Source: a virus
IMG/VR virus record: IMGVR_UViG_3300049491_000255
Coordinates: 1-30,746 of that record
Reading direction: 5' to 3' (one strand)
Length of the DNA: 30,746 nt
Under the pieces are notes generated by a model. The model was not told the DNA's origin, made no database searches, and worked only from the letters and a program-made list of their open reading frames with translations. The translations under genes were made by a program, and so were the position numbers. Shown here in pieces: positions 1 to 30,746 of this stretch (position 1 is its first letter; the number at the start of each line of letters is the position of its first letter).

Positions 1-9
1 GCGTTCGAC

Positions 10-711
10 ATGGCCGCGGCTCAGGCGGCGTTCTACCCGAAGAAGCTGATCCTGAGTTTCAAGCGGTTGAATGCCGCGAGCGACAATCCGTTCGGTGGTC
101 TCGCAGTCGCGCAGCCGTACCTCACGCAGCTCTCAAACGGCAATCACAACGCTGCGAACCTGGGCGTCGCTGTCGGCGTCGAGGACACGACCGATGCCAT
201 CCCGGTGTTCGATCACTGGTTGAAGGCAGCTGCGGGCATGACCGATGTCCCGGCACCCGGCACGGCATTGCTCGCGGACAGCTCGTGGTTCGGCACGCTG
301 TCGCTTTCTGCCAGCGCATCGACCATCGACACGGTGACGTACTTCATGGATCACTCGGTGGACGGCAAGGTGTGGACCGTTCGCGATTCGCTCCAGGGTC
401 ACGTGATCTCCGATCGCGTGGCACTCACGCTCGGTGCTGTGTCGGACTCGGGGCGCGTCCTGTTCGCGTCGCAGTCTGCTGCGTCTGGTGCGGTGGGCTC
501 GGCTGCGGGTCTGTCGTTCACGGCGAATCCGTTCTTCGGACCCGGTGGTGTGACCGCGCAGAGCATCATCGGCATCAACTACATCCGGTTCCGCATCCAC
601 ATGACGCCCGGTGATTTCGCTGCGGCTGGTGCTACGCGCGGCATCCTGGCGGAGTTCGTCTATCCGTCCGTGGACAAGAACCCCAACCAGCCCAACAGCG
701 TCGGGCCGTAA
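10..711 (+). CDS. Hypothetical beta-rich protein, possibly 5'-partial
   Basis: I do not recognise this 233-aa protein. It is rich in Ser, Ala, Thr and Gly with alternating hydrophobic residues, as in beta-sandwich virion proteins, and has no signal peptide, membrane segment or cysteine. The frame stays open upstream of the ATG to the window edge (GCG TTC GAC precede it), so the true start may lie outside the window and this could be the tail of a longer gene. A stretch near residues 110-122 (DHSVDGKVWTVRDS) resembles the 'x-S-x-D-G-x-x-W' turn common in phage beta-sandwich domains. It lies just before the terminase genes, which suggests a structural or decoration role, but this is inference from position only. 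Confidence 0.6.
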   Translation: MAAAQAAFYPKKLILSFKRLNAASDNPFGGLAVAQPYLTQLSNGNHNAANLGVAVGVEDTTDAIPVFDHWLKAAAGMTDVPAPGTALLADSSWFGTLSLSASASTIDTVTYFMDHSVDGKVWTVRDSLQGHVISDRVALTLGAVSDSGRVLFASQSAASGAVGSAAGLSFTANPFFGPGGVTAQSIIGINYIRFRIHMTPGDFAAAGATRGILAEFVYPSVDKNPNQPNSVGP

Positions 712-729
712 CGCTGACGACATCGCGGC

Positions 730-753
730 GGCGCGCTTCCTCCTTCGCGCGCC
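730..753 (+). terminator. Hairpin after the first gene
   Basis: Perfect 7-bp inverted repeat GGCGCGC / GCGCGCC with a 10-nt loop, 19 nt after the stop of the first gene. There is no T-tract, so intrinsic termination is uncertain. The rest of the 712-865 gap shows no convincing gene. Packaging sites (cos or pac) often lie just upstream of small terminase genes, so this gap could hold one, but nothing in the sequence proves it. Confidence 0.3.
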
Positions 754-865
754 ATCGGCGGGTGGTGACCGCACGCGATCGTCACGGCGGGCCGAGCGTC
801 GTCAGGGTGGCGGTCGGGGCACGGGACGGCACCACCACCTCTCGGCAAAGACATGAGGCGAACAG

Positions 866-1300
866 ATGGGCGGTAGACGGGACGACAAGCGAGTGGCAAC
901 GGTGGGAAGGCCGCCGGGTCCGGTGAGCGCAGAGCACCGCGCGCAACTTGCCACGAACGGAAGCGGCAATCGCGGCATTCCGAAGCTGGACGACGAAGCT
1001 CGCCAGGATCTACGCGAAGCCAAGAAGCACGTTGCAAAGACCATCGCCGAGTACGGCCTGCCGGGCATCATCGAGATCATCAAGGCCGGCCCGTTCGCGA
1101 TGGTGGAACTAGAAACGCGAGACGGGATCGTGACCATCCCGCTGAACGAAGAGCGCAGCAGGCTGTGGCAATACGCGATGAACTTCGCGGCCGATCGTTG
1201 TGGCCTGCCGCGAATCCAGGAGATGGACCTGGTCGCAGCGGAAGGCATCCCGCCGATCCAGGTAATCATGCCGGGGTTCACGAGACCGTCTGAGAGCTAG
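866..1300 (+). CDS. Putative small terminase subunit
   Basis: 144-aa soluble, charged protein directly upstream of the large terminase, the standard place for TerS, which recognises the packaging site and loads DNA onto TerL. The N-terminal 30 residues are basic and disordered-looking (GRRDDKR, VGRPPGPVS), like a nucleic-acid-binding arm. A helical middle (about residues 40-75) and a later helix (about 95-115) could form an oligomerisation core. ATG is preceded by a GAGGCGA purine stretch at usable spacing. No family motif is recognised, so the call rests on size, charge and synteny. It ends 18 nt before the TerL start. Confidence 0.5.
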   Translation: MGGRRDDKRVATVGRPPGPVSAEHRAQLATNGSGNRGIPKLDDEARQDLREAKKHVAKTIAEYGLPGIIEIIKAGPFAMVELETRDGIVTIPLNEERSRLWQYAMNFAADRCGLPRIQEMDLVAAEGIPPIQVIMPGFTRPSES

Positions 1301-1318
1301 TAGGGGAAGGGGTGCGGC

Positions 1319-2845
1319 GTGTGGAAGTGGGTGGCAAGGACGCTACTCTGCATGACGGCCATGACGGCTGACGCCGCACCCTCGACCGCTGTCCAGGTCA
1401 TCGCGCCCAACAGCTACGCGCAGGAGACCTACTTCCGCTCTACCGCGCCGGTGCGACTGTTCTCATCGCGTGTGGGACGTGGTAAGAGCTGGAGCGCCGT
1501 CGCCCACGACTACGTGAAAGCGTGTGCGCTCCCCGGTATCCAGATCGCCATGACTCGGCTCGAGCGCGCGAGCATGGAGAACACCACGATGGAGACGATG
1601 CGGAAGATCATTCCGCCGTCCATTTGGGCCAAGGGCTGGAGCGAGAGCAAGGGGTGCCTGTCGTTGCCTCCGGTGCGTTGTTCGGACGGCAAGCACCGCG
1701 TGTCGCGCATCTGGTGCTTCGGCTGGCTGGACCCGGGCCGTGCGCTGTCGGCTGAGTTCGGCAGCATCACCGTGGACCAGGCCGAGCAGTTGGATTACCG
1801 CCACTACACGACGGCCCAGACTCGTCTGCGGCAGAACGACCCGTGGATCAACGAGCGCGCGGAGAGCATGGGGCTGGCCCCGCGGCAGATGTCGCTGATC
1901 TGCAACCCCGAGGACAACGAGCACTGGATCGCCAAGGAGTTCGACCCCGAGGCCGGGATGCGCGTCATCCGCGACGCCGGCGGAAGGGTCGTGGCCGAGG
2001 TCATCCTCTCTGGCTTCCACGACAACGAGGGGAACCTGCCGGCGGACTACCGCGAGCGGCTCGAGAGCCTCCGCGGCACGGTGTACTACGACCGGCTCGT
2101 GCTGGGTCGGTGGGCGCGCGCCGAGGGTCTGGTTTTCCCGATGTACGATCCCGCACAGCACCTGGTGCCTGTGCCGGAGAGTTGGGCGCAGTGGAACGGC
2201 TATCCCCCGCCGGACTGGCTGCGATACCGCGGCATCGACTTCGGCTATCGGAACCCGTTCGTGTGCCTGTGGGTGGCCAGGTCACCCGAGGGCGTAGACC
2301 ACGTCTACCGAGAGTGGTCGATGGGTGAGCGGCTGGTCGAGGATCACGCGAAGATCATCCTCGAGCACGAGGCGACGGAGCTGGCCGCGTTGCGCGCTGC
2401 TCCTGCGCTGTCGGGGGATGCCGAGCAGGCGTTCCGTTATCGGCCGTACCTGAACAACCTTCGCGTGGAGGATGCGTTCGCGGACCACGACGCCGAGGAC
2501 GCTGCGACTCTGGCGCGTCACGGTGTGCGCACGCGCCCGGCGCGCAAGGGTATCGACGCGTGCATCAAGGCGATTGCTGGGGCGCTGAACCGAGGCACGC
2601 TGAAGATCGTGAACACGAGCCTGATCGCCGAGGACAGGACTCAGGCGAACATGAAGCTGCCCACGTCGCTGGCCCGGGAGCTGTCGGGATACCGCTGGCA
2701 GAAGATGGTCGAAGCGGCGAAGAACCCGAAGGACGCCTCGCGCGAGAAGCCGATCGACGCGATGAACCACCGCATCGACGCGCTGGGGTACATCCTGCAT
2801 TCGCTGGAGACCACGCCTCGACCGAGCGCATGGGTGGCGTCGTGA
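1319..2845 (+). CDS. terL: Terminase large subunit
   Basis: Packaging motor ATPase and headful/cos nuclease. The N-terminal ATPase has a deviant Walker A, RVGRGKS (residues 51-57), and a Walker B-like ITVDQAEQ with D153. The C-terminal RNase H-like nuclease domain shows the expected acidic residues in order: D307 in RGIDFGYRNP, D389 or D391 in AFADHDAED, and D480/D487 in PIDAMNHRIDALGY. At 508 aa it is of normal length. The GTG start at 1319 is chosen because a strong purine run (AGGGGAAGGGG, 1302-1312) precedes it by 6 nt; internal ATGs at residues 12 and 15 are possible but sit less well. It overlaps the next tiny gene by GTGA. Confidence 0.93.
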   Translation: MWKWVARTLLCMTAMTADAAPSTAVQVIAPNSYAQETYFRSTAPVRLFSSRVGRGKSWSAVAHDYVKACALPGIQIAMTRLERASMENTTMETMRKIIPPSIWAKGWSESKGCLSLPPVRCSDGKHRVSRIWCFGWLDPGRALSAEFGSITVDQAEQLDYRHYTTAQTRLRQNDPWINERAESMGLAPRQMSLICNPEDNEHWIAKEFDPEAGMRVIRDAGGRVVAEVILSGFHDNEGNLPADYRERLESLRGTVYYDRLVLGRWARAEGLVFPMYDPAQHLVPVPESWAQWNGYPPPDWLRYRGIDFGYRNPFVCLWVARSPEGVDHVYREWSMGERLVEDHAKIILEHEATELAALRAAPALSGDAEQAFRYRPYLNNLRVEDAFADHDAEDAATLARHGVRTRPARKGIDACIKAIAGALNRGTLKIVNTSLIAEDRTQANMKLPTSLARELSGYRWQKMVEAAKNPKDASREKPIDAMNHRIDALGYILHSLETTPRPSAWVAS

Positions 2846-2973
2846 GGGGCGTCAAGCTGTTCTGCGAGTGCTTGGCCATCGGCGGGGTGATCTTCATGGG
2901 CCTGGTGACGCTGCCGTGGCTCGCGTGGAATCTGTTCAAGGTGTGGCGTGAGTGGAAGCGAGAGACAGCGTGA
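2842..2973 (+). CDS. Small single-pass membrane protein (43 aa)
   Basis: GTG start overlaps the TerL stop (GTGA). The 43-aa product has one hydrophobic helix (about residues 9-30, including GGVIFMGLVTLPWLAW) followed by a basic tail (KVWREWKRE), predicting N-out/C-in or peripheral topology. An in-frame ATG 12 nt upstream (2830) is an alternative start. Function unknown; it sits between terminase and portal with two other miniproteins, all translationally coupled. Not similar to any family I can name. Confidence 0.6.
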   Translation: MRGVKLFCECLAIGGVIFMGLVTLPWLAWNLFKVWREWKRETA

Positions 2974-3176
2974 GTGCGTTCACGCTGCGCCAGGTGGAGA
3001 CACTCGACGGCCCACAGGATGGCAGCATGATCTACGTGGCGAGCACCATCGAGCTGCCCGAGACCATCTCGTTTCCGGTGGTGGGCGGGGAGCCCAGGCG
3101 GCACATCTACAAGCGGGTGAGCCACACGGAGTCGCACTCGGTCTACCGCTACGACCACATGGAGGCGGACTCGTGA
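2970..3176 (+). CDS. Hypothetical protein (68 aa)
   Basis: GTG at 2970 overlaps the stop of the preceding miniprotein (GTGA); a GTG at 2952 would add six residues. The 68-aa product is soluble, mixed alpha/beta, with no Cys pair or membrane segment; a central hydrophobic strand pattern (ELPETISFPVV) is followed by a charged, His-rich end. Unrecognised. Its coupling to both neighbours by 4-nt overlaps argues it is a real gene and not a chance frame. Confidence 0.6.
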   Translation: MSAFTLRQVETLDGPQDGSMIYVASTIELPETISFPVVGGEPRRHIYKRVSHTESHSVYRYDHMEADS

Positions 3177-3274
3177 GCCTGCGCAAGTTCAGAACCCCGC
3201 GCGAGCGAGCCTTAGACGCGGTGATGATCGTGTTGTCCGTCCTGCTGCTGATGGCCGTGGTGAAGCTCACATGA
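3173..3274 (+). CDS. Small membrane protein (33 aa)
   Basis: GTG start within the GTGA overlap with the previous gene; the stop overlaps the portal ATG (ATGA). The 33-aa product has a basic, hydrophilic first half (RKFRTPRERAL) and a hydrophobic helix (VMIVLSVLLLMAVV), so an N-in single-pass membrane peptide is predicted. Function unknown. Both ends are locked by translational coupling, which is the main evidence for it. Confidence 0.55.
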   Translation: MSLRKFRTPRERALDAVMIVLSVLLLMAVVKLT

Positions 3275-5442
3275 GCGCGATCGGACGCGTGGGCAAGGCG
3301 TGGCGCGCGTTGTTCGGCTATCCCGAGCCTTCGGGCAAGGGCGTGGTGCCGGACTATCGTGCGAGCATCCTCGACAAGCGCTACGAGCTGCCGCCGGTGT
3401 CGCTCGACCACGCGAAGGCGGTGCGGTTCGTCGCCACGGTGCGCGCGTGCGTGCTGCAGCGCTCGGAGGACTTGGCCACGCTGCCGGTATTCATCGAGCG
3501 CGAGAAGGGCAAGGACTGGCAGCCCATCGAGCGCAAGCCGCAGAACATCGTGGACGTGTGGCACGCTGGCAACCCGCGGCAGACCGGCATCGAGGTGAAA
3601 CGCGACTATCACGCCAACTTCATGACCCACGGCAACGCCTACATGGTGGCCGAGGACTTCGGCATGAAGCGCGTGTCCGAGCTGTGGGTGATGCCGAGCC
3701 ACCTGGTAACGCTGGAACCCAGCGAGCGCCGGATGCCGCGCGTGTTCCTGTTCGACCGCGGCGGGCGCACGGAGGCGATCCCGGCGAAGAACGTCATCCC
3801 CTGGCACGACTTCCAGCCCGAGGATGAGCCGATCGGCGTGTCGGCCCTGGACTCGGTGCAGCTCCAGTACGAGACGCGTTACGACCTGATGCGCATGTTC
3901 CAGAAGGTGGTGCGCCGCGGTGGTATTGCGCCCGGCTACTTCCGCGTGCCGCAGCCGGCTAACGGCATCCCTGTCATCCTGAAGGACGAAGAGAAAGAGG
4001 CCATCGCGCGCCAGCTTCGCATTGTGCGCAGCAAGGCCGACACCGACATCATCCTCGACATGCTGGAGTTCGACCGCATGGGGCTCACCATGCAAGAGCT
4101 GCAGTTCTTCGAGAACACCAACCTCACCGACGCCGACATCTGCCGCGTGATGGGTGTCCCGCCCTGGCTCATCGGGATTAAGGAGGGTGCCAAGCTCGGC
4201 GACTCCGGCCAGAGCGCGAGCGCGGACGAGCGGATCTACTGGATGGGCAACCGCAAGCGCGCGGAGATGTTCGACGCGCTGATGACCGAGCGGCTGGTGC
4301 CGATGTTCAGGGAAGAGGGCGTGCGGTTCCGCACCGACTTCTCGGCGGTGCCGTCGCTGAACGCTCCGCTTCTGAACTCGGCACAACAGGCCGTTGCGTT
4401 GGCAGGCCGGCCCGTGCTGACGGTCAACGAGGTGCGGCGCATGAACGGGCTTCCGCCGGCGAACGATCCATCGGCCGACGAGCTGTACGAGGCACCAGTG
4501 CCGGAGCCGTTCGGTAGCGCGCCAGGGGACAAGCCCCCGGGCGGGGACGCTCCGGCCAAGGACAACACGAAGCCAGCGGCCGAGAAAGAGAAGTCGCGGG
4601 CGATGGACGACCCCGATCGTGTGGAGCGCTGGCGCGGCAAGGACGCGCTAATGAAGCGCTACGAGCGGAAGTTCGAGCGCGCCTACGTGGCGCTAATCGA
4701 GGACCGGAAGAAGCAGATCCTGGGCAAGCTGGAGACCTCCGGCATTCGGGCCATGCACGCCAAGCGCGTACTCGACCTCGAGGAAGTGTTCTCGCCGGAC
4801 CCCGACGAAGAGGCGAAGATTCAGGAAATCTACGAGAGCCTTATCGCCGAGCGGGGCCGAGAGGCTGCCAAGGAGATCGCGCTCGAGTTGGAGGTGAACC
4901 TTCGCAGCCAGCAGGTGTCTCGGTTCATCGAGGCTCGGAAGTCGCTGGGCCTGGACGGGGCCATGAACACGCTGATGCAGGACGTGCGCATGTCTCTGGC
5001 CGAGGGCGTGGGTCTGGGCGAGAGCCTGACGGAACTGGCCACGCGGGTGTCATCGTACCTGGACGAAGCCGAACAGGGCCGGGTGCTGACTATCGCGCGG
5101 ACGGAGTCGGTGTCGGCGTTCAACTTCGCGACCGCGGAAGCCTGGCGGCAGTCTGGCGAGGTGGAGGCGATGGAGTGGCTCACCGCTCGGGACTCCGTGG
5201 TGCGCGACTCGCACGCGGAGGCGGACGGCCAGGTGGCGAACATGGCCAACGGCTTCCGGGTGGGTGGGTCGGTGCTCGAGTTCCCTGGCGACCCGTCTGG
5301 GCCGCCGGAAGAGACGATCAACTGCCGCTGCACGCTGCTGCCGGTCATCTCGGAGCGCGCTCGGCGCGCCAGGCCGCTGTCGCGCTACTTCCCGAGCAGG
5401 AACGGCCACACTAAGCCCTCGCGCGTCAAGGTGACGGCATGA
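3271..5442 (+). CDS. Portal protein fused to MuF-type head morphogenesis domain
   Basis: Residues 1 to about 410 are an HK97-type portal, the dodecameric DNA channel of the capsid. Recognisable parts are the region ending TNLTDADICRVMGVPPWLIG followed by DSGQSASADERIYWM, typical of that family. A Pro/Ala/Lys-rich linker (about 412-449) leads to a helical section and then a Mu gpF-like domain (about 605-695) with ARTE, W-x4-D-x2-VR-x2-H, a PGDP turn and a closing NCRC motif. In many phages these are two adjacent genes; here they form one 723-aa frame with no internal stop. MuF proteins are minor head components thought to enter the capsid or be ejected. The ATG at 3271 overlaps the upstream stop (ATGA). 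Confidence 0.92.
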   Translation: MSAIGRVGKAWRALFGYPEPSGKGVVPDYRASILDKRYELPPVSLDHAKAVRFVATVRACVLQRSEDLATLPVFIEREKGKDWQPIERKPQNIVDVWHAGNPRQTGIEVKRDYHANFMTHGNAYMVAEDFGMKRVSELWVMPSHLVTLEPSERRMPRVFLFDRGGRTEAIPAKNVIPWHDFQPEDEPIGVSALDSVQLQYETRYDLMRMFQKVVRRGGIAPGYFRVPQPANGIPVILKDEEKEAIARQLRIVRSKADTDIILDMLEFDRMGLTMQELQFFENTNLTDADICRVMGVPPWLIGIKEGAKLGDSGQSASADERIYWMGNRKRAEMFDALMTERLVPMFREEGVRFRTDFSAVPSLNAPLLNSAQQAVALAGRPVLTVNEVRRMNGLPPANDPSADELYEAPVPEPFGSAPGDKPPGGDAPAKDNTKPAAEKEKSRAMDDPDRVERWRGKDALMKRYERKFERAYVALIEDRKKQILGKLETSGIRAMHAKRVLDLEEVFSPDPDEEAKIQEIYESLIAERGREAAKEIALELEVNLRSQQVSRFIEARKSLGLDGAMNTLMQDVRMSLAEGVGLGESLTELATRVSSYLDEAEQGRVLTIARTESVSAFNFATAEAWRQSGEVEAMEWLTARDSVVRDSHAEADGQVANMANGFRVGGSVLEFPGDPSGPPEETINCRCTLLPVISERARRARPLSRYFPSRNGHTKPSRVKVTA

Positions 5443-5630
5443 GGGTGAGCGTTGGGGGGGTTCCGCTGGCGCGCGCGCAGGCGCGGCTGATCGAGGTGCG
5501 TTGTCCGAGCGAGAAGTGTGCGGCTTCCGTGGTGGCGAGCCTCGACTCGCCGATGGCCAAGTGCAAGGCGTGCGGCCTCGAGTGGCCGTGGTCCAAGAGC
5601 GCGATGATCCGCGCGACGAGAAGGGGTTGA
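5439..5630 (+). CDS. Small zinc-ribbon protein (Com-like?)
   Basis: 63-aa basic protein whose ATG overlaps the portal stop (ATGA). Two cysteine pairs, VRCPSEKCAA and KCKACGLEW, form a treble-clef or zinc-ribbon-like knuckle followed by a basic tail (ATRRG). Mu-like phages carry a small zinc-binding translational regulator (Com), and similar two-CxxC peptides occur near portal/MuF genes. Com-like RNA binding is a possible role, but the spacing (Cx4C, then CxxC) is not diagnostic. Function otherwise unknown. Confidence 0.6.
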   Translation: MRVSVGGVPLARAQARLIEVRCPSEKCAASVVASLDSPMAKCKACGLEWPWSKSAMIRATRRG

Positions 5631-5637
5631 ACTGGAG

Positions 5638-6354
5638 ATGAAGCCGTTCCGACGTAACGCGAACGTGACAATCGAGACGCGGGCGAACATGGAGCCGGCC
5701 GAGGGAGACCTCGAGCTGATCGCCCGGCAGATCCCTGACGGCTGGCCGGCGCCTGGCGCTGGGGACGTGTACGTGGCGTCGGCCCTGGTCTGCAACGACC
5801 TGGTGGACCACTACTCCACCCGGTTCACCGAGGGGGCGCTCGAGCAGATCGTGAAGCTGTTCCCGGGTACGAACCTGATGCGGAACCACGACGAGTTCTC
5901 GGGCTCGGCCCTGCCGATCGGGCGGGCGTTCGCGGCCGAGACGGTCCGCCTGGCAGACGGGCTGTACGTGCGGGTGCGCTTCTATTGGGAGCGCGGCACG
6001 GCTTTCGGCGACGAGATGGCGCGGAAGATCGCGCTCGGTCTCTGGCGCGAGGTATCGCTGTCCTGGTGGATGAAGTCCTTCACCAACTCGATTGACGGGA
6101 AACCGTTCGATGAGTCGCCCTATTACGCGGGACAGGAGTTGCCGGACGGGCAAACCGTGGTAGGGGTGATGGATGACGTTGTGGAGCTGAACGAGTTCAG
6201 CATCGTGCCGCGGGGCGGGCAGAAGAACACGAGCATGAACCCGGTGCGGGGTGTGAGCAGCGAGGACGTGCTCGAGATGGTCGCGGCCTCGCGCGCGCGG
6301 GTTCACGAGAAGGAACGGCACAAGTCGGGGTGGCAGAAGTTTTTTCAGAAGTAG
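5638..6354 (+). CDS. Prohead protease (S78-like)
   Basis: 238-aa protein in the protease slot between portal and capsid. It shows the HK97-type protease pattern: His84 in LMRNHDEF, then DGLYVRVRF, the Ser motif WREVSLSW (S140 the likely nucleophile) and LNEFSIVPRGG, equivalent to the usual L-x-E-x-S-x-V-x-x-P-x-A. Such enzymes cleave the capsid delta-domain and themselves inside the prohead. The GGAG before ATG 5638 is unusually close (1 nt), so an internal ATG at 5689 (residue 18) may be the real start. The C-terminal ~40 residues are basic and disordered, as expected for a self-processed tail. Confidence 0.8.
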   Translation: MKPFRRNANVTIETRANMEPAEGDLELIARQIPDGWPAPGAGDVYVASALVCNDLVDHYSTRFTEGALEQIVKLFPGTNLMRNHDEFSGSALPIGRAFAAETVRLADGLYVRVRFYWERGTAFGDEMARKIALGLWREVSLSWWMKSFTNSIDGKPFDESPYYAGQELPDGQTVVGVMDDVVELNEFSIVPRGGQKNTSMNPVRGVSSEDVLEMVAASRARVHEKERHKSGWQKFFQK

Positions 6355-6365
6355 CGGGCGTGGTC

Positions 6366-6381
6366 GCCGGGATCACCCGGC
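6366..6381 (+). other. Short hairpin upstream of the capsid gene
   Basis: Perfect 6-bp stem GCCGGG / CCCGGC with a 4-nt loop in the 112-nt gap between the protease and capsid genes. No T-tract follows. It may be an RNA processing or stability element for the capsid message. Nothing else is recognised in the gap apart from the capsid ribosome-binding site (GGAGG at 6452-6456). Confidence 0.3.
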
Positions 6382-6466
6382 ACGGTAGGCGTCGAAGGGC
6401 GCCAGGGAAGTGGCGGGACGGGGCAGGGACGCTCCGGCGACCGGCACACACGGAGGTGGGGACGAG

Positions 6467-8029
6467 ATGAGTCTCATCGAGTTCAAGAAGTCTGGGCTGC
6501 CGAGCAACGACGCGGAGTTGGGCGAGCACATCGAGGACATCCGCGCCGCAGTGCTGGCGGGCGGCAAGGCCACCCAGGAGGCGCTCGATATGGTCGCGCG
6601 CGACCTCAAGGTGGCCGGCGAAGCGGTCGAGGCGTCGAAGCGAGCCGAGGCGAAGGCCAAGGAACTCGAAGAGACCGTCAAGGCCATGCACGAGGCTGGC
6701 CGCGGCAACGGGGGCGATGCGATCGAGCGTCAACTCCGCACGCTGCCGAAGGTGCACAAGGTCGAGAAGGACCAGGACTACCGCGGCAAGGTGGCCGGAG
6801 GCGCGTTCAACGTGCTGGCCATGAGCCGCAACGAGCTGAAGAACTACCTCTCCGGCGAAGCCCTGGCGTGGGCGCTGCAGTTCCGCCGGCTGAACGATCA
6901 GACGCTCGCGGCCCACGACATCATGACGGCGGTGAGCGAGTCCTCGCCGGCGCGCCGTGAGGCGTACGCGGCCAAGGGTGGCATGAAGAGCCTGGAGCTG
7001 TGGGCACCGCTGCAGGAGACGGTGAAGCAGGGCGCTCGTGCCCTCGACATCGCGACCGCTGGCGGGGCCTCGGACTGGGTTCCGACGCTCTACTCGGCCG
7101 AGAAGTTCGACGACGTGCGCGACAAGCTGCAGGCGGCCTCGGCCATCCGCTTCGTGCCGATGCCTCAGTCGCCGTGGAACATCCCGACGCTGTTGGGCTT
7201 CATGACGGCGTACGTGATCCCCGAGGCTCAGGCCGATGCGGTGGGCTCGAACACCCAGCTCACGGCTTCGGACCCGACCACGTCGAGCCGCACCCTGACG
7301 GCGAAGAAGTTCGCGACGCTGTCGTGGTTCTCGCGTGAACTCGAGCAGGACAGCATCATCCCGATCCTGCCGATGTACAACGAAGAGCAGACCTACGCGC
7401 AGGCGTTCGGCATCGAGAACGCGTTCGTGAACGGTCAGCAGACGGCGACGATCGACACGGGCAGCGACCCGGGGACCACGGATGTCCGTGACCACGTCGA
7501 TGGGCTGCGCTACAACGCCTCGCTCGTCGGTTCGACGGTGGACGTGTCCGCGGGCCTGACGGCCGAGAAGCTGGCCGACATGATCCGCATCGGCGGCAAG
7601 TACGCCGATCCGAACACGGGCGTGTTCGCGACCGGCTACACGGGTCTCGCCAAGGCGCTGGTGCTGAAGGACGGCAACGGCAACCTGGTCTATCTCACGC
7701 GCGAGCGTGCGGGCGAGGCGGCCACGCTGTTCTCGGGTGCGGTGGGCGTCCTGATGGGCTACCCGCTGGCCATCTCGGGCGCGGTGCCGCAGAACCTGAA
7801 CGCGGTGGGTGTCATCGACGGCGTGACGACCACGAAGAGCGAGATCCTGCTCTTCAACAAGAACGTGTGGCTGGGTGGCAACCGGCAGGGTCTGGAGATC
7901 GACGTGGACCGCAGTGAGCGGTTCTCGTACGACCAGATCGGTGTGCGGAGCATCCAGCGTGCGGCCATCCGTGCGCTGCTGGTCGCGTCGGCGAGCCGTC
8001 CGCACGTCGTGGCGGGCGTCGGCCTGTAA
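6467..8029 (+). CDS. Major capsid protein, HK97 fold
   Basis: 520-aa shell protein. Residues about 1-90 are a charged, helical delta-like scaffold domain (AKAKELEETVKAMHEAG) that the preceding protease would remove. The capsid body includes the long spine-helix region and ends with FNKNVWLGG, IDVDRSERFSYDQIGV and a final RAAIRALLVASASRP segment, typical of HK97-family capsids. The ATG at 6467 is chosen over one 57 nt upstream because GGAGG at 6452-6456 lies 10 nt before it and the extra N-terminal residues look non-native. Hairpins flank the gene on both sides, suiting a highly expressed message. Confidence 0.93.
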   Translation: MSLIEFKKSGLPSNDAELGEHIEDIRAAVLAGGKATQEALDMVARDLKVAGEAVEASKRAEAKAKELEETVKAMHEAGRGNGGDAIERQLRTLPKVHKVEKDQDYRGKVAGGAFNVLAMSRNELKNYLSGEALAWALQFRRLNDQTLAAHDIMTAVSESSPARREAYAAKGGMKSLELWAPLQETVKQGARALDIATAGGASDWVPTLYSAEKFDDVRDKLQAASAIRFVPMPQSPWNIPTLLGFMTAYVIPEAQADAVGSNTQLTASDPTTSSRTLTAKKFATLSWFSRELEQDSIIPILPMYNEEQTYAQAFGIENAFVNGQQTATIDTGSDPGTTDVRDHVDGLRYNASLVGSTVDVSAGLTAEKLADMIRIGGKYADPNTGVFATGYTGLAKALVLKDGNGNLVYLTRERAGEAATLFSGAVGVLMGYPLAISGAVPQNLNAVGVIDGVTTTKSEILLFNKNVWLGGNRQGLEIDVDRSERFSYDQIGVRSIQRAAIRALLVASASRPHVVAGVGL

Positions 8030-8042
8030 TCCAGTCGCTGAA

Positions 8043-8080
8043 GGGCGGTGCCGGGGGAGCATGGGCCTCCGGTGCCGCCC
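8043..8080 (+). terminator. Hairpin after the capsid gene
   Basis: A 12-bp stem (GGGCGGTGCCGG paired with CCGGTGCCGCCC, two G-U pairs) around a 14-nt loop starts 13 nt after the capsid stop. A strong RNA structure, but it lacks a T-run, so it may be a leaky terminator or a 3'-end stabiliser that makes capsid mRNA more abundant than downstream messages. Confidence 0.45.
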
Positions 8081-8105
8081 GAAGCGGTTTCCCAAGGAGA
8101 ACGCA

Positions 8106-8303
8106 GTGGCGAAGGTGAAGAACGTGGGCACCGGCATCTACGCGGACGGGGAGATCTTCGTCAACCCCGGCGAGGTGGTCGAGGTGTCGGACGACAAGGC
8201 GAAGTATCTGTGTGATGCGGCCTCTCCTGGCCGGTTCGAGCTGTTGAAGCCCGAGAAGCCGACCATCATTCCCGAGAAGCCGCGGGTGCAGGCGAGCAAG
8301 TAG
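8106..8303 (+). CDS. Hypothetical small protein (65 aa)
   Basis: GTG start at 8106 with AAGGAG 6 nt upstream. The 65-aa product has a compact beta pattern (VGTGIYADGEIFVNPGEVVEV, split by turns) followed by a Lys/Pro-rich tail (PEKPTIIPEKP). Small SH3-like proteins of this look are common between capsid and connector genes in siphophages, where they may be head-tail joining or decoration proteins, but no family is certain. It is coupled to the connector gene by a TAGTG overlap. Confidence 0.65.
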   Translation: MAKVKNVGTGIYADGEIFVNPGEVVEVSDDKAKYLCDAASPGRFELLKPEKPTIIPEKPRVQASK

Positions 8304-9118
8304 TGACGTTCCTCACCCAGCACGCGTTCATTTCGCCCGAGGCGTTGTTGCCTCGGCTGAAGCGTGTTCAGGGTGCGGAGGACGACGTAGAGCAACGCCT
8401 GATCGACTCCATCAACGCGGCAACGCATTGGATGGAACTGGTCACGCGGCGTGGGCTGAAGGCCAGGAATCATCGGAGCACGAGCACGCTGACGGCCACG
8501 GTGACCGACAGCGACACCCAAGTGATCGGGAACTCGTTCAACACGCTGGAGCGAGGCGACGACATCTCGGGCAATGGGGTCAACCCCGGCTCGCAGATCG
8601 GCAGTATCGACAGCCCGGCCATCCTGCAGATGACGCGGAAGGGGAATCAGACGGTCTTTGGCTCGTCGCTGACGTTCGGCTCGCGGCCGCTGCGGTTCTC
8701 GGGCGACGGGACGAACGAGGCGTGGCTCTCGGAGCGACCGCTGGTGGAGGTGTTCTCGCTCTACTCGGTGGCGAGTGACGGGACACAGACGGAGATCGAC
8801 ACGACGGGCGCCAGGTACAACTACGAGTTGGGCCGCATCGTGCTGGGGCAGGACGTGTTCCCGTCCGGGGTGCTGAACATCGCGGCGAACGTGCGATGTG
8901 GATACGAGCAGCCCGAGGAATCGCGGCTGGGCAGTCCCGACTGGTACACGCTGGAGCAACTGGCGATGCGGGCGGCCGAGGTTTTCTTCATGGACGGGTT
9001 GCAGATTCGCGGACGGGCCGAGGACGTGACGTTGTCGAGCATGTCGAGCCGGGTGGCGGCAACGCCGATGCCGGCCGACCTGATCGCCGGGGTCCAGGCG
9101 TTCTACCGGAGGTGGTGA
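8303..9118 (+). CDS. Head-tail connector (gp6-like) with an inserted beta module
   Basis: The GTG start overlaps the upstream TAG. N-terminal residues 10-50 (SPEALLPRLK, ...IDSINAATHWMELVTRRGL) and later segments (RPLVEVFSLYSV..., YNYELGRIVL) match the layout of gp6-like connectors, which dock on the portal ring. Between about residues 60 and 126 it carries an extra segment (NSFNTLERGDDISGNGV, then IGSIDSPAILQMT, then SLTFG) that looks like a beta module also present in the tail hub. At 271 aa it is longer than the usual connector, which the insertion explains. Head completion role inferred from family and position. Confidence 0.72.
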   Translation: MTFLTQHAFISPEALLPRLKRVQGAEDDVEQRLIDSINAATHWMELVTRRGLKARNHRSTSTLTATVTDSDTQVIGNSFNTLERGDDISGNGVNPGSQIGSIDSPAILQMTRKGNQTVFGSSLTFGSRPLRFSGDGTNEAWLSERPLVEVFSLYSVASDGTQTEIDTTGARYNYELGRIVLGQDVFPSGVLNIAANVRCGYEQPEESRLGSPDWYTLEQLAMRAAEVFFMDGLQIRGRAEDVTLSSMSSRVAATPMPADLIAGVQAFYRRW

Positions 9119-9119
9119 C

Positions 9120-9806
9120 GTGATCGGCGTTGCGGTGCGGGGTGCGGAGCGGGTCATGGGGCGGTTGGCTCAGGCGGCAAGCGACATGCACGCCGAGACC
9201 GACCGCGCCATGCGCCTGGCGACCCTCGTCGTGCGGCGCCGTCTGGGCCTGGAGCTGACCGGCGCGGAGGCCAGAGACGGCTTCTGGGGCCGGGTGGGAG
9301 CCCCGGGGAACAAGCTCAGCGCGCGCAGCGGAAAGACGCGCGCGAGCCTCACGCCCGGCACGCGCGTCTACCGCACGGGCAACCTGCTGGTTGGCGTGGT
9401 GGGGTCAGGCGAGAAGCACCTCCGACTGCACGAGGACGGCGGGACCATCTCGGGGACGAGCCCGAAGGGCTACCTGCGCATTCCGACCGCCGAGGCGCAA
9501 ACGCCAGGCGGGTCGGACAGATACACGGGCCGGAGCATCAAGGACATTCCCGGGGCGTTCCTCATCCGCAGCGCGACCGGGAAGCTGTGGGCGGTGACGG
9601 AGGCCGGCGGGCGCTCGAGGCGGGCGACTGTTGGCGGGCTGGTCGGTAAGGCCGGACGGCACTTCAACTTCCTCTACCTGCTGGTGAAGCGCGTGACGGT
9701 CAAGCCGCGGCGCATCTTCGCGCGCGTGCGTGACGAATCGCGCCCGCAAGTGCTGGAACTCACTCAGGGGCGGGTGACCGCGATGGTGCGAAAGGCCAAT
9801 GCGTGA
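9120..9806 (+). CDS. HK97 gp10-like neck / virion morphogenesis protein
   Basis: 228-aa basic protein, GTG start immediately after the connector stop. An N-terminal helix (about 5-45) precedes a basic beta-rich body with SARSGKTRASL, VYRTGNLLVGVVGSG and HLRLHEDGGTISGT. That pattern (a helix then 'L..SG.Lr.S..' and 'Y...hE.G') is typical of the gp10/neck morphogenesis families that join head and tail. The C-terminus is also basic (KPRRIFARVRDESRP). Identification is by pattern and synteny, not by a unique motif. The stop overlaps the next GTG. Confidence 0.55.
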   Translation: MIGVAVRGAERVMGRLAQAASDMHAETDRAMRLATLVVRRRLGLELTGAEARDGFWGRVGAPGNKLSARSGKTRASLTPGTRVYRTGNLLVGVVGSGEKHLRLHEDGGTISGTSPKGYLRIPTAEAQTPGGSDRYTGRSIKDIPGAFLIRSATGKLWAVTEAGGRSRRATVGGLVGKAGRHFNFLYLLVKRVTVKPRRIFARVRDESRPQVLELTQGRVTAMVRKANA

Positions 9807-10288
9807 GCGCACGCCCGCAGGCATTCGTCAATCGCATCTCCGATGCGCTGCTGTTGAACCTGAAGAGCATCGGGCAGTCGGGCACGGGACAGTGGCTGAC
9901 GCGCCCCAAGTGGGTAGAGCGCGGCATTGCTGTGGACGCGCTGAACCTGCCGAAGCCGGCGCTGTTCCTGATGGCGCGCGGCTGGGGTCCGAGCGATCCG
10001 ATCAACCTCATCACGGGCGTGCTGACGGGCCGCGCGGTGGGCAAGTGGGACGTGCTGTGCATATGCGACCAGCCGATGACGAAGCGCGAGGCCGAGCAGG
10101 AGCTGAACAACCTGGCGAGCGATGTCATTGCGGCGGTAGAGCGGGATTACCAGCTCGGCGACCTGCTGCCGATGGGGTGGGTCCACGCGGTGCAGTACAT
10201 GCCCGAAGCCGAGCTGTCGGGATCGACCTTTTCGGTGGCATCGGTGGAACTGGCAGGAACATGGATCTGGGACACGGACAACGTCTAG
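9803..10288 (+). CDS. Putative tail terminator / tail completion protein
   Basis: 161-aa protein, GTG overlapping the previous stop. The gene directly before the tail tube gene usually encodes the tail terminator that caps the tube and joins it to the head. The product starts with a helix (FVNRISDALLLNLKSIG), has a beta/alpha core and ends in a strand-rich segment (STFSVASVELAGTWIWD), a layout consistent with the terminator fold, but no diagnostic motif was seen. Confidence 0.5.
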   Translation: MSARPQAFVNRISDALLLNLKSIGQSGTGQWLTRPKWVERGIAVDALNLPKPALFLMARGWGPSDPINLITGVLTGRAVGKWDVLCICDQPMTKREAEQELNNLASDVIAAVERDYQLGDLLPMGWVHAVQYMPEAELSGSTFSVASVELAGTWIWDTDNV

Positions 10289-10300
10289 GCATGTGACGCG

Positions 10301-10318
10301 CGCGCCACGGATGGCGCG
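10301..10318 (+). other. Hairpin upstream of the tail tube gene
   Basis: Perfect 7-bp stem CGCGCCA / TGGCGCG with a CGGA tetraloop in the 48-nt gap before the tail tube start. It has no T-tract. With the hairpins near the capsid gene it suggests mRNA ends or processing sites around the most abundant virion proteins. Confidence 0.35.
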
Positions 10319-10336
10319 AGCAGGGGGTGAGCAGCG

Positions 10337-11326
10337 ATGGCTGAGGTCGGACAGGGCAGCAAGAGCTATATCCAGTTCGGGCGCGAGGCGACGTGGGGTG
10401 CAGCAGCCACCGCCGCGACCAAGCGCATGGCGTTCCTCTCCCAGAACATCACGCCGAACCTGAAACTGTTGAAGGACGAGTCGCTGGACGGGTTCCACAA
10501 TGCCCAGCGCATCACGAAGGTGATGGAGAGCGCGTCGGGCCAGATCGAGTTCAATCTGACGTATAACGACATGATGCTCTTCTTCGACTGCGCGATGGGC
10601 ACGGACACCTACGCGGCCAACGGCGGCAACACGACCGGCGCGAACCCGTACACCCATGTGTTCACCGACGAGCACGACTTCTTCAACAGCCTCGCGTTCC
10701 AGTTGATCGAGGGCAACACGCCCACGACCAAGTGCCAGTATTTCACGGGTGCCAAGATCGTCGGCATGACGATCGGGTTCGACGCAGCCGGCTACGTGAA
10801 GTGCACGCTCGACATGCTCGGCAAGCGCAAGCATGTGGACCAGACCCCTACGGGCGCACTGACCGCGAGCACGCCGATCTTTGTGCTCTCGTCGCACATG
10901 ACCACGGCCACGGACGGGTCCGGCGACGCCGCGGGAGACATCGTCATCCGCAGCTTCGAGTGGAGCATCAAGCACCAAGGACTGGAAACCCCGCGCGAGG
11001 CCGCTGGCTCGGACTACGTTTTCGAGCCGATCAGGAATGGCAAGACCATGAGCCGGGTGAAGATTCGCAAGGAGTTCCGCACGGTTTCTCTGCTCAACGA
11101 CTTCATCTCGCAGGCGGACAACCCGCTGGTGTTCACGTTCGCTAGCGCCCCCTCGAGCCTTTCGTTCCAGGCGGACGAGACGCGAATCGTGAAGTTCGAG
11201 AACGGAGTGGACAACGCCGGGCTCATTTTCGCCGACATCGAATACGAAGTCCTGTACGTCGATGCCACGCCGGACTACGGCTCGAAGATCACGCTCGTCA
11301 ACGCGCAGGCCACCATCACCGCCTAG
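10337..11326 (+). CDS. Major tail tube protein
   Basis: 329-aa protein that would form the tube. It begins GQGSKSYIQFGREATWG, a common opening of siphophage tube proteins ('s.ii..E...g'), and has the alternating beta pattern with a central segment (SGQIEFNLTYNDMMLFFDCAMG) seen in this family. ATG at 10337 follows AGGGGGTGAG at good spacing. Position directly before the chaperone pair and tape measure supports the call. The C-terminal third includes an extra beta-rich section, perhaps an outer decoration domain. Confidence 0.8.
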   Translation: MAEVGQGSKSYIQFGREATWGAAATAATKRMAFLSQNITPNLKLLKDESLDGFHNAQRITKVMESASGQIEFNLTYNDMMLFFDCAMGTDTYAANGGNTTGANPYTHVFTDEHDFFNSLAFQLIEGNTPTTKCQYFTGAKIVGMTIGFDAAGYVKCTLDMLGKRKHVDQTPTGALTASTPIFVLSSHMTTATDGSGDAAGDIVIRSFEWSIKHQGLETPREAAGSDYVFEPIRNGKTMSRVKIRKEFRTVSLLNDFISQADNPLVFTFASAPSSLSFQADETRIVKFENGVDNAGLIFADIEYEVLYVDATPDYGSKITLVNAQATITA

Positions 11327-11334
11327 GGGGAAGC

Positions 11335-11793
11335 ATGGGAACAGCCACGGAAGGTGTCAGCACACCGGAGGACTTCGCCGAGCCGGAAACCAAGATCATC
11401 AACCTGCCGCGCAAGGGCAAGGGCGGCAAGGCGCTATCCCTGCTGATCCGGGCAGTCCCGGCGGTAGAGATCATCAAGGCGCTGGACGGCATCCCGGAGC
11501 TGCGCAAGGGCGCGGATGCCGAGGGAACAGCCGAGCGCACGTTCGCCCAGGTGCGCGAGCTGCTGGTGCAGCAGGACGCGCCGAACCGGCGCATCGCCGA
11601 GCTGGGCATCGTGGAGCCGCAGTTCTGGTTCGGGAAGGAATCCGAGCCGGGTAAGGCCCCGTGGGGGAACGTACACACGGAAAATGCGGCATTCGCTGTC
11701 GCGCAGATCATGGACCTCTCGGGTCTGACGGGAGGCCCGGCGCCGACGCCGGCACAGGCGCAGGCGGCTGAGTTTCGCGGAGTGGCTAAGTAG
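11335..11793 (+). CDS. Tail assembly chaperone, upstream (G-like) frame
   Basis: 152-aa protein following the tube gene by 8 nt, with GGGGGAAG before the ATG. It is mostly helical after an N-terminal strand (ETKIINLPRKG) and ends with an Ala/Pro-rich segment (GGPAPTPAQAQAAEF). In long-tailed phages this gene makes the G protein, and a minority of ribosomes shift frame near its 3' end to make a longer G-T protein; both coat the tape measure during assembly. Its stop (11791-11793) lies inside a longer open stretch in the +1 frame, as expected for that arrangement. Confidence 0.75.
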   Translation: MGTATEGVSTPEDFAEPETKIINLPRKGKGGKALSLLIRAVPAVEIIKALDGIPELRKGADAEGTAERTFAQVRELLVQQDAPNRRIAELGIVEPQFWFGKESEPGKAPWGNVHTENAAFAVAQIMDLSGLTGGPAPTPAQAQAAEFRGVAK

Positions 11794-12064
11794 GCCGGGG
11801 TGGGGGTTCCGGGAGCGCGGTGCGGTAGCTGACGAGCTGTGGGCGATCTGCTCGCTTCCTCGACTTCCGCACGAGGTGGTCCCGGGACTGGCGAGGCTGG
11901 ACAAGATGACGGCGATGCGCTTCGCGGTGTCGGTGCGGCGCGCGCGGCAGATGTGGCGGCGGCACCAGGTCGAAGAGCTGTTGCGTAAGACGGGCGGCGA
12001 GGCTGACCCGATGGGCATCGGGCGCGTGCTGGCGATTCTCGCTTCGGACTTCTCGGAGGGGTAG
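11729..12064 (+). CDS. Tail assembly chaperone, frameshift extension (T-like)
   Basis: In the +1 frame relative to the upstream chaperone, the sequence is open from 11729 to the TAG at 12062-12064. Translation from about 11774 (SFAEWLS..., ADELWAICSLPRLP..., RQMWRRHQVEELL) is protein-like with GC-rich third positions, runs through the upstream stop, and ends on the tape-measure start (TAGTG). There is no good ribosome site of its own; the first in-frame start, GTG 11876, would drop about half the region. The best candidate slip is TTT C at 11773-11776 (UUU to UUC). The fused protein would be about 242 aa. A -2 shift would give the same frame. Confidence 0.65.
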   Translation, partial: REARRRRRHRRRRLSFAEWLSRPGWGFRERGAVADELWAICSLPRLPHEVVPGLARLDKMTAMRFAVSVRRARQMWRRHQVEELLRKTGGEADPMGIGRVLAILASDFSEG

Positions 12065-13719
12065 TGGCGAACGTCATCGAGATCGCTCTCACGCTGCAAG
12101 ACAGGATGAGCGACGGGCTCTCCAAGGCATCCGGCGCGGTGGGCTCGTTCGCTTCCAAGCTGGCCCCGATCACGGGCGGGCTCGGGGGCTTCGCCGCAAT
12201 CGCCGTCACGGCGGGCGTGGCCGCGTCGAACATGGCCCGCCAGCTCGCGGAGCAGGTCGAGCAGTTGGACAACCTCTCCAGCTCGAGCGGTGTGTCGGCC
12301 GAGAACCTCCAGATCCTGCAGTTCGCGTTCAAGCAAGGCGGGGTTGACTCCGGCGCGCTGACCCAGGGCCTGAACTTCATGACCCGGGCCATCGAGAACA
12401 ACCAGGCCATGCTGGCGGACATCGGCGTGACCTCGCGCGACTCGTTCACGGCGTTCCAGCAGCTCGCGACCGTGCTCGCTAACACCGAGGACGTGGCGAA
12501 GCGAAACGCGCTGGCGTTCCAGGTGTTCGGCCGCGGGGCCGGCCAGATCATCCCCATCATGGAGAACCTGGCTGTGAACTTCGACGGCGTGGCGACGGCC
12601 GCCGAGAAGTCCGGCAACGTGCTCTCGGAGATCGACCTCGAGACGATGCGCGAGCTGGACCGCCAGTTTGACGCACTCTTGGCCAGCGTCGAGGGCTTCG
12701 GCAAGCGCGTAGCAGTGGTCGTGGCTGGCCCGCTGGTGGACCTCATCAACGGGCTCGGCAAGCTGCCGGAGGCCCTCGAGAAGTCCAAGGGGCTATTCGA
12801 CCGACTCCTGAACAGCCCGCGCTCGATGTTCCCCAACGGAGCCATGCCGATGGCCGTGGGGCCGGACCAGAACAAGTTCGGCATCGCTGGTCCCGGCAAC
12901 GCGGAGGGCATCGCCGAGCACCAGCGCTTGGTCGAGATGGCCGAGATCCGAAAGAAGATGGCGAAGGAGGCGGATGACCAGCGCAAGGCCATGCTCGAGG
13001 CTTCGCAGCAGGCCCAGCGGCTGTTCGCGAACGGCCCCGGCGCGCTCGGATTCTCGATCATGGGCAGCCAGGACGCGTCGCTCGGCGTTGGCTTGAAGGG
13101 CCAGAGTCCGCTGCTGCAGAAAATGGGCATCGGCAACCTGGTGGAAGAGGTCTCCCTGGTGCTGGACGAGGCCGGGCAGAAGTTCCTCGAGTTCTCCGAC
13201 AAGGTGGAGGCTTCGTTCCAGGTCATCGGCGACCACGTTCGCAGCGGGTTCTACGGCGTGCTCACGAACCTCACGAACCGGATGCAGACATTCTCATCGG
13301 CCGGCAAGCTCATATGGGACAGCTTCGTCAACGGCGTGATCGACGCGATGGCGCGGCTGGTCTCGTCGGCCATCACGAGCGGGTTCCTGAAACTCCTGGG
13401 CCTGGCGCTCACCGCCCTCACCGGCTCGCCCGTGTTCGCGATGGCCGGCTCGGCGACCTCCAAAGGATACGGCCCGATTCCGACCGGCGGGGACATCACG
13501 TTCGCGCCCGGGGGCGGAGACATGAGCATGGCCCCCACGTCCGGGCTTTCTGGCACCGGGGTGAGCCCGCTGGCGATGACCGGCAGACCTGGCGGCGGCG
13601 GGGACACGTACTACATCCAAACTATCAACGCGAAGGACTGGCTCCAGGCCCAGACGAGCCCCACGGGGCAGGGGCGCGCGGCCAACTCGCGGATGCTTGA
13701 AGTGGCGGCGGTGAGCTGA
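12064..13719 (+). CDS. Tail tape measure protein
   Basis: 551-aa helical protein that sets tail length. GTG overlaps the previous TAG. Hydrophobic glycine/alanine-rich helices occur near residues 35-60 (GLGGFAAIAVTAGVAAS) and 430-465 (SAITSGFLKLLGLALTAL). Residues about 70-170 match the tape-measure core pattern (VSAENLQILQFAFKQGGVD... RNALAFQVFGRGAGQIIPI). The C-terminus is Gly/Pro-rich. With the usual 0.15 nm per residue it predicts a short tail of about 80 nm. Confidence 0.85.
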   Translation: MANVIEIALTLQDRMSDGLSKASGAVGSFASKLAPITGGLGGFAAIAVTAGVAASNMARQLAEQVEQLDNLSSSSGVSAENLQILQFAFKQGGVDSGALTQGLNFMTRAIENNQAMLADIGVTSRDSFTAFQQLATVLANTEDVAKRNALAFQVFGRGAGQIIPIMENLAVNFDGVATAAEKSGNVLSEIDLETMRELDRQFDALLASVEGFGKRVAVVVAGPLVDLINGLGKLPEALEKSKGLFDRLLNSPRSMFPNGAMPMAVGPDQNKFGIAGPGNAEGIAEHQRLVEMAEIRKKMAKEADDQRKAMLEASQQAQRLFANGPGALGFSIMGSQDASLGVGLKGQSPLLQKMGIGNLVEEVSLVLDEAGQKFLEFSDKVEASFQVIGDHVRSGFYGVLTNLTNRMQTFSSAGKLIWDSFVNGVIDAMARLVSSAITSGFLKLLGLALTALTGSPVFAMAGSATSKGYGPIPTGGDITFAPGGGDMSMAPTSGLSGTGVSPLAMTGRPGGGGDTYYIQTINAKDWLQAQTSPTGQGRAANSRMLEVAAVS

Positions 13720-14516
13720 TGTCGAACACCCGGCTGGCATTCACCAACTTCGTGGACAGCGCCACCATCCTTAACGGAACGGGCGGCGGCGCGCCGGCGT
13801 TGGACCAGACGAGCCCCTACACGATGGCCAAGGTCATCGTCACGGACCGCTACGACCCGTGGGTGACAGCGAACCCGCCCTCGGGCTCTCCGCTGCCGCT
13901 GGACTTGGACCTGGCCACAAACAGGTCGGTCACGACCGCGGCCGTGCTCGGTTACAGGCCCGGAGTGGCCGGGACGAGCCCGGTCAGCTCCGTGGAGGTG
14001 CTGTCCTCGACCGCGGCGAACGGATACCCGCCGGTAGCCGGATCCTCGTGGACCACGCGCGGAGTCATCAGCTTGTCCGGTGGCGTCTGGCGGGACGCCG
14101 GCACGACGTTCAACTCATCGAGCGGGCGCTATTGGCGGTTCGACTTTACGAACGTGGGCGCGCAGTGGTCGGTGGGGCGGGTGTGGCTGGGCATCAACTC
14201 CGACCTGGGGGCGATGCACTCGCCGGGCGGCATCTACTCGCCGTTTCGCAACCGGCTCGAGACCCCGCAGCCGGGCGGTGCGGTCGTGCTCTCTGACCTG
14301 GGCGACCCCGGCTTGGACATCACGCTACCGTGGAACACCATCAACAGCACGCTCAAGAACACGCTGTTGTCGATGTCCCAGAGGTCGGGCTCGTTCCTGT
14401 TCCTCGACGGTGACGACAACTTCTTCGAGGTGTTCGCGGTCAACGGCCGCGTGTCCACCTCTCGGCAATACACGTCGGTGTTCAACGCCGACGTGCAGTT
14501 GAAGGCGATGCCGTGA
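13719..14516 (+). CDS. Putative distal tail / minor tail protein
   Basis: 265-aa beta-rich protein, ATG overlapping the tape-measure stop (TGATG). Placed between tape measure and hub, where the distal tail protein normally lies. A middle segment (residues about 90-155, ending GRYWRFDFTN, SVGRVWLG) resembles discoidin/carbohydrate-module-like strands, and the last 90 residues (GGAVVLSDLGD..., SFLFLDGDDNFFEVFAVN) resemble the tube-like end domain of such proteins. No unique motif; function by synteny. Confidence 0.6.
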   Translation: MSNTRLAFTNFVDSATILNGTGGGAPALDQTSPYTMAKVIVTDRYDPWVTANPPSGSPLPLDLDLATNRSVTTAAVLGYRPGVAGTSPVSSVEVLSSTAANGYPPVAGSSWTTRGVISLSGGVWRDAGTTFNSSSGRYWRFDFTNVGAQWSVGRVWLGINSDLGAMHSPGGIYSPFRNRLETPQPGGAVVLSDLGDPGLDITLPWNTINSTLKNTLLSMSQRSGSFLFLDGDDNFFEVFAVNGRVSTSRQYTSVFNADVQLKAMP

Positions 14517-17500
14517 GCAGTCCGGCGACCGCCACGGGGCTCGCCGCATTCCGCAGGTTGAACGCAAGGCGAGTCGGACTGGCAAAGATCGTGCTGTCGG
14601 TGCCGGGCGCGCTGACGCTGCGCTATGCCACCACGGAGACCATCGTGGATGGCACGCTGTGGCAGACGGGGCTCACGATCGACCCCATCCGCGAGAGCGT
14701 GGGCTACCTGGCCCCGGGCGTGTCTCCGGTCGAAACGACCATCCGACTGGCCAAGCGCATCGACGCCTCGCAGACCTCCGGCACGGTCCACGACCTGCTC
14801 TCGGACTACCTGTGGCAGAACGCCACGGTGACGCTCTATCTCTACGAGGTCGGTCTCACCTCGACGGACTGGCTGCAGGTGTTCAAGGGCAACGTATCGC
14901 GCCCGGCCATGATCGACCCCGAGGGCGTGACGCTCCATCTACTGCAGGACTTGTCGTGGAACAAGATCGTTCCGACGACGGTCGTGGACAAGACCTCGTA
15001 TCCCGACTCGCCGGACGTGTCCCAGGGCCTGCCGATCCCGATTCTCTACGGCGACCACGTCGCCCCCGGGATGAAGTCGCCGTGGGCGACGGCTTACGGC
15101 AGCAAGCAGTACCAGGAGGACTCGGGCGCAGGTCTGGGCGTGGTCCCTGGCGTGCTGGTGGACGCCGGCGTGGGCGGGGCCTCGGTCAAGGTCGTGTATG
15201 CGGGCCACGCCGCGCTGGACATCCTCTCTCGCGCGAATGGCTATTCGCAGTTCATCGTTGGCAACAACAACTTGGACCCGCTGGACACCACGGGGCTGAC
15301 CGAAACCCTGGGATCCACCGAGAGCCACATCACCGTGGCGGACGAGAACGCCATCGCATACTCGGCCGTCATCCCGATCGACGTGCGCTCGACCGCTGAC
15401 GGCCTCGGCATCGGCAACACGGCGACCGACCCCAGGCGCGCGATGGACCCTTACGACGAGCTGACCTACGCCACGCTCAACCAGACCACGGGCAAGAACG
15501 GGCTCCAGCTCATTCTGCCCAACGCCGGACCGCTGGGGTGGATCGAGAGCGTGCAAGTCTACGTGGCGTGGTCTGGTGACGCGGCAAACACCCAGAACCT
15601 GCGCGTGAACTACTACCAGCCGGGCACGGGCGCGGGGGCGGCGCCCATCACCTGGGTCTCTACCGGCACCGCGCTGACGGTGCAGCGCTCGACGTGGCCG
15701 ACGACCTACTGGACACAGGATTGGGACTTCGGCGGCACCACGACGGTGCGCGACATCCGCGTGGACTTCGCCGGAGCAGTGGCGAACAACAAGGCGCGCA
15801 TCTATTGGGTGGCCCTGGTGGTGAAGTACCGCCCGCAGCGCAGCGTGGTGACCCCAGGCAAAACCTACGTGTCATCTCGCACCTACTACCAGCCGAACCC
15901 GGGCCGGCCAGGCTACGAGTACAACCCCAACGCCAACCGCCCGGGCTGGACGAACAACTACACGACGGTCAATCCCACGTTCAAGCTGGACAGCCAGTTC
16001 TACGCCAACGTGCGCGGGTACGCGGACGACGGCAGCGGCACCTACACCGGCTCGGCCGGCTCCATCATCGAGCGTCCGCCGGACGTGATACGGCATTTCC
16101 TCGTCACCTACGGCTCGGTATCTGGCGGCAGCATCGAGACGACGAGCAGCACCACGGGCAGCTTCGTGGACGCACGCTCGACGCTGCGGAACGCCCAGCC
16201 GTACGACCTCAAGCTGGCGTGCTGGATCGGCGAGCGCACCTCGGTGCAGCGGGTGCTGCAGACGATGGCCGAGCAGTCAGGCATGTGCGTGTACCTGGAC
16301 CGATTCACGGACAAGTGGCTGTCGTTCGTGTGGAAGCCCGGAGCGGTGACGGACTACGACCGAGCGCTGTCGTGGAAGCATGGCGACATCGCCGCGTTCC
16401 AGTGCGAAGAGACCAGCGTCGTGGACGTGCGGCACTCCATCCGGGTCAAGTTCGGATTCGACCACTTCAAGAACAAGTCGCTCTATGAGGCGTTCGTCAC
16501 CGCGAGCGCGTCTGGCCAGGGAGTCAACCTGCCCACGATCCGCGACCAGCGGCTCACGGTATCCGCCTCGAACGAGGACATCGACTTCTCGGTGGGCGGT
16601 GGCGCGGCGGTGCTGGCAACGCTGACGGCCGGCACATACACGCCGATCGCCTTGGCAGCCGAGGCGCGCTCCAAGTGCCGCGCCGTGGGATCGAACAACG
16701 TAGATGTGGGCTATGGGTTCAGCATCAAGGCGGGTTTCAATGACCTGCTCGATTACACGATCTACCTGACGGCGTACCAGACAACGCTCACGGCCGGAGA
16801 CTACACGGCCGAGGGCCTGGCGGCAGAGGTCACGCGGGCGATGAACGAGGGCTCGAGCCCGGCGAACGGGTTCGACTTCTCGTGCACCTACAGTCACTCC
16901 ACGAACAAGTTCTCGATCACGGCCACGGCTACGGTCACGACCGCGGCGGTGTGTAACAACACGATCGGGACCAACACCATCACGCGCCTGGCTGCGAATG
17001 GGTCATTCCTCGAGGACGGCGTGGTGGTGGGCCACTACGTGACGCACGCCAACTTCGGCGCCAACACCCGCGTGACGAACGTCACGGCCACGACCGTCAC
17101 CTGCAGCGGTGTCTCGGCGCTCGGCTTCGCGAACAACGCCGTGACGTTCGAGCCACGCTTCTGCATCGACGGCACGACCACGGCGGCGGCCTACCTGACC
17201 TCGGCGGCCCACGTGCTGGGCCAGGTCAGCCTGGCGCTCACCCAGGCCGTCACGAACACGTTCGAGGTGGAGCGCTACGGAGACCGCTTCTGGTTCTCCT
17301 ATGGTGTAGCAGCGTCAAACATCAACATGCTGTGGCTGTCCGGGACGAACACGGCGACGAACGCGGCGTGGCTCCTGGGATACGAGAAGGTCGATTCTGG
17401 CGTCACCAGGAACAATCCGGCGACCTACTCGCGCGGGGACCGGGAGCGCACGGCGGACACGTATGCGGGCTATTACGGTCCCCGGGAAGAGCGCCAGATG

Positions 17501-17785
17501 GTTGCGGATTGGATACGCGACCAGACGACGGCGGTGCAGCTCAGGGACCGCATATTCGATCTGACGGCCCGCCCGCGGGTGGTGGTGAGGTTCGCGAGCT
17601 ACCGGATCCCGGACATGCGCCGGATGCAGGTGATCGAGTTCGCGAGCGACCTTGACAGTGTCGTGGCATATCCAAAGTACGGGACGAATGGGAGTTGGTC
17701 GGGGAAGCGGTTCCGTGTGCTAGAGGTTGAACAGAACATGGGACCGCAGTTCCACACGGAAGTGTTGGCAATCGAGGCGGACTGA
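14513..17785 (+). CDS. Tail hub / tip protein (Tal-like), 1090 aa
   Basis: GTG overlaps the previous stop (GTGA). The N-terminal region (about 20-240) shows the hub pattern: a W-containing beta domain, YLYEVGLTSTDWLQVFKGNV, then GLPIPILYGDHVAPG. The C-terminal 120 residues (RDRIFDLTARPRVVVRF, then a final KRFRVLEVEQNM) match the last domain of hub proteins. Between them lie fibre-like insertions: a W/Y/N/G-rich stretch (about 455-495), a duplicated module starting TLTAG-x-YT at residues 704 and 759, and at about 822-881 a beta module similar to one in the head connector. The hub joins tube to receptor-binding proteins and often opens the host envelope; no lytic motif was seen. Confidence 0.75.
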   Translation: MSSPATATGLAAFRRLNARRVGLAKIVLSVPGALTLRYATTETIVDGTLWQTGLTIDPIRESVGYLAPGVSPVETTIRLAKRIDASQTSGTVHDLLSDYLWQNATVTLYLYEVGLTSTDWLQVFKGNVSRPAMIDPEGVTLHLLQDLSWNKIVPTTVVDKTSYPDSPDVSQGLPIPILYGDHVAPGMKSPWATAYGSKQYQEDSGAGLGVVPGVLVDAGVGGASVKVVYAGHAALDILSRANGYSQFIVGNNNLDPLDTTGLTETLGSTESHITVADENAIAYSAVIPIDVRSTADGLGIGNTATDPRRAMDPYDELTYATLNQTTGKNGLQLILPNAGPLGWIESVQVYVAWSGDAANTQNLRVNYYQPGTGAGAAPITWVSTGTALTVQRSTWPTTYWTQDWDFGGTTTVRDIRVDFAGAVANNKARIYWVALVVKYRPQRSVVTPGKTYVSSRTYYQPNPGRPGYEYNPNANRPGWTNNYTTVNPTFKLDSQFYANVRGYADDGSGTYTGSAGSIIERPPDVIRHFLVTYGSVSGGSIETTSSTTGSFVDARSTLRNAQPYDLKLACWIGERTSVQRVLQTMAEQSGMCVYLDRFTDKWLSFVWKPGAVTDYDRALSWKHGDIAAFQCEETSVVDVRHSIRVKFGFDHFKNKSLYEAFVTASASGQGVNLPTIRDQRLTVSASNEDIDFSVGGGAAVLATLTAGTYTPIALAAEARSKCRAVGSNNVDVGYGFSIKAGFNDLLDYTIYLTAYQTTLTAGDYTAEGLAAEVTRAMNEGSSPANGFDFSCTYSHSTNKFSITATATVTTAAVCNNTIGTNTITRLAANGSFLEDGVVVGHYVTHANFGANTRVTNVTATTVTCSGVSALGFANNAVTFEPRFCIDGTTTAAAYLTSAAHVLGQVSLALTQAVTNTFEVERYGDRFWFSYGVAASNINMLWLSGTNTATNAAWLLGYEKVDSGVTRNNPATYSRGDRERTADTYAGYYGPREERQMVADWIRDQTTAVQLRDRIFDLTARPRVVVRFASYRIPDMRRMQVIEFASDLDSVVAYPKYGTNGSWSGKRFRVLEVEQNMGPQFHTEVLAIEAD

Positions 17786-17787
17786 CG

Positions 17788-17811
17788 CGCGGGGGCAAGG
17801 ATGCGCCCGCG
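17788..17811 (+). other. Intergenic hairpin and RBS cassette, copy 1
   Basis: CGCGGG pairs with CCCGCG, extended by a G-G mismatch and two more pairs, around the loop AAGGAT. It contains the 13-mer GGGGCAAGGATGC, also found in the 24003-24018 hairpin, and is followed by a purine-rich ribosome site and ATG. An ATG at 17801 lies inside the hairpin and is not favoured as a start. Confidence 0.4.
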
Positions 17812-17824
17812 GGAGGGAGCAGGG

Positions 17825-18655
17825 ATGCGCAAGGGGTGGCTGGTGTGGGCTGTGGGGTTGGCGCTGATGGCCGGGGCCGCCTCGGCGCAGCAGGTGGGTG
17901 ACGGGGCAAAGACGAGCCTCGTGGGCACGAAGATGTCGGGCGTGTACGCACAGGACTCCACGGGCCGCGTGATCCGCATGGACGCGCTCGGGAACGTCCA
18001 GGTGATGGAACAGTACCCGGCGAACGCGGCCTATGAGTACCACCCGGGCGTCATCTCGAACGTGTTCTGGAACGAGACGGACGCGATGTTCGAGGCCGGC
18101 GTCCTGACGAACCGCGACTCGACGGTGGCCTGGGACTGCCGCGGGTTCAACCGCGCGGCGTTGCTGGTGTGGCCGAGCGTCGGACCCGAGACCGACAAGG
18201 GCGGAAGTAGTGCCGATTCCATCGGGCTCATCCTGTTCGCGCTCGAGATGCGCACGCACCCATCGACCAGCTCGGACTCGCTGAACACCTACCCGGTTCC
18301 CGCGTGGCTCAACCGTGAGCCCACGACCGCGTCAGGATTGGCCACGGCTGCCAGGAACGACACCATCGGCTCACTCACGCAGGTGTTCGAGGCCACTGCG
18401 ACGTTCCCGCTTCTTACCACGGCCCTTATGCACGAGAAGGTTGTGGTGCTGAGTGGCATGGCGCTCAACAGCGGTTCGTCTCGCGGTCGCGTGATCTGGA
18501 CCGGAGCCGTGGGCCAGAACCGTCCCGGGGTGTTCCCGTTCAACTCGTGGCGCCTGCGCTGCATCGGCACCTACACGGCCGCCGGCGCTGCCGTCCCGAT
18601 CGCGCAATCTCTGCGGGTCCGCCTGCGCGCCGACCTCGTGCTGTGGAACGAGTAA
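17825..18655 (+). CDS. Secreted beta-rich protein of the fibre region
   Basis: 276-aa protein with a classic Sec signal: basic start MRKGW, hydrophobic core, then AGAASA before QQ. The start at 17825 follows GGGAGCAGGG and gives a clean signal; the upstream in-frame ATG at 17801 would add a hydrophilic lead. The mature part is beta-rich with two cysteines (WDC, LRC), suiting one disulfide, and ends with alternating strands (SLRVRLRADLVLW). It lies in the slot that normally holds receptor-binding or fibre genes. A signal peptide on such a protein is unusual: it may be exported from the infected cell, or be a host-derived gene. No family recognised. Confidence 0.75.
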   Translation: MRKGWLVWAVGLALMAGAASAQQVGDGAKTSLVGTKMSGVYAQDSTGRVIRMDALGNVQVMEQYPANAAYEYHPGVISNVFWNETDAMFEAGVLTNRDSTVAWDCRGFNRAALLVWPSVGPETDKGGSSADSIGLILFALEMRTHPSTSSDSLNTYPVPAWLNREPTTASGLATAARNDTIGSLTQVFEATATFPLLTTALMHEKVVVLSGMALNSGSSRGRVIWTGAVGQNRPGVFPFNSWRLRCIGTYTAAGAAVPIAQSLRVRLRADLVLWNE

Positions 18656-18657
18656 CC

Positions 18658-20697
18658 ATGCGCAGACTACTCGCCGCAGCACTCGCGCTGTGCCTGGCCG
18701 TGCCGGCTTCGGCCGGTCGCATCCGCGTCATCATCCCGCAGGGCACCGAGGGCAGCACGCCGTCGGAGAGCGGGGCGAAGATGCAAGCCTACGTGCGGGT
18801 CGTTCTGGACCGCCTGGGCGTCGAGTACGACTTTCTTCCGCAGCGATTGGTGGCGGAGTCCATGCCCTCGGGCGTTCAGCTTCCGGCCAGCCGGTTGAAC
18901 CAGGCGGCCATTCGGGACTCGGTCTACACCCAAGAGGACGGCAACTCCCGCACCTACATCGGCCAGATCATTTTGGGGTGGCGAGTTGGGCAGGGCACCC
19001 CGGCCCGCATGTCTGGCTTCAAGCCGGACACGCTCACGCGGTCAGCGACCTGGCCGCAGATTCCCACGATCTTCTTCGGCCCAGGCCGCGTCGAGGGCGG
19101 ATCGCAGTTCAACAGCACAGCTACCTGTACCACGGGAGTGCGTGCGGGCACGTCGCTGACGTTCCCCCCGACCAACGCTTTCCAGGTGTCTCAGTACCTG
19201 GTGGGCTCCGGGCTGGTGTGGAAGGGCAACGGCACGATGCCCTACTACGACCGCGCCGCGCCGCTGACGGTGGACCAGACCGCCCCGGGCATCACGAAGG
19301 TGCGCCTGGCCATCGGCTCCGCCTCGCCCTCGTACCGCACGAACGGTGTCTCGTCCTGCACGGACTGCGACTCGATGGCCCGCGAGGACACCTACGCGAC
19401 CGCTGACACCGCGATCATCTGGACGCGCGAACGGTCACTCAACGACCGCGCTCCGCTGATCTTCGCGCCCGGGCTCTATATGTACCAGTCGCCCACCGTT
19501 GATGTTCCGTGCATGTCCATCGCGATGGCGATTGCCATCATGGACTCGGCCTCTGGCGGGCGCATCATCGGCCAGAAGCGCGGGTGGACGCCGCTCAAGA
19601 TGGGCATTCTCATCGAGAACGCGTTCGTTCACACCGACGCGTCCAACCGCAGTCGGTCCTACTACCACGGCCTAGAGTGCTGGTCTGGCAACTGCGACTC
19701 GACCTACCTCAAGGCCGGCATCGACTCGCTGAAGAATCTCGACGTTCCGGTGACGATTGGCGTCAACGTGGACTCAATCGCGTCCTATCCGAATGAGCAG
19801 GCGTGGTGGGGCGGCATCCCGCGGGCGAAGTTCTTCCCGCAGAACTTCACCGCGCTCGAGGCGTCTCTCGGCGTCGTGAATGACACCGCTGGCCGCGCGC
19901 ACCCCATCGACCCGTTCGGGATGCTCCGCTCGCGCACGCTGGTGAGCGGGGCTCGGTACGAGTCCGGTGCGCCGTGCGATCCCGGCGATACGACCTCTTC
20001 GTGCCTGCTGACCTACGCGCGGAACATCCTCAACAGCTTTGCGGCGTTCAACGGCAGGATGAGCGCGGCGATGGCCGGGCAGGATTACAACTACATCCCG
20101 AGCAACTTCAATCGCCGGACCATGCCGGGCGCAGACTCGAACAGCGTCGAAGCGGCCATGCTCCGCGCGGGCTTCCGGGTGGGTGTCATCAATCCGATGG
20201 AGCTGCCCTCGTCGGCAACGGCGCAGTTCGGCATTTCGGTCTCTGGCGTCGTCAAAGAGTCCGACTACAGCAACCCACCGTTCTCTCTGTCGCCGTCATA
20301 TCGCACCCGGTTCATCGGACGCGAGGCCGACAAGCCGCTGGGCAACTTCAAGTGGGTGTTGGGGCGACCCATCGATGCCACGTTCAGCTCGTCCACCGAT
20401 CAGATTGCCGGGCACCCGTTCCCGGAAGAGTTCGTCAACGGGCTCTTTTCCGATAACTGGTATCCGACCTCGACCACGAGCCCGAACGGCATCTCGGCGT
20501 ATTACGCGCACTGGTTCCGCCAGCGGCTGAACGTCGTGTGGATCCGGCCGGCGGACCTCGGCACGCGGCAAGCACCCACGAGCAACGTGATCCAGCCCGG
20601 GTGGTGGTACGTCAAGCATGTGGTCAACCAGGTGCGCGCACTGAACGCGATGGCCGGTCGCAAGATCGTGGACATCGTGGACGTGGGCGAGCTGTGA
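18658..20697 (+). CDS. Large secreted protein, 679 aa, unknown
   Basis: ATG 2 nt after the previous stop. Signal peptide MRRLLAAALALCLAVPASAG followed by RIRVI. The mature protein has eight cysteines (among them SCTDCD, ECWSGNC, APCDPG), an even number suiting disulfides outside the cytoplasm. It opens with an alpha/beta segment (YVRVVLDRLGVEYDFLP) and has a central barrel-like part: KMGILIENAFVHTDA near residue 314 and LDVPVTIGVNVDSI near 361. These weakly recall secreted NodB-type or glycosidase barrels, but I see no complete metal or catalytic motif, so no enzyme call is made. It is the second signal-bearing protein in the tail-fibre slot. Confidence 0.75.
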   Translation: MRRLLAAALALCLAVPASAGRIRVIIPQGTEGSTPSESGAKMQAYVRVVLDRLGVEYDFLPQRLVAESMPSGVQLPASRLNQAAIRDSVYTQEDGNSRTYIGQIILGWRVGQGTPARMSGFKPDTLTRSATWPQIPTIFFGPGRVEGGSQFNSTATCTTGVRAGTSLTFPPTNAFQVSQYLVGSGLVWKGNGTMPYYDRAAPLTVDQTAPGITKVRLAIGSASPSYRTNGVSSCTDCDSMAREDTYATADTAIIWTRERSLNDRAPLIFAPGLYMYQSPTVDVPCMSIAMAIAIMDSASGGRIIGQKRGWTPLKMGILIENAFVHTDASNRSRSYYHGLECWSGNCDSTYLKAGIDSLKNLDVPVTIGVNVDSIASYPNEQAWWGGIPRAKFFPQNFTALEASLGVVNDTAGRAHPIDPFGMLRSRTLVSGARYESGAPCDPGDTTSSCLLTYARNILNSFAAFNGRMSAAMAGQDYNYIPSNFNRRTMPGADSNSVEAAMLRAGFRVGVINPMELPSSATAQFGISVSGVVKESDYSNPPFSLSPSYRTRFIGREADKPLGNFKWVLGRPIDATFSSSTDQIAGHPFPEEFVNGLFSDNWYPTSTTSPNGISAYYAHWFRQRLNVVWIRPADLGTRQAPTSNVIQPGWWYVKHVVNQVRALNAMAGRKIVDIVDVGEL

Positions 20698-20873
20698 GCC
20701 CCGGCCAGGAAGGCGGCGGTGGGTCTGGCGGTGGTGGCGACACGGGCGACGTAGGCGGTGGTGGTGGCGGCGGTGGCGGCTCCACCCGCATCCGTTTCAT
20801 CGGTCAGTTGATTCTGCGGCAGCTCTTTTCCAGCGACATCGTGCAGAAGGGCGGCGGGGGGTTGGTCAAGTGA
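20694..20873 (+). CDS. Glycine-rich miniprotein (59 aa)
   Basis: GTG overlaps the previous stop and the TGA overlaps the next GTG. The first half is almost only Gly with Ser/Asp breaks, including nine consecutive Gly encoded by mixed GGC/GGT codons, which argues against simple repeat slippage. The second half is a short amphipathic, basic segment (RIRFIGQLILRQLFSSDIV) ending in GGGG. Gly-rich tips occur in some phage adhesins, but this is far smaller; function unknown. Confidence 0.6.
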   Translation: MSPGQEGGGGSGGGGDTGDVGGGGGGGGGSTRIRFIGQLILRQLFSSDIVQKGGGGLVK

Positions 20874-21211
20874 GCCAGCTTGCGGCGACATTCGTTCACG
20901 GCGACGAGGGCTCCATCTTCGAGTATGAGGTGAAGGACGCCGGCGCCGCGTTCGACGTGACCGGGGCCGGCACCATCACGCTGCACATGGTCAAGGCAGG
21001 AGAGACTGGCGACACCATCGTGAACGTCTCGGGCACGATCCAGTCTCCAGCGAGTGCCGGGGTGTTCGAGTTCGCCGGCGTCGGCGACGCTGTCGCTGCG
21101 CCCTCGGCGCGCATGAGGCCCGATGTCTATGAATGCCGGGTCTCGTTCGTCATCTCGACGCTCACCTACTGGACCGAGGCGTGTCGCATTCAGATCGTGA
21201 AGTTCCCGTGA
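20870..21211 (+). CDS. BppU-like N-terminal-domain protein
   Basis: 113-aa beta protein, GTG start coupled to the previous gene. The pattern GDEGSIFEYEVKDAG..., then TITLHMVKAGE, and near the end RPDVYECRVSF, matches the small Ig-like domain of the baseplate upper protein BppU, which tethers receptor-binding proteins to the tail tip. It would be a stand-alone copy. The position after the fibre-region genes fits. Confidence 0.6.
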   Translation: MSQLAATFVHGDEGSIFEYEVKDAGAAFDVTGAGTITLHMVKAGETGDTIVNVSGTIQSPASAGVFEFAGVGDAVAAPSARMRPDVYECRVSFVISTLTYWTEACRIQIVKFP

Positions 21212-21711
21212 CGCACCGAGGCCCTTTGAGCCCGCACTACGACCTGTCGGAGTTCCTGCCGCGCGGCTGGGACGGCTCCGTGCCGCCCGAGGTGCTGGGA
21301 AACCTCATCACGCTCTCGGAGACCGTGCTCGAGCCGATGCGCGTCTATCTGGGCCGGCCCATCCGCATCTCGTCTGGCTGGAGGCCGGAGGAATACAACG
21401 CGGCCATCGGGGGCGAGCTGACCAGCGACCACCCGGGCGGCAGGGCCGCCGACCTATGGGGAGAGGCCCATGGGCCGGAGACGTGGCAGCTAACGACCAT
21501 CCGCCTGTTCCATTGGGCTCGCATCCACTTGGTGGGCAAGTTCGGGCAGTTGATCCTCGAGGACCACCGCGACTTCAAGAAGCGCGAGACCGCCCTGTGG
21601 CTCCACGTTTCCATCCCTACTCGGAAGCATCCCGGCCACGGCGACCCGAGCGCAGTTCTGGTCTCGCCGCAGCCGCATGTTTACGAACGATTCCAGGAGC
21701 CTAGTGCGTGA
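21208..21711 (+). CDS. Endolysin, peptidase M15 family
   Basis: 167-aa peptidoglycan peptidase. The opening LSPHYDLSEFLP and RISSGWRPEEYNAAIGGE, then TSDHPGGRAADL, follow the M15_3 layout: zinc ligands H75 and D82 in S-x-H-x-x-G-x-A-x-D form, and the third His, H133, in WLHVS. Such enzymes cut peptide cross-links (D-Ala carboxy/endopeptidase type). There is no signal peptide, so a holin is expected to release it. GTG at 21208 overlaps the previous stop; the start is supported because the conserved domain begins within ten residues. Followed by coupled small membrane proteins. Confidence 0.87.
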   Translation: MTHRGPLSPHYDLSEFLPRGWDGSVPPEVLGNLITLSETVLEPMRVYLGRPIRISSGWRPEEYNAAIGGELTSDHPGGRAADLWGEAHGPETWQLTTIRLFHWARIHLVGKFGQLILEDHRDFKKRETALWLHVSIPTRKHPGHGDPSAVLVSPQPHVYERFQEPSA

Positions 21712-21908
21712 CCGTCAAGGATTGGGTGACCCTCGGGGCGCTGATTGTGACGCTCGTGGGCGTCGTTACGCAGGCGCGCGTGGCTATGGCGTTGCGGGTG
21801 CGGGACCGGCAGGACCACGAGAAGTTGCGCGAGGACCACGACGGGTTGGCGGAGAAGGTTGGGGAGCAGGGCGAGAAGCTGGCCGAGCTGAAGGGCAAGA
21901 TCGGATGA
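21708..21908 (+). CDS. Membrane-anchored coiled-coil protein (lysis-associated)
   Basis: 66 aa, GTG overlapping the endolysin stop. One N-terminal membrane helix (VTLGALIVTLVGVVTQA) then a long charged helix with heptad-like spacing (DHEKLREDHDGLAEKVGEQG). This is the shape of an inner-membrane spanin or of small holin-accessory proteins, and it lies next to the endolysin; no outer-membrane partner with a lipobox was found. Role inferred. Confidence 0.65.
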   Translation: MTVKDWVTLGALIVTLVGVVTQARVAMALRVRDRQDHEKLREDHDGLAEKVGEQGEKLAELKGKIG

Positions 21909-22000
21909 GCCGCGCCGCGCTCCTGCGCTGGTACCGGGCGGCGACCGTGGCCGCGATTCTGTCCATCGTGTTCCTGATTGCGATAGCCGCGCATCATTGA
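21905..22000 (+). CDS. Membrane miniprotein (31 aa)
   Basis: ATG overlaps the previous stop (ATGA). The 31-aa peptide has a basic start (SRAALLRWYR) and one membrane helix (AATVAAILSIVFLIAIAA). Part of the lysis-side cluster; could be a holin-like or accessory peptide, but a single helix of this size is not diagnostic. Confidence 0.5.
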   Translation: MSRAALLRWYRAATVAAILSIVFLIAIAAHH

Positions 22001-22027
22001 CCGGAGGACACCCTGCGCACCCCCAAG

Positions 22028-22360
22028 ATGATGGAGCGCGACCTGCGACAGATGCTGCTCAAGCCCACCACCACCCTGCGGACAACGGAACTCAACGGCA
22101 CCACGCTGGCGTGGGTGGACTACGAGGGGAAGGAAGTCGAGGTGGTGCTGGACCCCATGCGCGGCGGGCTCATCGAGAGCCTTGTGCATGAGCTGATTCA
22201 CGCCGTCTATGCCAAGCAGCTCCGAATCTGGGGACGCAACGAAGAGTGCATCGTCTGTGCGCTAGAGGTCGAACAGATGCACCTCGTCAACAACGACGAG
22301 TCGCGCGTGAGGTGGTGGCGTGACGCCATCAACGCGAAGCTCGACAAGGAGGCTGCTTGA
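22028..22360 (+). CDS. Small HEXXH metallopeptidase-like protein
   Basis: 110 aa from ATG 22028. Contains SLVHELIHAVY (H54, E55, H58), the zincin HEXXH site, with E73 and E80 downstream as possible third ligands, and a Cys pair (CIVC) in that helix. The family could be SprT-like or another minimal zincin; the substrate is unknown. Start uncertain: the only good ribosome site (GGAGG, 22003-22007) is 20 nt before this ATG but 5 nt before an in-frame CTG at 22013, which would add five residues (start, then RTPK). The stop overlaps the TTG of the phosphoesterase gene, so the two may act together. Confidence 0.7.
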   Translation: MMERDLRQMLLKPTTTLRTTELNGTTLAWVDYEGKEVEVVLDPMRGGLIESLVHELIHAVYAKQLRIWGRNEECIVCALEVEQMHLVNNDESRVRWWRDAINAKLDKEAA

Positions 22361-23400
22361 GAGTAGCCGCGGCACTGCCGCTCGCCACCCGCGTGTGCCG
22401 GGGCAAGTGCGAGCGCGAGCTACCGCTCACCGATGAATACTTCCGGCCCACCAAGCCGTCGAAGCGAGTGCCGGACGCCGAGCCCGGCCATCGCGGAACG
22501 TGCCGGCGCTGCAACCACGAGCGCGAGAACGAGCGGAACAAAGACCTGCGCGCCCAGGCGTCCGAGACCAAGGCCGCAGCCCCAAAGGCGCAGTGGAAGC
22601 CGCGCGTGGTGGGCGAGGGCGGAACGGACGGCGGTTTCACCGAGCACCCGGTGGACGGATTCAAGTGGTTCGGCTTCCCGGACACGCACGGCCACAACTG
22701 CGACTGGCAGGCCATCAGTGGCGCGCTCGCGCTGTCCCGCTGGTACAAGGCCGAGCTGATCATCCTGTTCGGCGACCACCTCGACTTCGAGGGCCTGTCC
22801 CGTTTCGACAAACCAGCGTCGTCCGTGTTCAGACTCGGCGAGGACGTTGACGCGGCCCGCAAGTTCCTCGGGCTCGTGCGCGAGTCCAACCCCAACGCTC
22901 GCATCAAGTACATACCAGGCAACCACGAGATGCGTCTACGGCGCTACCTGTGGAAGCACCCGGAGATCGCCGAGCTGCTGGGGTGGGGCGACTTCCCTGT
23001 GCCGAAGATCCTGGGTCTCTCCGAGTTCAACATCGAGTGGGTCGAGGACTGGTTCGTGCGCGGGAATGACAAGTTCATGTGGAAGCACGGCAACGCGGTG
23101 CGCTCCAAGAGCGCGGCCTCGGCGATGGCCGAGCTGGAGCGCAATGGCATCTCCGGCGCATCGGCCCACACGCACCGCCAGGGGCTCCACTACAAACGCA
23201 CGAAGGGCGGCGTGGGCGTCTGGTGCGAGTCGGGGTGCCTGTGCGACCTGAATCCCGGCTACGCCGAGGGCCAGACGATGGACTGGCACCAGGGCGTAAG
23301 CCTTGGCTCGGTGAGCCTCAAGGGCAACGGGTTCACCGTGCTGCCCATCCCGATCATCAAGGGCCGGGCGAAGATCCTCGGCATGGACATCAGCGAGTGA
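22357..23400 (+). CDS. Zinc-ribbon plus calcineurin-like metallophosphoesterase
   Basis: 347 aa. TTG start, supported by AAGGAGG (22346-22352) 4 nt upstream and overlap with the previous stop. Residues 14-52 carry C14-x3-C18 and C49-x2-C52 around a PLTDEYF segment, a zinc ribbon like those fused to phage nucleases. After a basic linker comes a calcineurin-like phosphoesterase with its metal motifs in order: D109-x-H111, G139-D-H-L-D143, G188-N-H-E, H244 and the final H271-T-H273. Phage members act on nucleic-acid or nucleotide phosphates; the zinc ribbon suggests DNA or RNA targeting here (inference). An extra Cys cluster (WCESGCLC, 289-296) follows the active site. Confidence 0.82.
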   Translation: MRVAAALPLATRVCRGKCERELPLTDEYFRPTKPSKRVPDAEPGHRGTCRRCNHERENERNKDLRAQASETKAAAPKAQWKPRVVGEGGTDGGFTEHPVDGFKWFGFPDTHGHNCDWQAISGALALSRWYKAELIILFGDHLDFEGLSRFDKPASSVFRLGEDVDAARKFLGLVRESNPNARIKYIPGNHEMRLRRYLWKHPEIAELLGWGDFPVPKILGLSEFNIEWVEDWFVRGNDKFMWKHGNAVRSKSAASAMAELERNGISGASAHTHRQGLHYKRTKGGVGVWCESGCLCDLNPGYAEGQTMDWHQGVSLGSVSLKGNGFTVLPIPIIKGRAKILGMDISE

Positions 23401-23534
23401 ACCACGCGCTGCCGTGCGGAGAACTCACGCCGCCGGAGACCGAGCGGCTACGGCCCCCGGATCGGGACCGCGGGTGGCTGGCCAGGCTGTGGCTCGAGCA
23501 GCGCGCTTCTAAGGAGGAACCCAAGGATGGCTGA
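23397..23534 (+). CDS. Hypothetical small protein (45 aa)
   Basis: GTG overlaps the phosphoesterase stop. Charged, proline-rich 45-aa product (PPETERLRPPDRDRG, then a short helix LARLWLEQRA). It contains the ribosome site for the next gene (AAGGAGG in its last codons). Unrecognised; a peptide made mainly for translational coupling is possible. Confidence 0.45.
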   Translation: MNHALPCGELTPPETERLRPPDRDRGWLARLWLEQRASKEEPKDG

Positions 23535-23643
23535 CATCGTGCCCCTGCTCTTGGCGTTCACCGCCGGCTACTTCGCGGGCGTGGGCTCGCTCGTCTGGTG
23601 GGCCACCAGGTCCGCCCAACGGAAGGGGAAGCTCGGTGGCTGA
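23527..23643 (+). CDS. Membrane miniprotein (38 aa)
   Basis: ATG at 23527, with AAGGAGG about 9 nt upstream. One hydrophobic helix (LLLAFTAGYFAGVGSLVWW) followed by a basic end (RSAQRKGK), so N-out/C-in. Overlaps both neighbours. Function unknown. Confidence 0.55.
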   Translation: MADIVPLLLAFTAGYFAGVGSLVWWATRSAQRKGKLGG

Positions 23644-23926
23644 GTCGATCCTGATGGAAGCCTTCGCGCTGGTCCACGGCAACCGCGGGGCCGACTACGG
23701 CCACCCGCTGGACGACTTCTCGAGGACGGCCGCGATCGCCACCGCACTGCTCGAGGCCAAGCTCAAGGCCCCGCTCGCGGCCGAGGACGTGGCGCTGTTC
23801 ATGGTCGCGGTGAAGCTGTCACGTGAATGCAATAAGCCCAAGCGAGACAACAGAGTAGACGGGGCCGGCTACTTCGAGACGCTGGACATGGTACGGGTGG
23901 AAAGAGAACGGCGGGCCGGGCTGTGA
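23636..23926 (+). CDS. DUF6378-like phage protein
   Basis: 96 aa. The sequence follows a conserved phage domain: VHGNRGADYGHPLDDFSRTA, then AAEDVALFMVAVKLSRECN, KRDNRVDGAGYFETLDMV. This is the DUF6378 pattern, seen in many actinophages and other tailed phages; its biochemical role is unknown to me, though the charged helical shape and conserved D/E recall nucleotide-pyrophosphatase (MazG-type) helices. GTG start overlaps the previous gene by 8 nt. Confidence 0.75.
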   Translation: MAESILMEAFALVHGNRGADYGHPLDDFSRTAAIATALLEAKLKAPLAAEDVALFMVAVKLSRECNKPKRDNRVDGAGYFETLDMVRVERERRAGL

Positions 23927-24003
23927 CCTGGTTCATCTGGGGCACGCTGGCCGTCTGGGCGCTGTGGGTCGCGCGCGAGTCGTGGCACAAGCGCGGGGAC
24001 TAG
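23923..24003 (+). CDS. Membrane miniprotein (26 aa)
   Basis: GTG overlaps the previous stop (GTGA). The 26-aa peptide is Trp-rich (WFIWGTLAVWALWVAR) with a basic tail. Only size, hydrophobicity and coupling support it. Function unknown. Confidence 0.4.
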   Translation: MTWFIWGTLAVWALWVARESWHKRGD

Positions 24004-24018
24004 GGGCAAGGATGCCCC
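24003..24018 (+). other. Intergenic hairpin and RBS cassette, copy 2
   Basis: Perfect 6-bp stem GGGGCA / TGCCCC around AGGA, starting on the last base of the upstream stop. It shares the 13-mer GGGGCAAGGATGC with the hairpin at 17788-17811 and is likewise followed by a purine ribosome site (AAAGGGAA) and ATG. This looks like a repeated translation-control or mRNA-end element. Confidence 0.45.
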
Positions 24019-24031
24019 GGAAAGGGAACAC

Positions 24032-24256
24032 ATGGACAAGTGGAAAGCAGCATTCCAGACCTCGGAGGGGTGGGCCACGCTCGTGGCGGCCATCCTCGGC
24101 GCTTTCGTGGCGTTGGGGCTCATGACGCCGGAGCTGTCCAAGGTGGTGCAGGACATCATCACCGCACTGCTCGCCGTCGCGTTCGCCCGCATCGCCAAGA
24201 AGGCCGCAACGCCCGGAGAGACGCCGTTCCAGCCGGCGGCCAAGGCGGCCCGATGA
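24032..24256 (+). CDS. Holin-like membrane protein
   Basis: 74 aa, ATG preceded by AAAGGGAA. Two hydrophobic helices (WATLVAAILGAFVALGLM and VVQDIITALLAVAFARIA) joined by a short turn, then a basic/Pro tail (KKAATPGETPF). Size, two-helix topology and charged C-terminus fit a class II-type holin, which would release the M15 endolysin encoded about 2.3 kb upstream. Other membrane miniproteins nearby are rivals for the role. Confidence 0.6.
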   Translation: MDKWKAAFQTSEGWATLVAAILGAFVALGLMTPELSKVVQDIITALLAVAFARIAKKAATPGETPFQPAAKAAR

Positions 24257-24762
24257 GGTGGTATCTCGTCGCTCTCGCCCTGTTCGTATCACTCCTGCCG
24301 CGCCCCGCGCGCTGCGAGGACGTGAGCCTGCTACACCGAGATCGGGTGACGTTCGGGCTGGGGGCCGGTTACAACTGGTACACGGCTGACCCGACCCCGG
24401 CGATGGTCCGCGAGTTCACCCTGGGCGCGCACCTGGGCTACCCGCTTACCGAGCATGTCGGCCTGGCGCTGGCCGGCGTGTGGGGGACTCGCAACGGCGC
24501 TCTCAGGGTGTCGCCCGAGGCGCGGTGGCGGTTCACCGTGGCCGAGGCGGCGATGGCGTTCGCCGTGGGCTACGACTTCCGATCCGGCAAGGACGACCGG
24601 CTGCCCGAGTTCAAACACGAATGGGCGGTCGGGGCCTACTACGCCCGGCCCGTGTGGCGGGACGTCACCGTGGGCGCCGGCGTGCGCACCGGGCTCGACT
24701 CCAAGCTCTACGACTTGAGCGTGGGCGTTCGCGTCCCGCTCGTGATCGGGAGGGACCATTGA
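24253..24762 (+). CDS. Predicted outer-membrane beta-barrel protein
   Basis: 169 aa, ATGA overlap with the holin candidate. Signal peptide (MRWYLVALALFVSLLPRPA, cleavage near ARC|ED), then about eight amphipathic strands of alternating residues rich in Gly/Tyr/Trp, e.g. VTFGLGAGYNWY, EFTLGAHLGY, GLALAGVWG, EWAVGAYYA, VTVGAGVRTG, and a last strand DLSVGVRVPLVIG. This matches small OmpA/OmpX-size barrels. The last residue is His rather than the usual Phe, a mild doubt for BAM recognition. Phage-encoded barrels can block superinfection or alter the host surface; location in the lysis segment also allows a role in envelope rupture. A Gram-negative host follows if correct. Confidence 0.65.
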   Translation: MRWYLVALALFVSLLPRPARCEDVSLLHRDRVTFGLGAGYNWYTADPTPAMVREFTLGAHLGYPLTEHVGLALAGVWGTRNGALRVSPEARWRFTVAEAAMAFAVGYDFRSGKDDRLPEFKHEWAVGAYYARPVWRDVTVGAGVRTGLDSKLYDLSVGVRVPLVIGRDH

Positions 24763-25043
24763 GCAATCCGCTCGAGTTCATCTCGCAGATCCCGTCGATG
24801 GCAGCACTGCTCGCCACCGCGCGGCTCGTGCTGGCCGAGGGCGTGAAGCTCCTGCGCCAGTGGTCGCTCGAAGCACCGGACCCCGTGACGGCGGCCGAGC
24901 TGTCGAAGATGGCGGACAAGTTCCAGGCGGCTCTGGACTCCACCGACTTCGCGGCCATCGGGATCCAGGCGGTGGCAGAGCTGCAGACGGCGTTGCTGAC
25001 CTTGAAGGCGCCGGTTCGTCACAGCCCCACCGACCTCCAGTAA
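24759..25043 (+). CDS. Hypothetical helical protein (94 aa)
   Basis: TTG start overlapping the previous stop (TTGA). The 94-aa product is nearly all helix (ATARLVLAEGVKLLRQW, then AAELSKMADKFQAAL) with acidic/Ala composition and no membrane segment. Last gene of the late cluster, ending 10 nt before a strong hairpin. Unrecognised. Confidence 0.6.
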   Translation: MSNPLEFISQIPSMAALLATARLVLAEGVKLLRQWSLEAPDPVTAAELSKMADKFQAALDSTDFAAIGIQAVAELQTALLTLKAPVRHSPTDLQ

Positions 25044-25053
25044 AGGAATAGAA

Positions 25054-25087
25054 CGGGGCGCCCGATAGTGTGGATAAGGGCGCCCCG
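25054..25087 (+). terminator. Strong hairpin ending the late cluster
   Basis: Perfect 10-bp inverted repeat CGGGGCGCCC / GGGCGCCCCG with a 14-nt loop, starting 10 nt after the last late gene. Each arm is itself nearly palindromic. A short CCCTTTC follows in place of a T-run. Likely the late-operon terminator and the boundary with the regulatory module. Confidence 0.65.
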
Positions 25088-25091
25088 GCCC

Positions 25092-25120
25092 TTTCACCCA
25101 CTGGACTAAATGTGTATCCT
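25092..25120 (+). promoter_or_regulatory. Possible weak promoter for the XRE gene
   Basis: TATCCT (25115-25120) as a -10 and TTTCAC (25092-25097) as a poor -35, 17 nt apart. The predicted start is near ATG 25128, so the message could be almost leaderless. Weak match; listed because a regulator gene follows a terminator and needs its own promoter. Confidence 0.25.
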
Positions 25121-25127
25121 AGAGACC

Positions 25128-25421
25128 ATGCTCCAGACACCGTTGGCAGTCCTCAGACGAGCCTCGACCTGTCCGCGTCTCTTGGACCTGGCGAAGCGGA
25201 TGGGCACGCGCTCGCAACGTCTGAACGCCGTGGAGGCGGGGCGCGACGAAGCCTCGGACGAGTTCCTGCAACGACTCGCCCGGGAGATCGGTTTCCGCTA
25301 CGAGCAGGTGGTGGCGGCGTACCTCGAGGGCCGGCGCACCCACCTGCTGGCCGAGACGCGTGCGGTGAAGATGCGCCTGGTGGACATTCGGACGGTGGGG
25401 CGGAGGCGCAGGGCGTCTTAG
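25128..25421 (+). CDS. XRE-family HTH transcriptional regulator
   Basis: 97 aa from ATG 25128 (an in-frame ATG at 25110 would overlap the putative -10 box). Residues about 4-65 form a helix-turn-helix of XRE type: TPLAVLRRAS, LLDLAKRMGTRSQRLNAVE, AGRDEASDEFLQRLAREIGF. A helical, basic tail (LLAETRAVKMRLVDI, GRRRRAS) follows. It lies between the late terminator and an intergenic region with dyad and promoter, as expected of a phage repressor or early/late switch protein. No protease or dimerisation domain like CI is present, so it would be a minimal regulator. Confidence 0.7.
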   Translation: MLQTPLAVLRRASTCPRLLDLAKRMGTRSQRLNAVEAGRDEASDEFLQRLAREIGFRYEQVVAAYLEGRRTHLLAETRAVKMRLVDIRTVGRRRRAS

Positions 25422-25442
25422 GAAAGACAGTCACGCTATCAG

Positions 25443-25480
25443 GCGGCCCGTGTGGGGGATACGTCCTCCCCGCGGGCCGC
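25443..25480 (+). terminator. Hairpin after the XRE gene
   Basis: Outer stem GCGGCCCG / CGGGCCGC (8 bp, perfect) with an inner partial stem (GGGGG against CTCCCC) around TACG, 21 nt after the regulator stop. Followed by TCGGCTTTGG, no T-run. Probable terminator or attenuator. Confidence 0.45.
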
Positions 25481-25510
25481 TCGGCTTTGGTGCGGGTGGA
25501 TGCTGTGGAC

Positions 25511-25544
25511 CGAACAGGTGTAACACATTCTTACACCGTGTTCG
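25511..25544 (+). promoter_or_regulatory. Long dyad, putative operator
   Basis: Arms CGAACA-GGTGTAA and TTACACC-G-TGTTCG pair over 13 bp with a single extra base in the right arm; the 7-nt centre is CACATTC. The perfect core is GGTGTAA-N7-TTACACC. An 11-mer GGTGCGGGTGG occurs as a direct repeat on each side (25489-25499 and 25550-25560), and a related half site TGACACCG is at 25590-25597. Placed 74 nt before a promoter and 90 nt after the XRE gene, it is a good candidate operator for that regulator. Confidence 0.5.
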
Positions 25545-25617
25545 AGCGTGGTGCGGGTGGCACGACGATTGCCCGACAGGCCGCACCCGTGACACCGCAC
25601 TGGCGAAAAAATAACTC

Positions 25618-25646
25618 TTGACCCCCGGCGAATCCGCCGATACATT
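25618..25646 (+). promoter_or_regulatory. Sigma70-like promoter of the early genes
   Basis: -35 TTGACC (25618-25623) and -10 TACATT (25641-25646) with a 17-nt spacer; 5/6 and 4/6 matches to consensus. An A6 stretch lies about 15 nt before the -35 (CGAAAAAATAA), like an UP element. The spacer holds a small palindrome CGGCG-AATC-CGCCG (25626-25639), a possible operator. The gene at 25695 follows with AAGGAG and a leader of about 40 nt. The rest of 25422-25694 holds no gene. Confidence 0.6.
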
Positions 25647-25694
25647 TCACGCGTTGCGTCCAACCAGCGCAGCGCAGCTCAAGGAGAGACATCG

Positions 25695-26045
25695 ATGCGG
25701 TTCACGAACAGACAAAGGGATGCCTTGCGGGTGGAAGTCGTAGACACCCGGTTGGTCGTCAGGGATGACGCTGGGCGCACCGTCTGGGAGGACACGGACG
25801 AGCCCAGGATGATTGCTCGACTGTTCGAGTTCGTGGTCGCTCGCGATTGCATCAATGCGCTGGATGAGACTACCGATGTGCTGCAACGCCATGAGGGCCT
25901 GCAGCCACACTACGAGTCCAAACACGCCACGCTAATCGCCCGCAACCGATTGATCCTCGCCGAGTCTCTTCCGTCACCGCGGGACATGGAACGGCTGCTA
26001 ACGCGTAGTCACCAGTTGGGCCTGTGGGGGGAGCGGGCCGCCTGA
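25695..26045 (+). CDS. Hypothetical early protein (116 aa)
   Basis: ATG with AAGGAG 8 nt upstream, first gene after the sigma70-like promoter. The N-terminal half is a compact beta meander (VEVVDTRLVVRDDAGRTVWE), the rest helical and charged (RLFEFVVARDCINALDET, ...MERLLTRSHQLGLW). No Cys pairs, membrane segment or known motif. Its immediate-early position suggests a host-takeover or regulatory role, which is inference only. Confidence 0.7.
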   Translation: MRFTNRQRDALRVEVVDTRLVVRDDAGRTVWEDTDEPRMIARLFEFVVARDCINALDETTDVLQRHEGLQPHYESKHATLIARNRLILAESLPSPRDMERLLTRSHQLGLWGERAA

Positions 26046-26051
26046 CGTGCC

Positions 26052-26093
26052 CAGAGTCGTTAGTTTGTCAATAAACACGACTCTGCATTTCAT
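26052..26093 (+). promoter_or_regulatory. Promoter with operator-like inverted repeat over the -35 box
   Basis: -35 TTGTCA (26065-26070, 5/6) and -10 TTTCAT (26088-26093, 4/6), spacer 17 nt. A perfect 9-bp inverted repeat CAGAGTCGT (26052-26060) / ACGACTCTG (26077-26085) straddles the -35, with an inner GTTT / AAAC repeat. As DNA this is a textbook place for a repressor site; as RNA, for transcription from the upstream promoter, it is a terminator-like hairpin. CGTGCC (26046-26051) and GGCACG (26103-26108) form a further outer repeat. The stretch is visibly AT-richer than its surroundings. Confidence 0.5.
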
Positions 26094-26127
26094 AGACTTA
26101 CGGGCACGGCCTTGCGGTTCGCAACCC

Positions 26128-26150
26128 CCATCGGAAACTTCCGATGGAGG
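26128..26150 (+). promoter_or_regulatory. Hairpin overlapping a ribosome-binding site
   Basis: CCATCGGAA (26128-26136) and TTCCGATGG (26139-26147) are perfect 9-nt inverted arms, giving an 8-bp stem with a 4-nt loop. The first two bases of the GGAGG site (26146-26150) serving GTG 26156 lie in the stem, so folding would reduce translation. A smaller hairpin TTGCG-GTT-CGCAA (26112-26124) precedes it. Confidence 0.45.
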
Positions 26151-26155
26151 ATGCC

Positions 26156-26476
26156 GTGGCCGATACCACGAGCAACACCAAGAGCATCACCAGCACCGGA
26201 GCGCTTGCCCTTCGGATAGGTAGCCGTCGAGTTGTGATTGGCGTTGCCACTCTGGCTGACGCCTCGCGCATGTTCCTGCGCCTGAACTGCAAGGCGATGC
26301 AGCGCGGAAGCATCCTGCGCCACGCCACGGTCCACGACTCCGCCACGATGGAGACGGTCGCCCGCATTTCACAAAACGGCAACGTGTGGCCGAACGCCGA
26401 TTGGTTCTCCGGTATGAGGCCGCTCTACACCCCGACTGACGCAGACTTCGCGGCCTGCCATCAGGACTTGTTCTGA
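26156..26476 (+). CDS. Hypothetical early protein (106 aa)
   Basis: GTG start chosen because GGAGG lies 5 nt upstream; an in-frame ATG at 26144 overlaps that site and would leave no Shine-Dalgarno sequence. The 106-aa product has a beta-rich start (ALALRIGSRRVVIGVATLADA) then helix (SRMFLRLNCKAMQRGS) and ends in an acidic, aromatic segment. Unrecognised. Expression appears to be controlled at both promoter and ribosome-site level. Confidence 0.65.
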   Translation: MADTTSNTKSITSTGALALRIGSRRVVIGVATLADASRMFLRLNCKAMQRGSILRHATVHDSATMETVARISQNGNVWPNADWFSGMRPLYTPTDADFAACHQDLF

Positions 26477-26736
26477 TGACCGCCCCCCGCCTCCATCCCG
26501 TGTTCGCCGCGATTATAGCGGGCTTCATGCCGCCGACCGCTCGCCCCGATGGCGACGCGCCGAACGACACCGAGCGCGAGGACGCCGAGCCCTGCACGCG
26601 CTCCGGCTACGACTTCTGCGACGGCCCCTGCAAGCGCTGCGACGAACGGGCCGAGGCCGCACTCGACAACGAGTGGGACAACCGCCGCGAAGAAGCGGCG
26701 ATCGGGCGCGACTTCGAGCAGGAGCGTGCGTCATGA
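26476..26736 (+). CDS. Small Cys-cluster protein (86 aa)
   Basis: ATG overlapping the previous stop (TGATG). After a short hydrophobic start and an acidic stretch comes a cysteine cluster CTRSGYDFCDGPCKRCDE (C-x8-C-x3-C-x2-C), able to bind zinc, then a charged helix. Family not recognised; a small nucleic-acid or protein-binding zinc knuckle is plausible. Confidence 0.6.
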   Translation: MTAPRLHPVFAAIIAGFMPPTARPDGDAPNDTEREDAEPCTRSGYDFCDGPCKRCDERAEAALDNEWDNRREEAAIGRDFEQERAS

Positions 26737-26900
26737 CCATTCCTGAGTTCCGTCTCGTCCACGCCTACGCCCGGGCCAGTGAACTCGCGATGCGGCTGTA
26801 TGACACGTCCCGCTACGCGCACCACCGGGACCGGGCCGATCGACTCCGCAACCTGCTCCCGGCGCGCTTCGACCGCTGGCTCTCGAGGGCTCCCAAGTGA
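26733..26900 (+). CDS. Hypothetical protein (55 aa)
   Basis: ATGA overlap with the previous gene, GTGA overlap with the next. Helical, Arg/His-rich 55-aa product (HAYARASELAMRLYD, ...HRDRADRLRNLLPARFDRW). Unrecognised. Confidence 0.55.
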   Translation: MTIPEFRLVHAYARASELAMRLYDTSRYAHHRDRADRLRNLLPARFDRWLSRAPK

Positions 26901-27076
26901 CCAAGCGGCAGCGCGTGTACCGCGCCTATTTCCACGCAACACGGCGCTCGCTCTCGGCCCAGAACGCTGTTCGCCGCGAGCAGTGCTGGCGCCTCGCCCA
27001 CCGGCTGGCGCTGTGGCTCGCCGGATACGACCAACTGAACCTGTTCTCGAAAGGACAGACCCATGACGCTCGGTGA
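26897..27076 (+). CDS. Hypothetical basic protein (59 aa)
   Basis: GTG overlaps the previous stop; ends at TGA 27074-27076, overlapping the next gene by 14 nt. The 59-aa product is helical and basic (TKRQRVYRAYFHATRR, then CWRLAHRLALWLAGYDQL). It resembles the preceding 55-aa protein in composition and may be a diverged partner, but the similarity is too weak to claim. Fills an otherwise empty 160-nt stretch. Confidence 0.5.
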   Translation: MTKRQRVYRAYFHATRRSLSAQNAVRREQCWRLAHRLALWLAGYDQLNLFSKGQTHDAR

Positions 27077-27269
27077 GTTCCAGGAGTGGCTGGACGGATT
27101 GGCCCAGAAGCGGCGGGCCGAGCAGAAGCGACGCCGCTACGAAATGGCACGTTTCGAGGAAATGTTCGTCCCCAGCGACGTGCACACGGTCGAGCCCGAC
27201 ATCACGATCGGCGTGGCCGCATTCCTCGGCGAGTGCCGCATCCGCATGTTCGAGCGGGGGCAGCGGTGA
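27063..27269 (+). CDS. Hypothetical protein (68 aa)
   Basis: ATG with AAAGGA about 8 nt upstream. N-terminal charged helix (FQEWLDGLAQKRRAEQKRRR) then a short mixed segment with one Cys. Unrecognised; its stop is followed directly by the next ATG (TGATG). Confidence 0.55.
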   Translation: MTLGEFQEWLDGLAQKRRAEQKRRRYEMARFEEMFVPSDVHTVEPDITIGVAAFLGECRIRMFERGQR

Positions 27270-27364
27270 TGGCGCGCGGGACGTTCTCCGCCGGGCGCGA
27301 CATGCCCATCTGGCTCGTGATCCTGGCGCTCTTGGCATGTGCGTTTGAGTGGGGGGCGAAGTGA
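27269..27364 (+). CDS. Membrane miniprotein (31 aa)
   Basis: ATG overlaps the previous stop. The 31-aa peptide has a polar start and one hydrophobic helix (MPIWLVILALLACAF). Stop overlaps the next GTG. Function unknown; same design as the other phage miniproteins here. Confidence 0.5.
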   Translation: MARGTFSAGRDMPIWLVILALLACAFEWGAK

Positions 27365-27636
27365 CCAACCTCATCGAGAGCGCGCACGTCGTCAACATCA
27401 CGCCAGACAGCGAGGCCGAGCGCCGGCTGTTCATTCAGGCGGCCACCACGGCAAACGAGGCTGTCATCGTGCCGTCTCGGCTCCGGCTCCACTACACCTC
27501 GCCCACCCAGCTCCGCCTGATGCGCGACCTGTTCGACACGCTCGCGTCTCGCATGGAGGCCATCCGAAACGCCGAGGCTGCGCTCGCCAACCACGAGCCG
27601 GCCCTGGAATCCCCCGAGACACCACCCGGAGCGTGA
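27361..27636 (+). CDS. Hypothetical protein (91 aa)
   Basis: GTG overlapping the previous stop. 91 aa: a beta-like start (SAHVVNITPDSEAERRLFI) then helices (LRLMRDLFDTLASRMEAI) and a Pro/Glu-rich end. Unrecognised. Last of the small-gene run before the recombination genes. Confidence 0.6.
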   Translation: MTNLIESAHVVNITPDSEAERRLFIQAATTANEAVIVPSRLRLHYTSPTQLRLMRDLFDTLASRMEAIRNAEAALANHEPALESPETPPGA

Positions 27637-27701
27637 TCGGTCGCCCGGCGGCTCTTGTCCAGAGCACCCGGTATCGGCCGGCAACAGTGACGGCGCTCTA
27701 G
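27633..27701 (+). CDS. Possible micro-ORF (22 aa)
   Basis: GTGA overlap with the previous stop gives a 22-aa frame ending at TAG 27699-27701. Only the coupling pattern supports it. If not real, 27637-27752 is a short intergenic leader with the AAGGAGAGAC ribosome site of the ERF gene. Confidence 0.2.
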   Translation: MIGRPAALVQSTRYRPATVTAL

Positions 27702-27752
27702 GAACCGCCGCACACGGCCGGGCCACCATCCCCCGCAGAAGGAGAGACGAAC

Positions 27753-28565
27753 GTGGCAAAGAGAGCAGAAACCGTCGCAGGGCTGGACCTCGAGACCACT
27801 GCCGTGCCGCCAGCGGCCAGCACCGCGCTCGCCGCGCACAACGGCACGCACCTCGCGGTGATCGTGGACGAATCCGCGCAGGTCATGTCGCTGTTTGACA
27901 AGGCCATCGCGCAGGGGGCCGGCGGAGTCGCGGCACTCGAGCAACTGGTGAACCTGCACGATCGCGTGCAGCGGCGCCGGGCCGAGCTGGAGTTTTCCCG
28001 CGCGCTCGTGGCGTTCCAGCAGAACTGCCCACCCATCCCCAAGTCGAGCACCGCCAACATCCCGACCAAGGGCGGCGGTTCGTTCAAGTACACGTATGCG
28101 GACCTCGAGCAGATCATCGAGACCATCCGGCCGCACCTGGCGGCGCAGGGGTTCTCGTTCTCGTTCGACTCCGCGGTGGCAGACGCCACGCTGACGTGCT
28201 TCTGCACGCTGCGGCACGCGAACGGGCACAGCGACACGACCAGATTCTCGCTTACGACGACATCCGCCTCAGCCATGAGCGAGCAGCAGAAGGTCGGGGC
28301 CGCCCTCACGTTCGCCAAGCGGCAGACGCTCACGAGCATCCTGGGGCTTTCGCTTACCGACGCCGCTCCCGAGCAGGGCACCAGCTTCGTTAGCATTAGC
28401 GACGAGCAGGTGGCCAACCTCGAGGCGCTCATACAGGAGACCGGGTCCGATCGGGGCGGGTTCCTGAAATATCTGGGCATCGACGAGCTGGCCGAGTTGC
28501 CGCTGGCCCGCTACTCGGGCGCGCTCGCGCTGATGGAGCAGAAGCGCAAGGCGGCGAAGCCATGA
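27753..28565 (+). CDS. ERF-family single-strand annealing protein
   Basis: 270 aa, GTG with AAGGAGAG upstream. Residues about 70-205 match the ERF pattern: LEFSRALVAFQQNCPPI, FKYTYADLEQIIETIRPHL, AAQGFSFSFDS, and MSEQQKVGAALTFAKRQTL, followed by SILGLSLTD. ERF proteins bind ssDNA and anneal complementary strands in phage recombination and genome circularisation. The C-terminal part (about 205-270) is helical and acidic, a likely SSB or exonuclease contact. The stop overlaps the exonuclease ATG, as in SSAP-exonuclease pairs. Confidence 0.85.
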   Translation: MAKRAETVAGLDLETTAVPPAASTALAAHNGTHLAVIVDESAQVMSLFDKAIAQGAGGVAALEQLVNLHDRVQRRRAELEFSRALVAFQQNCPPIPKSSTANIPTKGGGSFKYTYADLEQIIETIRPHLAAQGFSFSFDSAVADATLTCFCTLRHANGHSDTTRFSLTTTSASAMSEQQKVGAALTFAKRQTLTSILGLSLTDAAPEQGTSFVSISDEQVANLEALIQETGSDRGGFLKYLGIDELAELPLARYSGALALMEQKRKAAKP

Positions 28566-29284
28566 TCGTGCTGGACGTGCAACAGGGCAGTGCGGAGTGG
28601 CTGCAGGCCCGCCTCGGCATCCCCACGGCGTCTCGTTTCAGCTCGATCATGACACCGAAAACCCGGAAGCCCTCGGCGCAACAGGACAAGTACCTGTGCC
28701 AGCTCCTGGCCGAGCGGCTGCTGGGGCACCCCGTGGACGAGGTCTCGACCGACTTCATGGAGCGCGGCACGATGCTCGAGCCGCAGGCCGTCGCCGCCTA
28801 CGAGTTCCTGCACGACGTAGCGACCGAACCCGTGGGTTTCATGCTCTCGGACGATCGCCGCTACGGCGCATCGCCCGACCGCCTGGTAGGCGCTAACGGG
28901 GCGCTCGAGGTCAAGTGCCTATCCGCCGCCAACCACGTCGCGGCCATGCTCGGCTGGAACAACGAGGACCACATCAGCCAAGTGCAGGGGCAACTCTGGG
29001 TCTCGGGGCTCGCATGGGTGGACAACTTCTTTTTCAACCCCGAGCTACCGAGCCACGAGGTGCGCATCTATCGAGACGAGGTCTACATCGCCGCGCTCTC
29101 CGGGTGCGTGCTGCCGTTCTGTAATCGGCTCGAGGCCGCCTACGCCCAACTCACCGGCGGCACTCCGCCCGCCGGCGCCCACCCCATCCCCGGCATGGAA
29201 GCCGGGGCCGAGGTGTCCGTCACCACCCGCGAATCGGACATCGAACGCGCCCGCCGCAAGCGGGACCACCAGCCCACCAGCTAG
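28562..29284 (+). CDS. Lambda-exonuclease / YqaJ-type recombination nuclease
   Basis: 240 aa, ATGA overlap with the ERF gene. Shows the family signature: QGSAEWLQARLGIPTASRF at the start, RGTMLEPQA (E73), YGASPDRLVG (D106), LEVKC (E116-V-K118) and ISQVQGQLWV. The D-x(n)-E-x-K set is the PD-(D/E)XK active site. It would resect double-stranded ends 5' to 3' to give ssDNA for the ERF partner. The C-terminal 60 residues are Pro/charged and unconserved. Confidence 0.9.
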   Translation: MIVLDVQQGSAEWLQARLGIPTASRFSSIMTPKTRKPSAQQDKYLCQLLAERLLGHPVDEVSTDFMERGTMLEPQAVAAYEFLHDVATEPVGFMLSDDRRYGASPDRLVGANGALEVKCLSAANHVAAMLGWNNEDHISQVQGQLWVSGLAWVDNFFFNPELPSHEVRIYRDEVYIAALSGCVLPFCNRLEAAYAQLTGGTPPAGAHPIPGMEAGAEVSVTTRESDIERARRKRDHQPTS

Positions 29285-29292
29285 GAGACGCC

Positions 29293-29706
29293 ATGCCGAG
29301 TATCAACCGCATCACGATCATGGGCCACCTCGGGAAAGACCCCGAGCTGCGCCACACCCAGGGCGGCAAGCCGTTCGCCACGTTCTCCGTCGCCACCAGT
29401 GAGAAGTGGAACGACGCCGCCGGCAACCCGCAAGAGCGCACCGAGTGGCACAACGTCTCCGTGTTCACCAAGTCCGCCGAGGCGTGCGTGAAGTATCTCA
29501 AGAAGGGATCGCTCGTTTACGTCGAGGGCAAGCTGCAGTCGCGCGAGTACGAGAAAAACGGCGTGAAGATGCGCGCCTACGACATCAGCGCGTTCGATGT
29601 GAAGTTCCTGGACGGCCGCGACACCAGCAAGCCCGCAGCGAACACACCGGCGAGCGGTGGTCCTAGCTGGGAAGAACTGCCGGCGGATAGCGACCTTCCG
29701 TTCTAG
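29293..29706 (+). CDS. ssb: Single-stranded DNA-binding protein
   Basis: 137 aa, ATG with GGAG upstream. Typical OB-fold SSB: INRITIMGHLGKDPELRHT, FATFSVATSEKWND, ERTEWHNVSVFTKSAEACV, YLKKGSLVYVEGKLQSREY. The linker is short and the last residues are DSDLPF, the conserved acidic tip that recruits partner proteins. Completes the annealase-exonuclease-SSB set. Confidence 0.95.
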   Translation: MPSINRITIMGHLGKDPELRHTQGGKPFATFSVATSEKWNDAAGNPQERTEWHNVSVFTKSAEACVKYLKKGSLVYVEGKLQSREYEKNGVKMRAYDISAFDVKFLDGRDTSKPAANTPASGGPSWEELPADSDLPF

Positions 29707-29713
29707 ACGATGT

Positions 29714-29786
29714 GGGGCGGGAACGGCGCGCGCTGTCCCCGGAGGACGTGGCCACGCCGGCCAGGTGTGGGGCCTGGACCCGCCCC
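29714..29786 (+). other. Structured leader between SSB and secreted genes
   Basis: GGGGCGGG (29714-29721) pairs with CCCGCCCC (29779-29786). Inside are the perfect palindrome CGTGGCCACG (29747-29756) and the small hairpin CCAGG / CCTGG (29761-29777), giving a branched fold. It fills most of the 123-nt gap before the secreted gene. No T-run. Could be a terminator, an RNA regulator or a protein-binding site; frames running through it look non-coding. Confidence 0.35.
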
Positions 29787-29829
29787 AGTTCACGCTGCAA
29801 ACGATCCACTGACAGAAGGAGATCCACCG

Positions 29830-30456
29830 ATGATGAACGCCAGAAAGTTGCTTCCGCTACTGCTGCTAACGCTGTTCGCCGTCCCGTCGCAAGCCACCAT
29901 GAACATCAGCCTGGGCACGCCGTTCACGGTCAACGGTCACACCTACGTCCCGGTCATCGGCACGGACATTCCGAGCGACTTGACGTGGGCCGGGAACATC
30001 AGCCTCGCCGTTACGGGCTCGATCGCGCCCGACTCCGGGCTCTGGACCAACACGTTCAGCGACGTGTGGCCCAACGGTGGCGGCGCATCTCTCCCGCTGC
30101 CGTTCACCTCGTTCGCCAACGATGACATCGGCTTCGGCTGCTGCCAGTGGTACGTGAATGTCGGCTACAGCAACTCAGCCGAGTGCGGCGTCGCCGAGGA
30201 CAGCGGCCTCATGGGCGCGTTCGCCGTCACGGGGTGCGGATCCATCGCCATCACCAACACGTTCCGCATGGCGACCGACTGCCACGACGATCCCGTGACC
30301 TTCACCGTCAACACCACGCCCGTGTACTTCGGATGCGCGGGTGGCGGCGGCGGAGTCGGTGAAGAAGCCATGAGTTCGAGCACCGAGGCGACGCCAGCTG
30401 CCAAGTCGGCCGCGAGGCGCACGACCTGGGCCACCATCAAGTCGTTCTATCGCTAG
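29830..30456 (+). CDS. Secreted cysteine-containing protein, paralogue 1
   Basis: 208 aa from ATG 29830 (AAGGAG 7 nt upstream). Signal peptide MMNARKLLPLLLLTLFAVP, cleavage after SQA. The mature part starts TMNISLGTPFTVNGHTYVPV and is beta-rich with six cysteines (GCC, EC, GC, DC, GC), suiting three disulfides outside the cytoplasm. A run of five Gly is followed by a Ser/Ala-rich tail and basic end (TTWATIKSFYR). No family recognised. The next gene is a clear relative (27 of the first 45 mature residues identical). Role could be host-surface or extracellular, for example lysogenic conversion, but nothing proves it. Confidence 0.8.
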   Translation: MMNARKLLPLLLLTLFAVPSQATMNISLGTPFTVNGHTYVPVIGTDIPSDLTWAGNISLAVTGSIAPDSGLWTNTFSDVWPNGGGASLPLPFTSFANDDIGFGCCQWYVNVGYSNSAECGVAEDSGLMGAFAVTGCGSIAITNTFRMATDCHDDPVTFTVNTTPVYFGCAGGGGGVGEEAMSSSTEATPAAKSAARRTTWATIKSFYR

Positions 30457-30468
30457 GGGGGCTGCGCG

Positions 30469-30746
30469 ATGAACAGGGCCGCACTAACGCTCGCGCTGTT
30501 GCTGTTCGCTGTCGCCGCACGCGCGACGATGACCATCTCTCTCGGCACGCCGTTCCAGCACAACGGCGTTACGTACGTGCCCATCATGGGCAGCAACATC
30601 CCGTCGAAGCTGTCGTGGTTCGACAGCATCGGACTAACGTTCACCGACTCTATCGCTGTGACCACAGACGGCGCCGGCTCGGACACGCTGCAGACCGTGT
30701 GGCCCCACAACACGTGGCCCACGCTGCCGTACGGCGTGGGCGGGGC
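30469..30746 (+). CDS. Secreted protein, paralogue 2, 3'-partial
   Basis: ATG 12 nt after the previous stop, with a G6 run upstream; open to the window end (92 codons seen). Signal peptide MNRAALTLALLLFAVAARA, then TMTISLGTPFQHNGVTYVP, aligned closely with paralogue 1 (NGxTYVP, IPSxL, W, SIA and later VWP shared). The seen part has no cysteine; the equivalent Cys region of paralogue 1 comes later. Tandem duplication with divergence suggests selection on an exported product. Confidence 0.75.
   Translation, partial: MNRAALTLALLLFAVAARATMTISLGTPFQHNGVTYVPIMGSNIPSKLSWFDSIGLTFTDSIAVTTDGAGSDTLQTVWPHNTWPTLPYGVGG

Follow-up and report, generated by a model that had tools for sequence, protein, structure and literature searches.

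Why would a phage place two similar secreted proteins directly after its recombination genes, and where would these proteins go? The question arises at the right-hand end of a 30746-bp virus record. We analysed this stretch as a whole (the window, to which all coordinates refer unless a contig is named). The window is the entire record, which is classed as linear, and thus holds no sequence downstream of the second gene. A sequence-only reading had proposed for the pair an exported effector with a surface-modifying or exclusion function. Its interpretation stands in part: export, paralogy and a family reaching past the window are supported, while a C-terminal tag had been missed.

Two predicted exported paralogs follow the recombination genes

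Copy 1 (29830..30456, + strand) encodes a predicted exported protein of 208 aa, and its six cysteines, at residues 104, 105, 119, 136, 151 and 169, agree exactly with the number given before. Copy 2 (30469..30746, +) starts 12 bp past the copy 1 stop and is the 5' part of a paralog, 92 aa long where the record end cuts it. As previously read, each of the two adjacent genes begins with a hydrophobic signal peptide that satisfies a crude signal-peptide rule: MMNARKLLPLLLLTLFAVPSQA in copy 1 (29830..29895, +), with predicted cleavage before TM, and MNRAALTLALLLFAVAARA in copy 2 (30469..30525, +). The signal peptides end in A-T-M (cleavage regions SQATMN and ARATMT, respectively), and a lipobox cysteine is absent from the cleavage region of both copies.

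The similarity of the mature N-termini, given earlier as 27 identities in 45 residues, was reproduced exactly. BLASTP aligns copy 1 with copy 2 at 50% over 68 residues (E=2e-17), and their mature parts reach a local score of 163 against a maximum of 67 among 500 shuffles. Both copies show the GC distribution over codon positions expected of a coding frame (0.51/0.56/0.88 in copy 1), and no further copies were found elsewhere in the 30746-bp window.

The position of the array beside recombination genes was confirmed. It comes directly after, and on the same strand as, an ERF-type ssDNA annealing protein (27753..28565, +; Pfam PF04404, E=1e-13; PHROG 155, E=1e-23), a YqaJ-type exonuclease (28562..29284, +; PF09588, E=2e-19) and SSB (29293..29706, +; PF00436, E=3e-32), the last conserved gene before the array. 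The intergenic stretch 29707..29829 (+) that separates SSB from the array showed neither a sigma-70-like promoter nor an intrinsic terminator, so co-transcription with the recombination genes, and hence early expression, is plausible.

At least four more proteins of this phage begin with signal peptides (10-711, 17825-18655, 18658-20697 and 24253-24762), and three of these lie within or beside the structural region, an unusual trait in a tailed phage. The start of the 10-711 protein is seen, at about 167-262, in contig L004, which is 100% identical to the window over 1-11212. The metallophosphoesterase at 22357-23400 carries a Cys-rich segment at its N-terminus, with weak similarity to phage endonuclease VII (PHROG 1035, E=6e-5).

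Could the two paralogs themselves be unusual virion components with signal peptides? The proteins at 10-711, 17825-18655 and 18658-20697, in or near the structural region, would be companions of that sort. However, none of the other signal-peptide proteins of the phage carries the C-terminal tag described below, the structural block ends about 9 kb upstream of the array, and neither copy matched a PHROG head, tail or virion family at E<=10. We consider a virion role very improbable. The view that the genes lie outside the virion module is upheld, and their place in the early region after ERF, YqaJ and SSB fits a non-virion role.

A sister contig carries another paralog

Contig L002 (IMGVR_UViG_3300043406_000127, 4393 bp), from the same metagenome as L004, is 99.95% identical to window 25881-29735 (3855 bp). 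It departs after 29735, 29 bp past the SSB stop, and passes directly into another paralog, of which it holds the 3' half; this half is 49% identical to copy 1 over the C-terminal half of the latter (E=3e-19). The junction ORF lacks a signal peptide; L002 is without copy 1 and without the front of a copy, and the 210 bp past the paralog stop hold no further copy. The fragment may represent the part of copy 2 that the record end cuts off, or it may belong to a different copy; the junction could reflect a deletion in the sister phage or an assembly chimera. When the downstream flank of the array was sought in viral contigs, only L002 itself matched.

The paralog fragment in L002 indicates that the family extends past the end of the window and that the locus is structurally variable, in support of the earlier suggestion of a larger array beyond the window. 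Degraded, non-coding downstream copies had been named as grounds against an exported function. L002 does hold only a 3' fragment without a signal peptide, yet this speaks for dispensability and not for absent coding.

The protein bodies match no described family

That the two proteins match no known family was borne out in every collection searched. The profile search suggested earlier was run, and the copies had no match in Pfam, PHROG or NCBIfam even at E<=10; tblastn in 50,697 phage records and a PDB sequence search likewise gave no match. When the protein and the paralog alignments were run against viral contigs and genomes, L002 was the sole relative recovered, and the few body-search matches at E=0.01-0.5 were short and judged to be chance. 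Structure prediction from one or three sequences (pLDDT 35 and 32) gave no usable fold.

A C-terminal tag is shared with proteins of uncultured bacteria

Both intact 3' ends, those of copy 1 (ARRTTWATIKSFYR) and of the L002 copy (AKRTTWGSIKAFYR), read RTTWxxIKxFYR-stop, each after a Gly-rich stretch. In copy 1 the Gly-rich stretch and linker occupy 30337..30423 (+) and are conserved in the L002 copy; the tag itself, TWATIKSFYR with its stop codon (30424..30456, +), is the sole tag match in the window, with 0 in 100 shuffles under a looser pattern. The C-terminus of copy 2 is cut off by the record end, and the tag is known in this family from copy 1 and the L002 copy only.

These tails resemble those of Eisenbacteria proteins, a likeness that served only as a lead and was put to a genome scan. 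The defining motif is T-W-G-x-[IV]-K-x-[LIMF]-Y-R directly before the stop, in a protein with an N-terminal signal peptide. A profile HMM of the host tag matched the L002 copy, which has the exact motif, at E=1.7e-8, and copy 1, with A for G and F for L, weakly (E=0.0035 with Z=1000). At the DNA level, about 85,000 genomes were scanned for the pattern TW[GA]x[IVM]Kx[LFIMV]YR-stop, which occurred in at least 116 stretches. Among the matches listed, titled records were overwhelmingly Candidatus Eisenbacteria, Krumholzibacteriota and Latescibacterota, with a few Gemmatimonadota and one each of Zixibacteria, Poribacteria, a Planctomycetota-labelled and a Fibrobacter-labelled record (taxa from record titles); many were "bacterium" MAGs without a taxon in the title. 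Of 47 genomes in one phylum 37 carry the tag, and of 80 in another 41 do.

The motif is linked to the stop codon. In 32 genomes, picked for at least one tag, a selection that explains about 32 of the 233 stop-linked matches, a stop codon came directly after the motif in 233 cases (at most 21 in one genome) and a sense codon, counted as one starting with A, C or G, in 15 (totals summed from tables by hand); a motif placed at random would run on into sense about 12 times for each stop. The reversed pattern gave 0 matches in these genomes. Half of the sense-continued matches, seven places, lie in a single Krumholzibacteriia MAG (G007) and are possibly variant tails with extra residues after YR.

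Tagged proteins are also enriched in signal peptides. The crude rule was passed by 84 of 106 complete tagged ORFs compared with 134 of 299 coding-like neighbours (p=5e-10), the high rate in the latter being due to the crudeness of the rule. Many tagged failures were start-site problems, and by eye a signal peptide is present on nearly all complete tagged proteins. The bodies of the tagged proteins are diverse and the genes often tandem. For ten tagged proteins from hosts and viruses, NCBIfam gave nothing at E<=0.1 and Pfam nothing above its cut-off. No Pfam or NCBIfam model and no description of the tag was found, the literature search covering open-licence papers, and the tag is apparently undescribed.

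Eisenbacteria genomes hold tandem sets that resemble the phage array. Each set (alignment A4) has 3-5 tagged secreted proteins of about 245 aa with 7-11 cysteines, spaced about 0.8-1 kb apart (loci L145 and L148-L152, at G053:C51, G016:C94, G050:C15, G023:C27, G004:C153 and G054:C89). These Cys-rich paralogs are apparently an undescribed protein family. Like the phage genes they combine tandem arrangement, signal peptide, cysteines and a tail, theirs being TP[VT]RNxTWGxIKSxYR; one set ends in TWGAIKSFYR, close to the phage tails. When the phage family was compared with the A4 family by hhalign, the tail alone aligned (about 37 columns, E=6e-7). With the alignment confined to the tail, the phage bodies are not detectably members of the A4 host family.

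A host-type tail, together with the state of L002, which lacks copy 1 and the start of a copy and keeps a signal-less 3' fragment, might suggest that the phage genes are host genes captured recently, without a phage role and now decaying. We find this improbable. A body homolog was found neither in the 32 tagged genomes nor in the 47-genome phylum, which argues against recent capture from a sampled host. Moreover, the copies have plausible ribosome-binding sites and intact frames, and purifying selection is, on the substitutions observed, acting on them: dN is 0.40 and dS 1.04 between copy 1 and the copy 2 N-terminus (46 codons), and dN 0.31 and dS 0.96 between copy 1 and the L002 copy at the C-terminus (dN/dS about 0.32), giving dN/dS of about 0.3-0.4 between copies. 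Tagged secreted genes also recur in other viral contigs.

Tagged proteins occur on other viral contigs

Nine of 2.9 million viral contigs carry the tag pattern, L002 and eight others. In the eight others the tagged bodies are unrelated to those of the window, and most have visible signal peptides; one phosphoesterase is common to the tagged proteins of L129 and L130. Clear phage genes establish a phage context for L128, L129, L134 and L136, and L131, L132 and L133 are viral by record only. Two of the contigs have structural proteins in common with the window, L128 a tail-region protein (33%, E=1e-28) and L136 the tape-measure (E=1e-23) and another tail-region protein (E=4e-11).

Large putative secreted or hydrolase-like proteins lie near the tagged genes at L134 3599-4819 (-) and L128 5206-6480 (-). 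A second viral protein on L131, at 9072-9443 (-), has the variant tail SATWGRVKADFR, which suggests that the tag tolerates change near its end.

The kinds of proteins tagged raise the question of whom they serve. By eye, other tagged viral proteins include phosphoesterase-like and LamG-like ones, and the host tandem arrays of tagged 7-11-Cys secreted proteins suggest that the phage cassette copies a host gene-family style. Both would suit cargo of the lysogenic-conversion or fitness kind, in which the tagged exported proteins serve the host as adhesin, binding protein or in scavenging rather than in exclusion, and no sequence feature of the proteins is specific to exclusion. On the other hand, no integrase was seen in the window (the record is incomplete), and the genes adjoin recombination genes, not an obvious lysogeny module. 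We regard cargo of this kind as a possible but rather unlikely explanation, though a better one than decay or a virion role.

A proposed route to the host surface

We favour, at a probability of roughly 60%, an accessory (moron) cassette of early, host-tagged exported proteins that would alter the cell surface of an Eisenbacteria-like host. Within this reading, the predicted export and the tag are well supported by the sequence; the host lineage, sorting by the tag, a surface location and early expression we infer, and superinfection exclusion or receptor masking would be a guess. The host-type tag suggests display by the host's own sorting route, and in this it gives independent support to the idea of exported, surface-acting proteins.

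In the proposed mechanism, the proteins would probably be made early, given that the array follows ERF-YqaJ-SSB on the same strand, and would leave by Sec via the N-terminal signal peptide. Each would form a small folded domain, which holds cysteines in copy 1 and in the L002 copy, followed by the Gly-rich linker and the tag TTWxxIKxFYR. The presumed host lineage, Candidatus Eisenbacteria with Krumholzibacteriota and relatives, uses this tag at the extreme C-terminus of many otherwise unrelated secreted proteins. A putative host component would recognise the tag, and the phage proteins would end up on the outer membrane or past it, displayed at the cell surface or exported. Infected or lysogenic cells would thereby have an altered surface, whose most likely use would be to keep competing phages from adsorbing or from passing their DNA into the cell.

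The wider claim, that TWGxIKxLYR-stop is an undescribed phylum-scale Eisenbacteria-like sorting signal which several unrelated or distantly related phages acquired or evolved on secreted proteins to reach the host surface, is in our estimate evenly balanced. Phage relatives in the candidate hosts were sought as well. No close prophage was found by MCP and TerL in the Eisenbacteria phylum or by TerL in the Krumholzibacteriota phylum, and the only terminase match in the host search was 22% identical, in one genome.

What is new is an apparently undescribed, putative protein-sorting tag in almost wholly uncultured phyla, present on viral contigs too. If true, the tag would give a handle on the surface proteome of Eisenbacteria-like bacteria and a practical marker for host assignment of uncultured phages, and it would illustrate how phages can take over a sorting address of the host for their own accessory proteins.

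Comparison with known sorting signals and exclusion proteins

The C-terminal domains of type IX secretion system (T9SS) substrates are folded and longer than the tag. The T9SS, of Bacteroidota and related phyla, is a candidate route because SprA (PF14349) is common in the tag-using phyla: it is encoded by 26 of 29 tagged genomes. Likewise, T9SS substrates combine a signal peptide with a C-terminal targeting region. In contrast to them, the copies have no match to a type A or B C-terminal domain (Pfam, NCBIfam, E<=10). Of the 10 genomes without the tag in the 47-genome phylum, 8 also encode SprA, and across the 47 genomes 31 have both tag and SprA, 6 the tag alone, 8 SprA alone and 2 neither. 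The presence of SprA does not track the tag, and this co-occurrence gives no support to the T9SS as tag machinery.

Tripartite C-terminal sorting tags such as LPXTG, PEP-CTERM, GlyGly-CTERM and MYXO-CTERM (PMC11980579) offer another comparison. The likeness is that of a short lineage-wide C-terminal motif on many unrelated signal-peptide proteins, and with MYXO-CTERM also that of phylum-wide use, on dozens of proteins per genome. However, the tripartite tags have a transmembrane helix and a basic cluster, whereas the phage tail GGGGGVGEEAMSSSTEATPAAKSAARRTTWATIKSFYR (the last ~40 residues) has no hydrophobic stretch, and the tag here is the last ~11 residues, ending in YR-stop, without a separate basic cluster and without an NCBIfam match. 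Lacking a transmembrane helix, the tag is unlike the tripartite ones.

As to function, Ltp of Streptococcus thermophilus phage TP-J34 is a phage-encoded, surface-exposed superinfection-exclusion lipoprotein (PMC3952083). Like Ltp, the copies are phage-encoded, predicted to be exported and part of an accessory module; surface exposure is shown for Ltp and inferred here. Unlike Ltp, they have no lipobox cysteine, bear a host-type C-terminal tag and stand in a tandem array. Surface exclusion is a guess that we draw from analogy with Ltp and not from membership of its family.
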